Part shown: positions 1 to 64,000 of the stretch, in pieces
How positions within the stretch are numbered: position 1 is the first letter of the stretch
Layout of the letters: every line of letters begins with the position of its first letter
From: a virus
Length of the DNA stretch: 64,000 nucleotides
Reading direction: 5' to 3' (one strand)
Virus record (IMG/VR): IMGVR_UViG_3300036770_006414
Location: 1-64,000 of that record
Translations under genes and position numbers: made by a program
Notes under the pieces: model-generated
The model's input: the letters and a program-made list of their open reading frames with translations, nothing else
Database searches by the model: none
Told to the model about the DNA's origin: nothing

Positions 1-372
1 GCATACGTTAACCAGGCGGAGCGCCTCAAAAAATTTCCATGCATCATGATTGCCTTCAGCCACCAGCTCCACGATCTTACACTCGAGGCCACACTCATTG
101 AAGAAACAAAGCGACTCGGTAGTATTCGATGTGGTTGTCTCCTTTACCAGCTGTAGGTTATGGAGTCCAGTGGCCAGGGAGAGGGGAAGCTTGTTTATGC
201 CCGTAGTAGTTTCTATCTGCTCGGGAGTGATCTCTGTGCTTACAAACGAACCGTTACAGCAGCAGTCTTGCCGAAGGATTAATTTGAAACTCGGAGTCGG
301 GAATGCATCAACAAACTCATCAATGAGATCGCTGGTAGCGTAGATAGACTGACAATCGTTAACGATGACCAT
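1..372 (-). CDS. partial virion-block protein, runs off left edge
   Basis: An open frame starts at the ATG at 372-370 and stays open for 124 codons to the window edge, so the C-terminus is missing. It begins MVIVNDCQSIYATSDLIDE and has Cys clusters (QDCCCNGSF and FFNECGLECK). I do not recognise it. It is the next gene after the Cys-pair protein at 436-1491 on the same strand, in the virion block, and is probably a structural or tail-region protein. The start is supported by an A/T-rich leader and a hairpin (389-412) whose base lies 16 nt upstream, an arrangement repeated before many genes in this window. Confidence 0.7.
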   Translation of the reverse strand, partial: MVIVNDCQSIYATSDLIDEFVDAFPTPSFKLILRQDCCCNGSFVSTEITPEQIETTTGINKLPLSLATGLHNLQLVKETTTSNTTESLCFFNECGLECKIVELVAEGNHDAWKFFEALRLVNVC

Positions 373-388
373 GATTTATATTTAAAGA

Positions 389-412
389 GGGTGAGGGCAT
401 AAACCCCCACCC
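389..412 (-). promoter_or_regulatory. start-proximal hairpin upstream of the gene at 372
   Basis: The 9-nt arms GGGTGAGGG (389-397) and CCCCCACCC (404-412) pair at 8 of 9 positions around a 6-nt loop. On the minus strand the hairpin lies between the stop of one gene and the start of the next, with 16 nt of A/T-rich leader before the ATG. The same geometry recurs before at least a dozen genes on both strands. Confidence 0.5.
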
Positions 413-435
413 AACCGACACGCCTTTATGCAATC

Positions 436-1491
436 TTATGTAAAGGTAAAGCAGCCAGTCAAGCTTGACTGGATAGTTGGAGCCACTCCGAGGAGAACAT
501 CCAGGCGCTTGACAAATGCGTCAGCAGCGGTATTCTGACCCGTTGGAATTGCAAAGACATAAGTCTTTGGCTCCTGGTAAGTCAAAAACGCTCCGCTAAC
601 AACATCGTCGACCGCGATCGTAATCTGGGCGTAGTTGGTTGTTGCTACCGCGTTAAGATCGCGAGAGAAAACAACACCACTGTCCGTAATTACGGGAGGA
701 GTTCCGTTCAAAGAGTTTGCAGCATTACTCCATTCCAAGTACTTGATATCAGCACCAGCGCCCTCGGCGTATACTGGCTGAGTAATCTGGGTAATCGTCG
801 TAGCTGGCGTACAGCAACTAAAGCCACGAACATTCGCAGCAATTGCAACGCCCGTCGGGAAGTCGTAGATGTACGGGATTCCGCAGAAGTCCGAAACGGG
901 GGTGCTGTTTGCCGTAAGGCGAATGCCTGGGCAACCGTTAGTGGCAACGTTCCAAGCCGTCAGCTGGGCGTCGTTGAGAACGCTGGTAGTGCCGCTGGCA
1001 ACACCAATAGCTGATGCGGTAAACAGCTTGTCCTTGTCGGCATTGATTTGATCGCGAATCGTCCGAACAAGATCAATACAGCTGGCCGTCTGGCCAGTGC
1101 AGCAATCGGTGCGCAGGGCGTACGTTTTTACCTTCGGTGTCCCATTGAGCTGCCATACGTTGGCAGAAGTGAAGTGAACCTTAATAAAGGCTTCAGCGTC
1201 ACAAGTGGCACACATGTAGGTAATATCGATCACTGGGCTAACAGCCGTCGTCGGGCAATATGCATTTACATATTTTACCTTTGCGCGACTAATAACATCC
1301 GTGCGAACAGAACCCGTAGCAGTTTTTACTGCAACAATAAACTCCGAGCCCGCAGTGCTTGGAGCGGCCCCCCCAGTAGGAGAGAGTATAGCAAACTGCC
1401 CAGTGTTAGTCGGAAAGGTTCCGTTCAACAGGGCAGCATTATTACCAACACCAACAAGGTATCGATAAATTGAACTTTGCTGATTGCTCAT
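436..1491 (-). CDS. virion-associated protein with paired cysteines, function unknown
   Basis: This 351-aa protein is rich in Ala, Thr, Val and Asn and contains Cys pairs (YMCATCDAEA, TDCCTGQTASC, FSCCTPATT), as does the next gene downstream. No signal peptide or membrane segment is seen. The Ala/Thr/Gly-rich beta-type composition suggests a structural protein such as a tail, fibre or capsid-decoration component, but I do not recognise a family. Its ATG overlaps the stop of the upstream 220-aa gene by 4 nt, so the two are probably translationally coupled within the virion operon. Confidence 0.8.
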   Translation of the reverse strand: MSNQQSSIYRYLVGVGNNAALLNGTFPTNTGQFAILSPTGGAAPSTAGSEFIVAVKTATGSVRTDVISRAKVKYVNAYCPTTAVSPVIDITYMCATCDAEAFIKVHFTSANVWQLNGTPKVKTYALRTDCCTGQTASCIDLVRTIRDQINADKDKLFTASAIGVASGTTSVLNDAQLTAWNVATNGCPGIRLTANSTPVSDFCGIPYIYDFPTGVAIAANVRGFSCCTPATTITQITQPVYAEGAGADIKYLEWSNAANSLNGTPPVITDSGVVFSRDLNAVATTNYAQITIAVDDVVSGAFLTYQEPKTYVFAIPTGQNTAADAFVKRLDVLLGVAPTIQSSLTGCFTFT

Positions 1492-2150
1492 TGAATAGTC
1501 AATTTTTGGAACCTAGACTGAAGGTCGCCAGACATATCCACTGTAGCGTTAGCTACAGCCATATCCACAATCGTGTTATGGGTATGTATTGGCAACACGC
1601 AATCCACTATTCCAGTTAATACAAGTCCACTTGGAAGCCTATACGGAGTGGGCGCATAGTGCATCAGGGGTGGATTTCTGATATAGGTAAATACAATCTC
1701 ATCAATGGTAAAGTCAGTCGGAAAAAGCAAGAGCGAACCCTGCCTGTATTCGGCATTGAGTTCCTCCCACTCAAACGAAGACTGAGTAAAAGTATCCTTT
1801 TGGTGCTCATCATCATGAGCCATGTTGAATACCCTTATAACCTTAGTGCCACATCCAGGCTTTGTTACCCTTGCCTCTACCTTGAGACTAAGCAAAAGGT
1901 CAGGAGGGAAAGAGGCCAAATTAGATACAGGCACTACCGTAGCGTCTGCGAACAAAGGCCTTATATCATCAAGGATACGCTGGCCCTCGCTCAATCCCTG
2001 AGTTCGGAAGTCAGCCCTGGATAGTACAAATTGTGTCTGGGCCTCGTTAAGAAGCCAGTCAATCTCCTGCGGCTGAAAATACCGCCGTGAAGATGTATCA
2101 AGCGAGTTGAACTTCTGCTTAAACGCAAAATGCATGTCCAGTATCTGCAT
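1488..2150 (-). CDS. putative head-tail connector (adaptor-like) protein
   Basis: This 220-aa protein begins with a helical pattern (FKQKFNSLDTSSRRYF followed by IDWLLNEAQTQF), then a beta-rich middle, and ends in a helix with ATVDMSGDLQSRFQ. A helix-rich start with a conserved LNEA-type segment and an ending of the form MSGDLQ is typical of small neck or adaptor proteins encoded a few genes after the capsid gene in Bacteroidota phages. The assignment rests on that pattern and on position, not on catalytic residues. It overlaps the next gene by 4 nt. Confidence 0.55.
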   Translation of the reverse strand: MQILDMHFAFKQKFNSLDTSSRRYFQPQEIDWLLNEAQTQFVLSRADFRTQGLSEGQRILDDIRPLFADATVVPVSNLASFPPDLLLSLKVEARVTKPGCGTKVIRVFNMAHDDEHQKDTFTQSSFEWEELNAEYRQGSLLLFPTDFTIDEIVFTYIRNPPLMHYAPTPYRLPSGLVLTGIVDCVLPIHTHNTIVDMAVANATVDMSGDLQSRFQKLTIQ

Positions 2151-2155
2151 CTACC

Positions 2156-2953
2156 TTACTCTAGATTACATTTTGTCATCAAATGAAGCCTCATCGGCTG
2201 GTTGTTTGGCTGCTCGAGAAAGTCTGCAGCTTCCTGCCTTGTAAAGCCAATGCGGTCAGCACCGTAAAAATAACTAGTGCCTTCCTTCTGAAGGTATCCT
2301 TCAATCGTCGACTCCTCGATAAGGATAAGGGTCTTTACCCTCGTCGGCGTCATGTTGGCATACTCCAGGAAGGACGTGGGGTCCTTGGTAATCAGATCGT
2401 AAAGCACGGTGTTGATAAACTCCGCCGAACGATCGGGCTGCCTGCGATTCGTAAGAATACGAACAATGCCACGCTTCTGGGAATCCGTAAGCTTGTCCAT
2501 CTTTTTGATCGCATTCATTACCAGCGTAGCTCCCTTCTCCTTGCGAAGGATATCCTCCTCCTCGGAGTAGATGAAAAAGTGCGCACGCGGGTAATTTGGT
2601 ATCTCGGACTCCGAAGGCGCTACAAGGCCGCTACCCTTGAGGACACCCAGCCAAAGCCAATCGATATCATTCTTAATCTCCCTCACCGTAGTTGTGTTAC
2701 GGGGAAGCTTGATCTTCATGATAGCCGTATCCCAAAAAGGATGCTGCTTGCCTGGCGTTGCCTGTAAAGATAAATCGTAGCCCGTCCGCTGTTGAATCTC
2801 TGAAAGCAACTTCTCGTCGATATCTACACGATAGCGCATAGTAACTGGATCAATTGCTGGAGAAAAAGTTACGGCCTGGGCAATGCTCTTATCCTTGGGG
2901 AGTTCGTGCCAGCTCTCCCGCTGTATTGCATGAATTTCTACAATCATGTGCAT
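2156..2953 (-). CDS. virion-block protein of unknown function
   Basis: This 265-aa protein lies directly after the capsid-like gene. It contains a segment with PFWDTAIMKIKLPRNT and a mid-section (PRAHFFIYSEEEDILRKE) that resembles an unnamed protein commonly found next to the capsid gene in related phages. The C-terminal half is helical and charged. No enzyme motif is visible. It could be a capsid-stabilising or head-completion protein. The start is supported by an upstream hairpin (2970-2992) ending 16 nt before the ATG. Confidence 0.75.
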   Translation of the reverse strand: MHMIVEIHAIQRESWHELPKDKSIAQAVTFSPAIDPVTMRYRVDIDEKLLSEIQQRTGYDLSLQATPGKQHPFWDTAIMKIKLPRNTTTVREIKNDIDWLWLGVLKGSGLVAPSESEIPNYPRAHFFIYSEEEDILRKEKGATLVMNAIKKMDKLTDSQKRGIVRILTNRRQPDRSAEFINTVLYDLITKDPTSFLEYANMTPTRVKTLILIEESTIEGYLQKEGTSYFYGADRIGFTRQEAADFLEQPNNQPMRLHLMTKCNLE

Positions 2954-2969
2954 AAAGGTTTAACAAATA

Positions 2970-2992
2970 GGGAAAGGGCAAAGCCCTCTCCC
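2970..2992 (-). promoter_or_regulatory. start-proximal hairpin after the capsid-like gene
   Basis: GGGAAAGGGC (2970-2979) pairs with GCCCTCTCCC (2983-2992) at 9 of 10 positions around an AAA loop. Read on the minus strand it is a G-rich arm, a short loop, then TTGCCCTTTCCC-like sequence, which closely matches the intergenic hairpins at 25634-25672 and 27506-27538 on the other strand. Its base is 16 nt from the next start codon. It has no clear T-run, so it is more likely a leader element than a terminator. Confidence 0.5.
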
Positions 2993-3031
2993 TCCAAAGC
3001 ATGAAAAAACGATGACCTATGACGACAGTTC

Positions 3032-4468
3032 TTAGTCTTGACGAATCGGTGACAGCATGCCGCACGCAGTCACGTCATCGATTTGAATCCCGCAATGCTT
3101 CAAAGCATGCATCTCGTAGTATTCGCCAGCGTGTGCAGCAAACATATTATTGCCACCCTTAGGCTTGACCATACCAGAAACGTATACTTGCTCCATGCCG
3201 TTCTCCTTCTCGATCATCTTGATGTTGCTGCTTACCCCCTCTCCGTTGAGGTCGAGGATAACCATCCGCATACTTTCGTACGGGTATCCAGTGATCGGGT
3301 CGATGCCAGAGTTGATCCTTGGATCATCAAACTGAGGTACGTGCATCAGGTCGACGATCGTACCATTGGCAAATTTGAGCTGAGTTACTTGGTAACCAAC
3401 ACTCAAGGAGTTGCTGTGGAATTCGCTGGCAGCCTTGTTTACCGTGAAGTTGTCAAGGACCGTAAAGCCAGTCTCGCGAATCATCTTGCTGCCAGCATCG
3501 TGAATAAGGCGAAGGCCGTATTCCCCTGTGCCAATAACAACGCGACGCTCGGAACTTCCTGGAGTTAAACGGTTAACCTGGATGTCAGAAAGGAACTCCT
3601 GGAGCAGAGCCCCATTGAATTGGTTGAAGTTGAAGGTGTGCGACTCCTCGAGAAGCTCGAGAATACCAGGGCCAGACTTAACAGGGCGGCCCGTAGAGCC
3701 TGCAACCTTCGTTGTGCTGCGAGAGTACCAGTAAGTGTACTCGATCTCCTTGTAAAAGGAATTCCAGAAAGCAGCCTCGGCATAAGGAGCCCAGGCCCCA
3801 TACATGCGACCATCGTCGCCTGGGATCTCCATAACAAGAACCTCGTTATGGGCATCGCGGGTCATTGAAAGCTGCTTGCGCACCTTGCTGAGCCTTGAGC
3901 GAAGCTCAAAAGGCATAGCGTATTGAGTCGAACCTGACTGGTCAGCACCCTCTTCGTACAAAGAGTACAGCTTGGCCCAGCGCGAACCTGGACGCAGGAA
4001 CGAAACAGGAACCGCCATCGTAGAGTCGTTCGTCATCAGCTGAACCCGATAAACACTGCGAGTGCCGTTCTTAATTGGGCCAGACTGGATACGAACCTGA
4101 TAACGGTGATCCCCAGGCGTTAAAACATCACCAGGGAGAAACACATCGAGATCCAAAGGAAGATCGAAAGTGTTGTAATTCGAGCCAAGGGGAGCCTGTG
4201 CCTGGCTTCCCACGTAAACGCCTGGGCGCTCGTTAGCTCCGCGCAAATACCAAGTCCACTCATCCGTTGGAATAGTCTTAACAGCATTCAGGCCGTCAAG
4301 CTTTCGTGTGAGCGGGTTTTCGCTGTATAACTGCGACGCAAAGATACGACGCATCGCCCCCTCCATAACTGTAGGCTTCGCCAGAAGCCTGTTGTAAAGA
4401 TGCGACGCCTCCGTAAAATTCGAGTGCCAAGCCTGACGCCGAATCGTTAGCGAGTTTTGAATAGACAT
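3032..4468 (-). CDS. probable major capsid protein
   Basis: This 478-aa protein has the length and position of the major capsid protein of crAss-like and related phages: terminase, portal, acidic scaffold-like protein, then this gene. The N-terminus is helical, and a segment EWTWYLRGANERPGVYVG near residue 75 resembles the N-terminal region of that capsid group. The middle is beta-rich and the C-terminus (about residues 370-450) has further strands and a Met/Gly-rich end. HK97 fold is inferred from family and order. It follows the scaffold-like gene by 3 nt, which favours high coupled expression. Confidence 0.7.
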   Translation of the reverse strand: MSIQNSLTIRRQAWHSNFTEASHLYNRLLAKPTVMEGAMRRIFASQLYSENPLTRKLDGLNAVKTIPTDEWTWYLRGANERPGVYVGSQAQAPLGSNYNTFDLPLDLDVFLPGDVLTPGDHRYQVRIQSGPIKNGTRSVYRVQLMTNDSTMAVPVSFLRPGSRWAKLYSLYEEGADQSGSTQYAMPFELRSRLSKVRKQLSMTRDAHNEVLVMEIPGDDGRMYGAWAPYAEAAFWNSFYKEIEYTYWYSRSTTKVAGSTGRPVKSGPGILELLEESHTFNFNQFNGALLQEFLSDIQVNRLTPGSSERRVVIGTGEYGLRLIHDAGSKMIRETGFTVLDNFTVNKAASEFHSNSLSVGYQVTQLKFANGTIVDLMHVPQFDDPRINSGIDPITGYPYESMRMVILDLNGEGVSSNIKMIEKENGMEQVYVSGMVKPKGGNNMFAAHAGEYYEMHALKHCGIQIDDVTACGMLSPIRQD

Positions 4469-4471
4469 AAT

Positions 4472-5509
4472 TTAGTCCCAGATTACGCCGCCATCATCAA
4501 CAGCGGCAGGTTTTTCCAATGATTCCTTAATCTTCTTGACAACCTTGGTAGTAGCCTTCTTTACCATGAAATTAGTATCAAAGTCAGACTTCAGTAGCTT
4601 TGATAAAAAAGCCACCTTCCCAGGATCCTCAAGAGCCTTGTATAAATCTGCTGCCAACCCGCTAGCAAACGTCTTGCCTTCGACAACCGTCGGCTGGGTA
4701 GCGTAGCGCATTAATACCTTCTTCTCCCCCTCGGCAAATTGGTATCCCCCGAACTCTTTGATCTTAGAGATGCCGTTGGCAAGATTAGCCTTCCGCTTCT
4801 CGGTAGCCGCACGAGCCCTCTGTTGGGTTTCTACCTGGTTCTTTGCCAATTCGGCAAGCTTCTTGTCCCGATCATCAGCAAGCTTCTTGTAGTACCGCTT
4901 GGCAGTAGACTCGAGGTTAGCCCTGTTGAGGTTGTAGTCGATCTTCTCATCGACCTCGTCATCATCGAGGCCCTCGATTGCCTTGTAGTAATACCGTAGG
5001 AAAGACTCTTGACCAGACTCGGTGTTTACATCAAAAAACTGAATAGGAGTCTCGTTCCATGTACGCATGAACTCATCAGCATTACCCCCATTGAAAGTAT
5101 GCTGAATAAGGCTCATAATGCCATCAGGCAGCTTCTCCTTCCAAGCATCAAAAGTTGCCTCAATAGTCTCCTCGAGGTATTTCTCTGTCTCGGTTTCAAT
5201 AAGCTCCAGTAGGGTTTCGCGATCGACGTTGCCTGGGTCCTCCGAGAGAACACCAGCCTCGACAAGGAAGTTTATGTCAAGAGGAGAAGAGGGTTCTTCA
5301 CCTTCATCCTCCTCGACTTCCTCCTCCTCTACCACTTCCTCTTCAACTGGCTCTGCCGCAACTGGCTCCTTAGCCACTGGCTCTTTTGCCTTGGCTTTTA
5401 CTGGCTCATTCGTGGGGGCAGCTTCCTCAACCTTGTCGACCACAGGGGCCGCCGCGGGATCAAAACCATCCTCCGAAAAAAGCATGTTTATATCAATCGG
5501 CGTGTCCAT
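4472..5509 (-). CDS. acidic scaffold-like head protein
   Basis: This 345-aa protein has a strongly acidic low-complexity N-terminal third (residues about 15-80, runs of Glu and Asp with EPVAxEPV repeats) and a charged, largely helical remainder with likely coiled coil (ADDRDKKLAELAKNQVETQQ) ending in VIWD. Acidic, helical, and located between portal and capsid genes is the usual profile of a capsid scaffold or assembly factor, but there is no diagnostic motif. No maturation protease gene is seen between portal and capsid. It could instead be a structural head protein. Confidence 0.6.
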   Translation of the reverse strand: MDTPIDINMLFSEDGFDPAAAPVVDKVEEAAPTNEPVKAKAKEPVAKEPVAAEPVEEEVVEEEEVEEDEGEEPSSPLDINFLVEAGVLSEDPGNVDRETLLELIETETEKYLEETIEATFDAWKEKLPDGIMSLIQHTFNGGNADEFMRTWNETPIQFFDVNTESGQESFLRYYYKAIEGLDDDEVDEKIDYNLNRANLESTAKRYYKKLADDRDKKLAELAKNQVETQQRARAATEKRKANLANGISKIKEFGGYQFAEGEKKVLMRYATQPTVVEGKTFASGLAADLYKALEDPGKVAFLSKLLKSDFDTNFMVKKATTKVVKKIKESLEKPAAVDDGGVIWD

Positions 5510-5542
5510 GTTCTAAATTAAATGTTTGATGTGAAATAATGA

Positions 5543-7807
5543 TTACTTTTTGTTTTTAGAGTTATTAGCGATTTTGGCATCAGACTTTGCTTTCTCTGCC
5601 AATATATCAACCTTGCGCTCCTCAATCTCTAGTTTTCTCTTATCTAGCAATAGCTTGGCGTGCTCGATAACATCTGGCACTTCGTTCTGGTTTACGTCCT
5701 GATCTTTGTTAAAGCCCATGGCAAGAATTGACTGCTTGGCAATTTCCCTATCGTATTTCAGTCGCTCCTCGAGTTGCAACAACTCTACAGCCTGGGCATG
5801 GCGCATCTCCATAAGCTGTCGCTCCTGATCGAACTTCTGGGCTTCCAATTGCTGCTGCATTTGCATCTCCTTCTCCCTCTGGGCCTGCATCTCGGCCTCC
5901 CCCGCGGTAAGTATCTCCTGGGCATCCTGCAAGTACCCAGCGCTAAGCACTTTCAATACAGTACTTAGGTTAACCATACCGTTTTGCATAGCAGCCTGAG
6001 CAAGCTGCTCAATGATCTTCTGGTTCTCGGATATCTTGGAGTTATCACTAATAAATACCCCATAGGATGCATTATCAAGCTTCTCCTGATCAATGGTCAG
6101 GAAGGTAAGAGTGCCATCATCAAGTACGTAGTTAAGACTCCTGGGTTGGTTCTTTGCATACGTCACCCTGGCCTGCTCAATCAAGGCCGTAAGTACGTTA
6201 CGCTTGATCGCATCGTGATGCTGGAACGTTGGCTCGAGAATGTTGGTAGAAAGCGACAGAACCCGCTGTACGTTGCTCACAGCCTCCCTCTCCTGTATCT
6301 GTCCCTCGAGCTGAGGAGTTACCCCGAGGATGTACCCAGCCATGCGGTCCAGATAGTCAGCAAGCTGTATGTACATGTTGATATCGCTGCCAGTAGAGAG
6401 ATCCACCTCCTTAACAAGCTGCGTAATATCCGAATAACGATTGCCCTCCTCGTTAGGGTTTAAGTAGAAATAAGGATTGGCTTCCAAGTACCTCTCGAAC
6501 TCTGGAAGCGTAATATTAGCAGACTTCGTAGGAATTGCCCCGATATTGATAGCAACCTTGCGGCCCTTGTTTTGGGCCATCAGGATTTCAATACGGTACA
6601 TCAGAATGTTGTACAGATATTGGATCGATCGTATACGATCAACCGCACTAATCGGCTCTGTATTATCCTTGTCATAAATGCGACCATAATACGGAAGCTT
6701 TACGTTATACAAGTTATCCATAGACTTGTGCTGCCCAGGAATAGGACGCATACGCTTGTAGATGCTGCGGCCAATACGCCAACCCTCATGGACCTCTGGT
6801 ATCCAGGCCCACTTGAGATCAATATCAGTCTCTTGCTTTCGGTAATTTTCGGGAACAACTATCTCCTGCTCCTGACCCTCCTCATCCATATACCGAAGGA
6901 AACCAATCTTGCGGAGACTCTTAAACGTAACGTGAAGAACCCTGATGTAATCAAAGTCGTCGTTTATATCCCGCTGGTTGTAAGTAGCCGAGAAATTATC
7001 GTACAACTCGAATACCTCCTGCTTCTCGGCGTCCGTAAGCTCATCCCCGAAAACCTTGATGACGTCGACTGGATTCATCCTGTACTCACAGACAGCCCAT
7101 TGGCCATCCTCGATGTTCATTATATCCCCATTCATATCACAGTCGAAATACAAAGGGTTTACAACCTTAACAGTAGGCTCACCGTTCTCCTCCCCAACCC
7201 AGTATATTTCAAATCCAGATATCAAAGCATGCTTGAGACCATGATTAAACTTCTCCTTAATATCAAGCTTTTTACTCAAGTATTGAAGAAGCTGATTGCC
7301 AAGAGCCTCAACAGGGTCCTGGTATTCACGCCCCAAATACTTTTTTACCTCGTAGGGTAAATCCTGGTCTGGACTCTGGCCAGTCATCACCGTCTGCATT
7401 ATAGCCTGCTTGAGCATATCGAACTCCATCTGCTCCCGCCTGGTGGTAGCATCTGGATTGACAGCGACCACCTGATACTCAAAAGGACGCTTGTATTCAA
7501 TACCCAATATAGCATTAATCTTCCTGGTGATAATATCCCTGTTCTCAAGGCGGGCAGGCATCTGGCCAACATTCTGACGCCAAGGATTCGTGACGTACAT
7601 GAAGTCGTCCTCGTTGATCTTATTGCCCATGAGATCATAGTTGATCATCATCCTGTTGCGACGAGAACCAATCTCACGCCACATATCATCAGTAGCCATA
7701 AAGGCCAGGCTATCGTAGTAATCAATGATATTCTTGTACCATTGCTTCCCCTTCGAGTTCTTCTGAGACTGACTGATCCTGTGATCAGTGACATCAAATT
7801 TACGCAT
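5543..7807 (-). CDS. portal protein
   Basis: This 754-aa protein is the size of crAss-type portals and directly follows terL, overlapping it by 8 nt. The N-terminal region has YKNIIDYYDSLAFMATDD and later DDFMYVTNPW, PARLENRDII and GIEYKRPFEY, a pattern typical of this portal group. The C-terminal 150 residues are a long Gln/Glu/Lys/Met-rich helix with probable coiled coil (MQAQREKEMQMQQQLEAQ), consistent with the barrel or crown. It forms the dodecameric DNA channel at one capsid vertex. Confidence 0.85.
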   Translation of the reverse strand: MRKFDVTDHRISQSQKNSKGKQWYKNIIDYYDSLAFMATDDMWREIGSRRNRMMINYDLMGNKINEDDFMYVTNPWRQNVGQMPARLENRDIITRKINAILGIEYKRPFEYQVVAVNPDATTRREQMEFDMLKQAIMQTVMTGQSPDQDLPYEVKKYLGREYQDPVEALGNQLLQYLSKKLDIKEKFNHGLKHALISGFEIYWVGEENGEPTVKVVNPLYFDCDMNGDIMNIEDGQWAVCEYRMNPVDVIKVFGDELTDAEKQEVFELYDNFSATYNQRDINDDFDYIRVLHVTFKSLRKIGFLRYMDEEGQEQEIVVPENYRKQETDIDLKWAWIPEVHEGWRIGRSIYKRMRPIPGQHKSMDNLYNVKLPYYGRIYDKDNTEPISAVDRIRSIQYLYNILMYRIEILMAQNKGRKVAINIGAIPTKSANITLPEFERYLEANPYFYLNPNEEGNRYSDITQLVKEVDLSTGSDINMYIQLADYLDRMAGYILGVTPQLEGQIQEREAVSNVQRVLSLSTNILEPTFQHHDAIKRNVLTALIEQARVTYAKNQPRSLNYVLDDGTLTFLTIDQEKLDNASYGVFISDNSKISENQKIIEQLAQAAMQNGMVNLSTVLKVLSAGYLQDAQEILTAGEAEMQAQREKEMQMQQQLEAQKFDQERQLMEMRHAQAVELLQLEERLKYDREIAKQSILAMGFNKDQDVNQNEVPDVIEHAKLLLDKRKLEIEERKVDILAEKAKSDAKIANNSKNKK

Positions 7808-9839
7808 ACTTCTTTTTGATTAGATCAGCAAACTCGGACATCGTATTACGCTCTTCGTGCGATCCATAGACCTTGCCTTCACTCTCCTCCTGGAGCTGAA
7901 TCATTACCATACCAAAGGCAAAGACTCTATCGAAGTTACCCTTCTTTGGGTTGTATTTAAGCAACTCCTCCAGCAACCCCTTACTGTAAATATAATCAAT
8001 GTTAGTGTAAACCCTTCCATCTTCGTCAGCCTCCCGCTCCATTAGTAGCCAATTCTTTATGTATTTAGCCATAGCGTCCTTAATCTGAGCATTCATGTGG
8101 ACACCGTATTTGCGGGCAACCTTGCTGTTTCTTATAACCCCAGAGAGCACAGCATCAGGCTGAACACATAAAAGATGCTCCTTGCGACGTCTGGTAAAGT
8201 AACTTATAGCATCCTTTACCATGTTCTCAATCATTACTTGAGCACCGTAATATTCTGCCAATAGCTCTACAATCCTGTGACAATCGTCAGGAGAGGAAGG
8301 GCGACCAATATACTCGGCGACAATCATATCCCGAGTGCCAATCGAGGCCGTAGCCTTGTAAACATACACAGCCCCAAGCGACGTACCATTACTAGTATCC
8401 TGGACATAAGGGTCGTAGCCCATTTTGTATAAGCCTGGCGGGGCCTGGCGAACAGGATGCTCGTAAATAACGACTGCACCAGTAAGATCATCGGTTCGTA
8501 TAGGATAATCGTTGATAGGCCGTAACTCATTATTCCAGTCAGGAATAGCCTTTACCTCACCATCGATATTTACCAGCGTAACCGCCTGGCCCGCATTAGC
8601 AAGCTTTGGATTGGTCCTGAGCCTGTTTAGCTGCGCATTAAGCTGCTCCGACGGAAAGTCGTTTAAGTCCTTTATCGTAAATGCCTCCGAAGGCGAGAAG
8701 GGGAATTCTATCGCATGAGCGGCCAGGGCCTTGATGCCATTAGGCTGCGAAGCCTTCTTTTTTCTGGCTTCATGCTCAAACAACTTAGCACCTTCAATAT
8801 CCGAGTTACCTTGCTCGTCTATGAAGCCAGATAAGTTCTGGTAAACAGGAAAGAAGTGACCGCAAGAAGTACCCTCAGCACCGTCATCCCATATATTTTC
8901 AATGGGAAGAAGCTCGTACGGATCTGGATTGTAAAACAGATCCGAGAAGTCATCAGCCCCCTCGTCCATCTGCGAGCCAGTACCAAAGACGATGATAATA
9001 CCAGAAGATTGCCCCCCCTCGGTAAAGGCTGGGAGTGTCGAGTTGTATGCTTTCTTAAGGACCCCGTTCTTGAAAGCGCCAGCCTCCTCGAAGAGCATTA
9101 TTGTCCCGTCCTTGCCACGAACACTGTCTGGATCGTTGTAAAAGGTGCTTCCAACAATAGAGCTCAAGTACCCCTTATCCTTCTTGACCCCGTTCTCCAT
9201 AACGGTATACCCAGACTTAACCTCCATCTGCCTATCGACAATCCGCTTCTTCGCCCAGGCAGTATGTTCGTTTAGGTGGGAGAGATACCTATGGACCATA
9301 GACATAGTACCGTCGGGAAACAAAAAACTCTCGTCCCAGGCCCCCACAATAGACAAAGACTCGCGGATGGAGTTGTACGTATTCGCAACCAAAGCTGCGT
9401 TCTTGTAACTAAACCCCTTCCTGCGAGCCTTTGCTATAATCAAATGTTTACCTCCCTCAAGATATAAAGGCGTGACGGATAGCTGAAGCTCCTTTAACCG
9501 CTCGGGGGTTGTACCCCACCTGGCGATCTCAATGAGATGAAAGTAATCATAGTCCCCATCATAGAAGTCTGGAAAGTCAATCCGCTTACTTACGGCCCGC
9601 TTCCCAGACCTGTCTTTTCGCTTGATTGGCGAGTAGTTGAGGTAAAAGTAATGGTTGCCAGTTATATGAGCACCAGCAACAGTGTATCCGTTCCTGCAAC
9701 GATCAAGCTCCTGCTGCCACCAATCAATCCACTCCTGGGAGTTAGGCATCAAGTCGGTGTACCTTCCGTGCTTCTTGTAATAAGAAGCGGCCTCGCTGAA
9801 ATACGCCGTATTAACCCATATCCCGTCTGGATTCCTCAT
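7800..9839 (-). CDS. terL: terminase large subunit
   Basis: This 679-aa packaging motor has an N-terminal ATPase and C-terminal RNase H-fold nuclease. A Walker A-like AKARRKGFSYK lies at about residues 136-146, Walker B TIMLFEEAG at about 246-254, and a coupling region FGTGSQMDEGADDF near 285-298. The nuclease starts with GYDPYVQD at about 474-481, whose Asp476 is the probable first metal ligand. The end (YNPKKGNFDRVFAFGM) is also typical. The phrases NHYFYLNY and GYDPY suggest the crAss-like terminase group. Its start overlaps the stop of the upstream 160-aa gene by 4 nt. Confidence 0.92.
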   Translation of the reverse strand: MRNPDGIWVNTAYFSEAASYYKKHGRYTDLMPNSQEWIDWWQQELDRCRNGYTVAGAHITGNHYFYLNYSPIKRKDRSGKRAVSKRIDFPDFYDGDYDYFHLIEIARWGTTPERLKELQLSVTPLYLEGGKHLIIAKARRKGFSYKNAALVANTYNSIRESLSIVGAWDESFLFPDGTMSMVHRYLSHLNEHTAWAKKRIVDRQMEVKSGYTVMENGVKKDKGYLSSIVGSTFYNDPDSVRGKDGTIMLFEEAGAFKNGVLKKAYNSTLPAFTEGGQSSGIIIVFGTGSQMDEGADDFSDLFYNPDPYELLPIENIWDDGAEGTSCGHFFPVYQNLSGFIDEQGNSDIEGAKLFEHEARKKKASQPNGIKALAAHAIEFPFSPSEAFTIKDLNDFPSEQLNAQLNRLRTNPKLANAGQAVTLVNIDGEVKAIPDWNNELRPINDYPIRTDDLTGAVVIYEHPVRQAPPGLYKMGYDPYVQDTSNGTSLGAVYVYKATASIGTRDMIVAEYIGRPSSPDDCHRIVELLAEYYGAQVMIENMVKDAISYFTRRRKEHLLCVQPDAVLSGVIRNSKVARKYGVHMNAQIKDAMAKYIKNWLLMEREADEDGRVYTNIDYIYSKGLLEELLKYNPKKGNFDRVFAFGMVMIQLQEESEGKVYGSHEERNTMSEFADLIKKKYA

Positions 9840-10318
9840 GTAACATTCATATCTATGTTTACAACCACATCAACTGATAAAGGCGTGCTCATTTTGGGAC
9901 CAAGGATTAACGCTGGACCAGACGTGTGAATCGATTGGTCTATCTTTCGTATGTATACACCGTTGTTACAGGAAAACCTGAGAGCAATGAAGTCATCCAA
10001 TATAACAGATTCTATGAAGCAAAAGGTCCTGAGGGGAAAGGGACAGTAATCACTGAGGTTTACTTCGCCATTTGCCGCCTTATAATACCCACAGAGCTCG
10101 ATTCGCTTCGTTAACAGATTGTTCCTAAACATGATCCCCGTCTCGCTTGTGTCGAAAAATAAAAGGCCACACAGGCGATGCCATTGCCAGTCAAACTTCT
10201 CCTCGTCTTTGAATTCATCGAACATGACGTCGACGGACATTCTGTTAGGCGCAAAGCGCAACCCCCAAAGCAGAGGCCTTGATCGTATTTCGCCCTGGTC
10301 AATCCTAAATTTTTTCAT
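9836..10318 (-). CDS. hypothetical protein upstream of terL
   Basis: This 160-aa protein appears mostly beta-stranded, with aromatic and Cys residues scattered (FDWQWHRLCGLLFF, YCPFPLRTFCF). There is no signal peptide and no recognised motif. It is embedded with 4-nt overlaps between the 176-aa gene upstream and terL downstream, so it is expressed with the packaging genes. A structural or packaging accessory role is possible from position only. Confidence 0.7.
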   Translation of the reverse strand: MKKFRIDQGEIRSRPLLWGLRFAPNRMSVDVMFDEFKDEEKFDWQWHRLCGLLFFDTSETGIMFRNNLLTKRIELCGYYKAANGEVNLSDYCPFPLRTFCFIESVILDDFIALRFSCNNGVYIRKIDQSIHTSGPALILGPKMSTPLSVDVVVNIDMNVT

Positions 10319-10845
10319 TGCTCAAAGTAATTTACCGTTTGCTGGGCCTTCAGCTTGGGAGCAGCAGTAGCCTCCTCCTTGACCTTGGCCTCCAGTGAAC
10401 GCAAGTTTGAAGCCATCGCATCAATCTCCTTGATGTAGGCCGAGAACTCCTTAATCGTAAAAGGAGAGTCATCGCCCCAATCAGTCGACCGCATTATCGA
10501 GCTGAGCTTATCCATGGCCGACTTGGCAGCCTCCCACATTATATACGTAGGGCTCGTCTCCTTGAGCATCTGCTCGTAATAATCGGAAGCAGCCTGGATC
10601 TTTCTGTCTGGCTTAAATTCCTTGCCATAGACCATTACCGCCGCCTTTGATATTCGAGTGCTAGGAGGGTAAACCGATAGACTGCTTCGCGGGTCCTTGG
10701 TAAGGAATATGTACATAAACTCACGCCTGGCCCGCGTTTTTGTGACGGTATCGTCCCGATCAAGGATATCCTTAAAGGGCTTATGCAGATGAGCCTCTGG
10801 ACTCAACTCAACATCTCCATCCCCGTAAAGAACGATATCAATCAT
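10315..10845 (-). CDS. hypothetical helical protein upstream of terL, possible packaging accessory
   Basis: This 176-aa protein has a helical middle and a C-terminal likely coiled coil (IKEIDAMASNLRSLEAKVKE). The region with EFMYIFLTKDPRSSL resembles small proteins often found near terL in Bacteroidota phages. Position two genes before terL and helical content would fit a small terminase subunit, but there is no clear DNA-binding motif, so this is a weak inference. It overlaps neighbours by 4 nt on both sides. Confidence 0.6.
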   Translation of the reverse strand: MIDIVLYGDGDVELSPEAHLHKPFKDILDRDDTVTKTRARREFMYIFLTKDPRSSLSVYPPSTRISKAAVMVYGKEFKPDRKIQAASDYYEQMLKETSPTYIMWEAAKSAMDKLSSIMRSTDWGDDSPFTIKEFSAYIKEIDAMASNLRSLEAKVKEEATAAPKLKAQQTVNYFEQ

Positions 10846-11096
10846 ACCACTTCAGCCTTAAAGGTGAGCACCCTGGTAACACTTCTCGCATCATCAATCA
10901 CTGTAATCGTCTTCTGTTGTATGCCAGTAGCAGTAGGCGTAAACACAAACTCAATCCTGTTAGGCTTGAGCGATTTTATGACCGTACAGCTACCACATCC
11001 AACCTGAGCTCTGTAGTTGCCCATATCAAGGCTGAACTCACCAGTAACCGATTGGCCGACCTTTATCTTTCCGAAGTCAAAGACTGAATCTTCCAT
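10842..11096 (-). CDS. DUF1573-like Ig-fold protein
   Basis: About 84 aa if translation starts at 11096 (MEDSVFDFGKIKVGQ). An in-frame ATG at 11126 would add 10 residues, but the downstream ATG has the A-rich leader typical here. FDFGKIKVGQ, a central CGSCT, and the strand-rich FVFTPTATGIQQKTITV match the DUF1573/ASPM-type immunoglobulin-like domain of Bacteroidota. Such domains bind proteins or surfaces. The protein has no signal peptide, so it may be a virion decoration or assembly part rather than secreted. Confidence 0.65.
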   Translation of the reverse strand: MEDSVFDFGKIKVGQSVTGEFSLDMGNYRAQVGCGSCTVIKSLKPNRIEFVFTPTATGIQQKTITVIDDARSVTRVLTFKAEVV

Positions 11097-11413
11097 TCTG
11101 CTTTTGTTTTTAGCTTTGGATAACAATTACCATCACAGGCTCGATCGCAAAACAGTAGGTCAGGCATCTTGCAGCCACAATGCTTACAAGCCCCCTGGGC
11201 CAGGCAATAATGATCGGCCAGAATAAAGCGATTGTAAATCTGCTCCTTAATATGATCGCGAAGAAGCCAGCGAGCATTGTTCCAGAGAAAGTAACGGTAC
11301 TCCCCCATCAGGTAGCAAGTTACATCACTCCACTTAAAACTCCCGTAGCGTATCTTTAAGATCAGAACCTTGATAGTCGGTGAAGTAAGAAAGGATTTGA
11401 TACGGGTGAACAT
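11063..11413 (-). CDS. Cys-rich, probable zinc-binding protein
   Basis: This 116-aa protein has a helical N-terminal two thirds and a C-terminal Cys cluster CKHCGCKMPDLLFCDRACDG followed by NCYP, which provides at least four likely zinc ligands. Small proteins ending in this kind of CxxCGC...C...CYP arrangement recur near terminase genes in Bacteroidota phages, without known function. It overlaps the upstream gene by 80 nt and the downstream gene by 34 nt. An internal start at MGEYRYFLW is possible but would delete a helix that looks conserved. Confidence 0.65.
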   Translation of the reverse strand: MFTRIKSFLTSPTIKVLILKIRYGSFKWSDVTCYLMGEYRYFLWNNARWLLRDHIKEQIYNRFILADHYCLAQGACKHCGCKMPDLLFCDRACDGNCYPKLKTKAEWKIQSLTSER

Positions 11414-11756
11414 ACATTAAGAATGGTTTGTTATCGAAATTATCTCCAATAAATTGACTGTCAGGATTTACAATCCATCGGGGACCAGCATTTGTTTGTG
11501 AAATATCGAGCTTATAGAGAAGACTCACCTGACCAAGCCGAACAACAGACCCGACGGGAATCTTAAGATCGTTCTCCGTTAGCACAATCGCTCGACCCGT
11601 TAGCATCTGCTGTCGCGCTTCCGTCGGAACTTCGATGCCCACCCTGCGGGACTCCAAAGGAGCCACGTAAATCAGCCCAGAAAGAGGTATCTCGGAGCGA
11701 TTGATCAAAGTGGGGAAATGCCTCGCTAAAAACTCCTGCAACTCGTTTTTTGCCAT
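11334..11756 (-). CDS. hypothetical virion-block protein
   Basis: This 140-aa protein appears beta-rich, with LSGLIYVAPLESRR and VGSVVRLGQVSLLYKLD segments. No known motif is seen. Its start is embedded 194 nt inside the 3' end of the upstream gene in another frame, and its own 3' end overlaps the zinc-cluster gene. The predicted protein looks well folded (alternating hydrophobic strands), whereas the overlapping C-terminus of the upstream frame is low complexity, so this frame is the better supported one in the overlap. Confidence 0.65.
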   Translation of the reverse strand: MAKNELQEFLARHFPTLINRSEIPLSGLIYVAPLESRRVGIEVPTEARQQMLTGRAIVLTENDLKIPVGSVVRLGQVSLLYKLDISQTNAGPRWIVNPDSQFIGDNFDNKPFLMYVHPYQILSYFTDYQGSDLKDTLREF

Positions 11757-12066
11757 GATTTTGTTTCAATATATTAGATAATTTAATCATAATAACCTCA
11801 ATGTCCTTCTCCTCCATAAGACCCATGGAGAACAAAGTACAAAAGCCCTTAGCCTCCTTTATCGAGGTTATTGGCTTTACTCGTATCGTAGCAAAGTTCT
11901 TTAGGGTGATATCAGTAACTTCTGGATCCAACATCGACTCCCTTAAATGCTCAAAGAAAAGCCCCATGACCCTGATCCACTCATTCTTGTTGTACGGAGT
12001 AAGCCCCTCCTCATAAATATCCTCGACCACTTCTCTGATGCCGAACTTGTTACGCAGTGGTTTCAT
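11563..12066 (-). CDS. hypothetical helical protein with long out-of-frame overlap
   Basis: This is a 167-aa frame. The first 100 residues are helical and charged and look genuine (EWIRVMGLFFEHLRESM, EAKGFCTLFSMGLMEEKD). The last 65 residues, which overlap the next gene by 194 nt, become Ser/Gly/Asp-rich and are probably a by-product of the other frame. Either the gene keeps a long unselected tail or a sequence change has shifted the stop. No function is recognised. The start overlaps the HTH gene upstream by 17 nt. Confidence 0.55.
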   Translation of the reverse strand: MKPLRNKFGIREVVEDIYEEGLTPYNKNEWIRVMGLFFEHLRESMLDPEVTDITLKNFATIRVKPITSIKEAKGFCTLFSMGLMEEKDIEVIMIKLSNILKQNHGKKRVAGVFSEAFPHFDQSLRDTSFWADLRGSFGVPQGGHRSSDGSATADANGSSDCANGERS

Positions 12067-12409
12067 TGAGAGTTATTTTAAACAAGTAAGGCCCATCGGC
12101 TGGAACAATAAGAGGATTTATCCTCAAGTCTCCAGAATCCTCGACAATAAGGTTTTTTCTCCTCATGCGGCCAAGGTGATTCGATAATGCCGACGGTGAT
12201 AAGCCAAGGCTTCGCTGTATCTTGCCCCTAACACCAGGAGTAAGTACAAACGTAGCCTTATTGTAAACAGCAATGGAAGTCAATATACTTACCTCCTTAT
12301 CGGTAATGGCGTTCTGCTTTGCACCACTGGCAGCCTTAGCAAGCACAGCAACAAGCTCGTAATACGCCCTAACCACTGTTGTTCTGTCGCCAGAAATTAC
12401 TTTTTGCAT
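12050..12409 (-). CDS. winged-helix DNA-binding protein
   Basis: This 119-aa protein has a helical N-terminus and a winged helix-turn-helix at about residues 62-100: GVRGKIQRSLGLSPSALSNH is the turn and recognition helix, followed by LGRMRRKNLIVEDSGDLRIN as the wing. Placed near the head of the virion operon and close to terL, it could be a late-gene regulator or a small terminase-like DNA-binding subunit. It overlaps the upstream membrane protein gene by 41 nt. The DNA-binding call is good; the role is inferred. Confidence 0.65.
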   Translation of the reverse strand: MQKVISGDRTTVVRAYYELVAVLAKAASGAKQNAITDKEVSILTSIAVYNKATFVLTPGVRGKIQRSLGLSPSALSNHLGRMRRKNLIVEDSGDLRINPLIVPADGPYLFKITLNETTA

Positions 12410-12794
12410 AAAAACCCAATATTAGCCCTAAAGCAAATACCAACCAGTTGTTTTTAGTTACAGCCCTGGAAACCAATCCAGGCTTTGTTCTTAAAATTTT
12501 AACGGTATCTCGGACTGTGTCTGTTACGATAATGTCTCGAGGGGGAAGGAGTTTAACAACCCTCCGCTCTAAGTATAGCGTATCAGATAGGCCTGGGGGA
12601 CAAGCTGTGGTATCAACAAACTCAACCACCGTCGAGTCTATTCTAATCGTGCGCTTGACGATTTTTGTCTTAACCTCCTTCTTGGGAGGCAAAGTCGGCC
12701 TGGAGCATCCTATTGTCGAAGCCAGCGCAACCACGCTCGCCAGACACCATAGCCCCAGGCCAATACCAGCAAAACAGATCCTAAACCAACCCAT
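12369..12794 (-). CDS. membrane protein with lipobox-like Cys, possible spanin or holin-type
   Basis: This 141-aa protein has an N-terminal hydrophobic segment (about residues 3-28) ending in STIGCSRP, which resembles a lipobox. The periplasmic-type middle is rich in Thr, Val and Asp (TACPPGLSDTLYLERR, DTVRDTVKIL), and there is a C-terminal membrane segment (NNWLVFALGLILGFYAK). Bacteroidota phages often encode a small protein with CPP and DTV repeats in the lysis or terminase neighbourhood, so a lysis role is possible. No enzymatic motif is present. Confidence 0.55.
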   Translation of the reverse strand: MGWFRICFAGIGLGLWCLASVVALASTIGCSRPTLPPKKEVKTKIVKRTIRIDSTVVEFVDTTACPPGLSDTLYLERRVVKLLPPRDIIVTDTVRDTVKILRTKPGLVSRAVTKNNWLVFALGLILGFYAKSNFWRQNNSG

Positions 12795-12824
12795 CTAAGA
12801 AATCTCTTTAGCATGTTTACTAAG

Positions 12825-13112
12825 TTAACGCTTTTTAGCAGATTCTAAAGCTTCTTCTGAAAAAATTACGCCACGGTCCTCTAGGAACTTCCTGTGCGCC
12901 TCAATAAGAGAGTCGTAATATCTGGTTTTATCTCCGTACTCTACATGGCAACTCCTACAAAGGGCCATAAGGTTTTCAATCACATCTTTGCTTTTCGAGC
13001 CCCCCATGCCCTTGCAATATATATGATGGATATCGGTCGCTGGGGCGTAACAGAACTCGCAGACATGGTTGTCTGGCACATGCTTGAGATATACCTTTTT
13101 ATGGATTACCAT
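12825..13112 (-). CDS. HNH endonuclease
   Basis: This 95-aa protein is a compact HNH nuclease: CEFCYAPATDIHHIYCKG carries the first Cys pair and the catalytic His pair, then ENLMALCRSCHVEYGD supplies the Asn, the second Cys pair and the final His. It is the first gene of the leftward virion block, just before the packaging genes. HNH proteins at this position in many phages assist terminase cleavage during packaging; a homing nuclease is the alternative. It starts about 90 nt from the first rightward gene, so the two promoters must lie in between. Confidence 0.85.
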   Translation of the reverse strand: MVIHKKVYLKHVPDNHVCEFCYAPATDIHHIYCKGMGGSKSKDVIENLMALCRSCHVEYGDKTRYYDSLIEAHRKFLEDRGVIFSEEALESAKKR

Positions 13113-13202
13113 TTTATTTGAGTTGGTTGATTAATAACAAAGCAAAGATACAAATATAAAATACACAGAGAATGTTAACTTTGCCAAAATACATATAACG
13201 AA
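13113..13202. promoter_or_regulatory. divergent promoter region for the leftward and rightward blocks
   Basis: This 90-nt AT-rich gap contains boxes of the Bacteroidota -7 form TAnnTTTG on both strands: TAACTTTG at 13176-13183 facing right, and the complements of CAAATATA (13151-13158, read TATATTTG) and CAAAGATA (13143-13150, read TATCTTTG) facing left. Upstream -33 TTTG boxes are not clean. The boxes are positioned to give short leaders to the genes at 13112 and 13203. Confidence 0.5.
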
Positions 13203-13643
13203 ATGAACTGGAGTGTAACATTTGGCTACGGCGGCATGACTGGAGAATTGTTTATTAAAACAGACTTTGGTCCAGCGTTCCTACGGATAAGAAAGGTTGA
13301 TGATAACATCTGGGCCTTCAAAGGAGGAACAATATCAATGGTAAACGGATTGATGTTTGGAGGTATAGAGATAAACTTCCATAGGTACTTCCTTCGAAAG
13401 GACGGAACGGTAAAAAAGAAAAGCGGAGGGATATCGACGCTCCCCGTATATACCTATTACCAGGAGGGCGAAGATATAATCTTCAGGCTCTGGGAAAACA
13501 GGACCCATAAAATCAAGAAGCCGAGTGGCGATGTATTCGACTATATTGGGGTTGTATACAGTTTGTCGGGAGGGAAGGCAGGAGTTGTTACACCCATAAA
13601 AGGTACATTATCAATAAACAAGAGCGAAAGCGAAGATGGCTAA
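13203..13643 (+). CDS. hypothetical protein, first rightward gene
   Basis: This 146-aa protein is predicted to be almost entirely beta-stranded, with many Gly, aromatic and Lys residues (GGMTGELFIKTDFGPAFLRI). The C-terminus is charged (NKSESEDG). There is no signal peptide and no family I recognise. As the first gene after the divergent promoter it is probably early-expressed. It is followed by a 421-nt untranslated stretch, so it forms its own small unit. Confidence 0.7.
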   Translation: MNWSVTFGYGGMTGELFIKTDFGPAFLRIRKVDDNIWAFKGGTISMVNGLMFGGIEINFHRYFLRKDGTVKKKSGGISTLPVYTYYQEGEDIIFRLWENRTHKIKKPSGDVFDYIGVVYSLSGGKAGVVTPIKGTLSINKSESEDG

Positions 13644-13753
13644 AAAACTTTTTTCAGCCAAATCAACTTTTTTTTGGCCGAATCACAACCTTTCTCAGAT
13701 TTCAATTGTTAGACTGATGTCTACTGTCAACGTCAAGTGTGCTGTGGTTCTTG

Positions 13754-13845
13754 GTCTGGAGGAGATAAGTTATTCAGTATAGCCTTAAGGCTTTACAGAT
13801 AGCCACTAGATTGGAAGTTATTAACATAACTTCTCCCCTCTAGAC
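13754..13845 (+). repeat. long imperfect hairpin, orphan member of the GTCTGGAGG family
   Basis: GTCTGGAGGAGATAAGTTA (from 13754) pairs with the sequence ending at 13845 over 19 positions with two mismatches and one G-U. The long loop holds a 12-nt palindrome AGCCTTAAGGCT. The first arm is the same as that of the intergenic hairpin at 27506, but here no start codon follows at the usual 14-17 nt, so it may be a remnant whose gene was lost or a control element. Confidence 0.5.
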
Positions 13846-14015
13846 AAAGACAACCAGTTACTTGTAGACATCTGCTAACAACAGAGTTGTGAAGCCGAGA
13901 TCCAAGAATCAGAGAATGAGATTATAATCTCATTTTTTTTTCAACTAGATTAAAATATTGCAGGAATTTTATCGTTATATTTGCGTGAGTTTTTTTTCAT
14001 ACAAATGTGGTTTGG

Positions 14016-14045
14016 GAACCGTCAGGCAATGGCGGTTCTTTTTTT
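14016..14045 (+). terminator. intrinsic terminator or attenuator before dnaN
   Basis: GAACCG (14016-14021) and CGGTTC (14033-14038) form a 6-bp stem followed by seven T. It lies downstream of the promoter-like box at 13976 and only 20 nt before the clamp gene, so it would limit clamp transcription unless read through or opened by a factor. Confidence 0.6.
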
Positions 14046-14064
14046 CAACATTTAAAAAAAATAC

Positions 14065-15114
14065 ATGAAATTATTATCAAAGAATTTAAAAGAATCGCTT
14101 GCGATAGTTTCGGCAGCGATTCCAACCAATCCAGTACTCCCCGTATTGGATGGCATTCTTCTTCAGGCATCTGGATCTCAGCTGGTAATGACCGCAACAG
14201 ACCTCACGGTGTCGGTAGTTACAAAGGTATCCTACAGTGGCGGAGACCAATTCGAGGTTGTTGTCCCACGGCTGTTTATCGACACCATAAAGTCATCAGC
14301 CGCCGAAACTGCTGAGATAAACTTCCACAATAGCGATCACCTGATTGTAAAGCTGGGGGGGGGAACCTTTAAGATTCCAGTGATGCCCGCCAAGGACTTT
14401 CCAGCCCCTCCCTCTCCTGACGGCGAGATGGAGTATATTGGTGTTATCAACCTCGAGAAGGTAAGCTGGGCCGCCGCCAGCGATGAATTAAGACCAGTAT
14501 TGGCAGGCGTTTACTGGCATCAAGAAAACGGGATTCTGAAGCTTGTCGCCACCGATCAATACAAGATGGCGATCGCGGAGCACAACATCCACAGCACCGC
14601 TTCCCTCTCTTTTGTTATTCCCAAGAGGTCAGTAATAAAGCTTGGAGGCGAACTGGCGGTAACTGCTGACGAAAAGCGGGTGTGGATAGAAACCCCAGAT
14701 CGCACGATTATTGCTCAGAAGATTGAGGCAACATATCCTGATTACCAGCGAGTGATTCCTGCACACTTCCCAATATTGCTTACGGCCCCAATCGGGGAGG
14801 TAACTGCCGCTGCTCGGGCCATAGGAGTTTATGCCAATAAGGTGAGCCGATCAATGAAGTTAGAGGTTGTTGGCAGCAAGTTGTCATTGTCGGCCATTGA
14901 TCTGGATGGGGGATGCGAGGGCGTGTACGATATAGAATGCGTATCAAACAAGGACTTCGAGATTTATCTCAACAGCTCCTTTTTCGCCGAGGCGGTTGGA
15001 CGCCTTGAGAGCTTTAAGATGCATGCTATTTCTCACGACAAGCCCGTGATATTCGAGGACGAGAATTCAAGCCTGAAAGTACTTGTTATGCCAATTCAAA
15101 ACAATCAACCATGA
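14065..15114 (+). CDS. dnaN: DNA polymerase III beta subunit (sliding clamp)
   Basis: This 349-aa protein, close to the usual length of about 365, shows the bacterial beta-clamp pattern from its first residues: MKLLSKNLKESLAIVSAAIP, LPVLDGILLQASG, TDLTVSVVTKV, then the domain boundary PAKDFPAPP, WAAASDELRPVLAGVYW in domain 2, and the ending VLVMPIQNN that matches the C-terminal MPM-type tail. It should form a ring on DNA and tether a polymerase. No polymerase gene is seen in the window, so the clamp may hold the host enzyme or other clamp-binding phage proteins. It overlaps the next gene by 4 nt. Confidence 0.9.
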   Translation: MKLLSKNLKESLAIVSAAIPTNPVLPVLDGILLQASGSQLVMTATDLTVSVVTKVSYSGGDQFEVVVPRLFIDTIKSSAAETAEINFHNSDHLIVKLGGGTFKIPVMPAKDFPAPPSPDGEMEYIGVINLEKVSWAAASDELRPVLAGVYWHQENGILKLVATDQYKMAIAEHNIHSTASLSFVIPKRSVIKLGGELAVTADEKRVWIETPDRTIIAQKIEATYPDYQRVIPAHFPILLTAPIGEVTAAARAIGVYANKVSRSMKLEVVGSKLSLSAIDLDGGCEGVYDIECVSNKDFEIYLNSSFFAEAVGRLESFKMHAISHDKPVIFEDENSSLKVLVMPIQNNQP

Positions 15115-15554
15115 TAGAACCAGTTGATGCTGCTAAAAAAATCGTAGATGCCGTCGAGAAGGACGGCATCTATATGGGCGAGAGCAAAGATTACGAGAAC
15201 TTCAAAACCGTATGCTCGTACGTCTACAAGATGGGGTCCTTTACCATAAAGAACCTGAACGATGGCAGATTTATGGCCAAAAAGAGAATCAACTACACGG
15301 ACAACCTCAGGCGTGAAATCAAGAGCCCAGGTACTTGGGTCGTCGCATGCGGCAATAGGTACATCATATCTTCGTATATGAATAAGTACTGGCCTAACTG
15401 GGCCTACGAGATTAACGAGATCGATGGCACTATGTTCGAGATAAAGTTCTTATACCTACGCGATCCAATTCGAGACAAGATCAAGGATTTGAATATCAAA
15501 GAACTCGAATCGCTGAAGAATTGGATCGAGGGACTAATTCAAAGTAAACTTTAA
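15111..15554 (+). CDS. hypothetical protein
   Basis: This 147-aa protein is mixed alpha/beta and rich in Tyr, Lys and Asn (SYMNKYWPNWAYEINEIDG). The C-terminal helix is IKELESLKNWIEGLIQ. There are no membrane segments and no recognised motif. It is coupled to dnaN by a 4-nt overlap, so a role in replication is possible but is inferred from position only. Confidence 0.7.
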   Translation: MIEPVDAAKKIVDAVEKDGIYMGESKDYENFKTVCSYVYKMGSFTIKNLNDGRFMAKKRINYTDNLRREIKSPGTWVVACGNRYIISSYMNKYWPNWAYEINEIDGTMFEIKFLYLRDPIRDKIKDLNIKELESLKNWIEGLIQSKL

Positions 15555-15558
15555 TAAA

Positions 15559-15816
15559 ATGAAGATGAAGACAAAAGTAAGGCTTGGAGTGCGGGTTGTA
15601 TACCAAGGGCCTTTTCCAGGGACCATAGAGGATACAATTATGTACTCTGTTGAGGTTAACGTACTCTCCCTCCCTCAAGACATGGAAAAGATCAAGGAGC
15701 GCATTATGGCAGACTTGCCAATAACTGAAAACGACATCGTGATCGTACAGCCTATGTTTGTATGCCCTCTCCTTGGGGGCGAGAGAGAGCTTCCAGAAAT
15801 AAAAGAAGAGCCATGA
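15559..15816 (+). CDS. small hypothetical protein
   Basis: This 85-aa protein has one Cys in MFVCPLLGGERELPEIKEEP at the C-terminus and a central helical stretch (DMEKIKERIMADL). Nothing links it to a known family. It overlaps the following cell-wall hydrolase by 4 nt (ATGA), so the two are likely co-translated. Confidence 0.65.
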   Translation: MKMKTKVRLGVRVVYQGPFPGTIEDTIMYSVEVNVLSLPQDMEKIKERIMADLPITENDIVIVQPMFVCPLLGGERELPEIKEEP

Positions 15817-16631
15817 GAGAAGAGGTAATTACAATAACAGGAATCCTCCTCGTAGCCCTTTCCATGAAAAGCGAGGATGAGCGACTCAACGAGATGCGCA
15901 TAGCCGAGGGCGGCGAGCCAATTCCCCAGGAGGTTGATCAAATGTCTGTAGCCCAGGAGGTGGGCAAGGTTTTCGAGGAGGTTGCCTCGGATATAGAGAT
16001 TATCAAAGACCCATGGGAGGAGTACGCTGAAGAGCTTCACGAGGAGCGGGCAAACTTAGGAGAAGGACTTAGTCCTATGGAGAGGGCGTTTTACCAAAGA
16101 TTCTATCCTACTGCCATGATGGAGCAGCGGAGGTACGGCATCCCGTTTTCTATCAAGATGGCCCAGGGGGCTCTTGAGGGCAATTGGGGTAATTCAAAGC
16201 TTGCCAGGGAAGCCAATAACCATTTTGGCATCAAGACGAACAGGCCAGGGGGCTATCCGCATCCTGATGACAGGAAGGATGACATGTTCCGTAGGTATGT
16301 CAGCTCCTGGGAGTCTTGGCGTGACCATAGTAAGTTCCTTCGGGAGAATCCAAGGTACGCCCCGCTGTTTGCAGATAAGTTCGATAGGAGCGCATTTGCG
16401 AAGTACAGCAAGAACGAAAAATGCCTTGCCAAGGGATCTTCTGGTTGTATCAGGAGGGGCCTAGATCCAAGGTTTAACGAGAAGCTTAGGGATCTGGAGC
16501 GCAATTGGAATACCCCGTACAAGAGGTTTGCCATTGGCCTTTCGATCCTCAACTACGCTACCGATGTAAATTACGACAGGACTTTGATTAATCTTATCGA
16601 GAAAAAGCGATTCTATGAAAGCGACATCTGA
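15813..16631 (+). CDS. GH73-type glucosaminidase (cell-wall hydrolase)
   Basis: This 272-aa protein is a FlgJ/LytG-type N-acetylglucosaminidase that would cut glycan strands of peptidoglycan. KMAQGALEGNWGNSKLAREA (around residue 115) carries the catalytic Glu region, followed by NNHFGIKTN and later VSSWESWRDHSKFLRENPRY, all typical of the family. The N-terminal residues 4-18 are hydrophobic (VITITGILLVALS) and may act as a signal-anchor. The start at 15813 is chosen because it overlaps the upstream stop (ATGA) and keeps this hydrophobic segment first. It overlaps the first methyltransferase gene by 17 nt. Confidence 0.8.
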   Translation: MREEVITITGILLVALSMKSEDERLNEMRIAEGGEPIPQEVDQMSVAQEVGKVFEEVASDIEIIKDPWEEYAEELHEERANLGEGLSPMERAFYQRFYPTAMMEQRRYGIPFSIKMAQGALEGNWGNSKLAREANNHFGIKTNRPGGYPHPDDRKDDMFRRYVSSWESWRDHSKFLRENPRYAPLFADKFDRSAFAKYSKNEKCLAKGSSGCIRRGLDPRFNEKLRDLERNWNTPYKRFAIGLSILNYATDVNYDRTLINLIEKKRFYESDI

Positions 16632-17241
16632 ATTTATACTTGGTGATTGTATGTCCAGAGAGGATGGGCTGTACAAATACCCAGATAATCACTTTGATCT
16701 GGCCATTGTAGACCCGCCGTACGGACTGGGGCAGAGAACCACCAATGGCGGGACTCTTCGCAATTCCCAAGTAAAATTCAAAAACCAGCTTGCTGAAAAG
16801 CGCTGGGATGATGCAATACCCAGCAAGGAGTATTTTAACGAGCTGTTCAGGGTATCGAAGAATCAAATAATCTGGGGGGGCAACTATTTTGCCCTCCCAG
16901 CCCATAGGACGTTTGTTGTATGGGAGAAGATGAATTACCTACCCACAATGTCGCAGGTAGAACTTGCCTGGACTTCATTCGACAAGCCTGCGCGGATTGT
17001 AAAAATAAACAGTAACCAGGCCGATAGGGTGCATCCGACGCAGAAGCCAGTAGAGTTGTATACTTGGCTGCTACGCGAATACTCGACCCCTGGGGAGCTT
17101 ATTCTTGATACCCACGTTGGAAGCGGCAGCAGCTTGCTCGCCTGTGCCCTCCAGGGAAACCCGTATGTAGGATATGAAATAGATCCCGATTACTATCGAA
17201 TTGCAAAACAAAGAATCAACTCAAGACCAGTATTGTTATGA
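16615..17241 (+). CDS. DNA methyltransferase, tandem copy 1
   Basis: This 208-aa enzyme belongs to the amino-methylating (N6-adenine or N4-cytosine) class. Motif IV DPPYG comes early (LAIVDPPYGLG, about residue 36) and motif I late (ILDTHVGSGSSLLA, about residue 164), the order of the beta class. Other shared blocks are FILGDCM, EYFNELFRVSKNQIIWGGNY and HPTQKPVELYTWLL. It is short, so the target-recognition part is small and lies between the blocks. There is no restriction enzyme nearby. It probably protects phage DNA against host restriction. Confidence 0.9.
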   Translation: MKATSEFILGDCMSREDGLYKYPDNHFDLAIVDPPYGLGQRTTNGGTLRNSQVKFKNQLAEKRWDDAIPSKEYFNELFRVSKNQIIWGGNYFALPAHRTFVVWEKMNYLPTMSQVELAWTSFDKPARIVKINSNQADRVHPTQKPVELYTWLLREYSTPGELILDTHVGSGSSLLACALQGNPYVGYEIDPDYYRIAKQRINSRPVLL

Positions 17242-17909
17242 AATTTATGAATCTCGATTGTATGGATGCCACAAACGGCCTCCCTTCCCTTCCTGACGGC
17301 TTCTTTGATTTAGCGATCGTAGACCCGCCTTATGGAATTGGAGCCGACGTAGCCCAAAACAAAGCGGCACAGCAACGAATTAACGCCCAAGGAAAGACAA
17401 AGGCTGGCCGTGGTTGGAAGATGTACCAGGATACTAACTGGGATAGCGCTATTCCAAGTAAAGAGTACTGGGATGAGCTCTTTAGGGTATCGAAGAATCA
17501 GGTTGTCTGGGGTGGCAACTACTTCACTGAATTCCTGCCTCCTTCGATGGGATGGATAGTATGGGATAAATGCCAGAGAGATTTTTCTCTTGCCGACGGG
17601 GAGCTTGCCTGGACTTCGTTTAAAAAGGCGCTCCGTATATGTAGCCTCAGCAGGGGGCTTGCCCAGGCCAATAATAACAATACTGGAGGCAGGGTACATC
17701 CTACTCAGAAGCCAGTAAAATTGTACCAATGGATCCTGGATAATTACGCGAACCCTGGGGATGTTATTCTGGATACCCATGTGGGTAGTGGAAGCAGCCT
17801 GGTGGCTTTTAAGTCATCTGGTTATGATTTTTATGGATATGAGATTGATCCCACGTACTATAAAGAAGCAAACAAGCGTTTACTAAGCGTACAAACCAGA
17901 CTGCTATGA
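17238..17909 (+). CDS. DNA methyltransferase, tandem copy 2
   Basis: This 223-aa paralogue of the upstream enzyme starts in a 4-nt overlap. It keeps NLDCMD, LAIVDPPYGIG, YWDELFRVSKNQVVWGGNYF, HPTQKPVKLYQWIL and ILDTHVGSGSSLVA. Insertions after motif IV (AQNKAAQQRINAQGKTKAGR) and around LRICSLSRGLAQANN distinguish it from the other three and are the likely specificity-determining differences. Confidence 0.9.
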   Translation: MKFMNLDCMDATNGLPSLPDGFFDLAIVDPPYGIGADVAQNKAAQQRINAQGKTKAGRGWKMYQDTNWDSAIPSKEYWDELFRVSKNQVVWGGNYFTEFLPPSMGWIVWDKCQRDFSLADGELAWTSFKKALRICSLSRGLAQANNNNTGGRVHPTQKPVKLYQWILDNYANPGDVILDTHVGSGSSLVAFKSSGYDFYGYEIDPTYYKEANKRLLSVQTRLL

Positions 17910-18529
17910 AATTAGAAAAAAGCATTTTTATCAACGGTGACTGTATGGACCCCAATATTGGGATGCCAGCGTATCCTGATGGTTTTTTTGACTTAGCGAT
18001 TGTTGATCCCCCCTATGGGATTAGCATCAATGCTAACATGGGGCTAAAGAAGGGCCAGAAGAAGAAGCACGAAAAGGTACGGTGGGATGACGAGATACCT
18101 TCCAAGGAGTATTTCGATGAGCTTGTCCGTGTATCTAAAAATCAAATCATTTGGGGCGGCAATTATTTTCCGCTGCCACCAACGAAGCATGTGATCTTCT
18201 GGGATAAGAAAACCCCCATCGGCATGAGCTTTTCCGACGGAGAAATCGCCTGGACATCATTCGATAGGGCTATCCGCAAGGTTACCCTTCGAAACACGAC
18301 TGGCGACAAGATACATCCAACGCAGAAGCCAGTGGCGCTATACCAATGGCTTATCGATAACTATGCGAGCGAAGGAATGACGATCTTGGATACCCATGTC
18401 GGAAGCGGCTCGAGCCTTCTGGCCTTCGAGGCAAACAACCTCAAGTACGTAGGCTACGAGATCAATGCCGACTATTACAAGAAAACAAGCCTCCGCCTCG
18501 CTGGTGGAGTACAAACCAGATTATTCTAA
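17906..18529 (+). CDS. DNA methyltransferase, tandem copy 3
   Basis: This 207-aa third paralogue begins with a 4-nt overlap with copy 2. It has FINGDCMD, LAIVDPPYGIS, EYFDELVRVSKNQIIWGG, HPTQKPVALYQWLI and ILDTHVGSGSSLLA. A basic stretch after motif IV (MGLKKGQKKKHEKVRW) is unique to this copy and could contact DNA. All catalytic blocks are intact, so it is expected to be active. Confidence 0.9.
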   Translation: MKLEKSIFINGDCMDPNIGMPAYPDGFFDLAIVDPPYGISINANMGLKKGQKKKHEKVRWDDEIPSKEYFDELVRVSKNQIIWGGNYFPLPPTKHVIFWDKKTPIGMSFSDGEIAWTSFDRAIRKVTLRNTTGDKIHPTQKPVALYQWLIDNYASEGMTILDTHVGSGSSLLAFEANNLKYVGYEINADYYKKTSLRLAGGVQTRLF

Positions 18530-19143
18530 TGATGTTCATCAACGGAGATTGCATGCACCCGATAACGGGAATGCCTGCGTTCCCAGATAAGTTCTTTGAT
18601 CTGGCGATCGTAGATCCTCCCTACGGGGGTGGCCAACACTTTAACTTCCGCTTTGATGAGGTGTACGAAAACCATGCTCCCAGCAAGGAGTATTTCGATG
18701 AGCTCTTTAGGGTTTCCAAAAACCAGATAATCTGGGGAGGTAACTACTTTACCGACAAGATACCAGTGAGCCGTTGCTGGCTGGTGTGGCAGAAAGGAAA
18801 CCCGCTCCCAAGCTTCTCGGACTTTGAACTTGCCTGGACTTCATTCGACAAGGTGAGTATCAATGTAAAGATTGACTCCTACGGGTTTAGGCATGGTGAC
18901 AAGGTCGGGAGAGGAGAGAAGACGATACATCCAACGCAGAAGCCAGTAGTTTTGTACCAATGGCTGCTTGACAAGTTTGCGCAGCCTGGCTTCAAGATCC
19001 TGGATACTCATGTGGGCAGCGGGAGCAGCCTGGTGGCGTTCCAGGAGAACGGATACGAGTACGTGGGATATGAGATTAACTCAGATTACTACAAGATGGC
19101 AAAGAAACGAATTGATAAAACGCAAAAAAGAATAGTCTTTTGA
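18529..19143 (+). CDS. DNA methyltransferase, tandem copy 4
   Basis: This 204-aa fourth paralogue has FINGDCMHP, LAIVDPPYGGG, EYFDELFRVSKNQIIWGG, HPTQKPVVLYQWLL and ILDTHVGSGSSLVA. The post-motif-IV loop is the shortest (QHFNFRFDEVYENHAP) and the region before HPTQKP has a distinctive VSINVKIDSYGFRHGDKVGR. Its ATG shares the last base of the copy 3 stop. The 3' end overlaps a TTG-started secreted protein gene by 4 nt. Confidence 0.9.
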   Translation: MMFINGDCMHPITGMPAFPDKFFDLAIVDPPYGGGQHFNFRFDEVYENHAPSKEYFDELFRVSKNQIIWGGNYFTDKIPVSRCWLVWQKGNPLPSFSDFELAWTSFDKVSINVKIDSYGFRHGDKVGRGEKTIHPTQKPVVLYQWLLDKFAQPGFKILDTHVGSGSSLVAFQENGYEYVGYEINSDYYKMAKKRIDKTQKRIVF

Positions 19144-19520
19144 AAGTTGCATGGCTTTTTAGTGGTTGCCTGGTGTTTCTGGGCAGCCACCTTTTCTCCC
19201 TCCAGGCCCAGGGTATACATCCCCAGGATTTATGTGCTACTCTTTATGGGTACGATGGGCAGCCTGTTGCTACTTCGTTGCACGTAAGCGAAGAGAATGG
19301 ATGTATTTTAATAAGGGGGATGCTAGAGTCAGAGCCTCGGACATGGGTATTTGGAACAATATCCAAGAGGGGTAAAGTGTATTTTCAGGATTGGGAGTAC
19401 GGGATGCTGGAGTTCACTGTTTCCAGGAATCGAATAACGACATTATTTTACACCAACGACTACTATACTATAACGTATGGGCTAGCCGTTGACTACACAA
19501 AAACAAGAAGATGGGAGTAG
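19140..19520 (+). CDS. small exported protein, TTG start
   Basis: This 126-aa protein has a clear N-terminal signal peptide (hydrophobic WLFSGCLVFLGSHLFSLQA, probable cleavage after AQA or LQA) and a beta-rich mature part with aromatic residues. Translation most likely starts at TTG 19140, which overlaps the upstream stop as TTGA. An internal lipobox-like SGC exists but is too early to be a lipoprotein site. It probably acts in the periplasm or envelope. No family is recognised. Confidence 0.65.
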   Translation: MKVAWLFSGCLVFLGSHLFSLQAQGIHPQDLCATLYGYDGQPVATSLHVSEENGCILIRGMLESEPRTWVFGTISKRGKVYFQDWEYGMLEFTVSRNRITTLFYTNDYYTITYGLAVDYTKTRRWE

Positions 19521-20257
19521 AAGTAAAAGCGATTGGCATGACGATGGGCGTCGGCGAGTTTGCTGGCAGGACGCCAGAGGAGATCATTGTGGCCACGGCT
19601 CGGATATCAACCGAGAAGGAAGGCGATGAGTTGTTTGATAAGCCAGAGCGGCTTATTCAGTACACGATTGGCCACGGGCATTGGTCGCCTTTCGACATGG
19701 TTGATGTAATGTTCTCTATAAAGGGAATATCCATGGTCACCAGTCTCCACTTGATACGGCATTGGTCGTTTAAGCCACAGCAATTCAGCCAGCGGTATTC
19801 CAGGGTTTCCGACGGAGTTATTGAGGTAGAACTCAGGAATGCCAACAAAAACAATCGGCAATCGAGTACTGATGTGTCTGACAATTGGCTACAGGAGATT
19901 GCTCGCCGAAGCAACTATAGAGCCATGACTGAATACGAGACCCTTGTATCGAATGGCGTGGCCCCAGAAACTGCCAGAATGATACTGCCAATGGCTACCA
20001 GGACCAGAATGAATTACAAGGGGAGCGTTCGATCGATTATAACCTTTCTGGACCAGCGATTGAGCAAGCATACCCAAAAGGAGACCAGGCTGGTGGCTGA
20101 GGCAATGAGGGACATCCTTATCGAGCACTTTCCGATAATCTCGGGTGCGTTAAACAACTTCCAAGGAGCTGATCAGATTCCGATACTGGATCAGCTTGCG
20201 GTAATAAGGAATTTGCAAAACATTGAAAAAATCAAAGAACTATGGAAGGCGGCATGA
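19511..20257 (+). CDS. thyX: flavin-dependent thymidylate synthase
   Basis: This 248-aa ThyX converts dUMP to dTMP using FAD and methylene-tetrahydrofolate. The ThyX signature lies at about residues 83-97 as RHWSFKPQQFSQRYS: RH and SQRY are kept, but the third signature residue, usually Arg, is Trp, and the usual Glu in the middle is Gln. The C-terminal half has ARMILPMATRTRMNYKGSVR, the conserved active-site Arg region. It would work with the dCMP deaminase at 41495. It overlaps the neighbours by 10 and 4 nt. Confidence 0.88.
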   Translation: MGVEVKAIGMTMGVGEFAGRTPEEIIVATARISTEKEGDELFDKPERLIQYTIGHGHWSPFDMVDVMFSIKGISMVTSLHLIRHWSFKPQQFSQRYSRVSDGVIEVELRNANKNNRQSSTDVSDNWLQEIARRSNYRAMTEYETLVSNGVAPETARMILPMATRTRMNYKGSVRSIITFLDQRLSKHTQKETRLVAEAMRDILIEHFPIISGALNNFQGADQIPILDQLAVIRNLQNIEKIKELWKAA

Positions 20258-20412
20258 CGGAACAACAAAAGGCGCTTCTGAGCCTGTTTTCAATTCCTGT
20301 GGTAAGCGTGTTTACCGCAGAGCTCTGGCAGCAATCGGAGGTGCTCTTTGCTGCTGGCGGGGCGATTCTGTTGATATTTATTTACATCAAAATTTTAACC
20401 AAGCGATTATGA
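20254..20412 (+). CDS. small single-span membrane peptide
   Basis: This 52-codon frame starts MTEQQKALLSLFSIPVVSVF and has a C-terminal membrane segment (VLFAAGGAILLIFIYIKIL). It is joined to thyX by an ATGA overlap and to the following MazG-like gene by another ATGA overlap, which strongly suggests that it is a real coupled gene despite its size. The role is unknown. Holin-like or membrane-perturbing functions are possible. Confidence 0.6.
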   Translation: MTEQQKALLSLFSIPVVSVFTAELWQQSEVLFAAGGAILLIFIYIKILTKRL

Positions 20413-20840
20413 TTGACGAAGTGATGAAATGGAGAACGGATTTTAGCATCCAAACCACCAAGGCTGGAGCTATGCTTGGCCTGTCAGAGGAATACATAGA
20501 ACTCAAGGAAGCGTACGATAATTACATCAACAGCCTGCGCGTCGACGGCAATCCAGATGCCGAGTCGGTAAATGGCCTCAAGAAGGAGTGGGCCGACGTA
20601 TTTTTTACGCTGGTGCAATTTGCCCATGTCTTTGGAATAAACATGGAGCAAAGCATCAAGGCGGTGCTCGAATCGAACTACACGAAACGGATGACGGTAG
20701 AGGAATACAAGCAGCTGTATCCCGATGGGAACTCGGATGCTTTCCCAGTAACAAAGGATGGGTATGTGTACCTATACGACGCAGACTTTAAGCTCCTCAA
20801 GGGGCCAAAGTACAAGCCAGTAGACTGGTTTAAGATATGA
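20409..20840 (+). CDS. MazG-like nucleotide pyrophosphohydrolase
   Basis: This 143-aa protein has the all-alpha NTP pyrophosphatase pattern: EEYIELKEAYD gives the EExxE metal-binding motif and KKEWADVFFTL gives ExxD one helix later. Such enzymes hydrolyse (d)NTPs to monophosphates and, in phages, sanitise pools or alter host alarmone signalling. The C-terminal 45 residues after YKQLYPDGNSDAF form a strand-rich tail seen in phage versions. The start at 20409 is chosen from the ATGA overlap with the membrane peptide. Confidence 0.75.
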   Translation: MIDEVMKWRTDFSIQTTKAGAMLGLSEEYIELKEAYDNYINSLRVDGNPDAESVNGLKKEWADVFFTLVQFAHVFGINMEQSIKAVLESNYTKRMTVEEYKQLYPDGNSDAFPVTKDGYVYLYDADFKLLKGPKYKPVDWFKI

Positions 20841-20941
20841 GAGATAAGATTGTATTTATAGCGCTGGCAGTCCTGGCTTTTTTGCTGGGCCTGCTGGCAG
20901 GCTACGAGTTCTACAACTACTTACCAAATTTACTACCATGA
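20837..20941 (+). CDS. 34-aa single-span membrane peptide
   Basis: This tiny gene encodes a peptide with one membrane segment (IVFIALAVLAFLLGLLAGY) followed by YEFYNYLPNLLP. It shares ATGA overlaps with both neighbours (20837-20840 and 20938-20941), so all three reading frames are packed without gaps. That packing is the main support for its reality. The function is unknown. Confidence 0.6.
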   Translation: MRDKIVFIALAVLAFLLGLLAGYEFYNYLPNLLP

Positions 20942-21192
20942 CAGATCCAGAGCCTTTGGTTTTTGTAGCGCTCCCCAAGATGGGACACAAAGTCGATATT
21001 GTTCCAGCGATCAAGATCGGGGAGAAGGGAGATCACTTTATACTCGTTACGACCGACGGGATTATAGAGTACCACAAGGAGAGTGTTTTTTATACGCTCC
21101 AAGAGGCCCTGGATAGATTCAGGGAGTCTATCCTTAGGGATGCTTGGTATCTTTACAGCAATAGAAAAGTTATTCTCGATGGCGTATCATGA
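20938..21192 (+). CDS. small hypothetical protein
   Basis: This 84-aa protein has a beta-rich N-terminal half (PLVFVALPKMGHKVDIVPAI) and a helical end (TLQEALDRFRESILRDAWYL). It is a soluble, single-domain protein with no family recognised. It overlaps the membrane peptide upstream (4 nt) and the HTH gene downstream (14 nt). Confidence 0.65.
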   Translation: MTDPEPLVFVALPKMGHKVDIVPAIKIGEKGDHFILVTTDGIIEYHKESVFYTLQEALDRFRESILRDAWYLYSNRKVILDGVS

Positions 21193-21418
21193 TGAAATCG
21201 CGGAGACCCTTTCTCGGGAGCTGGGCAATAGCTCAGCCCCCGTCATAGGGGCAAAGGAATGGCCGCAGGAGGTTGCCCAGGCTGTGCTTGCCACCATGGA
21301 AAAAACGGGGGCTACCGCCAGGCTGATGGCCGAATTACTTAAAGTACCAGAATCAAGAATATGGAGATGGAAAGATCGGATACAATTCACAGATACAAAA
21401 TATTTGCAATCCGTATAA
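21179..21418 (+). CDS. small helix-turn-helix protein
   Basis: This 79-aa protein has a helix-turn-helix near the C-terminus (ARLMAELLKVPESRIWRW, about residues 49-66) preceded by a helical region. The pattern resembles transposase or resolvase-type HTH modules without a catalytic domain. It is likely a small DNA-binding regulator at the start of the accessory region. The start at 21179 gives a 14-nt overlap with the upstream gene. Confidence 0.6.
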   Translation: MAYHDEIAETLSRELGNSSAPVIGAKEWPQEVAQAVLATMEKTGATARLMAELLKVPESRIWRWKDRIQFTDTKYLQSV

Positions 21419-21488
21419 GTTGCCTTGAGCTGTTGTTTGAAAATGCTTACATTGGCTTCGGACAGCGATACGGTCATCTCGGGTTTCT

Positions 21489-21566
21489 ATGATAATACAA
21501 TTTATTTTCTCTGTAGTTATCGTGGTGGCTTTTTGGGAGATAATTGATCGCCTTTTTGACAAGTAA
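21489..21566 (+). CDS. 25-aa membrane peptide (tentative)
   Basis: A 26-codon frame begins MIIQFIFSVVIVVAFWEIID and ends RLFDK. Almost the whole peptide is one membrane span. It sits alone between the HTH gene and the gene at 21582. A competing 34-codon frame from 21444 overlaps it. Its size makes it tentative; similar tiny membrane genes occur nearby at 20254, 20837 and 27944. Confidence 0.35.
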   Translation: MIIQFIFSVVIVVAFWEIIDRLFDK

Positions 21567-21581
21567 TCTCCCTTTCCCCTC

Positions 21582-21881
21582 ATGACGGAACAAGATATAT
21601 ATAATATACTCCACAGGGAGCGAGTAACCTATAAAGAACTCATGAAAGCAATAGATACCGCTGGTAATATGTTCTATGAAGAAGGCAAGCTTGTGGTAAG
21701 GAGTCTGGGGGAGAAAAGGCCCAGGAAGGCCACAGTTCGCCCAGGATCGATCATTAGAACTGGCAATATAGCATTGATCGGTTTCTCTTATGCGTTGAGC
21801 GTAAGCAAGACTACGAGGACCAGCCGAGTGTTCAACCGAACATTTTATGACGGCCCGAGCCAATTGATAGGGTTCTTGTAG
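21582..21881 (+). CDS. hypothetical protein
   Basis: This 99-aa protein has a helical N-terminus (EQDIYNILHRERVTYKELMK) that resembles a small DNA- or protein-binding helical domain, then a basic middle (GEKRPRKATVRPGS) and a hydrophobic patch (NIALIGFSYALSV). No family is recognised. It is preceded by CTCCCTTTCCCCTC, the same as the 3' arm of the intergenic hairpins, but the matching 5' arm is missing. Confidence 0.5.
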   Translation: MTEQDIYNILHRERVTYKELMKAIDTAGNMFYEEGKLVVRSLGEKRPRKATVRPGSIIRTGNIALIGFSYALSVSKTTRTSRVFNRTFYDGPSQLIGFL

Positions 21882-21991
21882 CCTTATCTCTGGGTTGTTT
21901 TCAAAAAAAACAAAATAATTTTAATACAAGCGCAATATGCCGCGCTGCCACTCCGTTACAATGGGGTATTTTTTAACCAAAACAAATCAAG

Positions 21992-22363
21992 ATGAGGTAC
22001 TTAATTGTATTTGCCATCCTCATGATGGTCACAGCTGCACAGGGCCAGGTTTTTACCAGCAAAGCCAAAGACGGAGAACTTCAGGTGACATCCTGGGAAC
22101 GCCTGGTCTACTGCCAGGAAGTTGAAAACAGGACAATCTCCATCAACGAGTCGGAGACTCACTTCTGGGTGGTAATCGACTCCAAGGAGAGTGTATTCCT
22201 CGACAAAAGCCTCCTTCGGCAATCCGCCAACCAAGAAGACCAGATCCAGATGGTTACAAACAACGGATCGACTCTTGGGTTGCGACGCCAGGGCAGTTAT
22301 GTTAAAGGGATCGCTTTTAAGACTGGTGATATTTCTATCACCTGGGGAGTATCTATTATCTGA
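21992..22363 (+). CDS. small exported protein
   Basis: This 123-aa protein has an N-terminal signal peptide (MRYLIVFAILMMVTAAQGQ, cleavage near AQG or GQ) and a beta-rich mature region with one Cys. It likely acts in the periplasm or on the outer membrane. No family is recognised. It resembles in layout the exported proteins at 19140 and 39077, which may modify the envelope or block other phages, but that is a guess. About 110 nt of AT-rich, gene-free DNA lies upstream. Confidence 0.6.
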   Translation: MRYLIVFAILMMVTAAQGQVFTSKAKDGELQVTSWERLVYCQEVENRTISINESETHFWVVIDSKESVFLDKSLLRQSANQEDQIQMVTNNGSTLGLRRQGSYVKGIAFKTGDISITWGVSII

Positions 22364-22369
22364 ACAAGC

Positions 22370-22405
22370 CTGGAGGGTAGAGGAATTGCCCTTTCCCCTC
22401 CAGAC
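22370..22405 (+). promoter_or_regulatory. start-proximal hairpin (GGAGG family)
   Basis: CTGGAGGG (22370-22377) pairs with CCCTCCAG (22396-22403), 8 bp, around an 18-nt loop ending TTGCCCTTTC. After the stem come ACC and an A-run, and the ATG at 22420 lies 16 nt from the stem base. The 3' arm is the same as in the hairpins at 25634 and 27506. Confidence 0.6.
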
Positions 22406-22419
22406 CAAAAAAAAACAGC

Positions 22420-22758
22420 ATGGAATACGCAGTATCAGCATTTTTGACATTAACCCCAATGCTTGGATGGTGGACCTTCGAACAGCCCATGCATGCTACA
22501 ATGATCTGTGGAGAGGCCACCTCGGAGATCATAGATGTACGAATTGAATGCGACGGAAAGACCATCACGGTTGAGTACGACAACAGAATACAGGAGTTTG
22601 TTGCACCACCTGTAACTAATTTCAGGGATAAGACATACGGCTTCTTGCAAAACGGCCAGGCCACGGCCACGATAGGATTCGATGGGAGAATCGTAGACTT
22701 TCAAATGTATGTCCAGAATTCAGACGAGATTAACTGGACAATAAATCAACGAAGATGA
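22420..22758 (+). CDS. hypothetical protein with hydrophobic N-terminus
   Basis: This 112-aa protein begins MEYAVSAFLTLTPMLGWW, possibly a weak signal or membrane-associated segment, followed by a beta-rich domain with two Cys (TMICGEATS and IECDGKT). No family is recognised. The start is supported by the hairpin upstream at the standard distance. It overlaps the DUF1937 gene by 4 nt. Confidence 0.6.
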   Translation: MEYAVSAFLTLTPMLGWWTFEQPMHATMICGEATSEIIDVRIECDGKTITVEYDNRIQEFVAPPVTNFRDKTYGFLQNGQATATIGFDGRIVDFQMYVQNSDEINWTINQRR

Positions 22759-23084
22759 TATTTATATCAAGCCCCTATAGCCACCAGGAGCAGCTTGTTA
22801 GGCAAAAGCGCTACGAGGCAGTAAGCAATTACGCCGCAAAGCTAATCAAGGACGGAGAGGTTGCTTTCTCTCCTATTACGTACGGGCATATAATTGTCGA
22901 GTTCGACAATACGCTGCCCACCGACTGGCTGTTTTGGGAGAAGTTCTGCTTCGACTTTCTTAGGTATTCAACCTCTATGCATGTGCTCATGCTTGACGGA
23001 TGGGAGGCCTCCAAGGGAGTAGATACCGAAATCACAATGGCCAAGCTTCTCAATATTCCAATCACTTACGTAATGCCGAAGTAA
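22755..23084 (+). CDS. DUF1937-like (nucleoside 2-deoxyribosyltransferase fold) protein
   Basis: This 109-aa protein begins MIFISSPYSHQEQLVRQKRY and contains FSPITYGHIIVEFDNTLP and MLDGWEASKGVDTEI, the hallmarks of the DUF1937 family, which is related to nucleoside 2-deoxyribosyltransferases. The Asp-Gly-Trp and SKGVxxE residues resemble the nucleoside-binding and catalytic parts. It may process modified or salvaged nucleosides together with ThyX and the deaminase. The assignment to the fold is good; the substrate is unknown. Confidence 0.75.
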   Translation: MIFISSPYSHQEQLVRQKRYEAVSNYAAKLIKDGEVAFSPITYGHIIVEFDNTLPTDWLFWEKFCFDFLRYSTSMHVLMLDGWEASKGVDTEITMAKLLNIPITYVMPK

Positions 23085-23611
23085 TGAAAAATGTATTTTT
23101 GCTGAAAGGAGATAGAATTGTTGCTGACAGAGCAATCATAACGTTCGAAGAGGGGAAGAGGGTCTATTCCTTCGAGAACTTTATACCCCACAGTACTTTC
23201 CATGAGACAGGTCTTGAGGATATGGGCGTGATTGTTTTCGAGAGTTTCGAAGAGTGTGTCGAATACATCAACGAAAAGATCGACGAGCATACGCGGGCTG
23301 CCGAAGCTCTCAAGGTTGCCAAGCAGCAGGCCGACTTCACAAAGATGTTTTCCTGGAACGGCGCTGTGGCCGAGTACTTTATTCCCAAGTACAACCCATC
23401 ACGGCCAGGCTGCGCCGATAGGCCACCGACGGCAAAAAACGTCATCAAGCTCAAATCCGACGGCGATCATTTTGCTATTGAAGATCTGCTTGACCTGACG
23501 CTGGTAGCCCTTCGGGAATCTGTAGCCAGTCGCGACGAGAGCGATTACGACAGTAAACTAGATTTGGCTGTCCGAATGTTGGAGGAAGCCCGCGAAAACA
23601 TCAAGCTATGA
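23084..23611 (+). CDS. hypothetical protein
   Basis: This 175-aa protein is mixed alpha/beta. The N-terminal part is strand-rich (NVFLLKGDRIVADRAIITF) and the C-terminal third helical (EDLLDLTLVALRESVA). A conserved-looking GCADRPPTA sits mid-protein. Small phage proteins containing RPxTA-type motifs followed by a helical end are common but unassigned. The start shares TAATG with the upstream stop. Confidence 0.65.
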   Translation: MKNVFLLKGDRIVADRAIITFEEGKRVYSFENFIPHSTFHETGLEDMGVIVFESFEECVEYINEKIDEHTRAAEALKVAKQQADFTKMFSWNGAVAEYFIPKYNPSRPGCADRPPTAKNVIKLKSDGDHFAIEDLLDLTLVALRESVASRDESDYDSKLDLAVRMLEEARENIKL

Positions 23612-24093
23612 GTTGGGCCTCAGAAAAAGCGTGGAGCGTACTCGCTGACCACGCCCACAACGTATCCTGGTGGTGGTACAAGTATCTTTCCTACTCTAAC
23701 GGCCTGTGGCTACTCTTTAAGCATAGACCAGAGCCTGGGGAAACCTGGGGGGCATTGATTCTACATAACGAGCGATCAAGCGCCCCGCGGGAGCAAGAAG
23801 TTTTTAACCTCAAAAATGTAATGGCCATGGCGGTTTCTGTGGGTTCTTTTATTACGACTTCACATATCCTCAAAGAGTTTATCTCCGAGACCCAAAAATC
23901 CCTCGAGGACTCTACTCTGACGGATACAAAACGAGCAGAGCTCGAACTGAATTTAAAAGCTCTTAATCATGCGTACAGCGTAGTTATGTTGTACGCCATG
24001 GACATGGAGATATTACCTAAAAGCGAGGTGCTTGCCGAAGATAATCAGCTGGACCTCTTTAACTCTGAAGAATATGCTAGTCAACAAGATTGA
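23608..24093 (+). CDS. hypothetical protein
   Basis: This 161-aa protein is helical, with an aromatic N-terminal part (VSWWWYKYLSYSNGLWLLF) and charged helices later (LKEFISETQKSLEDSTLTD). The end, EDNQLDLFNSEE, contains QLDLF, which matches the QL(S/D)LF beta-clamp-binding consensus. That would allow binding to the phage or host sliding clamp, which is an inference. It overlaps the upstream gene by 4 nt. Confidence 0.6.
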   Translation: MSWASEKAWSVLADHAHNVSWWWYKYLSYSNGLWLLFKHRPEPGETWGALILHNERSSAPREQEVFNLKNVMAMAVSVGSFITTSHILKEFISETQKSLEDSTLTDTKRAELELNLKALNHAYSVVMLYAMDMEILPKSEVLAEDNQLDLFNSEEYASQQD

Positions 24094-24385
24094 GTCATTA
24101 TTGAACCTTCTCCCTCAAGACGTCCTAGAGGAGAACAAAGAGCGTATTGAAAGGGCTCTGGATGTACTATCTGGGAAGAAGAGCAAGTTTGAGGTCGGAG
24201 ACTCCGTATGTCACTACCTGGTCGGAACGGTAACAGAGGTGGATGAGAACATGATCTTTGGGGTTAGCGTAAAGTTCATGGCGACCAACACACAGGTGAC
24301 GTTTACCCATGATGGAAAACTCTGGGATACCGACGAGGAGCAAAGCCTCTGGCATACTCAAGACTTTATTGAAAAATTCTCCTAG
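24074..24385 (+). CDS. hypothetical protein with SH3-like GDxV module
   Basis: This 103-aa protein has a helical N-terminal half (LPQDVLEENKERIERALDVL) followed by a small beta module starting KFEVGDSVCHYLVGTVTEVD. The GDxV...GxVxE pattern recurs in the proteins at 26167 and 37378 and resembles KOW/SH3-like barrels. The start at 24074 is favoured by the 20-nt overlap with the previous gene and by the helix it begins. Confidence 0.55.
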   Translation: MLVNKIESLLNLLPQDVLEENKERIERALDVLSGKKSKFEVGDSVCHYLVGTVTEVDENMIFGVSVKFMATNTQVTFTHDGKLWDTDEEQSLWHTQDFIEKFS

Positions 24386-24401
24386 CGGAGTAATTGTGCG
24401 G

Positions 24402-24445
24402 ATGGGTGGGGCCAGGATTTTTGCTCAGTAAATGGCTCTGCCCAT
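24402..24445 (+). promoter_or_regulatory. start-proximal hairpin with a different sequence
   Basis: ATGGGTGGGGCC (24402-24413) pairs with GGCTCTGCCCAT (24434-24445): 12 continuous pairs, three of them G-U. The base is 14 nt before the ATG at 24460 and is followed by an A-rich leader with eight A. Sequence is unrelated to the GGAGG hairpins but the geometry is the same. Confidence 0.6.
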
Positions 24446-24459
24446 ACCGTATAAAAAAA

Positions 24460-24927
24460 ATGAAAATGCAGAATCTAGAGATCGTTTTAAAATTCGTTGG
24501 TGACGTCTACGGCCATACCTATGCACTTCCTTTATCTCTTGTTGATCAGTTTCGCGACGACAACAGGAATGTGTACACCGAGGAGTACAAGAAAGTACCA
24601 ACGAAGTATCTAAAGTACAGGGTAGACCTTAACAAGGAATACAGACTGGTTGTGCCCATAGAGGAGGTAAACAGGGTACTTGTCCTGGCGAGGCCCTGGC
24701 TCAACAAAGATATGCCATACAGAGCTATAGACATGTCTGGAGAGGATTGGTACTTCCCAGAAAAGCCCTTTATGAATAAAAAATGGTGGATGCTTAACGA
24801 CGATATGCTAGCCTGGGAATCTACCGATGGGGATATCTCCGAATCGTGGGCCAAGATGTACTGGGAGCAAAGCCTTCAGAGCTTCGAGGAGTACTCCGAA
24901 ATCAGCCAAAAAGTAATTATCAAGTAA
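24460..24927 (+). CDS. RPW-domain protein 1
   Basis: This 155-aa protein has an N-terminal beta-rich half (residues 1-70, VLKFVGDVYGHTYALPLSL) of unknown type. The C-terminal half is the first copy of an aromatic domain that recurs through this region: RPW, PYRAIDMSG, WYF, then WAKMYWEQSLQSFEEY. That domain is unrecognised. The A-rich leader and the hairpin 14 nt upstream support the start. The stop shares TAATG with the next gene, another member of the family. Confidence 0.65.
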   Translation: MKMQNLEIVLKFVGDVYGHTYALPLSLVDQFRDDNRNVYTEEYKKVPTKYLKYRVDLNKEYRLVVPIEEVNRVLVLARPWLNKDMPYRAIDMSGEDWYFPEKPFMNKKWWMLNDDMLAWESTDGDISESWAKMYWEQSLQSFEEYSEISQKVIIK

Positions 24928-25388
24928 TGGAGCGGACTAGCTTTTTTATCAGGCCCTGGCAATTTGCTGGCTGGCAGTACCGAGCGGTTGACAAAAGCGG
25001 CAACGTTTACTACTTTAGGGAGTTACCGATGTTGAGTAATGGCGCTTGGTTTCCCGCCAAGCATTACCTACAGTGCGAGTACGGAGGCAGGTACAACAAG
25101 GAATGGTCCGAGCGCAACTTTGATAGAAGCATGCATACCATGGATATTTACAACGAGGCCGTCGCCAGTCATCTGGATTTGCTAAAGAAAGACCTTTCTC
25201 CTCCTGACGGATACATTCAATGTGAGCATTACTGTATACACGGCATGAATTACGCGATACCCGATACCCTGGCTGGAGAGTTTAGGAAAGACGTAAAAGA
25301 ACTCGCATCGATGGACCTATACGACAAGTACAACCAGTATTTTCTGGAGGAAGGCAATATCATCTATATTAAAGCCGTTAAGCAATAA
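24927..25388 (+). CDS. RPW-domain protein 2
   Basis: This 153-aa protein begins with the RPW domain (residues about 8-75: IRPWQFAGWQYRAVDKSG, YYFRELP, then RNFDRSMHTMDIY in place of the usual SLQ). The C-terminal half (PPDGYIQCEHYCIHGMNYAI, LAGEFRKD) resembles the N-terminal half of the upstream protein (HTYALPLSL, VDQFRDDN), so the two genes carry the same two modules in opposite order. Confidence 0.65.
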   Translation: MERTSFFIRPWQFAGWQYRAVDKSGNVYYFRELPMLSNGAWFPAKHYLQCEYGGRYNKEWSERNFDRSMHTMDIYNEAVASHLDLLKKDLSPPDGYIQCEHYCIHGMNYAIPDTLAGEFRKDVKELASMDLYDKYNQYFLEEGNIIYIKAVKQ

Positions 25389-25399
25389 AAAACAAGATC

Positions 25400-25627
25400 A
25401 TGACAAGAAACGATTTGCTGGAGCTCATTATCCCTCAGAAAGAGGCATCGATTACTTTCTCCTTCAAAGAAGGCGATAATGGTGTAATTACGGATGCCAA
25501 AGGAAACTCGGAGGACATCAAGAAAGTGATCCTCTGCGTTCTGTTGGGCAACCCAACGATGCTGGATATCTTTACCAAGGCCGCTACCCTGGTTACTGAA
25601 ATCATGGGCGAAGGGATGGAAGATTAG
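25400..25627 (+). CDS. small helical protein, paralogue of the gene at 30268
   Basis: This 75-aa protein shares with the 85-aa product at 30268 the block GNxEDxxK followed by a helix with A..L...V.E. It is soluble. The alignable core suggests a duplicated family. No function is known. It stands between two RPW-domain genes. Confidence 0.6.
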   Translation: MTRNDLLELIIPQKEASITFSFKEGDNGVITDAKGNSEDIKKVILCVLLGNPTMLDIFTKAATLVTEIMGEGMED

Positions 25628-25633
25628 TGAAAC

Positions 25634-25672
25634 GTCGGGAGGGAGAGAGTTGATTGCCCTTTCCCTCCAGAC
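25634..25672 (+). promoter_or_regulatory. start-proximal hairpin (GGAGG family)
   Basis: GTCGGGAGGG (25634-25643) pairs with CCCTCCAGAC (25663-25672) at 9 of 10 positions. The stem base lies 14 nt before a TTG codon at 25687, which opens an RPW-domain frame. This spacing is the main reason to choose that TTG as the start, because no ATG is available. Confidence 0.6.
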
Positions 25673-25686
25673 CAAAAAACCAACCA

Positions 25687-25914
25687 TTGAATAAGCACGA
25701 GTTCTTAGCCCGCCCCTGGCAGTACCCAGCCTTTGATTACAGAGCTGTAGACGAGGATGGTACGGAGTACTACTTTACACGAACCCCAGAGATTGTTGGT
25801 GGGGCCTGGATACAGGAATACTTGCGTGGCAAGAAGTTCTGGAGAGTAGAGGTATCAGAATTATGGAGGGAAAGTCTACAGAGTAAAGAGGATTACAAAT
25901 TATTAATCAACTAG
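25687..25914 (+). CDS. RPW-domain protein 3, TTG start
   Basis: This 75-aa protein consists almost only of the RPW domain: ARPWQYPAFDYRAVDEDG, YYFTRTP, then ELWRESLQSKEDY. There is no in-frame ATG before the domain. TTG at 25687 is preferred over TTG at 25654, which lies inside the hairpin. The compactness shows that the domain can stand alone. Confidence 0.65.
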   Translation: MNKHEFLARPWQYPAFDYRAVDEDGTEYYFTRTPEIVGGAWIQEYLRGKKFWRVEVSELWRESLQSKEDYKLLIN

Positions 25915-25918
25915 CACA

Positions 25919-26170
25919 ATGGAAAACGATATCAGGATTAGACCATGGGAGCACCCAGAACTCCCGTACAGGGCCCTCGACCAGGATGGGGCTGATTACT
26001 ACTATGCCGACGAGCCATATACCAGTATCGGCGTATGGCGTACTACCGACTGGCAGTACCGCGGTTCTAATGCAACTGTAAAACAGGCACAGATGGAGTG
26101 GGCTGCCGAAAACTGGAAAAACAGCCTTCAAACATGGGCTGAGTATCTGAAAGCAATAAACCAATTATGA
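25919..26170 (+). CDS. RPW-domain protein 4
   Basis: This 83-aa single-domain member has IRPWEHPELPYRALDQDG, YYYADEP, and AENWKNSLQTWAEYLK. It is strongly acidic and aromatic. It shares ATGA with the next gene, also a family member, so the two are translationally coupled. Confidence 0.7.
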   Translation: MENDIRIRPWEHPELPYRALDQDGADYYYADEPYTSIGVWRTTDWQYRGSNATVKQAQMEWAAENWKNSLQTWAEYLKAINQL

Positions 26171-26553
26171 ATATAAACGATGTTTTGCTAAGGCCGTGGA
26201 AGTTTCCAGAGTATCCGTACAGGGCGATCGATCAAGATGGATGCGACTATTACCATCGGCACAAGCCCAAGAGACTCGATGAGGAAGAGTGGATTGCTGA
26301 TCTTCGGGGTTGGAACCAAAACAAGTGCCTGGAATACGGTGGCAAAGTCTCCAGCGACTGGGCAAAAGAATGGGAGGAGAGCCTCCAAACTCGTGAGGAT
26401 TACTTAAAAATTAAAATCAAATCAATGAATATCGGAGACAGCGTAGAGTTAGTCTACAGGGGAGAAAAGGTACAAGGGGTAATAACAGAGATTGCCTCGA
26501 CCTATTACGTGGTTACCGACTCGCTCGGTAAGGAAACATACGTCGAGATATGA
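26167..26553 (+). CDS. RPW-domain protein 5 fused to an SH3-like module
   Basis: This 128-aa protein has an RPW domain at about residues 8-80 (LRPWKFPEYPYRAIDQDG, EEWEESLQTREDYLKI) and then, after KIKIKS, a second module starting MNIGDSVELVYRGEKVQG. The DNA at the junction is A-rich like an intergenic leader and carries an internal ATG at 26425, suggesting fusion of two former neighbours by loss of a stop. Translation may also begin at the internal ATG. Confidence 0.65.
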   Translation: MNINDVLLRPWKFPEYPYRAIDQDGCDYYHRHKPKRLDEEEWIADLRGWNQNKCLEYGGKVSSDWAKEWEESLQTREDYLKIKIKSMNIGDSVELVYRGEKVQGVITEIASTYYVVTDSLGKETYVEI

Positions 26554-26768
26554 TTTCATTGGCCCTCCTTCTCATACTTGTTCCAATGGCAGCCATGGAG
26601 ATGTACGCCGTTATTCTGGGGATCGTTTGTATCGCCTCTCTCCTCGAGACGTTACACCAAACACAGAGCGATCGACACACTCCTTGGCTGCTTTTATTAC
26701 TAGTATCGCTGGCAAAGCACGGATTAATAGCGCTAATAGCTATACTTACTTGCGGAGACATACAATAA
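26550..26768 (+). CDS. small membrane protein
   Basis: This 72-aa protein has two probable membrane segments (LALLLILVPMAAMEMYAVIL and PWLLLLLVSLAKHGLIALIA) separated by a short charged loop with ETLHQTQSDRH. It starts in an ATGA overlap with the RPW gene. A holin-like shape is possible, but no lysis gene is adjacent. Confidence 0.6.
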   Translation: MISLALLLILVPMAAMEMYAVILGIVCIASLLETLHQTQSDRHTPWLLLLLVSLAKHGLIALIAILTCGDIQ

Positions 26769-26776
26769 CAGCCAAC

Positions 26777-26796
26777 CAGTACCGTTATACTGTAAA
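26777..26796 (+). promoter_or_regulatory. short hairpin and repeated CGTTATACwGTAAA motif
   Basis: CAGTA (26777-26781) and TACTG (26788-26792) can form a 5-bp stem whose base is 15 nt before the ATG at 26808. The overlapping 14-mer CGTTATACTGTAAA (26783-26796) recurs with one change at 30219-30232, upstream of another small gene, so it could be an operator or leader motif. Confidence 0.4.
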
Positions 26797-26807
26797 ACAA
26801 CAAGACC

Positions 26808-27071
26808 ATGAAAAGCGAAATCCACGAGAAAGTTTACGGCCAAATAGAATGGAAGCATCCTCGCCTTGAATACAGAGCTGCTGATAAAAATGGCTACATT
26901 TGGTATTACGAATCTCTGCCAGTTCGCGACTTCGATAAGTGCGAGTGGAAAAGTTACGGAACCTCAGATTTCCAGATACACACAGGAGAAACTGCCAACA
27001 GCCAAGACCTCTGGAAGGATTCGCTTCAGACTTTCCAACAGTATCAAGAATCAAAAAAAACAATATCATGA
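26808..27071 (+). CDS. RPW-domain protein 6 (diverged)
   Basis: This 87-aa protein has IEWKHPRLEYRAADKNG with RP replaced by IE, then WYYESLP and LWKDSLQTFQQYQ. The N-terminus MKSEIHEKVYGQ is nearly repeated in the next gene (MKSNHKDIYGN), showing recent tandem duplication. The stop overlaps the next start as ATGA. Confidence 0.65.
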   Translation: MKSEIHEKVYGQIEWKHPRLEYRAADKNGYIWYYESLPVRDFDKCEWKSYGTSDFQIHTGETANSQDLWKDSLQTFQQYQESKKTIS

Positions 27072-27499
27072 AGAGCAACCACAAGGACATTTACGGCAAC
27101 ATGCCCTGGAAGTATCCAAACCTCAAGTATCGCGCTGTCGACAAGAACGGAAGCGTCTTTTACTATGAAAAGCGCCCAGTAATACGATTCGATCACTGGG
27201 ACCGCATAGAAGATGACTTCGAATTCGTAGAGGATATTGAAGGCATTATCCAAGACGTCATCGGTCGCACCCTCTGGGAACTCAGCCTGCAGACTTACGA
27301 TCAGTACTGCCTGGAAAAAGAAGGGTACGAGAGCGAGTATGAGCGCGAGCGCAGGCTCTGGGTCGAGCAGACGATGAGCCGCTTGGTTGAAATTGTGCCT
27401 CCAGTTGCAGCTGATGCCTATTGCCTGTATTACGATCAGATGCGCGATGCGATCAAGCAGTACGCTATTGAGCAACGAAACCTGAATCAAGAAATCTGA
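27068..27499 (+). CDS. RPW-domain protein 7 with helical C-terminal module
   Basis: This 143-aa protein has the RPW-type domain at about residues 11-80 (MPWKYPNLKYRAVDKNG, FYYEKRP, LWELSLQTYDQY), then a helical module with YERERRLWVEQTMSRLVEI. That module recurs at the C-terminus of the protein at 28133 (YERRLFVEEAILRIIG), so whole domain combinations have been reshuffled. Confidence 0.65.
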   Translation: MKSNHKDIYGNMPWKYPNLKYRAVDKNGSVFYYEKRPVIRFDHWDRIEDDFEFVEDIEGIIQDVIGRTLWELSLQTYDQYCLEKEGYESEYERERRLWVEQTMSRLVEIVPPVAADAYCLYYDQMRDAIKQYAIEQRNLNQEI

Positions 27500-27505
27500 T
27501 AACAG

Positions 27506-27538
27506 GTCTGGAGGAGATAAGCCCTTTCCCCTCCAGAC
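27506..27538 (+). promoter_or_regulatory. start-proximal hairpin (GGAGG family)
   Basis: GTCTGGAGG (27506-27514) pairs perfectly with CCTCCAGAC (27530-27538), with a 15-nt loop AGATAAGCCCTTTCC. An A-run follows, and the ATG at 27555 is 16 nt from the stem. It is the cleanest member of the family. Confidence 0.65.
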
Positions 27539-27554
27539 GCAAAAAAAGTATAGA

Positions 27555-27737
27555 ATGATAATCTTAGCCGTTTTATTATCGCCCCTTATTGGCATTCTTC
27601 TATACACCGCTGCATACAGATACATGTACAAAGAAACCGAGGACTTGTTATTGTCGACTTGGTTCGGCATAGTAGCCATCTGGTTTTTGATCGTAATATC
27701 GTGTTTGATCTTTTCGATTCCATGGAAAATAAACTAA
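27555..27737 (+). CDS. small membrane protein
   Basis: This 60-aa protein has two membrane segments (IILAVLLSPLIGILLYTAAY and WFGIVAIWFLIVISCLIF) and a short loop containing YKETEDL. It is the first of three consecutive tiny membrane-protein genes (27555, 27744, 27944) that together look like an envelope-directed cluster. The start is supported by the hairpin. Confidence 0.6.
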   Translation: MIILAVLLSPLIGILLYTAAYRYMYKETEDLLLSTWFGIVAIWFLIVISCLIFSIPWKIN

Positions 27738-27743
27738 TTGCCA

Positions 27744-27941
27744 ATGTCAATATTACTAGGAGTACTCATAGGTTCGATGGTTGGCTTCCAGGCTGCCGAC
27801 AAGATTCATGAAGACGCCCTCGATTACGGATACAGCAGAAGCACGGCTTTAGTAGCCGCCATGACTGTGTATGCCCTAATCATAGCATGGATAGCCACAC
27901 TGTTTTGGGCATTTGTTGAAACCATCAAATACATATTTTAA
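27744..27941 (+). CDS. small membrane protein
   Basis: This 65-aa protein starts at ATG 27744 (MSILLGVLIGSMVGFQAADK), with a first glycine-rich membrane segment, a charged helix (DKIHEDALDYGYSRS) and a second segment (ALIIAWIATLFWAFVETI). A TTG six bases earlier is possible. The function is unknown. Confidence 0.55.
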   Translation: MSILLGVLIGSMVGFQAADKIHEDALDYGYSRSTALVAAMTVYALIIAWIATLFWAFVETIKYIF

Positions 27942-27943
27942 TC

Positions 27944-28123
27944 ATGGCAATATTATTGTCTTTGTTCATAATTATTGGATCCTGGTTATTGTTAAATGCA
28001 GCTGGAGAGGCACTGGAAGAGTCTGGCATCTTAAACATAACCTCGATTGCCCTAGTTATCGCAGGAGCATTGCTTACGTTAATCAACATCACTTACTTGG
28101 CCAAGGGATTGGCAACAAATTAA
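27944..28123 (+). CDS. small membrane protein
   Basis: This 59-aa frame has MAILLSLFIIIGSWLLLNAA as first membrane segment, a short acidic link (GEALEESG) and a second segment (SIALVIAGALLTLINITYLA). It follows the previous gene by 2 nt. It is a probable partner of the two membrane genes just upstream. Confidence 0.55.
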   Translation: MAILLSLFIIIGSWLLLNAAGEALEESGILNITSIALVIAGALLTLINITYLAKGLATN

Positions 28124-28132
28124 TAACAGCTA

Positions 28133-28921
28133 ATGAATAACAACAGCAAGGTGTCACCTTTGAAAAGACCATGGTTGCATCCAGAGTACCCATGGCGGGC
28201 CGTAGACAAAGGATCGCGATTCTTCTACTACAAGCGAAAACCAGAAAAAGGCACAGTATGTTGGTGGGGCAGCAGCGAGTTTATAGAAACATCCCCAACT
28301 GATGTAAATTGGGCCGAACAACACTGGGAATACAGCCTGCAGTCGATCGAAGACTGGAAGCGAATGAGGCTAGACGGCAAAAACGTTCTCGAAAGACCAT
28401 GGGAAGAAGATCCTCAAGTGTGCCCGTACCGCGCAGTCGATCGTAACGGAAGGACGTATTACTACGAGCACGAACCTTGGATTATGGCAGAAGAAGGCCT
28501 CTTCGCAGAGTCTAAATCGGGAGTCATAACCGATGGCTTGCCAATCGATGAATACTGGGCTGCCGAAAACTGGCAGTTTTCCATGCAGAATTACCAAGAG
28601 TACCTTAATCTTATTCAAACCTCTCCTCTCGAGACAAAAAACAATATCATGAATGACGCAAGAAGAAAGTACTTCCAACACCCAATGTGGGGAGTGCTAT
28701 TGAAAGGGAAAGACGGGATGTTGTACAACACCAACAACGACGAAGTGTATATCGACGATCCAGAAAATCTCGAAACCGTCTACCAGTACGAGCGCCGCCT
28801 GTTTGTCGAAGAGGCCATACTTCGAATAATTGGCAACGGAGACAAGCCAGGACTCAACGACGCCAGAGTCTTGTCAGACCTTTACGATAACCTCCAGGAG
28901 GTACTCAAAGAAAAGCCATGA
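28133..28921 (+). CDS. double RPW-domain protein with fused C-terminal module
   Basis: This 262-aa protein has two RPW domains in tandem (first LKRPWLHPEYPWRAVDKG to HWEYSLQSIEDW; second LERPWEEDPQVCPYRAVD to NWQFSMQNYQEY), then a linker QTSPLETKNNI and a C-terminal helical module (YQYERRLFVEEAILRI) shared with the protein at 27068. The linker DNA contains CTCTCCTCTCGAGACAAAAAAC, shaped like the 3' arm and A-rich leader of the intergenic hairpins, followed by an in-frame ATG at 28650. The gene therefore looks like two former genes fused through the leader. Confidence 0.7.
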   Translation: MNNNSKVSPLKRPWLHPEYPWRAVDKGSRFFYYKRKPEKGTVCWWGSSEFIETSPTDVNWAEQHWEYSLQSIEDWKRMRLDGKNVLERPWEEDPQVCPYRAVDRNGRTYYYEHEPWIMAEEGLFAESKSGVITDGLPIDEYWAAENWQFSMQNYQEYLNLIQTSPLETKNNIMNDARRKYFQHPMWGVLLKGKDGMLYNTNNDEVYIDDPENLETVYQYERRLFVEEAILRIIGNGDKPGLNDARVLSDLYDNLQEVLKEKP

Positions 28922-29112
28922 AGCGAATCATCAAGCTGATATTCACCATCAAGTACGTACTCCGCGGCAAAGACCCTGGAGACTGCCTAATACGGGTGCG
29001 TAACGCCCACTACCTTTTTGAGGCGATGTGGGACGAGATATGGACAGAGAAACCTCCTATTCCTCAACAAAAACTATATCAAGATGTCTTTAGTAATTCG
29101 CGTAATCCTTAA
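28918..29112 (+). CDS. small basic hypothetical protein
   Basis: This 64-aa protein begins MKRIIKLIFTIKYVLRGKDP, a basic amphipathic stretch, then NAHYLFEAMWDEIWTEKPP. It starts in an ATGA overlap and its 3' end overlaps the next gene by 29 nt. There is no recognised family. Confidence 0.55.
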   Translation: MKRIIKLIFTIKYVLRGKDPGDCLIRVRNAHYLFEAMWDEIWTEKPPIPQQKLYQDVFSNSRNP

Positions 29113-29470
29113 GGTCGTTCTGGTCGCCATGCTCGTTTACGGCCTGTTTGCCTGCCAGCCCGACCACACCAGAGACATGCCCAAGCGGGCCATGTTTCTG
29201 GACTCCCTCAAAGTCGCCAGAGAGGAGAGCAATAAGACCAGGCGACGACTTGATTCACTCCAACAACAAATCGATGACCAAGACGATTTTATTGATAGCT
29301 ATAATAGCGGCATCATGCCAAAAAGACGCTATGGAAGTAGTAGAAGTAGCTACCCAACAAGCACAACAAATTACTCGCGTCCAAGAGATGCGTCGCCAAG
29401 TACGAGCCGATATGGAACGACGATCTCAACTTCGAGCAGAAGTAGCCGCCGCGCTGGCCGCCACCGATAG
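29084..29470 (+). CDS. lipoprotein-like protein (outer frame of overlapping pair)
   Basis: This 128-aa protein has a hydrophobic N-terminus with lipobox LFACQPD (MSLVIRVILKVVLVAMLVYG before it), a short coiled coil (ARRLDSL-type, RRRLDSLQQQIDDQDDFID) and a Ser/Arg/Thr/Tyr-rich C-terminal tail. The last 197 nt overlap another lipoprotein gene in a different frame, and the low-complexity tail may be a by-product of that frame. The arrangement resembles overlapping spanin genes, but identity is not proven. Confidence 0.6.
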   Translation: MSLVIRVILKVVLVAMLVYGLFACQPDHTRDMPKRAMFLDSLKVAREESNKTRRRLDSLQQQIDDQDDFIDSYNSGIMPKRRYGSSRSSYPTSTTNYSRPRDASPSTSRYGTTISTSSRSSRRAGRHR

Positions 29471-29609
29471 CCTCACGAGATTCATCATGGGCATAGACCA
29501 CCCCAGCTTCAGAAAGTACGACTGGCATAAAACCTTCATAGATCCATTTTACGAACCACTGCACAGGGCCCTCGACGAGAGGGTTCCTGGTATAATCATA
29601 AAACAATGA
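29274..29609 (+). CDS. lipoprotein nested in another frame, possible spanin partner
   Basis: This 111-aa protein has an N-terminal signal with lipobox (MTKTILLIAIIAASCQKD) followed by a long coiled-coil helix (VQEMRRQVRADMERRSQL, AALAATDSLTRFI) and a C-terminal globular end (YEPLHRALDERVPGII). Its first 197 nt lie inside the preceding lipoprotein gene in another frame. Two membrane-anchored coiled-coil proteins from overlapping frames is the classic shape of spanin pairs. It overlaps the next gene by 4 nt. Confidence 0.6.
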   Translation: MTKTILLIAIIAASCQKDAMEVVEVATQQAQQITRVQEMRRQVRADMERRSQLRAEVAAALAATDSLTRFIMGIDHPSFRKYDWHKTFIDPFYEPLHRALDERVPGIIIKQ

Positions 29610-30190
29610 AAGACAGACCCTGGCTTTACCCCCAGTACAGATACCGCGGGATACAACCCTGCGGCACACAGTTCTACACAAACACAATGCCCACGAAACT
29701 CGAAAGCATGTGGGGACTCGATATCCATACCACCATCATAACCGATAACACCGAACCCGAACTCAACTGGCTGAGAATCCAGCAAGCTACCCCCGAGCAA
29801 CTGTCACAATTCTTCGAGTCACAGATAAAAGCCAAAGTAGTCACCCAGCACCAGAAAACATCCATCAAGGTGGATTGTATCGTCACCGCCAACCTCGAAG
29901 TGTTTATCCGTAGCCACCAAAACGCATTCCCAGATATCAACATAACCTACGGATCATACCACAGATGCCAAGGCCTCGATATCGAGGTCAACGACCCCGT
30001 ACTCGAAGCCATGCAATGGGTCCTGAGAGGAGAATACCGAGTACGCCAAGTAAACCTGATCACCCACGGAATCCTGGCCGTAACCGAAGGATGGATACTC
30101 AAAGAAACACACCTCTTCAAAGTCGAACAGTACAAGCTGCGAACCCTGGACAAAGGAGTACCAGTAGAAAAAGGACTTATCTGGGACTAA
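29606..30190 (+). CDS. diverged RPW-domain protein with larger C-terminal domain
   Basis: This 194-aa protein begins with a degenerate RPW domain (DRPWLYPQYRYRGIQPCG, FYTNTMP; the SLQ end is replaced by QLSQFFES). Residues 75-194 form a second alpha/beta domain (IKVDCIVTANLEVFIRSH, GILAVTEGWILKE) that is not recognised. It is the last RPW gene before the terminator and the non-coding hub. Confidence 0.6.
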   Translation: MKDRPWLYPQYRYRGIQPCGTQFYTNTMPTKLESMWGLDIHTTIITDNTEPELNWLRIQQATPEQLSQFFESQIKAKVVTQHQKTSIKVDCIVTANLEVFIRSHQNAFPDINITYGSYHRCQGLDIEVNDPVLEAMQWVLRGEYRVRQVNLITHGILAVTEGWILKETHLFKVEQYKLRTLDKGVPVEKGLIWD

Positions 30191-30267
30191 AAACACGCAA
30201 TAAACACCAACAGACCCACGTTATACAGTAAACAATCATTTATTTTACCTCCTCAAGACGAAAGACA

Positions 30268-30525
30268 ATGCAAGAAGAAGTTAAAATCGCAGTAAACCAG
30301 TTGAAAGAGGCCGCCATCAGCCAAGCCCTCCGCCCAAAAAACCAATGCCTGATCCGCATGCAATACGACGGCGAAAAAGGCGAATTTGAACTCGATGGCA
30401 ACGGGGAAGACGTCGTCAAGATTCTATCAAGAAGCATCCTATCAAGCTCAGACTTCGAAGCCATGATAGAAAGCGCCTGCAGACTCGCCCAGGTCGTCCG
30501 CGAAGCAACCAAAGAACTAGAGTAG
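30268..30525 (+). CDS. small helical protein, paralogue of the gene at 25400
   Basis: This 85-aa protein is acidic and helical, with a beta hairpin (LIRMQYDGEKGEFELDGNG) and the shared core GNGEDVVKIL then A..LAQVVREA. It is the last gene of this transcription unit and is followed by an intrinsic terminator. The upstream gap has the repeated motif CGTTATACAGTAAA (30219-30232) and an isolated CCTC-AAGAC remnant of a hairpin arm. Confidence 0.6.
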   Translation: MQEEVKIAVNQLKEAAISQALRPKNQCLIRMQYDGEKGEFELDGNGEDVVKILSRSILSSSDFEAMIESACRLAQVVREATKELE

Positions 30526-30548
30526 CATGATTCTGATTTGTGTTTTCA

Positions 30549-30578
30549 GGGGACTCCACACCAGGGTCCCCCTTTTTT
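30549..30578 (+). terminator. intrinsic terminator
   Basis: GGGGAC (30549-30554) and GTCCCC (30666-type arm at 30566-30571) form a 6-bp stem followed by C and six T. It closes the accessory operon that began near 20 kb and opens the non-coding hub. Confidence 0.7.
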
Positions 30579-30662
30579 ATTACCCCCCCATAATACCCCA
30601 AGGAGAAAATACCCCCCCCCCAAAGGTAGCGAATCCGCCACCTTTAAAACTGCTAGCAATAG

Positions 30663-30730
30663 AGTGAGTTACGTGCCCACATAATGTTGAGTGAGTTGCG
30701 AGCTTGTGTATTATATAGTGAGTTACGTGC
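30663..30730 (+). repeat. three iteron-like direct repeats, 27-bp period
   Basis: AGTGAGTTACGTGC at 30663-30676, AGTGAGTTGCGAGC at 30690-30703 and AGTGAGTTACGTGC at 30717-30730. The two outer copies are identical and the middle one differs at two positions. The start-to-start distance is exactly 27 bp both times, which puts binding sites about two and a half helical turns apart. Confidence 0.65.
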
Positions 30731-30760
30731 GGGGGACTCGTAACTGGCGACCGTCCCCCC

Positions 30761-30778
30761 GTTTCCCGTTTGGGAAAC
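30761..30778. repeat. perfect hairpin GTTTCCC-GTTT-GGGAAAC
   Basis: A 7-bp perfect stem with a 4-nt loop at 30761-30778. It lies directly after another inverted repeat, GGGGGAC (30731-30737) with GTCCCCC (30753-30759). Both are within the non-coding hub, between the direct repeats and the AT-rich promoter zone. Confidence 0.5.
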
Positions 30779-31013
30779 AGCCCCCCCCGAATTTCAAACG
30801 AAAAGTTTTTTTTGGCCCTATAATTAAAACTGTTTGTATCGCTTGTTGTTTTTGGCCGTTTATTTTGGCTGTGTTGCCTTTTTCCTGTTGGCAGGTATTT
30901 TGGTATTGTTTTGTAATTAAAAGCCCACACAACGGCTGCAATTGGGTAAATAAAACGTTTGTATATTGCGCGGTTGTTGTAATTAAAAACGTTTGAAAAT
31001 AATTTAAAAAATA

Positions 31014-31044
31014 TTTGGAAATATAAAAAACGTTTGTACCTTTG
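31014..31044 (+). promoter_or_regulatory. Bacteroidota-type promoter P1
   Basis: TTTG at 31014-31017, exactly 19 nt, then TACCTTTG at 31037-31044: a perfect match to the Bacteroidota primary sigma consensus TTTG-N19-TAnnTTTG. An AAACGTTT palindrome (31028-31035) sits in the spacer next to the -7 box. Confidence 0.75.
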
Positions 31045-31122
31045 TACCGTTGCAAACAACAAACGGCAAAAGCGCCGTTTCCCAATTAGGCAAAAATATT
31101 TCAAAAATTTTTTGAAAAAAGC

Positions 31123-31153
31123 TTGCACAATTGGGGAAACGTTTGTACCTTTG
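31123..31153 (+). promoter_or_regulatory. Bacteroidota-type promoter P2
   Basis: TTG at 31123-31125, 20 nt, then TACCTTTG at 31146-31153, with AAACGTTT at 31137-31144. The 16-nt block AACGTTTGTACCTTTG is identical in P1 and P2. Transcription should start shortly before the gene at 31178. Confidence 0.7.
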
Positions 31154-31177
31154 TTTCAACAACAAAATGAAAAAACG

Positions 31178-31438
31178 ATGAAAAAATTTTACAACTTTTT
31201 GCTTAACATCCCTACGGGGATGGCTTTCGGCAAGCTCGCTACCTACATAGCCAGCTACCACCAGCAGGCAGATAGCCTGCAATCATTTTTAACGTTTTTG
31301 GCCGTAGTTGCCTGTTTAGCGTTATTAGCAGCTCCCTTCTGTACTCCGTTTATTACGGATTGCGAAGACGAAGACTACCCAACAACGCAGGCCATTGCAG
31401 CCTTCGTTTTGGCTGCAGCCGTAGTTGTTGCCCTGTAA
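31178..31438 (+). CDS. small membrane protein
   Basis: This 86-aa protein has membrane segments at about residues 35-53 (LQSFLTFLAVVACLALLAA) and at the C-terminus (AIAAFVLAAAVVVAL), with an acidic loop ITDCEDEDYP. It is the first gene after the tandem promoters, so probably highly and early expressed. An upstream ATG at 31167 gives only a five-codon frame that ends at this start (a possible leader peptide). Its stop codon lies inside the first tRNA-like element. Confidence 0.6.
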   Translation: MKKFYNFLLNIPTGMAFGKLATYIASYHQQADSLQSFLTFLAVVACLALLAAPFCTPFITDCEDEDYPTTQAIAAFVLAAAVVVAL

Positions 31439-31470
31439 GGTAAGCGCTGGGTTCGACTCCCAGCCAGGGC
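31430..31470 (+). other. tRNA top-half-like element T1
   Basis: The outer stem GCCCTG/CAGGGC (31430-31435 and 31465-31470) encloses a linker with GG (TAAGGTAAGC) and a T-arm: CTGGG, loop TTCGACT, CCCAG (31447-31463). No D-arm or anticodon arm exists. The element starts within the end of the upstream gene and ends 15 nt before the ATG at 31486, with CTAAAT in the spacer. Confidence 0.65.
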
Positions 31471-31485
31471 TCTAAATTTTTGAGT

Positions 31486-31737
31486 ATGAAAAAGAGGATA
31501 CCCATGCCATCTCACCAGTACTGGAAGGACTGGTTTGATGACCTGCAAGAGCGGACTGGATTCAGGCTTATGCCTAGAGCTCTGGCAGTTATTATCAACA
31601 TCGCGGAGGAGATAGACCCTCCGCATGAGGACTTCGAGCTTCTGTATAATATGCACACCATTGGGGGAGACCTCGATGGGGAGCTATATACAATAGATAA
31701 TGACGAGTACCACCAATGGTGGCTCGTTAGCCGATAG
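31486..31737 (+). CDS. hypothetical protein, paralogue of the next gene
   Basis: This 83-aa protein shares a pattern with the product at 31805: MPS...W..(F/Y)F, GF(R/E)L(M/T)PRA, E.D......, (M/L)H.IGG. It is acidic and rich in Trp and Tyr and is predicted helical. Start ATG 31486 is preferred over TTG 31480 because it is exactly 15 nt from the tRNA-like element. No function is known. Confidence 0.6.
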   Translation: MKKRIPMPSHQYWKDWFDDLQERTGFRLMPRALAVIINIAEEIDPPHEDFELLYNMHTIGGDLDGELYTIDNDEYHQWWLVSR

Positions 31738-31745
31738 CCCCTCTC

Positions 31746-31789
31746 CTCTCCCGACGGTCCTAGTAGGGGTTCGATTCCTCTAGGGAGAG
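31746..31789 (+). other. tRNA top-half-like element T2
   Basis: The outer stem CTCTCCC (31746-31752) pairs with GGGAGAG (31783-31789), a perfect 7 bp. The linker begins GACGGTC. The T-arm is AGGGG, loop TTCGATT, CCTCT (31765-31781). A 15-nt spacer, CTAAATATTAATGAT, leads to the ATG at 31805. Confidence 0.7.
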
Positions 31790-31804
31790 CTAAATATTAA
31801 TGAT

Positions 31805-32128
31805 ATGGCAGTTGTGAACATACGCGAAAGCGGCTTGTCCAGCCGCCTTGAGCGAATGCCATCCGTAGACAAATGGATAGCATACTTCTCCAAGCGGAGA
31901 GAGGAGGACGGCTTTGAGCTGACCCCTCGAGCCAAGGACAAGCTGCAATTTCTGCTCATCGAGGCTGACGAGCAGGATTTCGACTACTACTTGGATGATC
32001 TGATAAGCCTCCATTGCATAGGCGGCACAACCGAGAAGGATTACCTTCTAATTGTCGACGAGGAGGAATTAGGTATATATATATGCGACCTAGACTCCTA
32101 CATGGCTACCTATCACTACAAACGATAG
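31805..32128 (+). CDS. hypothetical protein, paralogue of the previous gene
   Basis: This 107-aa protein is longer than its upstream paralogue by an N-terminal extension (MAVVNIRESGLSSRLER). The shared core is MPSVDKWIAYFSKRREEDGF, LTPRAKDKL and SLHCIGG, followed by a C-terminal strand pair with LLIVDEEELGIYICDLD. The two genes are flanked by matching tRNA-like elements, so gene and element probably duplicated together. Confidence 0.6.
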   Translation: MAVVNIRESGLSSRLERMPSVDKWIAYFSKRREEDGFELTPRAKDKLQFLLIEADEQDFDYYLDDLISLHCIGGTTEKDYLLIVDEEELGIYICDLDSYMATYHYKR

Positions 32129-32136
32129 GCTGCCCA

Positions 32137-32179
32137 CCACCTCAACGGTTCCTCGCGGGTTCGATTCCCGCGGAGGTGG
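32137..32179 (+). other. tRNA top-half-like element T3
   Basis: The outer stem CCACCTC (32137-32143) pairs perfectly with GAGGTGG (32173-32179). The linker is AACGGTTCC. The T-arm is GCGGG, loop TTCGATT, CCCGC (32155-32171). The spacer CTAAATTTTACCGAT (15 nt) leads to the ATG at 32195. The outer stem sequence is unrelated to T2 but the pairing is kept. Confidence 0.7.
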
Positions 32180-32194
32180 CTAAATTTTACCGAT

Positions 32195-32473
32195 ATGGAA
32201 CAAATTGTCAAGATGCCCGACCTAGTGCATCAATGGAGAAACTTTATCTACTTCGGGACGACTTCGAGCATGAAATTTCTGCCGATAGCGAGGCAGTGGT
32301 TGGACCAGCTGAATGACTCGGAGCGATTGGAACCAGTAAAAAAGGTGGCCGCACAAGCCGAGGCTATCATGAAACTACATGGCCTGCCTGCCATCTGTTT
32401 CGACGACGACGGCGTATACAGGCTAGTTGCCTACGAGGCAGGCTTTGGCCTCGAGCGCCTGACAAGGGTATAA
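32195..32473 (+). CDS. hypothetical protein
   Basis: This 92-aa protein is mostly helical (FLPIARQWLDQLNDSERLEP, VAAQAEAIMKLHG), ending in a strand region with CFDDDGVYRLVAYEA. No family is recognised. Both the gene before and the gene after are separated from it by tRNA-like elements, so each has its own leader. Confidence 0.6.
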   Translation: MEQIVKMPDLVHQWRNFIYFGTTSSMKFLPIARQWLDQLNDSERLEPVKKVAAQAEAIMKLHGLPAICFDDDGVYRLVAYEAGFGLERLTRV

Positions 32474-32480
32474 ACCCTTC

Positions 32481-32524
32481 CTCTCCCGACGGTCTACACG
32501 TAGGTTCGACTCCTACGGGGAGAG
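32481..32524 (+). other. tRNA top-half-like element T4
   Basis: The outer stem CTCTCCC (32481-32487) pairs with GGGAGAG (32518-32524), as in T2. The linker begins GACGGTC. The T-arm is GTAGG, loop TTCGACT, CCTAC (32500-32516). The spacer is CTAAACAATACTGAT (15 nt) before the ATG at 32540. T-stem bases differ from T2 at several pairs with pairing preserved. Confidence 0.7.
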
Positions 32525-32539
32525 CTAAACAATACTGAT

Positions 32540-32911
32540 ATGACAATATTCCTTGGTGGCAGCTGGCCAGAGGCTGCCCAGAACTTGGTACGGGGGGCGT
32601 GGTGTGGCCTCTACGAAATACACTACCTTACTAAGAACGACGTCGTCGACCTTTCGTTCTGCCAGTACGACGACCCGAGCCCTAGGCTGGTCAAGAAACT
32701 AACCAACAGGTTACGCATTGTCAAGGCAGGCCAGCAATGGTTCAGCCTGAGACAAAACGGGAACGCGGTATTTTTATACCCGACGCCCGATTATAAATTC
32801 CTTTGCGAGTACCTCGATATGACGTTTGAAAGCTACGAGGATGCCCAAAAACACTTTCAAAGCGTGGAGGTGGCGGTCGAGCGGGGAGATCTCGTCCCCA
32901 TTGAAGATTAA
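32540..32911 (+). CDS. hypothetical protein
   Basis: This 123-aa protein is mixed alpha/beta, with an aromatic N-terminus (MTIFLGGSWPEAAQNLVRGA), a basic strand region (LVKKLTNRLRIVKAGQQWF) and an acidic helical end. No signal peptide or motif is seen. Confidence 0.6.
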   Translation: MTIFLGGSWPEAAQNLVRGAWCGLYEIHYLTKNDVVDLSFCQYDDPSPRLVKKLTNRLRIVKAGQQWFSLRQNGNAVFLYPTPDYKFLCEYLDMTFESYEDAQKHFQSVEVAVERGDLVPIED

Positions 32912-32921
32912 GTAGCCTGTT

Positions 32922-32963
32922 TTCCCCGACGGTCTTTGCGCGGGTTCGACTCCCGCGGGGGAG
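32922..32963 (+). other. tRNA top-half-like element T5
   Basis: The outer stem TTCCCC (32922-32927) pairs with GGGGAG (32958-32963), 6 bp including one G-U. The linker begins GACGGTC. The T-arm is GCGGG, loop TTCGACT, CCCGC (32940-32956). The spacer CTAAACTTTACCGAT (15 nt) leads to the ATG at 32979. Confidence 0.7.
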
Positions 32964-32978
32964 CTAAACTTTACCGAT

Positions 32979-33347
32979 ATGGAAAAATGGAAAGCGTCGG
33001 ACTACTTTGCCGACAACAGGGGCATCGTCCCTATGAAGGGAATGTTCCTATACAGACCAATGGGCGACGGATGTACCGAGTATAGGTACATCAACAGCGT
33101 ACAAGAAAGGGGTCTGCGCCCCAGAAAATACCTCGTAACCGTCGCAATAGACGACGAGGAACTATACGACCACCTAGACAGCTCCGAGATGGAGGTGACA
33201 GGCGACGGACTCGAAAAAAACGTGGTGCGCGACTTGCAGGAGTACTTCCTCCGCAAGCGAGTAATTTACGCCGACGAACCCCACCCCATGGAGGAATTCG
33301 AAGGGCTGTTTTTTACCCACGACGTGACCGAAATACCCTGCGAATAA
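32979..33347 (+). CDS. hypothetical protein
   Basis: This 122-aa acidic protein has a strand-rich N-terminal half (GMFLYRPMGDGCTEYRYINS) and DDEELYDHLDSSEMEVTG mid-protein. It is soluble and not recognised. It is the last gene led by a tRNA-like element before the leader type changes back to GGAGG hairpins. Confidence 0.6.
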   Translation: MEKWKASDYFADNRGIVPMKGMFLYRPMGDGCTEYRYINSVQERGLRPRKYLVTVAIDDEELYDHLDSSEMEVTGDGLEKNVVRDLQEYFLRKRVIYADEPHPMEEFEGLFFTHDVTEIPCE

Positions 33348-33372
33348 CAAGCTGACATACAAGTTAAACAAC

Positions 33373-33419
33373 GTCTGGAGGGGATAGGCCTGCCAACGGG
33401 ACACCCTTCCTCTCCAGAC
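33373..33419 (+). promoter_or_regulatory. start-proximal hairpin (GGAGG family)
   Basis: GTCTGGAG (33373-33380) pairs with CTCCAGAC (33412-33419), and further G-C pairs extend inward (GGGA with TTCC). The 3' arm reads CCCTTCCTCTCCAGAC, almost the same as the 5' arm of the tRNA-like element T4 (CCCTTCCTCTCCCGAC). The ATG at 33437 is 17 nt away. Confidence 0.6.
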
Positions 33420-33436
33420 CCAAAAACAACGCAGAT

Positions 33437-33973
33437 ATGAAACACGCATTTATTTGGGCTGACAAAAACGGCCTCAGCGGCAACCCTTGGGCTGATGGCT
33501 CACACGCATTGATAACCAAGGCAGCAACAACCAAAAAGGTAAAGGTAAACCCCAAGGCAATACACGACCTGATAACCCTTGCCTATTCAATAGACGAGGA
33601 GGCCGAGGTAGAAGCCCGAGCCTACCTTATGGATCGAGACTGGGTATTCAAAGAAGGCGGCAAAAAGTATTATATCGACCAGGACAAGGACGGTACAATA
33701 TGGGCAGTAGAAGTAGGGAGGTTCCTCAACGAACCAGACCCCAACCGCCCTTGGGAATACAAAGACCTGGCCTTCCGATATATCGACGAGCAGGGGCGTG
33801 AATGGTACTCCAAGGCAGCACCAGTACGGTTCACAAAGTACAACCTCTGGACACACCACGAGGAGCGGCCAATGTTGCGCCAGTCAACAGCAAAGCCTAT
33901 ACCAATGGGAGCACGCTGGACAGCAGCCAATTGGGCAAACAGCCTCCAGCACATACCAATAGAACTCGAATAA
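33437..33973 (+). CDS. two-domain fusion: PWVF-type domain plus RPW domain
   Basis: This 178-aa protein combines two recurring modules. Residues 1-95 are shared with the proteins at 36801 and 37082: a helical part, then DWVFKEGGKKYYIDQDKDG, which corresponds to the RPWVF...NxxxL..(E/T)DG block there. Residues about 97-178 are an RPW domain (NRPWEYKDLAFRYIDEQG, WYSKAAP, ANWANSLQHIPIE). It shows that the families exchange modules. Confidence 0.6.
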   Translation: MKHAFIWADKNGLSGNPWADGSHALITKAATTKKVKVNPKAIHDLITLAYSIDEEAEVEARAYLMDRDWVFKEGGKKYYIDQDKDGTIWAVEVGRFLNEPDPNRPWEYKDLAFRYIDEQGREWYSKAAPVRFTKYNLWTHHEERPMLRQSTAKPIPMGARWTAANWANSLQHIPIELE

Positions 33974-33980
33974 CCGAACC

Positions 33981-34017
33981 GTCGGGAGGCGAGAGGCGAC
34001 CCCTTTACCCTCCCGAC
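33981..34017 (+). promoter_or_regulatory. start-proximal hairpin (GGAGG family)
   Basis: GTCGGGAGG (33981-33989) pairs perfectly with CCTCCCGAC (34009-34017). An A-rich leader of 14 nt separates the stem from the ATG at 34032. Compared with the hairpin at 27506, the fourth pair is G-C instead of T-A, a compensatory change on both arms. Confidence 0.65.
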
Positions 34018-34031
34018 AAAAAACAAAGACC

Positions 34032-34304
34032 ATGTATATAGACTATTGGCCAACAGAAACAACAGAGCCAAACGAGGATGAACGTTGGCTACCATTTGCC
34101 GATACTTGGCTAGATGCTTGCGAAGAGATTGCAAGCAAGCGCAGATACTCCGCAGAAGCCCGCAAGATAGCAAAGGCCTATTTAATGGCGTCGAGCGACG
34201 AGCGAGAGAAGGAGCTGACAGACGAATTAGAGCTATTGCCAGACATAGGTACAGGCAGACGCCTTCGGGGAGGGTTGTTTGAAATTGAATATCAAGCTGT
34301 TTAA
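34032..34304 (+). CDS. hypothetical protein
   Basis: This 90-aa protein is helical and acidic with a Trp/Tyr-rich N-terminus (MYIDYWPTETTEPNEDERWL) and a helix AEARKIAKAYLMASSDERE. The C-terminal strand is GGLFEIEYQAV. It is followed within 10 nt by the next gene. No function is recognised. Confidence 0.6.
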   Translation: MYIDYWPTETTEPNEDERWLPFADTWLDACEEIASKRRYSAEARKIAKAYLMASSDEREKELTDELELLPDIGTGRRLRGGLFEIEYQAV

Positions 34305-34314
34305 AAATACCGCC

Positions 34315-34728
34315 ATGAGTGTAATAGATGCCAGCAGCCTTGGGCTGCGCTGGACAGAGCTGGAGCTGCCGTTCTCTTTGAAATACGGCCTCGTATATAC
34401 GGAGGAGCCAGTGACCCTCTATATATACGACGGGGACTTTGTACAGCGGGTAAAACCGCGGAGGTACGAGCTGGAGGCTGCAATAACAGCCGACAAGGCT
34501 AATGTTGAGGCTGGCCTCGGGGTAAGCCTTGAGAACCTGTTTGCCTACAGTTCAGACCTTGAGCTGGTACAGGTATTACAATACAACAAGCCGCTGGATT
34601 GGTTCTGGCGGGTTACGAAGGGGGAAGGGTGTCCGTTTATTTATACTTGGCCGATGGTACTCGGGGAATTTTGCCACCAATTTAAAATAGACCCACAATG
34701 GATCGAAGAGTTAATGCGGGAGGCATAG
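34315..34728 (+). CDS. hypothetical protein
   Basis: This 137-aa protein is mixed alpha/beta (VTLYIYDGDFVQRVKPRRYE, VLQYNKPLDWFWRVTKGEG). Start ATG 34315 is favoured over a TTG at 34279, which lies in the end of the previous gene. Its 3' end overlaps a small membrane-protein gene by 31 nt. Confidence 0.6.
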   Translation: MSVIDASSLGLRWTELELPFSLKYGLVYTEEPVTLYIYDGDFVQRVKPRRYELEAAITADKANVEAGLGVSLENLFAYSSDLELVQVLQYNKPLDWFWRVTKGEGCPFIYTWPMVLGEFCHQFKIDPQWIEELMREA

Positions 34729-34877
34729 CCCTCGCTGTATTGGCCTTTGCTTTGGCCTCGGCTGGTACGTTTAGGTACTGGCTGGTAGATAGCAGGGCAT
34801 ATTTGCTCTGCACGATAGTACAACTGGTGGCAGCTTTTGTCGCCATAGTACTCGCTGAGGTACACGAAAGCAAATAA
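34698..34877 (+). CDS. small two-span membrane protein
   Basis: This 59-aa frame has two membrane segments (GGIALAVLAFALASAGTF and CTIVQLVAAFVAIVLAEV) joined by RYWLVDSRAY. It overlaps the preceding gene by 31 nt in another frame, as tiny membrane genes do elsewhere in this block. The function is unknown. Confidence 0.55.
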   Translation: MDRRVNAGGIALAVLAFALASAGTFRYWLVDSRAYLLCTIVQLVAAFVAIVLAEVHESK

Positions 34878-34882
34878 TATAC

Positions 34883-34931
34883 GGGGTTCGGGTAGCGATA
34901 CAGTCAACTCGCAAGTATCCGCTCGGACCCC
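34883..34931 (+). other. imperfect hairpin with a motif shared with 21457-21481
   Basis: GGGGTTCG (34883-34890) and CGGACCCC (34924-34931) close a hairpin that continues inward with a bulge. Inside it, 34887-34911 matches 21457-21481 at 21 of 25 positions (core AGCGATAC, GTCA, CTCG). It is downstream of a gene end and is not followed closely by a start codon. Confidence 0.4.
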
Positions 34932-35247
34932 CTCGAAACAAAATTCTAAAACAGGTATTCTATGGCGTGAAAATTACTCGTATTGTATTCTGTTTGCAAG
35001 CATAAGCCGTTGTTACTGCGGCGCTTGCGCAGATCTACTGGCTCAACAGGGGTTAATTGGAGGGGGTTATTGGTTGTGGGTGCTGTTGGTTGGGCTGTGG
35101 GTTGTGTTAATTGGTCTAGAGGGTAAAGGTGCTGGGTCTATTCGGGGTACTTTGGAAGCCTCGGGTTGTACCAACAGGCCGAAATACCCAGCGACAGGGG
35201 CAATAAGCCTGCCCACATGTCGTTATGTATAAGAAAAAAATATAATT
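34932..35247 (+). other. gene-free leader region
   Basis: No convincing coding frame is seen in this stretch of about 315 nt. It is G/T-rich in the middle (GGTTATTGGTTGTGGGTGC) and ends in a hairpin (35192-35222) and an A-rich leader. A promoter could be present, but no box of the TAnnTTTG form stands out. Confidence 0.4.
35192..35222 (+). promoter_or_regulatory. hairpin upstream of the gene at 35248
   Basis: CGACA (35192-35196) pairs with TGTCG (35218-35222), and GGGGCA (35197-35202) pairs with TGCCC (35210-35214) inside it. The base is 25 nt from the ATG, longer than the usual 14-17 nt. An A-rich segment follows. Confidence 0.45.
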
Positions 35248-35490
35248 ATGAATATCACAGAGCGTTTATTGGGGCTAATTAGCCCCGCTCCCAGCAAGGA
35301 CTTGAGTGTCCTTGTTGACAGGCAGTACCTAGCCGAGCGTGCTGCTGAAGCAATTGCCAACGGGGAGGACTTTGTTGTGCCCCATTACTACCGTTATGCC
35401 TCGGGGTCTTTCCATCGGAGGAAGAAGGACGCCCAACACAACGCGAAGCGGATACAGATTGGTAAATTCAAATACTACTACGCGCAATGA
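35248..35490 (+). CDS. small basic hypothetical protein
   Basis: This 80-aa protein has a helical N-terminal half (SVLVDRQYLAERAAEAIANG) and a very basic C-terminal part (SFHRRKKDAQHNAKRIQIGK), which may bind nucleic acid. The end YYYAQ overlaps the next start as ATGA. Confidence 0.6.
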   Translation: MNITERLLGLISPAPSKDLSVLVDRQYLAERAAEAIANGEDFVVPHYYRYASGSFHRRKKDAQHNAKRIQIGKFKYYYAQ

Positions 35491-35924
35491 GAACAGAAGC
35501 AGAAGTGCGCAGGTTCCTGCGCGATCAAGGCATTACCAAAGAGGTAATCCAAGGTATATATGGGCAGAAGCAAGCCCACTTGGCTGGGTCGGACAGGCCT
35601 GTATACCTTGTTGCTATGGGAGCGGTTGTTGATCTCGTAATGAACGACCCTCAGAAGCTCTCGGACTTTATGCATTATTGCTCCGAGCTTTTGATCGAGT
35701 CGTATACTGAATGGCCGCTTGGTATTATACAGCACCTTATGACCAGCGATGCTGGCAGGATAGCTGTTACTGACGCCTTGAGAGAAAAGGGCGAGCTTGG
35801 CGGGCTCATTGATTATTACCTGACCATGGAGGGCGTGGAGATGCTCTTCGATGGGGAGTACTACGGGGAGGTCACAATTGCTTCATCAGGTGGGGCATAT
35901 ATTTACCACGTCTTTATTCAATAA
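35487..35924 (+). CDS. hypothetical protein, tandem paralogue A
   Basis: This 145-aa protein is helical and shares with the next gene the blocks (Y/S)xTEWPLGIIQHLMTSD and AGRIAVTDALRE. The N-terminal part EVRRFLRDQGITKEVIQ also aligns. It is soluble, without recognised motif. Confidence 0.65.
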   Translation: MRTEAEVRRFLRDQGITKEVIQGIYGQKQAHLAGSDRPVYLVAMGAVVDLVMNDPQKLSDFMHYCSELLIESYTEWPLGIIQHLMTSDAGRIAVTDALREKGELGGLIDYYLTMEGVEMLFDGEYYGEVTIASSGGAYIYHVFIQ

Positions 35925-35927
35925 ACT

Positions 35928-36374
35928 ATGACGACATCAGAAAAGCATGCCCGCGGGCTCATCAAAAAGTGGGGCTTAGACCCAGACGAGGTTGTCGAAC
36001 GCTTGCACGGCGAGCGTGAGGCTCGCATCAAGGCGGGCGATACAGAACTGTATTTTATTCGGTACTCCGAGTTGCGCAACCGACTGTTTTGCAGGCCTAA
36101 CTGGCTGCCTAAATTAATAGAGGACGCGGGCGAGGATGTGGTATCTTATGTGACCAAATGGCCTATTGAGGTGGTTACCTACCTCCTCTCGACGGAGGAA
36201 GGCATCGCGGTTGCTGCCAAGGGTATAAAGAGGCTGAGTTGTCATTATGCTTTGTATGACGCCCTTGTCAATCGGGGCAGGCATTTGAAGTACTTTGATG
36301 GATTGGCCGCTGGCGAGGTATGGGGTATTGACAGGCATTTAATGTTCCTAGACGTAGATGCCGTTAATATTTGA
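35928..36374 (+). CDS. hypothetical protein, tandem paralogue B
   Basis: This 148-aa protein is a diverged copy of the preceding one: ARGLIKKWGLDPDEVVERL for the N-terminal helix, VTKWPIEVVTYLLSTEEG for the central block, and a different C-terminus (DRHLMFLDVDAVNI). Both copies contain a helix with a conserved KWP or EWP, which may be the family signature. Confidence 0.65.
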   Translation: MTTSEKHARGLIKKWGLDPDEVVERLHGEREARIKAGDTELYFIRYSELRNRLFCRPNWLPKLIEDAGEDVVSYVTKWPIEVVTYLLSTEEGIAVAAKGIKRLSCHYALYDALVNRGRHLKYFDGLAAGEVWGIDRHLMFLDVDAVNI

Positions 36375-36483
36375 TAGGGGCAATTGTAGGGTCCTTGACG
36401 GGGATAAACCCTACGCTGCAAAGAAAAACCAATACAGCCCAATTGTGCGCTGGATTCGTACTATACTGGGGCTTGGTATTTAA
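36358..36483 (+). CDS. very small hypothetical frame (tentative)
   Basis: A 41-codon frame (MPLIFDRGNCRVLDGDKPYA...VRWIRTILGLGI) starts inside the preceding gene's end. It contains at DNA level a 7-bp hairpin GTAGGGT/ACCCTAC (36386-36414). It could be a small gene or just a structured spacer. Confidence 0.3.
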   Translation: MPLIFDRGNCRVLDGDKPYAAKKNQYSPIVRWIRTILGLGI

Positions 36484-36490
36484 ATAACGT

Positions 36491-36519
36491 CGGGAGGGAA
36501 AGGGTGCGAGTACCTCCCG
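36491..36519 (+). promoter_or_regulatory. start-proximal hairpin (GGAGG family)
   Basis: CGGGAGG (36491-36497) pairs with CCTCCCG (36513-36519). The stem is followed by CTAAAA, as in the tRNA-like elements, and the ATG at 36535 is 15 nt away. It links the two leader types: a hairpin arm of the GGAGG family with the CTAAA spacer. Confidence 0.6.
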
Positions 36520-36534
36520 CTAAAAAATTACGCA

Positions 36535-36804
36535 ATGAAAGACGCAATCACAGACGCAATAATGAATCGGAGGTGGATACATTCCGACTGGCCTTGGAGA
36601 GCCATTGACAAAAATGGGCATGATTGTTACTTTAAGGAAAGGCCTCTTAAAGGCGATATAGTATGGCTGCCAGCTCATCGGGGCGGTAACTTTGTCACCG
36701 CGTCTCGCATCAGGGGTCGCTATGAAAACGAAGAGCAATGGCTGGCCGAAAACTGGGACAAAACAGTACAACACATCAACGAATTCAACAACAATAATAA
36801 ATGA
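36535..36804 (+). CDS. RPW-domain protein (last copy)
   Basis: This 89-aa single-domain member has RRWIHSDWPWRAIDKNG (RPW changed to RRW), CYFKERP, and AENWDKTVQHINEF at the SLQ position. It is the most distant copy from the main cluster and is followed by two PWVF-type paralogues. Confidence 0.65.
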   Translation: MKDAITDAIMNRRWIHSDWPWRAIDKNGHDCYFKERPLKGDIVWLPAHRGGNFVTASRIRGRYENEEQWLAENWDKTVQHINEFNNNNK

Positions 36805-37085
36805 AAAAATACGTAATTAAGAAATCCGTAGAGTTCGCTATGCGTGCTGTTGTACGGGACCTGATCCAAGACTCTTGGAAGGGAAGATTGTCTCTCAATG
36901 ACGATATCATCTCGAGTATGAATGCCATTATCTGGGAGGCAACCAATGAAACCAGAGAGGCGGCGGTTAACAAGTTATTTTACGACAAGGAGCGCCCATG
37001 GGTGTTCCAAGAAAATTTCAATTACTTCCGCTTGGGGGTTGAAGATGGCAATATTGTCGCAATACCAGCAAACAAAGAACAATGA
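36801..37085 (+). CDS. PWVF-type paralogue 1
   Basis: This 94-aa protein has a helical N-terminal two thirds (LSLNDDIISSMNAIIWEATN) and a short C-terminal strand pair after KERPWVFQENFNYFRLGVED. It aligns with the next gene and with the first half of the protein at 33437. The start overlaps the RPW gene by 4 nt and the end overlaps the next gene by 4 nt. Confidence 0.65.
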   Translation: MKKYVIKKSVEFAMRAVVRDLIQDSWKGRLSLNDDIISSMNAIIWEATNETREAAVNKLFYDKERPWVFQENFNYFRLGVEDGNIVAIPANKEQ

Positions 37086-37366
37086 AATACTTACTGACGA
37101 CCTACGAGCAGGGTCGTAACAACTGGGCTGCCGTAGCCAACATGCTGCTCGAGCAGAACGACGCTGGAAAGATAAGGCTTAACCCCGAGGTAATCCTGGA
37201 GCTGGATACCCTGGCTAACGACCAGGACATCTACTCGGACGAGTTCTTGGAGACGGTCGACACCATCTTTGCTAACAAGAACCGCCCATGGGTGTTTTCG
37301 CTCAACGACAACAAGTATAAACTAACCCTCGACACTGACGGCTTCTGCGCCGTTGTTGTCGAATAA
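37082..37366 (+). CDS. PWVF-type paralogue 2
   Basis: This protein has the same length (94 aa) and pattern as its upstream neighbour: IRLNPEVILELDTLANDQ, then KNRPWVFSLNDNKYKLTLDT and an ending GFCAVVVE. Only scattered residues are identical, so the duplication is not recent. No function is recognised. Confidence 0.65.
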   Translation: MKYLLTTYEQGRNNWAAVANMLLEQNDAGKIRLNPEVILELDTLANDQDIYSDEFLETVDTIFANKNRPWVFSLNDNKYKLTLDTDGFCAVVVE

Positions 37367-37377
37367 AACAACAGCCA

Positions 37378-37815
37378 ATGAACGCATATATTTTGCGAGA
37401 GAAGTACGGTGTGCCAGAGGACTTCGATGGTCTCGGCAGCTACATCGCAGAGAACCACGCGGTATCCTTCAAAATAGAGATGCTCTCCGAAAACATCGAC
37501 AGCCGTATGGGCACAATGCCTAACTACCTTGTCAGCTCTCCCAAGGAGCGGGTAAGCTGGCTCAAGGCAGAAAACGACTTCGATGCATGGCTCATGGCTC
37601 GCGCTGCAACTGGCGACGATACAGTTCTAAAGGTCGGGGACCGAGTGATTGACATACGGCTTGTACATGGCAGAGTCGTTGCGGAGGAGTTCGAGGACGG
37701 TAAGATGTGGGTCGTTATACAGCCCGACGGTGCAGAGCGAGTGACCAAGGTCCTTATCGACGGGCGTATTACCCCTACCTGTAACTACAGACGCTGGAGA
37801 AAAGTAATCCAATAA
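37378..37815 (+). CDS. hypothetical protein with SH3-like GDxV module
   Basis: This 145-aa protein has a helical N-terminal part and, from about residue 80, a beta module VLKVGDRVIDIRLVHGRVVA that resembles those at 24074 and 26425. The end is basic (CNYRRWRKVIQ), suggesting nucleic-acid contact. Confidence 0.6.
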   Translation: MNAYILREKYGVPEDFDGLGSYIAENHAVSFKIEMLSENIDSRMGTMPNYLVSSPKERVSWLKAENDFDAWLMARAATGDDTVLKVGDRVIDIRLVHGRVVAEEFEDGKMWVVIQPDGAERVTKVLIDGRITPTCNYRRWRKVIQ

Positions 37816-37817
37816 CC

Positions 37818-37854
37818 GTCTGGAGGGGAAAGGTTGGTCCTCTCTCCTCCAGAC
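37818..37854 (+). promoter_or_regulatory. start-proximal hairpin (GGAGG family)
   Basis: GTCTGGAGG (37818-37826) pairs perfectly with CCTCCAGAC (37846-37854). The stem is followed by CTAAAT, the conserved spacer start of the tRNA-like elements, and the ATG at 37870 is 15 nt away. The loop contains AAGGTTGGTCC. Confidence 0.65.
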
Positions 37855-37869
37855 CTAAATTCATTTAAC

Positions 37870-38331
37870 ATGTTTAGCAAGAATTCATTGATCTACACAA
37901 TTCCATCCAACGGTCGCAAATCAGCCCTGTATGGCAAGATCATCGACGAGGATGGAGACAAGTTTACCGCCGAGCTAGTCGACGGGTCTGTTATATCTTT
38001 CTGCGGAGAAGGCCGAGAGTACATTAACGGCAACGTCTGGGAGGATACCCAGCCAACCGTCAGGCCAGCAACGGATGCCGAGAATCGGTATTTTATTGGT
38101 GGTCCTCTTGTATTCTTATCTGGGTTCATCACTCCCCTTCAACTTCACGCAATATATGTAGCATCCGACAGCGACTCACCTCTTGGAGAATCCCTGAAGT
38201 GCTTAACAACAATCCCAGATCCTGTAGAGGTTATTAACAGGATCATACTACAAATCGACGATGAATACCCAGAGGAACAAATAGCCCTAAAGCTACTTGA
38301 GCTGGCAGCTTCATTACTCACACGCAAATAA
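37870..38331 (+). CDS. hypothetical protein
   Basis: This 153-aa protein has a beta-rich N-terminal half (SALYGKIIDEDGDKFTAELV) and helical C-terminal half (EEQIALKLLELAASLLTRK). Start ATG 37870 is set by the hairpin spacing. No family is recognised. Confidence 0.6.
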   Translation: MFSKNSLIYTIPSNGRKSALYGKIIDEDGDKFTAELVDGSVISFCGEGREYINGNVWEDTQPTVRPATDAENRYFIGGPLVFLSGFITPLQLHAIYVASDSDSPLGESLKCLTTIPDPVEVINRIILQIDDEYPEEQIALKLLELAASLLTRK

Positions 38332-38341
38332 CATACACAAC

Positions 38342-38701
38342 ATGTTCTTTATCGTAAAGCCTACGGGCGTATATCAAGCTAGAATAGTAGACTCTGGGCT
38401 CAGGCACTTCGAGGTTGTTAAAATCATCAAGGGCAAGGAGGTTGGTCCCCCCGAAAAGGTAACGAAGTTGTACAGCCTCGAGGAGGCTTGCAATAGCTGG
38501 TGGCTTCGTTATGCTGAGCGCTCGGTTGTTTATTGGAGGGGAAATCTGGTGGCTTACATGCAGCTCGGCTATTTGGAGTCTGGTCGCTTCGAAGCCCACC
38601 TGTTAACCGAGGCGGGGATCGACGTGATACTCGACGAGAGCGAAGTTATATCTTCGAAGCAGGACCTTTTCACTAGGCTCACGAACGAATTATTTTTCTA
38701 A
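38342..38701 (+). CDS. hypothetical protein, tandem paralogue C
   Basis: This 119-aa protein shares with the next gene MF(F)IV(K/H)P(T/N)G, then (K)LYSLEEACNSWW, a GxxVxYM core, and AHLLTEAGIDVILDE. The tandem copies follow each other by 20 nt. The fold is probably alpha/beta; no motif indicates activity. Confidence 0.65.
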   Translation: MFFIVKPTGVYQARIVDSGLRHFEVVKIIKGKEVGPPEKVTKLYSLEEACNSWWLRYAERSVVYWRGNLVAYMQLGYLESGRFEAHLLTEAGIDVILDESEVISSKQDLFTRLTNELFF

Positions 38702-38720
38702 ACGCACTAAATCAAATCGT

Positions 38721-39080
38721 ATGTTTATTGTGCATCCGAACGGCATCTTCAAAGCCAAGTTAAAGGAGTCGACTCCAGAGGGACTTGTTGTTGAAACAGA
38801 AAAAAAAGACGGTCCTTATTACGGTGGCCGCTATCTGGTACAAAAGGTTTACTGTCTCGAAGAGGCTTGCTACCAGTGGTGGCGCTTATTCGCAGCGCAC
38901 GAAGTTGTCATTATTGATGGGAAAATTGTGGAATACATGCGGCTATCGGAGTCTCATTCTGGCGAATTTTTTGCCCACCTGCTTACATCTAGTGGAATCG
39001 ATACCACTTTAAAAGACGAGGATACCATTAACTCTGCTGCGGTTCTTTTTCAAAAACTCAAAAAAATATTTTTCGCATGA
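38721..39080 (+). CDS. hypothetical protein, tandem paralogue D
   Basis: This 119-aa protein has the same length as the preceding one: MFIVHPNGIFKAKL, VYCLEEACYQWWRLF, GKIVEYMRL, AHLLTSSGIDTTLKD. Nearly all Trp and Gly positions are kept between copies. It ends in a 4-nt overlap with an exported protein gene. Confidence 0.65.
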   Translation: MFIVHPNGIFKAKLKESTPEGLVVETEKKDGPYYGGRYLVQKVYCLEEACYQWWRLFAAHEVVIIDGKIVEYMRLSESHSGEFFAHLLTSSGIDTTLKDEDTINSAAVLFQKLKKIFFA

Positions 39081-39388
39081 AACAAATGATTTTTGTCGCA
39101 ATCTTTGCATCACTGACAGCTTCCGCGCAGTATAGCGTCATTCAAATTTGCGGATACACTCAGCCAATTGTTAGCCTTGACAACTGCGAGGTAAACACGC
39201 TGCCCACCGAGATAACGATCCCCTGCTTAGGGTTGGTTATTTGCGACTTGGTCTCCGACAGCCAAGTAATCGATGGGGCGCTGTATACTACATGGAATGG
39301 CGACGGCGTTACAGCTACACAGACCCGCAGCGAAGGGGGATTCAAAATGCTGATCGACGACAACGGCTGCAGGATTGTTATTCAATAA
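39077..39388 (+). CDS. small exported protein with several cysteines
   Basis: This 103-aa protein has a signal peptide (MKQMIFVAIFASLTASAQ, probable cleavage after SAQ) and a mature beta-rich domain with five Cys (ICGYTQP, DNCEVN, IPCLGLVICD, NGCRIVIQ), suggesting disulphides in the periplasm. It may alter the envelope during infection. No family is recognised. Confidence 0.6.
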   Translation: MKQMIFVAIFASLTASAQYSVIQICGYTQPIVSLDNCEVNTLPTEITIPCLGLVICDLVSDSQVIDGALYTTWNGDGVTATQTRSEGGFKMLIDDNGCRIVIQ

Positions 39389-39399
39389 TCGCAAAAACC

Positions 39400-39603
39400 A
39401 TGGAAGGTAAAAGATTGTATAACCACCCATGTAATAGCAGGTGGGTAATGGATATCGATGAATTCCAAGAGCTTGTCGAAGAAGGGACAATAACCGACGA
39501 AGACGGCCAAGGGTACTGGACAAAGGGTGCGCTTTCATCTAGGGACGACGTATTCGATACCCCACAAGAGGACGCAGACGGGGTTGTTTGGTTTAACAAG
39601 TAA
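39400..39603 (+). CDS. small acidic hypothetical protein
   Basis: This 67-aa protein begins MEGKRLYNHPCNSRWVMDID and is otherwise acidic (FQELVEEGTITDEDGQGYW). It is predicted soluble and is not recognised. It ends just before the sixth tRNA-like element. Confidence 0.55.
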   Translation: MEGKRLYNHPCNSRWVMDIDEFQELVEEGTITDEDGQGYWTKGALSSRDDVFDTPQEDADGVVWFNK

Positions 39604-39609
39604 CCCACA

Positions 39610-39650
39610 CCCAGCGATGGTCGCAGGCTGGTTCGACTCCAGCCGCTGGG
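39610..39650 (+). other. tRNA top-half-like element T6
   Basis: The outer stem CCCAGCG (39610-39616) pairs perfectly with CGCTGGG (39644-39650). The linker ATGGTCGCAG contains the GG. The T-arm is GCTGG, loop TTCGACT, CCAGC (39627-39643) and adjoins the outer stem without a gap, giving exactly the 7 + 5 bp of a tRNA acceptor/T-arm stack. The spacer CTAAATAAATTTTC (14 nt) leads to the ATG at 39665. Confidence 0.7.
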
Positions 39651-39664
39651 CTAAATAAATTTTC

Positions 39665-40606
39665 ATGAATTACACAAAGATCAACATGGCCGACCACAAC
39701 GGGGTAGAGGTAGAGGACCTCCCGAGCTGGGGGGCTATCGACACCTCGGGGTTCACGAAGTTCAGGAGAGCCCCGTTCTCTAACGGCAGGTTCTATTTCA
39801 ACTCCGTCGATCCGTTCTTTTACAGCGGCCTTACTAACCCGTTGGGGAGGGTAATGGACAAACGACACCTGCATGCTGCAGCCATCAGAGCTGCCTACGA
39901 GGGAAGGGATACTCAATTCGAGTGGGAGGTGGCGGCCAACTATGGGACGATGTTCCATCTATTGGTTGGACTCCACGAGGAGGGAGCGCTTCAGTTCTCC
40001 TTCGAAAACGCGGACTGGGAGGGGGTGCTTGACTCGTTTGTTGAGGAGTACCGTTACTATGACTTCAGAAGGGTCTGGAGGGATCAGGTGCGCAATGACT
40101 TTGCCGCCTACTTCCAATGGAAAAAAGACTTTTCGGTCAGAGTACTCAGCACCGAGGTCATGGTAAGCGACAGACAGAATGCTGTCGCGACTCCGCTTGA
40201 CATAATCTGCGAGATGATGTTTGGTAGGAAGAAGATCTATGCCAACGTGAACATCAAAACAGGGGACCATGCGTTCACGGAGGATAACCTCCTCCAGATT
40301 GCGTGCGAAGCCCACCTCTGGAACAAGACCGAGGGAAAGCCCTTTAGCTTGTCTGGATCCTTCTGTTGGAGGCCAAAGAAAAGGAACCGAACGCCAGGTG
40401 CGTACGAGATGAGCAAGAATATGTGCTTAAAAACGGATACAGAGCTAACCGCCAGAATAGAATATGTCTTATATTCGGCCAAGCTGCTCGGGCTCAACAA
40501 GCCCAGCGGCAATATTGTAAGATACCATGGCGACCAAAACGAGTGGCGGGTAGAGAAACTCACCCCCGCGCAATGGTTGCAAGAATGGCAGAGCCTAGGT
40601 TTGTAA
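39665..40606 (+). CDS. putative PD-(D/E)XK (RecB/Cas4-like) nuclease
   Basis: This 313-aa protein has a pattern like phage RecB-family exonucleases: NYGTMFHLLVGLHEE, then STEVMVSDRQNAVATPLDII and YANVNIKTGDHAFTEDNLLQ. This resembles the order H, D, (E/D)xK, Q of the PD-(D/E)XK core, but the expected acidic residue before the Lys is Asn (NIK), so activity is uncertain. It starts the replication part of the block and shares TAATG with the next gene. Confidence 0.5.
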   Translation: MNYTKINMADHNGVEVEDLPSWGAIDTSGFTKFRRAPFSNGRFYFNSVDPFFYSGLTNPLGRVMDKRHLHAAAIRAAYEGRDTQFEWEVAANYGTMFHLLVGLHEEGALQFSFENADWEGVLDSFVEEYRYYDFRRVWRDQVRNDFAAYFQWKKDFSVRVLSTEVMVSDRQNAVATPLDIICEMMFGRKKIYANVNIKTGDHAFTEDNLLQIACEAHLWNKTEGKPFSLSGSFCWRPKKRNRTPGAYEMSKNMCLKTDTELTARIEYVLYSAKLLGLNKPSGNIVRYHGDQNEWRVEKLTPAQWLQEWQSLGL

Positions 40607-41037
40607 TGAGCTACTTAAAAGGAAAACAGGCGGAGGCGGACTTTGCGGTTCGCTTTCCCCTTGTACGGTGGGCAACTACCGAGGAAGATACGAGACTCCA
40701 TTTCGATGGGGTCTTTTTAATATGGGATCGGGAGGTTCGGGTTGATATAAAGAGCCATCGATCTACCAATCGCGGTGAGGGTCCTGGTGAGTTCGCCTGG
40801 GTAGAGCTTATCAATGTTCGGGGCGAACGGGGGTGGCTCTTTGGGCAGGCCGATGTTATTGCCTTCCAATACAATGACCTGTGGCTTCTCGTCGAGAGGG
40901 AAAGGCTGGTTGATCTGGTCCTAGGTACTATCGAGGCGAAGATATCCAAGGAGCCTTTTTGCTTATACAGGCGCAATAACAGGAAGGACCTCATCGTTAT
41001 GCTCCCGTATGATGAAATTAAAAAAATCGCAACATGA
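40606..41037 (+). CDS. putative PD-(D/E)XK-like nuclease or resolvase
   Basis: This 143-aa protein contains HFDGVFLIWDREVRVDIKSH: an Asp followed about 11-14 residues later by VDIK, the spacing of PD-(D/E)XK enzymes such as small resolvases. The remainder is alpha/beta (GWLFGQADVIAFQYNDLWLL). Start ATG 40606 shares TAATG with the upstream gene. The substrate is unknown; a role in recombination or replication is likely from context. Confidence 0.55.
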   Translation: MSYLKGKQAEADFAVRFPLVRWATTEEDTRLHFDGVFLIWDREVRVDIKSHRSTNRGEGPGEFAWVELINVRGERGWLFGQADVIAFQYNDLWLLVERERLVDLVLGTIEAKISKEPFCLYRRNNRKDLIVMLPYDEIKKIAT

Positions 41038-41498
41038 TGACCATCAAAAAAGCTAAGGAGTTATACGGCGACAAGACTGTTGCTGTGTATCAGTTTGCTC
41101 TTTCGATTGGAGCAGATATGTCGATCTTCAAAGAGGAGATTGACATACTACCGCCGCCGAAGATCGATGACGCCTTCGTTCGATCGTTCCTTTCCAAATG
41201 GCCTACGCCCAAGGTTACGGGGCTGAGCTACGCCGTGGGCGGACAGAAGGCCGAGGTGAAGGCTAGGTTTGTTAATCTGCTCAAGAAGTGGGGTAAGATA
41301 ACGGACACAGAGTTCAGTGAGGAGCTGGCGCTTTCTGCTACCGACATGTACCTAGCCCAACAGAAGAAGGAGGGATGGAAGTATACGCAGAAGGCATACA
41401 ACTTTGTCCTGCGGGGGGAGGTAAGCATGCTTGCTTCCTACATGGAGCAAATTGCCAACGGGGAGGATACCACACAAAAACGGGGGTTCTATATATGA
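41034..41498 (+). CDS. hypothetical protein of the replication cluster
   Basis: This 154-aa protein is helical (AKELYGDKTVAVYQFALSIG, VKARFVNLLKKWGKITD). It lies between the nuclease genes and the deaminase, coupled by 4-nt overlaps on both sides. A helicase-loader or replication-accessory role would fit position but no motif supports it. Confidence 0.6.
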   Translation: MMTIKKAKELYGDKTVAVYQFALSIGADMSIFKEEIDILPPPKIDDAFVRSFLSKWPTPKVTGLSYAVGGQKAEVKARFVNLLKKWGKITDTEFSEELALSATDMYLAQQKKEGWKYTQKAYNFVLRGEVSMLASYMEQIANGEDTTQKRGFYI

Positions 41499-41881
41499 TG
41501 AACGAAGAGTATTTTATGCGCATAGCCTGGGCTGTTGCTTCTGGTTCTCAATGCAAGCGAGCCCAGGTTGGTGCTGTCATTGTCGACGAGCAGAGGAGAA
41601 TAGTGAGCACTGGCTTTAACGGCCAGCCCCGCGGGGTTGATAACAACTGCGAGGACTGCGAAGGTAATACGCTGCCAACGGTTATCCATGCCGAGATGAA
41701 TGCCATACTCTTCGCCTCCAGACCTTTGACTGGTTGCACCATGTATGTAACACACAGTCCTTGCAGCCGATGTTCTGCATTCATTATGCAGACGGGCCTC
41801 AAGGAGGTTGTTTACGATATTCCTTACAAACAAAACAGTATACTGACCAATGCTAGAAGAATTGATAGACCACATGCATAG
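41495..41881 (+). CDS. dCMP deaminase
   Basis: This 128-aa zinc-dependent deaminase converts dCMP to dUMP. HAEMNAILFA holds the zinc His and catalytic Glu, and PCSRCSAFIMQTG the two zinc Cys. The N-terminal KRAQVGAVIVDEQRRIVSTG is also typical. dUMP would then feed ThyX. The start at 41495 gives an ATGATG and a 4-nt overlap with the upstream stop. It overlaps the helicase gene by 32 nt. Confidence 0.88.
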   Translation: MMNEEYFMRIAWAVASGSQCKRAQVGAVIVDEQRRIVSTGFNGQPRGVDNNCEDCEGNTLPTVIHAEMNAILFASRPLTGCTMYVTHSPCSRCSAFIMQTGLKEVVYDIPYKQNSILTNARRIDRPHA

Positions 41882-43028
41882 GGTCAAGAGGGGAGAGGAG
41901 AGAGGTATGGTCCTCTACGATCACCCCGTTGGCGCTGTGAGCAAGCTACAGAAGATGATCAGCTTCGGACCAGGCAGGTATCTAATTATGGCGGGGCCTC
42001 CTGGTACTGGTAAGACCAGCTATATAGATACCCAGTTCGTACTAAAGCCTATACTGGCATGGATACACAGGGGCGCAGCCTGCCCCAACTATATTTATAG
42101 GAGCATGGAAAGATCGCCCCTCGATAAGATAGCAAAGCTGGTGAGCGCTATCATCCAGGTGGACCAAAAGATTGTGCTTGACCCAAAGATACTGCTTGGC
42201 TTTAGTAATGCCAGCAGATTGGTTACAGACGACGACATAGCTTTGGTATCGCATTACAGGGATTACTTCGAGGTAATAAAAAAGAACCTGGATATAATCC
42301 CAGGCAGTGCGAGTCCCAAGCAGGTCCTCGACTATGCTGTGCGCAAGGCTCAGTCGCGGGGTAAGCTGTGGAGTACCAAGGGGCGCAGTGCTCTTGTAAA
42401 CAACCAGGTCGCGGGAGAGCTGAACCTCAGCGAGGTAATTGGGGGTGTCGAGAAGTACTACATGGAAACCCCGTGGGGTAAACTTTACGAGGGGGCAAGC
42501 GTATTTATTCCTGACGACAAGAGCATCTACATCCACATTACCGACCATATTGGCAAGCTTGTCAGTGGGAACGAAAAGACTGTCCTTGATGAGCATTCCA
42601 ACAATATGGCTGGAACGCTCCGCGATATTTATAGGTACGGTGTAATCGATGTGTCTCAGCTTAACAGAGGCTTGTATGATACATACAGGGCTAAGAATAC
42701 CCTGCTGACCATCACGATGTCGGATCTTAAAGGAACGAATACGACGGCAGAAAATGCCGACATTGTACTCGGGGTAATAAACCCTGCGGCGCATCAGATT
42801 GAGGACTACGAGGGCTACAATGTTGGCTCGTTTATTAATCCAGAAACCAATGCGAGCCACTTGAGGGTTATTGTATGTGCCAAGAACTCCCAGGGTCCTT
42901 CTGACTTTAAGATAGGGGTTGCTTTCTGGGGAGAGAATGGGATGACCTACGAATTGCCATCGCCATTACATACAACAAATGTAGATGCGGAAAATACTAT
43001 CCGCGGGACCTATTGCGTTAAAATATAA
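41850..43028 (+). CDS. DnaB-like replicative helicase
   Basis: This 392-aa RecA-fold ATPase has Walker A GPPGTGKTS at residues 49-57, CPNYIYRSMERS after it (usual place of the arginine/glutamate motif 1a), Walker B-like IYIHITDHIG at about 226-235, and VIDVSQLNRG as the Q-loop with the sensor Gln. DnaB helicases usually carry an N-terminal domain of about 150 residues, which is missing here, so this is a short phage form. With the primase at 44003 it would drive the fork. Confidence 0.82.
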   Translation: MLEELIDHMHRVKRGEERGMVLYDHPVGAVSKLQKMISFGPGRYLIMAGPPGTGKTSYIDTQFVLKPILAWIHRGAACPNYIYRSMERSPLDKIAKLVSAIIQVDQKIVLDPKILLGFSNASRLVTDDDIALVSHYRDYFEVIKKNLDIIPGSASPKQVLDYAVRKAQSRGKLWSTKGRSALVNNQVAGELNLSEVIGGVEKYYMETPWGKLYEGASVFIPDDKSIYIHITDHIGKLVSGNEKTVLDEHSNNMAGTLRDIYRYGVIDVSQLNRGLYDTYRAKNTLLTITMSDLKGTNTTAENADIVLGVINPAAHQIEDYEGYNVGSFINPETNASHLRVIVCAKNSQGPSDFKIGVAFWGENGMTYELPSPLHTTNVDAENTIRGTYCVKI

Positions 43029-43037
43029 AATTCGACT

Positions 43038-43718
43038 ATGTCTAAGTATTCTGTTTTCGGCCTCAATGTTGGGGCCAAGGTCCTGGGCCTAGAGCTCGGC
43101 CAAAGCGAGAAGGCCGTATGGCTGAAGGGTGAGTTTGGTGTTGGAGTGGACAAGTATGCAAAAAAGTTGTTCCTCTTCTACCCTAACAAGGTGGTAGAGT
43201 GGGCGGGGCGCAAGCCTGTTACCCACACCGAAGGCGACAAGGTTAACGCTGCCCGCAAGCGCTGGCGGGAGGATGTTATCACTGTTATTGCTTCTGCTTC
43301 CAAGCAGAGCAGTTCCGACCTTCTCAACAAGGTGCTTGCCTTGCACCCCAAGAGCCCCCAAGACTTTATTCGTATGGCCTTGGAATCGGCAGGAAAGTAC
43401 GAGGGTAATCTGGTCGATGTTTTCCTGGAGTGGCAGGCGAAGGACGGCAAAACGTTTCTCGGATTCCCCCGCGATAGCAGCGATGGCCTGTTTATCTGCC
43501 CAACGACCACCGACGGATGGCGCAGGGACGAGGACCGCAAGGGGCTGGTATACGTTAAAGACGGGCGACAGCATCCTTTTACCCGCGGTATTGGGTACAT
43601 GAAGAGCAAGCGGGCGCAGAAGCCAGACTTTGTAGCCGAGCCACGCGCAGAGCGGCCAGCACCCCCAAAATACACTCCGCCAGTCGATGACTATACGGAG
43701 GAGGATTTACCTTTCTGA
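43038..43718 (+). CDS. single-stranded DNA-binding protein-like
   Basis: This 226-aa protein's main support is the C-terminus: a Pro-rich linker (RPAPPKYTPPVDD) and the acidic hydrophobic tip YTEEDLPF, which resembles the DDDIPF tail of SSB proteins that binds partners. The N-terminal part has a strand-rich region with basic and aromatic residues (KLFLFYPNKVVEWAGRKP). It lies between helicase and primase genes. An OB fold is inferred. Confidence 0.6.
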   Translation: MSKYSVFGLNVGAKVLGLELGQSEKAVWLKGEFGVGVDKYAKKLFLFYPNKVVEWAGRKPVTHTEGDKVNAARKRWREDVITVIASASKQSSSDLLNKVLALHPKSPQDFIRMALESAGKYEGNLVDVFLEWQAKDGKTFLGFPRDSSDGLFICPTTTDGWRRDEDRKGLVYVKDGRQHPFTRGIGYMKSKRAQKPDFVAEPRAERPAPPKYTPPVDDYTEEDLPF

Positions 43719-43739
43719 ATGTTTTACGGTTTTTGTTGC

Positions 43740-43769
43740 GGGAGGCTCCTCTGGGGTCTCCCTTTTTTT
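43740..43769 (+). terminator. intrinsic terminator after the SSB-like gene
   Basis: GGGAG (43740-43744) and CTCCC (43758-43762) form the stem, with additional internal GC pairing, followed by seven T. It separates the helicase/SSB operon from the primase operon. Confidence 0.65.
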
Positions 43770-43788
43770 AACTCACGCATGAAAAAAA

Positions 43789-44046
43789 ATGGTTAGTAAA
43801 ATTGCAAAACAGATTACTTCAGTCAGACATTGTGACCTTAGCTTTGTGGGTACTAAATGTGTGGTCTTTACTTGCTCCTGCTCTCTGCTGGACGCCAAGG
43901 ACAACCTAAACGAAACAGGGATGGCAGTTCAGGAGATCGTCCCGAGGGGATGGGCGTTAATCGTTGGGGAGAATTATTCCCACAGGATTCAAAAGGAAGC
44001 AAATGAAAGATCATTACCAAATTTGGGAAAGGGCTATCGGGTTTAG
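43789..44046 (+). CDS. small hypothetical protein with cysteines
   Basis: This 85-aa protein has three Cys in the N-terminal half (VRHCDLSF, TKCVVFTCSCSLL). The C-terminal 44 nt overlap the primase gene in another frame. It has no signal peptide, so it is probably cytosolic. An upstream ATG at 43779 gives a frame of only five codons. Confidence 0.5.
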   Translation: MVSKIAKQITSVRHCDLSFVGTKCVVFTCSCSLLDAKDNLNETGMAVQEIVPRGWALIVGENYSHRIQKEANERSLPNLGKGYRV

Positions 44047-44950
44047 GCCTGAACTCAAGAAAAAGTACCCCAACCCATTCAGGGCCGACCGCCATGGGGA
44101 CTGTTATTTCGAGTGGGTTGGTAATTACCTACGGCTCAAGGACTGGGGTAATTCGTACTACAACGGCATTAATTGCTTTGATGCGGTATCTATTCGGGTG
44201 CTTGGTCACAAGATTGACGAGGCTGGCGATCCGAAGGAAAACTGGAATACCGTCATGGACTTTGTTAGCGGGGTGGACAGGTTTGATAAGGCCAATATTG
44301 TGGCTTCCGACGATTTTAAATACAGCCTGATCGCTTCCCCTCGGGACATGACCGACGAGGAGCTTATCTTTTATAGGCAGTTTGGAATAAAGGAAACCCA
44401 TCTAAGTGACGATCATGTGACGGGATGTGATTGGTATAAATACAACTCAAGGCAGCACCCAGAGAGTTTTACTGTTAGATACCCATCGGACCTGGCCTAT
44501 ATACTCTGGATGGATAACGATCGCAAGAAAGTCTACCGACCAAGGAACAAGGATCTGAAATTTACCACCGATACAGTATCTGATGATGTTTGGTCTTTTG
44601 GCAGCGGTGGGTTGGCGCTTGTTTTTGAAGGACACAAGGATGCCAGGGTGGCTTACAATCTGGGCTTTGGCAGCATCGGCCTACAGTCTTGTACTATTGC
44701 CCCCACGAAATTTACCGTTATGGCCCTCAAGCAGCGCTTCAGTCGAATCGTTTATGTTGGCGACTGGGATAATGCGGGCATAATAAACGGAGCGAAGGTG
44801 GCCGAAGCTATGGGTATAGAACAGCGCGTGTTTCCAGAGTACGTTAGGGACAAACTGATATCCAGGGGGCTGAGCGACCTGAGCGACTTGTATATAGAGA
44901 TCGGAAGGGAGAGATGTATTAAAGCATTGAATTATTTGATGAGCCTATGA
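44003..44950 (+). CDS. TOPRIM DNA primase
   Basis: This 315-aa protein has an N-terminal region typical of Bacteroidota-phage primases (YPNPFRADRHGDCYFEW, LKDWGNSYYNGINCFDAV) and a TOPRIM domain: LVFEGHKDARVAY with Glu209, and VYVGDWDNAG with Asp254 and Asp256 as metal ligands. No clear zinc finger is seen beyond two Cys. Start ATG 44003 is chosen because the preceding 13 codons of the open frame add nothing conserved. It would prime lagging-strand synthesis with the DnaB-like helicase. Confidence 0.82.
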   Translation: MKDHYQIWERAIGFRPELKKKYPNPFRADRHGDCYFEWVGNYLRLKDWGNSYYNGINCFDAVSIRVLGHKIDEAGDPKENWNTVMDFVSGVDRFDKANIVASDDFKYSLIASPRDMTDEELIFYRQFGIKETHLSDDHVTGCDWYKYNSRQHPESFTVRYPSDLAYILWMDNDRKKVYRPRNKDLKFTTDTVSDDVWSFGSGGLALVFEGHKDARVAYNLGFGSIGLQSCTIAPTKFTVMALKQRFSRIVYVGDWDNAGIINGAKVAEAMGIEQRVFPEYVRDKLISRGLSDLSDLYIEIGRERCIKALNYLMSL

Positions 44951-45291
44951 TAATCAGAAAGAGAGGGGGTGTGTACGTGGTAGATGGGGACCCCATGGAG
45001 CTTGATAAACTCGTGGACTTGGAGCTAACGCTGGAGGTCAAGGGGGGAAAGGTTCGCCCCAAGTCGGTGTCGGCTCAATACCGCCGCCTGCTATACCTCC
45101 AATGGATGCACAACCCAGTACTGCAAGAACTATTTGAGGACTTCGATGAATACTACCTCGCGGAGTTCAGTATTATTATTCACGAACAACTAGAAAACAT
45201 CAATGATCTACGCTTTAACGGGATTGACCTACACGGGCAAGACGACAGTTGCAGAAATGATATCCAAGGAAACTGGCTACAGGATGGCTAG
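44947..45291 (+). CDS. hypothetical protein
   Basis: This 114-aa protein has a short beta-rich N-terminus (GGVYVVDGDPMELD) then helices (VSAQYRRLLYLQWMHNPVLQ). It overlaps the primase by 4 nt and the kinase-like gene by 89 nt. The last 30 residues lie within that overlap and look less ordered (LHGQDDSCRNDIQGN), so the useful part may end earlier. No family is recognised. Confidence 0.55.
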   Translation: MIIRKRGGVYVVDGDPMELDKLVDLELTLEVKGGKVRPKSVSAQYRRLLYLQWMHNPVLQELFEDFDEYYLAEFSIIIHEQLENINDLRFNGIDLHGQDDSCRNDIQGNWLQDG

Positions 45292-45742
45292 CTTTGGCCA
45301 GGGGCCTCGCGATATTGTTACCTTCATTACGGGCGTCAGCAATCTGAGGGTAAACAAAAACTATCCTCTCCCAGACGCCTGGCAGGGGGGCAATGCCAAG
45401 CTTGGCCGCGATGCTATTATCATGGTCGCCGAGTCAATGAAGGAGATCTTTGGGGCCGATGTGTGGGCGAAATACTTGCTGCTGAGTACAAACAGCTACC
45501 AGAACATCGTCATCGACGACTTGCGGTTCTTGTCGGAGTACGATGTGATAAAGCATTTTCCACATAAAATTATACGGGTAATTTGCGAGGATGAAGATCG
45601 TATCAGCAGGGCCGCCAAGCATAGTGATTATCCGTTGGCCCTTATAAGGGCATCGGAAATCGGCGATGCCGAGGTAAAACTTATTCCCGCTGAATGTACT
45701 ATAAACACCTCTTTCCCCGTTGATATAAAAAAGATATTATGA
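45203..45742 (+). CDS. P-loop kinase, deoxynucleoside monophosphate kinase-like
   Basis: This 179-aa protein opens MIYALTGLTYTGKTTVAEMI, a Walker A at the very N-terminus as in phage deoxynucleoside monophosphate kinases. Further on are IVIDDLRFLSEYDVIK (a Walker B/DxR region typical of this group) and VICEDEDRISRAAKHSDYPL near the lid. It would phosphorylate dNMPs such as dTMP made by ThyX. The substrate is inferred. It overlaps the previous gene by 89 nt. Confidence 0.7.
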   Translation: MIYALTGLTYTGKTTVAEMISKETGYRMASFGQGPRDIVTFITGVSNLRVNKNYPLPDAWQGGNAKLGRDAIIMVAESMKEIFGADVWAKYLLLSTNSYQNIVIDDLRFLSEYDVIKHFPHKIIRVICEDEDRISRAAKHSDYPLALIRASEIGDAEVKLIPAECTINTSFPVDIKKIL

Positions 45743-46104
45743 AGCTACTGTATCGCAACAGGGTCTTTGCCGTAACCATTGGGGCTAGGACGCTGGCTAT
45801 CGAGTTTAGGACGATAAACTTTACTGTCTGGTATGGCCACACCATCTACAAAGAAATCGATGACGAGTTTATTGTCGACACCTGCAGGGTTGTTATATTC
45901 AATATATGGCAGCCCATCGAAAAATTTAATGAAGCCATGTGGCTCTTGCTGACCCCCATAGACTGGGGTACACCTACACCGCTTCTTCTCGATGGGGGTG
46001 AGGGTAAAAGACCCGTCAGGAACCAGAAGATGTTTTGGGTGAACCTGTATGGTGTTATTTTCTATACTGCAATTTTAATCACGGCATGGAATTTATTGCA
46101 ATAG
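45739..46104 (+). CDS. hypothetical protein with C-terminal membrane segment
   Basis: This 121-aa protein has a beta-rich soluble part (RVFAVTIGARTLAIEFRTIN, NFTVWYGHTIYKEI) and a membrane segment at the C-terminus (FWVNLYGVIFYTAILITAW), consistent with a tail-anchored protein. It overlaps the resolvase-like gene by 19 nt. The function is unknown. Confidence 0.6.
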   Translation: MKLLYRNRVFAVTIGARTLAIEFRTINFTVWYGHTIYKEIDDEFIVDTCRVVIFNIWQPIEKFNEAMWLLLTPIDWGTPTPLLLDGGEGKRPVRNQKMFWVNLYGVIFYTAILITAWNLLQ

Positions 46105-46511
46105 ATACCGCAAGGACCCAGGGTGGTATTGTCGTCTCGAGGGAGGAGGGGGACAGAATTTACAAGATCTCAAAACTCACTCTCGCCCAGTACGGGAGGC
46201 TCCTCATCGACGAGGGGCTTCCCATTTATGCTGAGGCGGTCCAGGCTTTTGCTTTCGGGAAGGCGGCGTACGCTGCCAAGTTCGAGGCGAAGGGCAGGCT
46301 CGAGGCTATAGCCGCAATTGCTGGGGTGGAGATCGAGTACATATACCCACAGACTTGGCTGGCTTTCTATAAGTTTAAGAAGGTTGGGAACGACTACCAG
46401 TGGAAGAAGTACCTCCGCGAGGAGGCCAAGAAGTACAATTCAATGGCAGACACGGAGACTGCCGACGCCATACTTATTGCTAATTTCGTAAAAGAGAAAA
46501 AACGATGTTAA
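46086..46511 (+). CDS. RuvC-like Holliday junction resolvase
   Basis: This 141-aa RNase H-fold nuclease has an N-terminal catalytic Asp in FIAIDTARTQGGIVV, a middle acidic residue in VQAFAFGKAAYAAKFEAKGR, then IYPQTWLAFYK, and the C-terminal ADTETADAILIANF with the last two Asp. These match the order of RuvC/phage resolvases. Start ATG 46086 places the first Asp at residue 7. The open frame further upstream has no conserved content. It processes branched DNA before packaging. Confidence 0.78.
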   Translation: MEFIAIDTARTQGGIVVSREEGDRIYKISKLTLAQYGRLLIDEGLPIYAEAVQAFAFGKAAYAAKFEAKGRLEAIAAIAGVEIEYIYPQTWLAFYKFKKVGNDYQWKKYLREEAKKYNSMADTETADAILIANFVKEKKRC

Positions 46512-47776
46512 GAGATTATCAGGTTGATGCGGTAAACGACTGTATCAAATGGCTTGACGACTACGAGGGACCAGGAATTGCCATCCTCCCGACGGCTGCT
46601 GGCAAGAGCTACGTGATTGCCGCTTTGGCAAATCACTATGGGAAGGTGCTGGTACTACAGCCCTCCAAGGAACTCCTGGAGCAGAACTTCTCCAAGTACC
46701 AGTTGTACAACGATAACGCCAAGATCTTTTCTGCCTCCATGAACAAGAAGGAGATCGGCGAGGTAACGTTTGCTACCCTGGGTTCTATCGTAGGGCTTCC
46801 CCATTTGTTTGGCAATGTCGAAGTCATCATCTGTGATGAGGCGCACCTGTACCCTACGGAGAACAGCATGTTTTCCCGCTTCAAAAAGAACCTTCGCAAC
46901 GCAAAGATCCTGGGCCTTACGGCGACGCCCTTCCGAATGGAGCGCATGATAATGGGTACGAAGCTGAAGATGCTAGCTTCGCGCAATTACGATTGGTACG
47001 GGTATGCCCACGTAATGGAGATCGCCGACGTAAGAAAATGGTGGTCTTCGGTAAACTACGATATTATCGATGTCAACGAAGACGACCTGGAGGTAAACTC
47101 CACGGGCTCTGAATATACCGAGGATTCGGTTATCGAGTTCGCCAAGACTACTTCCGAGCTTATCAGGGAGTCTATCGACAAGTATCGCGGGCAGCAAATG
47201 CTTGTATTTGTACCTTCGATCGCGCAGGCCGAAAACTTTGCAAAAGATTACAACGGGGTGGCTGTATCATCGAAAACGAAGAAGAAGTACCGCAAGGAGA
47301 TCATCGACGGATTTAAGAGTATGGACATCGATATCGTATTTAACGTCGATGTGCTGGGTGTCGGATTCGATCACCCCAAGCTTCCTGTGCTACTCGATGC
47401 CAACCCGACGCTTTCCTTGGCAAGGTATTACCAGCGCTACGGAAGGCTTACCAGGCCAGCAGAAGGCGTAGAGAAAACGTATGTGGACCTGTGTGGCAAC
47501 ACTGGTCGATTTGGAAGGGTCGAGGATATCCAGTTTAAGAAGGTAGGCAAATCGATGAAGACCCTGCAATGCTTTAACGGGGATACCCAGGTGACCGATG
47601 TTTACCTACACCTACTCCACAAGGCTAAGGAGATCGTCATGCCGTTTGGCAAATACCAGGGAGAGAGCCTTAGTTCTATTCCTACGGATTACCTCCAATG
47701 GTGCGCCAAGAAAGTAACGAACAACAAGAAGATTGTCTTCCATATCAACAGAGAACTCGCAAACCGCTGGCAATAA
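46505..47776 (+). CDS. SF2 DNA helicase with C-terminal FGKYxG domain
   Basis: This 423-aa helicase has motif I PTAAGKS (29-35), motif II ICDEAH (about 109-114), motif III LTATPFR, and motif VI region YYQRYGRLTRP. It is thus a DEAD/DEAH-type translocase similar to phage UvsW. The last 60 residues carry MPFGKYQGESLSSIPTDYLQ, a DUF3820-like FGKYKG module found at the end of several phage helicases. A likely role is branch migration or recombination-dependent replication. It overlaps the resolvase gene by 7 nt. Confidence 0.85.
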   Translation: MLRDYQVDAVNDCIKWLDDYEGPGIAILPTAAGKSYVIAALANHYGKVLVLQPSKELLEQNFSKYQLYNDNAKIFSASMNKKEIGEVTFATLGSIVGLPHLFGNVEVIICDEAHLYPTENSMFSRFKKNLRNAKILGLTATPFRMERMIMGTKLKMLASRNYDWYGYAHVMEIADVRKWWSSVNYDIIDVNEDDLEVNSTGSEYTEDSVIEFAKTTSELIRESIDKYRGQQMLVFVPSIAQAENFAKDYNGVAVSSKTKKKYRKEIIDGFKSMDIDIVFNVDVLGVGFDHPKLPVLLDANPTLSLARYYQRYGRLTRPAEGVEKTYVDLCGNTGRFGRVEDIQFKKVGKSMKTLQCFNGDTQVTDVYLHLLHKAKEIVMPFGKYQGESLSSIPTDYLQWCAKKVTNNKKIVFHINRELANRWQ

Positions 47777-48099
47777 TGAGAGCACTAGTGTTTGAATTTC
47801 CCAACCTGGGCGTAGCATTGATTGCACCCTGGGACGATTTCGTTAAAGACCCAGAACTTATCAAGCTGTATGTATTTGGGGGTATCCCAACGGCTGATCT
47901 AATCATAAAATACGATGAGACAGCGTTCTATAAGAGGTTGATACAGGAACAGATTGCTACGGCGTTCAACAAGCTAAATACCTTTCACGAGCAAACGGCC
48001 TTTATTAAGCTTGTTCCTGAGTTAAAGGTCTCGGGGAAAAGGGTTTATTTCGAGGATAATAATTTAAAACTCAATGATTTATGGGTAAGTCTAAATTAG
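47776..48099 (+). CDS. hypothetical protein
   Basis: This 107-aa protein has a first strand pair with MRALVFEFPNLGVALIAPWD, then charged helices (ETAFYKRLIQEQIATAFNKL). It is soluble and unrecognised. The start is in a TAATG with the helicase stop and it overlaps the amidase by 19 nt. Confidence 0.6.
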   Translation: MRALVFEFPNLGVALIAPWDDFVKDPELIKLYVFGGIPTADLIIKYDETAFYKRLIQEQIATAFNKLNTFHEQTAFIKLVPELKVSGKRVYFEDNNLKLNDLWVSLN

Positions 48100-48701
48100 T
48101 AGCCATTGATGCAGGACACGGAGGCATCAACAGGTTCGGGCAGTATACTACTGCTCCGCGCAAAATGTTCGATCACGGTCCATCGTTTGAGTTCCATAAC
48201 GGAGGGATATTTTACGAGGGAGTGAGCAACAGGCGAATTGCGAATGCGCTGGCTGCCATGCTCCTAAAGGAGGGTATTCCCCACATGATGGTATCGCACC
48301 AGAGCCTGGATACGCCCCTCAAGCGAAGGGTGGCCCAGGCCAATGCTGTAAGGGCAGCGCTGTACGTAAGCATTCACTCCAACGCCTCGCCCAATCACAA
48401 CGCTCGTGGGTGGGAAGTATTTACCTCCCCAGGAAAGACGGCCTCCGACGAGGCTGCCACCATGCTCTACGAGGAGATGAAGGAGCTGTTTGGGGTGGAG
48501 ATCGATTACAGGACCGTATGGACCGATCGCGACCCTGACAAGGAGGAGAACTTCTATGTACTCAGGGCCACCAAGATGCCAGCCATCCTTGTGGAGAACC
48601 TGTTTTTCGACAACCACCAAGATGCACTCAAGCTCCACCTGAAAAGCACCGTCGAGCGTATGGCGGAGGCTAAACTCAGGATGATAAAGCGCTTTCTATG
48701 A
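48081..48701 (+). CDS. N-acetylmuramoyl-L-alanine amidase endolysin
   Basis: This 206-aa protein is an Amidase_3-type enzyme that cuts the amide bond between MurNAc and the stem peptide. VAIDAGHGG gives the first zinc His (13), FYEGVSNRRIA the Glu ligand (about 46), LYVSIHSNASPN the second His, and PAILVENLFFDN the catalytic Glu. There is no signal peptide, so export would need a holin or other route. It complements the GH73 enzyme at 15813, giving two cell-wall activities. Confidence 0.9.
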   Translation: MGKSKLVAIDAGHGGINRFGQYTTAPRKMFDHGPSFEFHNGGIFYEGVSNRRIANALAAMLLKEGIPHMMVSHQSLDTPLKRRVAQANAVRAALYVSIHSNASPNHNARGWEVFTSPGKTASDEAATMLYEEMKELFGVEIDYRTVWTDRDPDKEENFYVLRATKMPAILVENLFFDNHQDALKLHLKSTVERMAEAKLRMIKRFL

Positions 48702-49360
48702 AGCAATACATTGAAGCTTTTGTAGAGGCATACAAGAACGCTCCTCCCTTCCCGACGGTCAGTGTTGATTACTACGGGTTTCCCTGGGAGCTAGGCTTTA
48801 CTCAGCACGCACGCATACTATTCTGGGATGGCAAAGCCAGCAGGCCCGCGTTTATTCCAGAGGCTCCAGCGACAGTCGGCCAGTATTGGTATTATTGCGC
48901 CCAGGAAGGCCACAAGTTGCCCGTGTTGCAAAATATACCGATACAGGAAAACACACCCGACTATCCAATTACAAACGTTTCTGCCGCAGATGTGGCAAGA
49001 TATTACAACTGGCTCAACCGCTGGTACGGTTTCAAAGAGCCGTACAAGGTAAAAGCACGGGTAAAAGACGACAAGATATCCATACTCCAGGACGACCTGG
49101 GATTCTTTATTCCCAACGAGGTGGAGCAAAAATGGATAACCCACGGACTGGAAAGCCTATCGCTCGACAAGCTTTCAGAGTATTGCTGGCTGCTCAACAA
49201 TAGCGGTGGCCAGATAAAGCCTGTAAAGACCGAAGCCAGGCGGTATATCAACAAGTACCAGCATGGAACATTACTGCCAGACGGAACCTACCTGGACAAA
49301 AGCATTGGAATGCTTGGTCCCGCGGGGAACGTATACTGGATGGCATACGATAGAAGATAA
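48698..49360 (+). CDS. SUMF1/C-type-lectin-fold-like protein
   Basis: This 220-aa protein has YPITNVSAADVARYYNWLNR in its middle and GMLGPAGNVYWMAYDR at the C-terminus. These match the nVS...A..YC.W and GNVxEW blocks of the formylglycine-generating enzyme/SUMF1 fold, but without the catalytic Cys pair. In phages this fold often serves as a binding scaffold. The N-terminal 90 residues have further aromatic strands. The assignment is moderate. It follows the endolysin with a 4-nt overlap. Confidence 0.5.
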   Translation: MKQYIEAFVEAYKNAPPFPTVSVDYYGFPWELGFTQHARILFWDGKASRPAFIPEAPATVGQYWYYCAQEGHKLPVLQNIPIQENTPDYPITNVSAADVARYYNWLNRWYGFKEPYKVKARVKDDKISILQDDLGFFIPNEVEQKWITHGLESLSLDKLSEYCWLLNNSGGQIKPVKTEARRYINKYQHGTLLPDGTYLDKSIGMLGPAGNVYWMAYDRR

Positions 49361-49378
49361 TCGTTAAACAAAATACCA

Positions 49379-49642
49379 ATGAAAAAACTAGCTGTAATCA
49401 AGAGCCCCTATTCTCCAGAGTCTCCACTGGTTTTCAATCGGGCCGTAAAAAAGCCTATCGAGGTCGAGTTCTGTAGGATCGATGAGGACTTCGTTGTAGA
49501 ACAGGGTCAGGAGGGGGAAGGCAACAGGCCATCGGTAACATTCGGCAAAGCTGGCGACTACCTGATGAAGGGGATCGCTGGCGAGCTGTACGTATGCCCC
49601 AAAGAAATCTTTGAGGCCACCTACGACTTGCTGTCAGAGTGA
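49379..49642 (+). CDS. PGDYI-type small phage protein
   Basis: This 87-aa protein has a pattern seen in a widespread small phage family: a paired (V/K)KPIEVEFCRI strand, then GKAGDYLMKGIAGELYVC and IFEATYDLL at the end, corresponding to PGDYI...G..GE.Y....IF..TY. The biochemical role of that family is unknown. It is the last rightward gene and is followed by the convergent terminator hairpin. Confidence 0.7.
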   Translation: MKKLAVIKSPYSPESPLVFNRAVKKPIEVEFCRIDEDFVVEQGQEGEGNRPSVTFGKAGDYLMKGIAGELYVCPKEIFEATYDLLSE

Positions 49643-49651
49643 TCAAAATGA

Positions 49652-49676
49652 AGAGTGGGGCCAAACGCCCCACTCT
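49652..49676. terminator. convergent hairpin between the two blocks
   Basis: AGAGTGGGGC (49652-49661) pairs perfectly with GCCCCACTCT (49667-49676), a 10-bp stem with loop CAAAC. It lies just after the rightward stop and just before the leftward stop at 49682. No T-run follows on either strand. Confidence 0.6.
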
Positions 49677-49681
49677 CCTGG

Positions 49682-52600
49682 TCATGGCTGAATCTCTAAA
49701 ACTCTCGCTATCTCATCAGGATGCATTCCCGCCGTAAGCATCTTCGCTACAATATCCCTACTCTTGCGGTGCATCTTATCCATATACTTCTCGAACAAAT
49801 CGTCGGGCATAGTCCTGTAAGATTGGGCAGTCTGATCTAGCTGCTTCTTAAAGAATCGCTGCGACAATTTAAAGAACTCGTAGTAAAGAACGGGGTCGTC
49901 GGCAAGCTTCACTCCCCCGATTTCCGTCTGCCGAGAAACCTGCGGAGTGTAGTAGTTCTTATCCATAAACAACTTCTCGACGGGGTCGAGTTCAGTCTCT
50001 GGCCTGTAAAAACGCTTGGTCCCTATCGTATGATACCAAACATTGTGAAGGATGCCTTCCTGGACCTGCTTGCTTATTGGGCGGCCAAAATGGTCGAGCG
50101 CAGGCTTGTCGCTTGCTATTTGTCGAACAAACGGAACGCTCTTAAGCAACGACGACCACCCGAGCAACTCAGGCTGATCGTAGCCCATCGAGGCCTCCGC
50201 ATTGTTGAGTATGGCGCTTAGCGGTATGTACTTAGACATCACTCGGCTTATAGCCTCGTTCATCTTTTCTAAACTCGTATACCGCTCTGAGTTCGATATA
50301 GTTTGAATAAGGTCCGAGAGGCTAGACAAGAAGGCAATATCTAGCATGTATGCTGGGAATCCCGCAACCGCTGCCGCCCAAGCCATATCTTTTTGCTTCT
50401 CGTTACCATAACGCTCAACATCGAAGAGGTTGCCAACAAACGAAAGGGCAAGCCCTATGGGAAGCATACTGTAGGATACGTACCCAATCCCTGGAACACG
50501 GATGGAATGCCATTTAACGCCGCGAGCCTCAAGCTCCTTCTTCTTCTTGTAATCACTTGGCCCCTGGCCAGTCATTATTGGATAGCCCTCCTCGTCCTCT
50601 CCGCCAAGCGTCATTCCCGCAATAGTCATAAAGATAAGCCCAACAGCACCCCGCCAGATAAGTTCATTACGACGAAGTATCTGCTCATCAACATCCCGAA
50701 GGAAACCTCCGCCCCCACGTATATTCGTAGTGGGTAGGGACTTTCCAAACATCTTGTTACTGGCCGTCGTGAGGGTAAAGCCGTAATACCTAGCCATAGC
50801 AACTGGCGGCAAGTAATCCAACCAAGTGTTGAACAGGTTAGCCAGCAGGTTGGTAAACGGCACAACGTTGTTACCAAACGGAAGCTTTCTAATAAAATCA
50901 TTGAGCGATACCGCAATAGCCCCAACGGTCCCCTCGGGTGGGAATCTGAAGACCGCCCTATTCGCCCTGCGCTCGGCGATGTCCTTGACCCTGAAGTCCG
51001 ACGGAAACCTCTCCATTGCACCGTTGATGACGTCCTGCTCACTAAACGGAAGGCCGCTCGCCTGCAAGTCGTTCCTCGTCTGATCCATTAGCTGCTTCCA
51101 GGTCGTATCGATATCACCTATTGCCCAGCCACGAAGGCGATCAGCAATTGCCGCCCGTATCTTTTCCCTGTTCTTTTTGTTGTTCGGGTCGCCAGTTATA
51201 TCCCCTCGAGACTGAAGATCGTTGAGAACCTCTTGATACAAGTCTCCCTTCTCTGTTACCTCCCTCGAAGCCAACTGCTCACTGGCGGTAACATAATAGG
51301 ATACCATCGTAGGGGTTCTGAATATAGCGTCCTCGGCATCCATCAGCCGCGAGTTGTACTTGGCCATCAGCGCATACCCACCAAAGAAAGCCTTGAGTAT
51401 ATCATTGAGCGCCGCCGCAGGCTTGCCCCGCTTGAGGTTGGGAAGAACCTGTGATAGGTGCGCCATAACGTCGGAAGCAAAGCGGTAGCGCTCCTGGAGG
51501 TTAGGTATTTCGTACTTCTGTCCCTGGATCTGAGTGAGTCGGCCAGTCTTGATAATGTCCCGTGCATTCTTGAGCCCCAGCTTGAGGCCAAACTTGGCAG
51601 CCCTAAGCTTCTCGCCAGTGCTGAACCTGTACTGGGGTGCTACCTTCATCTCTGCCGATCCCGTTATTGCGCGAACCCCAGGGAGGTCAAGTATCGGAGC
51701 AAACAACGTCGATGCCGTATCACCAAGCGTCTGGAACAGGTTGCCCATAATGTTGGCAAGGTGAGTACCTGGAGAGGAGAGCATATTGTAATACATCATC
51801 ATGCTCACATACTCCCCAATTGGCTCTCTGCCAACCTTGCGAAAAGCCAACGCCATCAGGTCCTTGATAGCGGCCTCTTTCATTGCGTACGTGGGACTCT
51901 TGGTGAGTATCTCGTTGGTCTTATCGATAAGGTCCTGGAGTTCCTGGTCGAGCCCCTGGAAGCCTGCACCAGCGGCCCACGTCCTTGTTATCAAGTCCGT
52001 CGCTGCAGCCTCGTCGCCCCAGTCTAGGGCCTGAACAAAGGCCTTCTCACCCTTCGTGGCATTCTTGTTGAACTCCTCGCGGGCATCCCGCTTGAAGGAG
52101 TTGTATATCCGCTTTGCCAGAACTGCCGAAGAGTAAATACCGTAATTCTCAAGAACCGCCTTAACAGCCTCCTCGCTCCAGGCGAATGTATCTACGTTTG
52201 AAATGAAGGCTGCATTGTTGCCAATCTCCCGAACGCTAAACACACCGTTAACGGGGCGGTGATCCCATATCTCCAGGGCCTGTGCATCGGTAAGGCCGAA
52301 GCGTGCACGCATCTTTGTAGCCCACGTCTTAAACTCGGTATTACCCTCCAAGGCCGTATATATCCCGTATTCAACCATCAGCGGGACCATCTTGGGGTCC
52401 AGGCCCGTGGGCGTAAAGCGCGTCTGGAAGCGAGTGCTCCCTCCCTTCTGCTCCGCAAGCCTCCGCTCGACGTCGGCCTTGGCCTCCTTGAGCCATTCCT
52501 TATCGCGAAGAGTAGAACTCTGCGCACTGCGCCCAGCGGCAGCCTTGGCGGCCTTGTACTTGTCAATGCTTCGGCTGATCCTATTCTGGTACTTTTTCCT

Positions 52601-55600
52601 GAGTCCATCGTAAGCCTTCTCGATAATCCTGGAAACAGCAATTTGTATACCCTCGGGAGTCAAAAAAGTGAGCGCCTTAAATGCGTTTACCCCACGGCCA
52701 AGCGATGTGCCAAGCCTGGCCAAATGTACAGCCACCTGGGCAGCGTCACCGAACTTAGACAACCCGTTGAGCCTCTTCAATAGCTCTATGCCAAGGAAAG
52801 CCTGCAAATGGTACGGAAGCTCCGTCTCGTTGGTAAGAAAAGCCTTTGTAGCCTCGTCAGTGCCAATAGCGTCGAGCCACATGAGTATCTGTTGCTCAGA
52901 CTGATTCATTGGCTCGGCAAAGTATCGGATGCCCTTCTTGGTTACCTCGTCCTTTACGGCCTGATCAACAGCCGTCTTGTCGACGATCGACCGACCGCCC
53001 TTGCTCTGCTTGTTACCAAAGCTGGCCTCAGCCTGCCCCTCAGCACGCTCCCTGCGCATATCGCGGACCTTAGAATACCCTGGCGTCCCCTCGAACAACT
53101 GCTTGACCTGATCCTTGTCCATCTGGCGCTGCACCTTCGCGGGGAGGCTGTTCCAAAAGCGGGTAAACGAAAGCGACTGGTTCAAAGATATCCAACTGTC
53201 GGCGTATTTGGATATCGCAGACTTCACATGCTCGTTAGGCTCGAAAGGCTCATCGGCGTCGGCAGTCTGAAAGAGTATCTGCGAAGGCCTGGCGATATCC
53301 TCCGTGGAAGCCATAGACTTGTTGCGACGCTGCTCGGCAGTCATGCCTCGGCGGCGCTCAACATTACGAGCCTCGACCTCTCCGCCCAAGCGCAAGTATA
53401 GCTTATGGGCTACTCCATCGGGAAGGGACCTGAAAAGAATGCTGTCCCTGTCTATCCCTGGACCATTAACTAGAGTCTTTATTTCTGACTGTAGCTCCCT
53501 CTTGCGAAACTCCCACTCACCGATGGTCTTCGATACGATATCCTTCCATACGTAATCGAGATCGAAGTCGTCCATCTTTCCGAGCTTCTCGAGAAGGCCC
53601 ACGTTCTTTTCGTGAAAATCGTCGTTATTGAAGTCGTAGGTTTCCGACGGGTAGTCATCAAGACCCAAAGTCATGAGGTTGTCAACAAAGTCAATGACCG
53701 CCTGGGAATAAGCATCCTTGGCTTCCACTAGTTTATTCATGGCTGCCTTACCCCCATCAACCAGGCGCTTGTATGTCTTTGAACTAGATACGATCGCTCT
53801 TATCTTGTCACGCAACTCTACCAAAGCAGGTCTGGAGGGGACAGGTAGCTTCTTGTATTCTTCGATACTATCTGATATCCTCGTGACCGCCCGCTGGCGG
53901 CCATCAACATATTGATTCACCAAAGCATCTTTCTCCGCCTTTGGCATTTTCGCAAGGGCCGAAAGCTGATTGCCACCCTCAGTAAATCCTTCGATCTTCT
54001 GTATAAGGTGGGCCAGCTCGTGGGCAAGGGTAGCATCTACATTGGTGTTATCCGAGGATACACCGATCGTGTTGGTAAAACTCAGGTAGTACCCAGCGGT
54101 ATCAGAAAGATCGGGCCTGGTAGCATCGCTATACTTGTGGAACATAACGCCCCGAAGCTGCGGGTATTTATCAAAAAGGCCTTTATCGTCCTTGACTATA
54201 GCTCCAAGCGTAGTAAAGCCGTCAGACATTTTGTTGAAGGTATCCATATCAACCTCTACGTCATCTAGCTCGTAGCGCCATTTACCGTCTGCCCCTCGCT
54301 CCCAGTTAGTCATCCGCTTGATGATGTTCTGGTCGACGCCAGCCTGGTCCATTAGGTTGGCCTTATCGTACCAAGCCGCCATATCTGGGTCCATATTGGC
54401 ATTAGCCCCCGCAATCTGGAAGAGAGTCCGCGAAGCCTCCTGGTCGTTTTCGAAGTTTATACGTTCGTTGATCTGAATAGCCTCGTCATCAAATATCACA
54501 TAATTGTGATGATCGTCTGACCTTGTTCTCATTAGGGCATTGGTTGGGTACTTCACCCCGTCGTAGCCGTTGGCCTGGAGAAACTCGGAAGCAAAACGAG
54601 GACCGCCAAGCCATATACTAAGAAACTTGTAAAGCCTCTCGTTGGTAGGAAGATTGCCGTAAGCTTTTGAATTTAAAAAATTATCATGGGCAGGCTTAAA
54701 TTCGTCGTAGGCTTCTTTGATATCCATCGAAAGCTCATTAATAGCCTCTTCGTACCAACGCCCCCGCGGAGGATTTATCTCTCCAGACTGTATCTTACGA
54801 GCCTTCTCGTCGAGGTAATCCGATATCTCCTGGGTCTTGGCATCGAGCATCTCCTTGAGGGCCTGCTTCTTCCGAGGATCGGCCTCCTGCATGTACTCGA
54901 ACCTGATATTAATACGCTCGGAAGATAGCCTGGTGGCCTCGTCGTCTAATTTGTCCTCTAACTTATCGCGGAGCTTCTGTTTAAAAGTATTCCTAGCCTG
55001 ATCAACCCGCTCCTCGTACTTCCTGACCTCGTTTTCGTAATCCTGGCGCTGCCCCTCCATAGCATCAAAAGCTTCTTTAGCCTCGGCCAGGAATTGCTCT
55101 GGGGTGTCTGGATCCCATACATTAGAAGGAGGATCTGGGGGAAGCTTTGAAAGCAAGTCGGCAAGCGTGCTGTAGTTTACTGGCTCGAACCACCTAAACC
55201 ATTTATGCTCTATATCCTTCTTGCCATTATGTACCGTTACCCTGTAAAGAGCAGAAGGTGGCTGGGTTATCTTTACATCCTTTCCAGCGAGCTTGCGTAT
55301 GGTCATGTGATTGATAGCAGCTCGCTGTTCATCGATTATATACTCCTTGTGGAGTACAACTAAGTCGTTTATTTGATATCCAAGGTAACGATGCTGTGTT
55401 TTTGCGCCAGGAGGTAAAGGGGGCAGGTTCTTTTCCAGATACTCTTGCCTGGCCTTGTTAGCTGCTATCTCAGCACGAGATCCATTCTCGAGCTTATACT
55501 TTCTTTGGGCATCCTCTATCGCTTCTTCATAATCCTCCTTGTACTTCTTCTGATTCTCCTCGAGTGAAATAAAATCTCCTTTGGTAGGATAAGGTCCATT

Positions 55601-58600
55601 TTCTAGCTTGAAAAGATCGCCAGCCTTTTCTACCGCATCTATGTATCCAGTCATCCACTTTTCATGAGCCTCTCTACCAACTTCATCGGCGGCATCGAAA
55701 ACAGGCTGACTGGCGAGTCTGTAATTCAATGCATTCTCGACATCCTCCATCTCTTCTATTAACTCGATGCGATGCTTATACTCCCTTTCAGCAAGAGATA
55801 ACAGATCCTCATCTGGAGTTTTACTGTTGACAATCCAGTAGTTAATCTTTCCAATTACATCGCTCCTGTTTTGTTCTGGAATAGCCAAGACATCTGGATC
55901 CTCCTCGAAGGATTTGCCATCGACAGTAAGAACTGCTGTGTTCCTACTGTTTCTATATCCAGTAGCAACCTTGGGGTCCGTGGAAACATACAGGCCCCAC
56001 CCGTAAACCTGCGCCCCTTCGCCAGTCCCTATAGCATGAAGCTTGAATTTGTCGAATATGTACGGAGATCCGTGCCATGCGTTGACCTGAAAGAGAATAG
56101 CCCGCGGGTAGGCCCCAGGGACCGATACCCCAACAATACGCTCAAGCTCAGCCCGCGCCTTATCGAAGCGATCACGCAGCTTGTTCATCTCCTTGGCCGC
56201 ATCGAGCATCTTCCTGTTGAGAGCATTGTCCTCAACCCGTATCTTCTGCGTGGGCGTCGACAAGGTTATCTTGCCACCAGCAAAAGAAACAGTAGCCTGG
56301 ACGCCATCATAAAAAACCGTATCCCCCTCGCGGGCGGGTGTATAATTGATGTCTAGGACATCAATGTCCTCCATGTTTACCCCCGTAATGCGCTCCTTCA
56401 TGTTGGCCGATACCAATACCCCAGGAGCTACAACAAACCACCGCTTGCCCTTGTATTGCACATAATCGCCAACCGTAGGGTCCCTATCAACAACTTTTAA
56501 GTCCCCACCAAGGTAATGGCCAGCAGGAAGCTGCTCGGCAGCCTTGTTGATGCGTATGAAGTCCTCGCCCTCGGAAAGTATGCGGCCAAAGATCTCCTCC
56601 ATCTGGGGACTCAAGTTCCTTACAATAGAGGCATAAGTATTGATCCAACGGGCAAACTTGTCGAAAATATCACGCAGCTTCGCTGGTACTCCCGTCCTCC
56701 CACGCCTCAGATAAGCCTCGAAAGCCTCAGCGAAAGCCTCACTTGTATCCCTGCTCCAGCGCTTGGTCCCAGCGTACTCCATAATAACACGACGCTCCGC
56801 TGGAGTAAGCCATTGCTCAAAAACGTGAGCCAGCTCGTGGAGCGGTGTACTTACATCTGGATTCGTTAAGGCAGCAACAATCGTCCTGGCCTGGTCGATA
56901 AATACCGTAGCCCCCTTAGCTGTCTTTGGTACAGGCATGCCAGCCTGCTGGGCAGTAAGAGAATCCTGCCAGGCTATAGATAAGTAAGCATCCTCCAAGG
57001 TCATGCCCCGACGTAAAGCCATCGTCGCAATAATCCTGTCAGCAACCTCCGCAACTGCCCTAGCCTGGGCCTTGCTGAGCTTAAAGAAGTTCTCAATTAC
57101 AACGGCAAGCTCGTCCTTGTTTCTGGGATTGGCAACAGTAGGCTCCCTCTCTCCAGACGGTGTTCTGCCCTCCGTAGGAGTTGCTGTCGGCCTAGCCCCT
57201 GGGGTTGTACCAGTAGGAGTAGCCTCTGAAGGAGTAGCGGTATCGACAGGCGTAGCCTCGGCAGCACGTCTGGCATCCTCCCTGGCCCTAGCCTCAGCTA
57301 TCTTTGGCTCGTACTCCCTCCGAGCCTCCTCCTTCATCCTGTTCCAATCATTGATATCGTTCTGGGCATCAATCTCTATCCTGGCCTTCCTTGCATCGTA
57401 GTCAGTCCATTCCTCGATAGGATCGGTATCTGGCCTCTCTCCAAGCTCATCGATTCGAGCGGCAGCCTTCTGATTGGCCGCTTCAATGCCAAAGTCCAGG
57501 CGAGCAATCTCTTTATCTAGCTCGTCAGTTAACTCCTTAACGGTTGGTCCGTCAGGAGGAGAAGGGGCTGCCGTAGGAGTTGCTGCGGGAGTAGCCGCGG
57601 GCGCTTCGGTCCTCCTGGTTGGCGGGGCATTCTCTTCGAGCAGGCGCTCCTCGACCTGATTGGCAAAGTCCTCGTACCAAGGATCCTCGGGGTCGGCCTC
57701 CAGGCCTCGCTCGGCCTGCTGCTGTTCGTAATCCCCAAGAGCCTGCTGCTCATCGGGCGTTAGGCGGCCCTGCCCCGCCATCTCGTTAATATAGTCCCTT
57801 GGCGCTTTATCCCCAATACTCAGAGCCTGCTGAGCCTGGTTCTGAGCCACGTACTGATCAAAAACATCCCTGTTCTCCTGGACCACACGCTCCCCCGTAA
57901 CTTCCTCCCCCTGGGCCTGGCGGCGAGCAAGATCCCTAAGCTGATCATCGACGGTATCAGCGCCGAACAAATCGTCGATAGACTTACCAACCCCTCCCTC
58001 TTCGGGGCTATCGGCATCTGCCAGGCTTACCCAATCCTGCTTTGTTCCATCTTCGTACGTCCCGCGAACCATCTCCTTTCCGTCGGGAGAGGTAAGGCGA
58101 TCGGTTACCGTTAACTCCCTGCCGTTGTATACAACCTTGTTATTAAGAGCACGCTCAGCTGCCGCAGCCTCTGGGGTATTACCCTGCAAGGCCTGCTCGG
58201 CCTGGCGAGTCGGGTTGGTGAGGTTGTCGACATACTTGCCAATCTTTACGGCGTCCTCCTTGGTAATATCTCCCCTCCCGACGGCATCCTGCACAAACTT
58301 AAGGAAGGCAGGCTTGTTATCCCGAATGTAACGGGCGTACTCAAGCTGCTGCCCCATCTCCCTGGACCGCTCAGAGCTTCCAGTAAGAGCACCCAATATC
58401 CCCACCGAAGCGCCAGTGGTAAGTATTGTGCTGATTACCTCTTCGCTGCTCATCTCGGTCTCAAAGTCAGAGCCGAAGGCATTGTTTGCCACTATATTTG
58501 CACCCTTCTCGGCTATCATAGCAAACATCTCCTCAGCAATATTCTGAGGGATCTCTTTTACCATGTAGCTAAAAGTGTTACGGGCGTTGAGCGAACCGTC

Positions 58601-60127
58601 CTTGATAGCATCGATGGCTCTGGCAAACGTAGGAGCGTCGAGAGCCTTTCTACCAGCTCCAAATACAGGAGGGGCAAATATCTCCAAAAGAGCCTGAAGG
58701 GTTGCCGAAGAATTTGCGTATTGTGCCGCCTCCTGTGGCGTCAGTCCCCTTTTTCTTGCATCCTCGTAGAAGTCGTTAACCGAGAAAACATATCCCGACA
58801 CGAGGCCACCAATTGTTGCTGAAGCCCCAGAGCCTGCCCCCAACGCACGTGCACCCTTGGCAAGGGCTCCTGAAGCAACAGCCATACCAGCAAGGTTTAC
58901 ACCAGCATTGGTTATAGCTGTCCCTATATTCTGCGGCTGGAAGTTACCCTTGTCGTCAAATAGCGAAGAATCAATATATGATCGCCAGTTGTTATCGTAC
59001 CAGTTGCTAAGGTTCCTCATGTTGTCCTCGAGCCCCAGCGAAGCAATAGCACGCTCCCCGCGCTCCTGATCGCCAAGTACTATCCCAGCAGCCATCTTTG
59101 TAAGCCCGTACGTCTGGCCAGCGAGGCCAACAACAGCATCCTTGGCAGCAAGAACATTGCGCCAGACCTGCTTGCCCCTATTCCCAAGAAACGTTCCATC
59201 GAGCCTGTTGTTATCCGCTGCCGTCTGTTTGTTTGTACGGAGAGCAGCCGCAGCCTCGGGAAACTTCTCCAGGTAGGTTGAAATCGACTGAGAAGCAGCC
59301 TCGTAATTATCAAACAACTCGAGGAGCTGCGGAACCTTTGATCGCATACTGTATGGAATAGCCTGCATCAGCTCATCCATATTGATCTCAACGCCCTGCC
59401 TGGCTGCCTCCCGAAGGCCGTCGTAAAGCTCATAAAAATCATCCTGCTCACCAGGCGACAAGGTCTGCATAACCTTATCGATATTCTCTTTAGCCTGTTG
59501 CCCTTTCCAGACAATAGCATTGCCAACAAGCTCTGCCTTCGCCTGCTCATCCCAATACCTACTTCCATCGGGGCGCATAATGCCAAGAGCCTGAGCCGAC
59601 TGGTAATTCCAATGGTCAGACAAATAACTCTCCACCTCTGGCAAAAACTCCTCGGGAACTCCAATGCGCTGGCCTGTAGCAACAGCCTCAAACCGCTGCT
59701 TCTCCTGCCGCTGCTGTCGCGTTTGGGCAATACCCTGCTCTACATCCATGCCGTACTGCCTGGCAACACTCTGAGCCACTGGATCACGCTGAGCCAATTG
59801 CTGCGGAGTCTGCGTCTGCCTTCCAGTAACATCCGTAGGTAATTGCTGAACAGGAGCCTGCTGCTCCCTGCGCTGACGCTCCATAGCCAACAGGGGGTCC
59901 TGGGGAATAACCCCCGAAGGCGCACGCGAAGGACCAAACAAGCCCCTAGCAAAGTCATCGTAATTGTCGGGGAGGTTGTTGATGAGGCGCTCGCTCTTGA
60001 CGAACTCGTAAATCTTTCGACTACGAACAGGGTCCATCATACTATCCCTGAACTCATCAAGCCCTGGGAGATTGTTGATGACAGGACGCACAATATCGTA
60101 GAGCTTCTTAATCTTATCGTCGTTCAT
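49682..60127 (-). CDS. giant polyvalent internal virion protein (ART and two metallopeptidase-like motifs)
   Basis: This 3,481-aa protein takes up one sixth of the window. Visible parts in order: coiled, Gln-rich N-terminus; hydrophobic Gly/Ala segment near 400-450; Pro/Thr-rich linkers near 840-860 and 955-995; a zincin-like module with HELAHVFEQW at 1097 and a following SEAFAEAFEAYL; an ADP-ribosyltransferase of the polyvalent-protein type from about 1351 (WHGSPYIFDKF, GTGEGAQVYGWGLYVS) to about 1890 (NGYDGVKYP, NYVIFDD) with long helical insertions; a second HELAHLIQKIEG at 2036 as in LPD23-type domains; long helical regions; and membrane-type segments near 3154-3275. Proteins of this kind are packaged and ejected with the DNA. 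No polymerase motif is seen. Confidence 0.75.
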   Translation of the reverse strand: MNDDKIKKLYDIVRPVINNLPGLDEFRDSMMDPVRSRKIYEFVKSERLINNLPDNYDDFARGLFGPSRAPSGVIPQDPLLAMERQRREQQAPVQQLPTDVTGRQTQTPQQLAQRDPVAQSVARQYGMDVEQGIAQTRQQRQEKQRFEAVATGQRIGVPEEFLPEVESYLSDHWNYQSAQALGIMRPDGSRYWDEQAKAELVGNAIVWKGQQAKENIDKVMQTLSPGEQDDFYELYDGLREAARQGVEINMDELMQAIPYSMRSKVPQLLELFDNYEAASQSISTYLEKFPEAAAALRTNKQTAADNNRLDGTFLGNRGKQVWRNVLAAKDAVVGLAGQTYGLTKMAAGIVLGDQERGERAIASLGLEDNMRNLSNWYDNNWRSYIDSSLFDDKGNFQPQNIGTAITNAGVNLAGMAVASGALAKGARALGAGSGASATIGGLVSGYVFSVNDFYEDARKRGLTPQEAAQYANSSATLQALLEIFAPPVFGAGRKALDAPTFARAIDAIKDGSLNARNTFSYMVKEIPQNIAEEMFAMIAEKGANIVANNAFGSDFETEMSSEEVISTILTTGASVGILGALTGSSERSREMGQQLEYARYIRDNKPAFLKFVQDAVGRGDITKEDAVKIGKYVDNLTNPTRQAEQALQGNTPEAAAAERALNNKVVYNGRELTVTDRLTSPDGKEMVRGTYEDGTKQDWVSLADADSPEEGGVGKSIDDLFGADTVDDQLRDLARRQAQGEEVTGERVVQENRDVFDQYVAQNQAQQALSIGDKAPRDYINEMAGQGRLTPDEQQALGDYEQQQAERGLEADPEDPWYEDFANQVEERLLEENAPPTRRTEAPAATPAATPTAAPSPPDGPTVKELTDELDKEIARLDFGIEAANQKAAARIDELGERPDTDPIEEWTDYDARKARIEIDAQNDINDWNRMKEEARREYEPKIAEARAREDARRAAEATPVDTATPSEATPTGTTPGARPTATPTEGRTPSGEREPTVANPRNKDELAVVIENFFKLSKAQARAVAEVADRIIATMALRRGMTLEDAYLSIAWQDSLTAQQAGMPVPKTAKGATVFIDQARTIVAALTNPDVSTPLHELAHVFEQWLTPAERRVIMEYAGTKRWSRDTSEAFAEAFEAYLRRGRTGVPAKLRDIFDKFARWINTYASIVRNLSPQMEEIFGRILSEGEDFIRINKAAEQLPAGHYLGGDLKVVDRDPTVGDYVQYKGKRWFVVAPGVLVSANMKERITGVNMEDIDVLDINYTPAREGDTVFYDGVQATVSFAGGKITLSTPTQKIRVEDNALNRKMLDAAKEMNKLRDRFDKARAELERIVGVSVPGAYPRAILFQVNAWHGSPYIFDKFKLHAIGTGEGAQVYGWGLYVSTDPKVATGYRNSRNTAVLTVDGKSFEEDPDVLAIPEQNRSDVIGKINYWIVNSKTPDEDLLSLAEREYKHRIELIEEMEDVENALNYRLASQPVFDAADEVGREAHEKWMTGYIDAVEKAGDLFKLENGPYPTKGDFISLEENQKKYKEDYEEAIEDAQRKYKLENGSRAEIAANKARQEYLEKNLPPLPPGAKTQHRYLGYQINDLVVLHKEYIIDEQRAAINHMTIRKLAGKDVKITQPPSALYRVTVHNGKKDIEHKWFRWFEPVNYSTLADLLSKLPPDPPSNVWDPDTPEQFLAEAKEAFDAMEGQRQDYENEVRKYEERVDQARNTFKQKLRDKLEDKLDDEATRLSSERINIRFEYMQEADPRKKQALKEMLDAKTQEISDYLDEKARKIQSGEINPPRGRWYEEAINELSMDIKEAYDEFKPAHDNFLNSKAYGNLPTNERLYKFLSIWLGGPRFASEFLQANGYDGVKYPTNALMRTRSDDHHNYVIFDDEAIQINERINFENDQEASRTLFQIAGANANMDPDMAAWYDKANLMDQAGVDQNIIKRMTNWERGADGKWRYELDDVEVDMDTFNKMSDGFTTLGAIVKDDKGLFDKYPQLRGVMFHKYSDATRPDLSDTAGYYLSFTNTIGVSSDNTNVDATLAHELAHLIQKIEGFTEGGNQLSALAKMPKAEKDALVNQYVDGRQRAVTRISDSIEEYKKLPVPSRPALVELRDKIRAIVSSSKTYKRLVDGGKAAMNKLVEAKDAYSQAVIDFVDNLMTLGLDDYPSETYDFNNDDFHEKNVGLLEKLGKMDDFDLDYVWKDIVSKTIGEWEFRKRELQSEIKTLVNGPGIDRDSILFRSLPDGVAHKLYLRLGGEVEARNVERRRGMTAEQRRNKSMASTEDIARPSQILFQTADADEPFEPNEHVKSAISKYADSWISLNQSLSFTRFWNSLPAKVQRQMDKDQVKQLFEGTPGYSKVRDMRRERAEGQAEASFGNKQSKGGRSIVDKTAVDQAVKDEVTKKGIRYFAEPMNQSEQQILMWLDAIGTDEATKAFLTNETELPYHLQAFLGIELLKRLNGLSKFGDAAQVAVHLARLGTSLGRGVNAFKALTFLTPEGIQIAVSRIIEKAYDGLRKKYQNRISRSIDKYKAAKAAAGRSAQSSTLRDKEWLKEAKADVERRLAEQKGGSTRFQTRFTPTGLDPKMVPLMVEYGIYTALEGNTEFKTWATKMRARFGLTDAQALEIWDHRPVNGVFSVREIGNNAAFISNVDTFAWSEEAVKAVLENYGIYSSAVLAKRIYNSFKRDAREEFNKNATKGEKAFVQALDWGDEAAATDLITRTWAAGAGFQGLDQELQDLIDKTNEILTKSPTYAMKEAAIKDLMALAFRKVGREPIGEYVSMMMYYNMLSSPGTHLANIMGNLFQTLGDTASTLFAPILDLPGVRAITGSAEMKVAPQYRFSTGEKLRAAKFGLKLGLKNARDIIKTGRLTQIQGQKYEIPNLQERYRFASDVMAHLSQVLPNLKRGKPAAALNDILKAFFGGYALMAKYNSRLMDAEDAIFRTPTMVSYYVTASEQLASREVTEKGDLYQEVLNDLQSRGDITGDPNNKKNREKIRAAIADRLRGWAIGDIDTTWKQLMDQTRNDLQASGLPFSEQDVINGAMERFPSDFRVKDIAERRANRAVFRFPPEGTVGAIAVSLNDFIRKLPFGNNVVPFTNLLANLFNTWLDYLPPVAMARYYGFTLTTASNKMFGKSLPTTNIRGGGGFLRDVDEQILRRNELIWRGAVGLIFMTIAGMTLGGEDEEGYPIMTGQGPSDYKKKKELEARGVKWHSIRVPGIGYVSYSMLPIGLALSFVGNLFDVERYGNEKQKDMAWAAAVAGFPAYMLDIAFLSSLSDLIQTISNSERYTSLEKMNEAISRVMSKYIPLSAILNNAEASMGYDQPELLGWSSLLKSVPFVRQIASDKPALDHFGRPISKQVQEGILHNVWYHTIGTKRFYRPETELDPVEKLFMDKNYYTPQVSRQTEIGGVKLADDPVLYYEFFKLSQRFFKKQLDQTAQSYRTMPDDLFEKYMDKMHRKSRDIVAKMLTAGMHPDEIARVLEIQP

Positions 60128-60142
60128 AAAAGAACCGTTATA

Positions 60143-61585
60143 TTATTGAAAATCCTCATTCCAATCAACCTGCCTTCTTGAGCCTTGGCCATCAGCTGGT
60201 GGCTGACGAGGGCCAATCATTTCATCTGGTTCGCCCTCCCGAGCTCTCCGAGGCTGCTCGCCTGCTGCTCTGCGCTGTTCCTCTACAGTTGGACGCCTAG
60301 CCTCAAAGCGCTCGCCAGTCCTGCTGTAGTTAGGCTTGCTCTGAGAGTATACACCAATCTGACCAGCAAACTGAGGACTGAACCCAAGCTGTGGCAGGAA
60401 CTCGATGTTAAGTGGGACCTTCTTGGTACGTATGCTAGCACGCCAGTCAGAAAGAAGCCTATCTTTAACGTCTTGAGGAAGGAAGGCATCAATTTCAGGC
60501 TTGGGCGGCGTAAGCCGAAGGAACACCTCTGGTTCGCCCGTAGAGGCGTTGATTTCGACGTTCTCAACAACATATCCATCTTCAGTTGTTGCCCCCTGGA
60601 GCATCGAAGATATCTCCCTTGCAACCGCTGTACTGCGAGACCTGGCCATATCAGTGCCCCTGTTATCCCAGACAGCGGACAACTTATCTGACCACCAAGA
60701 CGCTGGCTGGTTAGCCATTCGGCTTCGCATAGCCTCAACGCGACCCTCGTCCTCGTCGACCGTGCGCCAGTTCTTGAGGCTCTCCCTCGTGACGGACTCT
60801 ACCGCGGAGTTCAAAAGCCTGCCTATGGTAGTATTTAAATTCAAACGCCCCTGGGAGTCGATAAAGTTAGTCTCTGGATCGCCAGCAAGGCCGTAATAAC
60901 GGCGGCGCTGCTCCTCGGCCTTTATCATATCTGGGGTGATGGCCGTTGCAAATATCTCTGTCGCACGCTTCTTTAAAACCCCTTCGAGTTCGCCCCTTGT
61001 ATGAAGCTTGGTGTATTTATCAAGCTCCTCGACATTACTGAGTTCTTGCAGCAGAGTGTTCTCTACGATCCCAGCCCGCGACGTAGTCCATTTGGTCCAG
61101 TCCTCCTGCGTTAGCGGCTTGGCCACCTCCATAGGATTTATCTGGTTGTACATCTTTGTCTGTGGATCGAAATTAAGAGGAGGAATATTAGCCCTGTAAT
61201 CCTCCATAGCCTTGGCGGCAAGAACAGGATCACTCTCCAGGTTCTCCAGGATTCCCTTCTGGTTGGCGACATCCTGGTTGTATCGATCCTCGATAGCTTT
61301 TAACGGTCCAGTCTGCCTGTCGGCAGCCATCCGCTGGCGTAGGTTCGCGATACGAGGCTCAAGCGCACGCATACCCCGCGGGTTAGCCTGCAACTCCTGG
61401 GTCATAGCATTTATCTCTTCCTCGTACCCAGATAGGATGTTTGAAAGCAGCTCCCTATCTTGCGGGATAGCCTTTACATCTGCAAAGGCCGAAGATACAT
61501 CTGTTGCACCCGCCGCCCCAGAACTTTCAGGCTCCTGAAGGTAGTCGATAAAGTCGGCAGAGCTGGTCTTGTAAAATCTTGCCAT
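60143..61585 (-). CDS. internal virion or ejection-type protein
   Basis: This 480-aa protein is largely helical (LSNILSGYEEEINAMTQELQ, ANLRQRMAADRQ) with a charged, Pro/Arg-rich disordered C-terminus (RAAGEQPRRAREGEPDE). No enzyme motif is present. It lies 15 nt before the giant polyvalent gene and after the 777-aa gene, an order like the internal-protein clusters of podovirus-type phages. It is inferred to travel in the capsid. Confidence 0.6.
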   Translation of the reverse strand: MARFYKTSSADFIDYLQEPESSGAAGATDVSSAFADVKAIPQDRELLSNILSGYEEEINAMTQELQANPRGMRALEPRIANLRQRMAADRQTGPLKAIEDRYNQDVANQKGILENLESDPVLAAKAMEDYRANIPPLNFDPQTKMYNQINPMEVAKPLTQEDWTKWTTSRAGIVENTLLQELSNVEELDKYTKLHTRGELEGVLKKRATEIFATAITPDMIKAEEQRRRYYGLAGDPETNFIDSQGRLNLNTTIGRLLNSAVESVTRESLKNWRTVDEDEGRVEAMRSRMANQPASWWSDKLSAVWDNRGTDMARSRSTAVAREISSMLQGATTEDGYVVENVEINASTGEPEVFLRLTPPKPEIDAFLPQDVKDRLLSDWRASIRTKKVPLNIEFLPQLGFSPQFAGQIGVYSQSKPNYSRTGERFEARRPTVEEQRRAAGEQPRRAREGEPDEMIGPRQPPADGQGSRRQVDWNEDFQ

Positions 61586-61591
61586 AATGTA

Positions 61592-63925
61592 TTACCCCCC
61601 GAGTATTTTAGCATTTATCTTCTGTGCAGCCGTCTGAGCTGGCTTCCTGTTCTTGGCTGCATACATCATACCAGTACCTAGGTTGGTGAGGTTCTGTGCC
61701 AAATTAGTGTAGAACTGATCGCGATCCTCTACGTTTGCAACATCAGCGGCCTGTCGAGCATCCATAATAACTCTGTCCCTGCTGTCAAGAAGGGAAGCAC
61801 GCTGCCCCATTAATCCAGACTGGTTCGTTACGGCCTGCTGGTTGGCTACCGTCGAGGCCCGCATAGCCTGAGAACCAGAAAGCTGCTGTATACCCCTGGC
61901 GGCATTCATAGATCGAGATCCGCGAGCCTGGGCGGCAGCATCTGCCCGCTGCATGTTTATATCCTCAATAGCCTGCTGGCGACCAGCCTCAACGCCTCGC
62001 ATTGCCCTGGCGTTAGCAGCAAGCCCCTGGCGGCCAAAGTCCTCATAAAAAGACTCGTTGGTTTTATCACCCAGCCTGTTTACTATCGTAGCAGCCAACG
62101 GTCCCAGCGTTGATACTGCTACTCCCAAAGGCCCCATGTTTGCTCCTACAAACTGCGATACATTGCTTATAGCGTTACCCACGCGAGTTCCAAAACGAGT
62201 GGGAGACTCTGGTCGCTGTCCCTGCATCCAAGTGGTGTTGGTAGGAACAGTGCCAGAAGTCGGGAGGGTAGAGATCAAAGGCGATCCAAGCGTTACAGGC
62301 GCACCCAAGCTGGGGTTGACTGTATTATCGCCAACCCGAGGGTCAGCAAATTGATTGTAAGTCGTTCGCTGGTTGGCTGGAGCCTGCTGGGCTGGCATCA
62401 TCGTCAAGAGCTCTTCTTCCGTAAATGGCATCATGGCCGAAGATACTCCAGCCGAATAAAAAGGAACAGAACCCATGCCAGGAATGCCTATCCTGTTTTG
62501 AGGTACGGTGTATTCAAAAGGAACACCACCCACAGGATCTGGAATAGCAGCCATTGGGGTGGCCGTAGCTTGCCTGACGAGCTGTTGCTGCGGCACTCCT
62601 GGAGTCCCATTCTGATACATTGGTATCTCTCCCCCGTTCTCCCACGTTTTGCGGGCGTATACCCTAAATGCCTTGGCCCTCGGCGAATCGCCCTGGAGGT
62701 TCTTCTTGTGGCGTGAATAGAAAGCCTCGCGACGCTTTTCGCTCTTGTGGGTTCGGTAGTCCTCCATACTAGAGTCCCCGAAATGATGCCATTTGCCATC
62801 CATATAGACGGCCATCTTCTTGCCCTTGCGGTCACTGCGCTTGGTAGCGCCGTCCCGAACAGTCCCGCCTTCAGCCATCTTATCTTCGGCCTCAATCTTG
62901 CGCTCCTGCTCAAGCATCTCCTTGGTAGGCTTCTTGCCAGAACCTCGGTTGGCCCGTATATTATCCCAGAGGCCGCGACGCGAATAAGAGCCATCGGCCC
63001 TGCGTATCATCCCGCCGCCAGCCATCTTCTTGAGCTTGCCGCCGTACATCATTGGCATATCTTCCATGGGCATCTCCTCCATGGGAGGCTCCTCCGTTGG
63101 GGGGCCTTCCATAGCCATATCTTCAGGCATAGGCCCAGCCTCCATGCCTTGGGGAGGAGCGCCCTCCATAGCAGGCTCCATCGGTGCTCCTGGAGCCTGC
63201 CCCATAGCCTCGGCCAAGCGGGCGTCGATCATCTGATTGATGACATCTTCTAATTCAATGCCCTCCACCTCGCCGCCTTCCTCCATGGTATACCCCATAA
63301 CACGACCACCGTAAGCCATCGCAAAGTTGCGGGCGAAGTTTGCCTTCTTGCGCATCTTCGGGGAAAACTCATCAGGGTTGGCAAGTATGTACTCGGCGGC
63401 CTGGCCGATGCTCATACCCATACGAGTAGCCTGGGCTTTGAAAGTTCCTTTTTTAGCAGGGTCGATTTCTATTTTGCCGCCCTTGGCGTACTTCTTTACC
63501 CTGCCACCACACTTCATCTTAGTCTTACCACCGTATCCCATCTGGTCGGGAGAGGAAAGGGCATCCATCTCACCCATAGCCATTTCGGCTTCCTTCTTTG
63601 CCTGTGCTTTCTCCATTGTATTCATATCATCGGCTTCACCAAGTGCGTAAGACCCCATAATCCTGCGCATAGCAGCCTCGGAAGGGGCATCAAAAGGATT
63701 GTCCATGACGTTATCAACAGCCCTGCGAAGGTCGCGATCCCGCTTCTCCTTCCTCTTGGCCATTGAAACACCGTCTTTTTTTATGCGCTTTGAGTATACA
63801 CGAGTCCCCACTGGCAGCTCTATGGGTATGCCACCATTCTCATGTGAAGGACCCTCGGCCATGAAGCTCTGCCCGTTGGGCATCATTACCGCCTCATTGC
63901 CTTCTATTTCTACCTTTCGCTTCAT
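61592..63925 (-). CDS. virion protein with repeated YGG/GG-K motifs
   Basis: This 777-aa protein opens with MKRKVEIEGNEAVMMPNGQS and SHENGGIPIELPVGTRVYSK, a conserved start of a virion protein group in uncultured phages. It carries repeated short motifs (GYGGKTKMKCGG, KKYAKGGKI, MAYGGRVMGY, MYGGKLKKMAGGG) joined by a Met/Pro/Glu-rich segment (residues about 245-300). A middle block with HHFGDSSMEDYRTHKSEKRR and FYSRHKKN resembles a small phage and algal-virus domain of the DUF5754 kind. The C-terminal third is Ala/Gln-rich helical. Probably an internal head protein. Confidence 0.6.
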   Translation of the reverse strand: MKRKVEIEGNEAVMMPNGQSFMAEGPSHENGGIPIELPVGTRVYSKRIKKDGVSMAKRKEKRDRDLRRAVDNVMDNPFDAPSEAAMRRIMGSYALGEADDMNTMEKAQAKKEAEMAMGEMDALSSPDQMGYGGKTKMKCGGRVKKYAKGGKIEIDPAKKGTFKAQATRMGMSIGQAAEYILANPDEFSPKMRKKANFARNFAMAYGGRVMGYTMEEGGEVEGIELEDVINQMIDARLAEAMGQAPGAPMEPAMEGAPPQGMEAGPMPEDMAMEGPPTEEPPMEEMPMEDMPMMYGGKLKKMAGGGMIRRADGSYSRRGLWDNIRANRGSGKKPTKEMLEQERKIEAEDKMAEGGTVRDGATKRSDRKGKKMAVYMDGKWHHFGDSSMEDYRTHKSEKRREAFYSRHKKNLQGDSPRAKAFRVYARKTWENGGEIPMYQNGTPGVPQQQLVRQATATPMAAIPDPVGGVPFEYTVPQNRIGIPGMGSVPFYSAGVSSAMMPFTEEELLTMMPAQQAPANQRTTYNQFADPRVGDNTVNPSLGAPVTLGSPLISTLPTSGTVPTNTTWMQGQRPESPTRFGTRVGNAISNVSQFVGANMGPLGVAVSTLGPLAATIVNRLGDKTNESFYEDFGRQGLAANARAMRGVEAGRQQAIEDINMQRADAAAQARGSRSMNAARGIQQLSGSQAMRASTVANQQAVTNQSGLMGQRASLLDSRDRVIMDARQAADVANVEDRDQFYTNLAQNLTNLGTGMMYAAKNRKPAQTAAQKINAKILGG

Positions 63926-64000
63926 CGAGAACCTGAAAGATTAAGCTGGCAAGTCTCACCTTGGGATGGGGGGTAAAAAACAGGCGCACCTGTACGTAGT
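63926..64000. other. right-edge non-coding stretch
   Basis: These 75 nt upstream of the 777-aa gene contain no open frame and no clear promoter box. The next gene in this direction lies beyond the window. Confidence 0.4.

Follow-up and report, generated by a model that had tools for sequence, protein, structure and literature searches.

In the window, the whole 64,000-nt stretch of phage DNA that we analysed, five consecutive small open reading frames (ORFs) with no Pfam match and no assigned function each follow a compact structured element, and a sixth such element stands before a later ORF (Table 1). The six elements, each ~42 nt long, have an RNA fold resembling the top half of a tRNA and lie between small genes of a Bacteroidota phage. 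A re-scan of the window recovered all of them on the + strand, at the places and with the parts that a preliminary description of this DNA had reported: an outer stem of 6-7 bp, a linker of 10-11 nt carrying GG, and a T-arm with the loop TTCGAYT, whose stem measures 5-6 bp where 5 bp had been given. The linker motif is RAYGGTY in five of the six and AAGGT in element 1. Stacked, the acceptor-like stem and the T-stem form 11-13 bp, in keeping with the ~12 bp of a tRNA-like helix. The next ATG is 15 nt away from elements 1-5 and 14 nt from element 6, as had been noted, and CTAAA opens the spacer directly after the stem, except that in element 1 a T comes first. Two details needed correction: element 1 contains the stop codon of the upstream gene (TAA, 31436-31438), and the outer stem of element 5 closes with a U-G pair. 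A second family, plain hairpins with a GTCKGGAGG stem, is also found in the window in a slot between stop and start codons.

Table 1. Elements, ORFs and plain hairpins in the window. Element parts are given as outer stem / linker / T-arm / outer stem.
Feature	Position	Strand	Parts or context	R1 E-value
Element 1	31430..31470	+	GCCCTG / taaggtaagc / GCTGGG-ttcgact-CCCAGC / CAGGGC	6.8e-10
Element 2	31746..31789	+	CTCTCCC / gacggtcctag / TAGGGG-ttcgatt-CCTCTA / GGGAGAG	1.2e-5
Element 3	32137..32179	+	CCACCTC / aacggttcct / CGCGGG-ttcgatt-CCCGCG / GAGGTGG	9.6e-11
Element 4	32481..32524	+	CTCTCCC / gacggtctaca / CGTAGG-ttcgact-CCTACG / GGGAGAG	2.6e-7
Element 5	32922..32963	+	TTCCCC / gacggtctttg / CGCGGG-ttcgact-CCCGCG / GGGGAG	1.3e-8
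Element 6	39610..39650	+	CCCAGCG / atggtcgcag / GCTGG-ttcgact-CCAGC / CGCTGGG	3.6e-12
Five consecutive small ORFs	31486-31737, 31805-32128, 32195-32473, 32540-32911, 32979-33347	+	element directly before each	
ORF behind element 6	39665..40606	+	weakly exonuclease-like (phrog_298, E = 7e-4); no Pfam match	
Second-family hairpin	22368..22405	+	16 nt before ATG	
Second-family hairpin	27506..27538	+	16 nt before ATG	
Second-family hairpin	33373..33419	+	GTCKGGAGG stem, stop-hairpin-start slot	
Second-family hairpin	33981..34017	+	14 nt before ATG	
Second-family hairpin	36489..36519	+	then CTAAA; 15 nt before ATG	
Second-family hairpin	37818..37854	+	then CTAAA; 15 nt before ATG	

A structure scan gave six matches in the window, whereas 200 dinucleotide-shuffled windows gave 0.005 on average and never more than 1; GGTTCGAYTCC alone, with at most one mismatch, gave eight against 2.0 expected. 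The minimum-energy RNA fold was the predicted one in five of the six elements. The copy at 39610 gains a 2-bp linker hairpin, and the copy at 32922 has the expected fold plus extra pairs to flanking bases. Folding energies were better than those of shuffled sequences for four of the six (z about -2) and striking for none. With energy z-scores this modest, the case for the elements rests on comparison. A covariance model of the outer stem, GG linker and T-arm defines a family, R1, at E < 0.001 per genome. In the 71-kb crAss-like phage record, R1 matches exactly the six elements. ARAGORN predicted no tRNA genes in the window, where no Rfam 15 family reached its gathering score; across twelve related loci, the only Rfam matches at gathering scores were true tRNAs and one hammerhead elsewhere. 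A blastn search of the element region against phages gave no match, a helicase-based search for related loci found none, and a terminase-based search yielded only two short contigs.

Beyond this genome, R1 comprises about 120 distinct copies in more than 60 phage contigs, several of which carry 4-10 copies each. Isolated actinophages with elements include Gordonia phages VanLee (13 candidates) and Morgana (10), as well as Journey13, SWU2, George and Dagobah. Unrelated phages carry the elements, those of Bacteroidota as well as those of Mycobacterium, Gordonia and Streptomyces, and at least two bacterial phyla are represented. R1 matched none of eleven isolated Bacteroidota phages, so the element is optional. 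Among bacterial genomes, R1 occurs in at least 3 of 296 from Bacteroidota, with the top candidates per genome scored, and in at least 1 of 199 from the phylum of Streptococcus suis, where the match (L474) resembles a full tRNA gene by eye. In Streptococcus agalactiae prophages the copies form part of a longer tRNA-like cluster that precedes the portal gene; they were excluded from the stop, start and tail statistics below.

One set of search patterns mostly picked up genuine tRNAs and tmRNAs (L115, L117, L130 and L140 among them). The patterns used for fetching included GGT, TTCGAY and CTAAA, so the conservation of those letters is biased in the Bacteroidota set; stems, linker length and gene distances are much less affected, and circularity is countered by the linker-length test and the shuffled windows. 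Linker length has two modes, 10-11 nt in the mini-elements and 40-41 nt in true tRNAs. With a linker of 10-11 nt, compared with ~40, the elements do not have the full tRNA set of three arms (D, anticodon and T) on a single acceptor stem. Orthologous elements differ by compensatory changes, and neighbouring elements differ in outer stem sequence with pairing kept. The bimodal linkers, the compensatory changes between orthologues and the copies in unrelated phages bear out the proposal of the preliminary description that the elements are an acceptor/T-arm half of a tRNA whose structure is under selection. Its view that the elements are not degraded tRNA genes also stands, since the stems covary and the linkers are of fixed length.

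The small genes of unassigned function come in arrays with one element each, and an element of a Streptomyces-type prophage is 93% identical over 43 nt to one in mycobacteriophage SWU2 although the flanks are unshared. Both observations are suggestive of mobile cassettes or recombination sites, in which a small gene and its element would be exchanged like integron attC cassettes, or of attP-like tRNA remnants. The outer stems of neighbours nevertheless differ in sequence while retaining pairing. Of a tRNA gene, attP sites contain just the 3' portion, whereas the elements keep both strands of the stem; we therefore rejected the attP of tRNA-targeting integrases and consider exchange of this kind very improbable overall.

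The elements are intercistronic and lie in gene orientation, with the upstream stop before and a start codon after. Among the 98 copies with a mapped stop, 42 have it 4-10 nt before the outer stem, against about 2 expected, and in 19 the stop ends inside the element, at nucleotides 1-9. A start codon is found within 45 nt for 60 of 76 copies on the same strand and 12 of 76 on the mirrored strand. In Bacteroidota the distance to the start peaks at 14-16 nt, while actinophage elements stand further upstream, with a Shine-Dalgarno (SD)-like motif between element and start in 29 of 42 copies. Overall, spacing ranges from 3 to more than 40 nt, the short extreme being a Bacteroidota copy 3 nt from its ATG. 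In Journey13, an element overlaps gene 74 downstream of the annotated start of that gene, and this start is therefore probably wrong. The earlier suggestion that the elements mark start sites in place of an SD did not hold up as a general role, given the SD kept in actinophages, the variable spacing with its 3-nt copy, and the plain hairpins that share the spacing.

Those plain hairpins occupy the same slot of the same operon, which suggests that the elements act in cis on the mRNA, a point that also favours the processing reading given below. On its own, a stable hairpin could stabilise or insulate without cleavage: an uncut element would keep the initiation region of SD-less leaders open and protect the mRNA end, with the tRNA-like form being one way to build such a hairpin. 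The 14-17 nt spacing of the plain hairpins, two of them followed by CTAAA, agrees with this, as do the Bacteroidota peak and the tolerance of stops within the element. However, insulation leaves the retention of TTCGAYT and GG across phyla unexplained, and the actinophage copies are further off, upstream of the SD; we regard it as unlikely.

The TTCGAYT loop and the linker GG are kept across phyla, a conservation partly biased by the search patterns. The idea that this GG is the analogue of the D-loop G residues is strengthened by two VanLee copies (L531 and L535), in which GG lies inside a small hairpin resembling a D-arm, and by the GG in the stemless D-loop of tmRNA. In isolate actinophage copies, 12 nt run from the T-loop to position 73, close to the tRNA helix value of 12. 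The helix is followed by R73-C74-K75 in 24 of 24 of these copies; none of them has C75, CC at 74-75 or a CCA tail. Copies from Bacteroidota mostly begin with A or T instead of G. CC at 74-75 blocks RNase Z, and its absence is compatible with cleavage by RNase Z alone on the 3' side, as are the stops inside the element: the upstream mRNA would retain the element, its 3' end being protected in this way, and the message of the next gene would start at about position 74. The C74 found in every isolate copy, however, departs from the known preference of RNase Z, and we think cleavage by this enzyme alone quite improbable.

We favour, with a probability of about one half, a reading in which the elements are sites for host RNase P, and perhaps RNase Z, that punctuate polycistronic phage mRNA; of the roles proposed in the preliminary description, RNase P processing appears the best. 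The acceptor-like stem, the stemless D-loop-like GG linker and the T-arm would stack to about 12 bp, and this helix with its elbow would be what host tRNA maturation enzymes read. RNase P would cut 5' of the outer stem, mostly a few nucleotides past the upstream stop, and RNase Z might cut a second time behind the 3' strand of that stem. A separate message, structured or short at the 5' end, would serve the downstream gene, and that of the upstream gene would end near its stop codon. Compact phages would in this way punctuate their messages with a host enzyme, much as T7 uses RNase III, and the 14-16 nt in Bacteroidota would be mere room for an SD-less initiation region.

The layout of the main class is that of an RNase P substrate, an acceptor/T-stem helix preceded by a single-stranded 5' leader, and with stops peaking 4-10 nt before the outer stem, a cut there would usually spare the stop. 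In one Bacteroidota genome two copies lie behind tRNA genes (tRNA-Ile and tRNA-Ala at one of them), a location where RNase P is active in any case, which also supports this reading. The R73-C74 tail, which retains the opening RC of the RCCA contacted by RNase P (PMC11143913, PMC12710915), may point the same way, although the lack of CCA in isolate copies would weaken that contact. The 19 stops inside the element, which a cut would remove or split, argue against cleavage in every copy. The A or T that mostly opens Bacteroidota copies and the lack of an R1 match in the eleven isolated Bacteroidota phages also count against this reading. We lean slightly against the wider proposal of a shared tRNA-punctuation system, in which anticodon-less mini-tRNAs would let RNase P and RNase Z set the ends and stability of phage messages in several phyla.

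We found no earlier description of the elements in the open-licence papers searched, and a common structured RNA, found among others in the much-studied genomes of mycobacteriophages and Gordonia phages, appears to be unannotated, as tRNA finders depend on a complete cloverleaf and it is the pairing of the stems, not their sequence, that is conserved. If cleavage occurs, phages would be employing host tRNA maturation enzymes on their messages again and again across the genome; without it, a binding partner would still be needed to account for the conserved elbow.

Among known RNAs, the tRNA-like domain of tmRNA (RF00023) shares the acceptor stem, the T-arm and the stemless D-loop with GG. The elements differ in having no helix 2, pseudoknots, tag ORF, G3-U70 or CCA and in sitting in mRNA between genes, and RF00023 scores their T-arm alone (18.5 bits, cut-off 47). 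The common layout, the GG in the D-loop of the three bacterial tmRNAs compared and copy numbers that reach about a dozen per genome might point to a mimic that binds SmpB (or EF-Tu), recruiting it in cis near stops or titrating it during infection. SmpB binding needs contacts between the two loops of the tmRNA domain (PMC3968760). The missing G3-U70 and CCA speak against such a mimic, as does a GG about 2 bases nearer the stem than in tmRNA, and a sponge would not need strict intercistronic placement; mimicry seems to us a poor prospect.

The mascRNA-menRNA family (RF01684) and mitochondrial tRNA punctuation likewise involve tRNA-like folds processed from long transcripts by tRNA enzymes, but are eukaryotic; the sole RF01684 sequence match, at 31430 (16.5 bits, E = 4.4), is at chance level. 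The SAS/ESAS of Cluster K and the Microbacterium EC/EF/EG/EI repeats also lie upstream of the starts of small non-structural actinophage genes (PMC3203893, PMC7302621). Unlike our elements, they are conserved-sequence repeats: SAS/ESAS consist of a conserved 13-bp GGGATAGGAGCCC adjoining the start and a 17-bp imperfect inverted repeat (PMC3203893), and their authors found little to favour a hairpin in ESAS. R1 matched nothing in phi80, lambda or TM4, and in T4 its only match was weak and partial (E = 0.44); with TM4 lacking a match and the sequences unlike, the elements do not belong to SAS/ESAS. RNase P is known to process tmRNA, and it also cuts other RNAs with tRNA-like folds, namely phi80 M3 RNA, the C4 antisense RNA of P1/P7 and polycistronic mRNAs of E. 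coli, along with plant-virus tRNA-like structures (PMC11143913). These other substrates are single cases, whereas the elements described here are recurrent, reaching about a dozen per genome, intercistronic, and found in unrelated phages.

Direct reading of the sequence bore out the preliminary description of six tRNA top-half-like elements (outer stem, GG linker and T-arm; at 31430, 31746, 32137, 32481, 32922 and 39610): all parts are present in 6/6 copies, and the ATG follows at 15, 15, 15, 15, 15 and 14 nt, as claimed. The proposed structure was recovered by RNA folding, with unremarkable folding energy (z ~ -2 in four elements, shuffle level in two). A strict scan of the window for the compact architecture found six on the plus strand and none on the minus strand, against 0.005 per dinucleotide-shuffled window. 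The proposed check with a covariance model of the family (R1, 41 positions) gave exactly six matches in the window, and the same six in the whole record. ARAGORN called no tRNA in the window, and Rfam gave no match at gathering scores.

The element-bearing record, an IMG/VR virus, is 71,188 bases long and encodes a phrog_6681 terminase and a phrog_11589 major head protein; its terminase matches are Flavobacterium, Bacteroides, crAss-type and Cellulophaga phages. Together these matches place it near the crAss-like phages of Bacteroidota. Judging from its length and location, a 3481-aa ORF may encode the giant virion protein of such phages. The genes downstream of the elements are small ORFs in a non-structural region, without Pfam matches; one element precedes a weakly exonuclease-like gene.

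In the same region, six plus-strand intergenic gaps are occupied by hairpins of another family, with stems GTCKGGAGG...CCTCCMGAC, in the same slot between stop and ATG. The start lies 14-17 nt behind these hairpins, and CTAAA is present at 2/6. Because both families share the spacing and CTAAA, these features belong to the phage's initiation region and not to the tRNA-like fold. The common slot points to a role for the elements in cis on the mRNA.

Second hairpin family and the giant ORF
Feature	Position	Strand	Remark
GTCKGGAGG hairpin	22368-22405	+	
GTCKGGAGG hairpin	27506-27538	+	
GTCKGGAGG hairpin	33373-33419	+	
GTCKGGAGG hairpin	33981-34017	+	
GTCKGGAGG hairpin	36489-36519	+	
GTCKGGAGG hairpin	37818-37854	+	
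3481-aa ORF	49682-60127	-	adjoins 480- and 777-aa ORFs

When viral contigs were scanned first for patterns and then for structure, compact elements turned up by the dozen across unrelated contigs. R1 matched 85 and 53 times in two sets of loci, totals in which one contig is counted repeatedly and some of the matches are weak. Copies within contigs are nearly always clustered in a single orientation, with seven at locus L355, four at L347, eight listed at L409 (one partial) and ten in the contig of L080. Mycobacteriophage SWU2 carries a 93% match to a 43-nt element of a Streptomyces-type prophage (L028), with flanks not shared. Used as a query, the prophage element retrieved cluster-A mycobacteriophages and phages of Gordonia, Arthrobacter and Streptomyces. 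When whole records were searched with a limit of E = 0.05, where the weakest matches are not secure, R1 matched VanLee (13), Morgana (10), Octobien14 (4, one likely a true tRNA), Journey13 and Dagobah (3 each, one partial in each), and SWU2, George and Reedo (1 each). TM4, lambda and phi80 gave no R1 match, and T4 a single weak partial one.

Because the loci had been fetched by sequence patterns, we used a linker-length test independent of stem pairing. When perfect 6-bp flank pairing was counted around 419 T-arms at linker lengths of 0 to 74, the main peaks fell at 10-11 nt (copies with the short linker, or mini-elements) and at 40-41 nt (the length in true tRNAs, which also give a shoulder near 50-54); most other lengths score 0-3. 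In 13 gapless copies, 143/143 pair cells form and both sides vary in 9/11 pairs, although these copies were picked by pairing and their shuffle control is thus not independent. Compensatory changes are also seen between syntenic orthologues whose positions were fixed by aligning the flanks (L027/L049, L347/L416, L337/L417, L183/L212 and L399/L141). The structure is under selection.

Of 124 distinct copies, 98 have the end of an upstream ORF close by, and among these 98, stops 4-10 nt 5' of the outer stem number 42 against ~2 expected. In a further 19 copies the stop ends within the element's first 9 nt. These internal stops speak against cleavage, as do the lack of CCA and the occurrence of plain hairpins in this slot, and the element may be an uncut insulator. 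In the main Bacteroidota class the start lies 14-16 nt behind the element, with an SD-like motif in 3/65; in the actinophage class it lies mostly 26-53 nt behind, with such a motif in 29/42. The L471 copy (Bacteroidota) directly abuts its stop and is followed after 3 nt by the start. Downstream of the element, Gordonia phage copies (L508, L511, L517 and others) often show another small hairpin as well as GGCACCCAAC, which is conserved and precedes the SD. In Journey13, the annotated start of gene 74 (L507 1931-2773) lies upstream of an element overlapping the ORF; the true start is likely the ATG that follows the SD 3' of this element.

Prophages of S. agalactiae carry several clustered tRNA-like or T-arm-like elements (e.g. 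L178 2880-3310, Streptococcus phage Javan5), intergenic and upstream of an HNH endonuclease and a portal gene, in which neither ARAGORN nor Rfam found a tRNA. In a Bacteroidota genome (G143), mini-elements follow tRNA genes at L472 (tRNA-Ile and tRNA-Ala) and L473, perhaps, from gene order, in an rRNA-operon spacer, and may represent a processing site or the relic of a tRNA.

Known substrates of RNase P include tmRNA precursors, some polycistronic mRNAs and, from phages, the M3 and C4 RNAs (PMC11143913). The enzyme's recognition features are the elbow, the 12-bp helix and R73-C74; hence, over the uncut insulator, we favour a reading in which host RNase P, possibly joined by RNase Z, would cut phage mRNA at the elements and so punctuate it, the step from fold to cleavage being one that we infer. 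RNase Z may instead act alone, or the elements may bind SmpB. In the isolated actinophages the T-loop lies 12 nt from position 73, and the tail R73-C74-K75 (24/24) is close to RCCA, but C75 occurs in 0/24.

RNase P substrates of this kind, tRNA-like and within mRNA, are already known. Neither Rfam 15 nor the literature searched yielded a recurrent family of anticodon-less mini-tRNAs that spans phyla and lies between phage cistrons, and the known start-associated repeats in actinophage genomes (PMC3203893, PMC7302621) are unlike the elements in sequence and form. Extended variants at about 845-910 of L499 (SWU2) and at L531 and L535 (VanLee) carry one more hairpin, located between the outer stem and the T-arm, that looks like a retained portion of a D-arm or anticodon arm; in the two VanLee copies the GG region is folded into a small D-arm-like hairpin. 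The tRNA-like domain of tmRNA has a reduced, stemless D-loop (PMC3968760), and its layout equals the acceptor stem, GG linker and T-arm of the element, with which the three bacterial tmRNAs compared agree.
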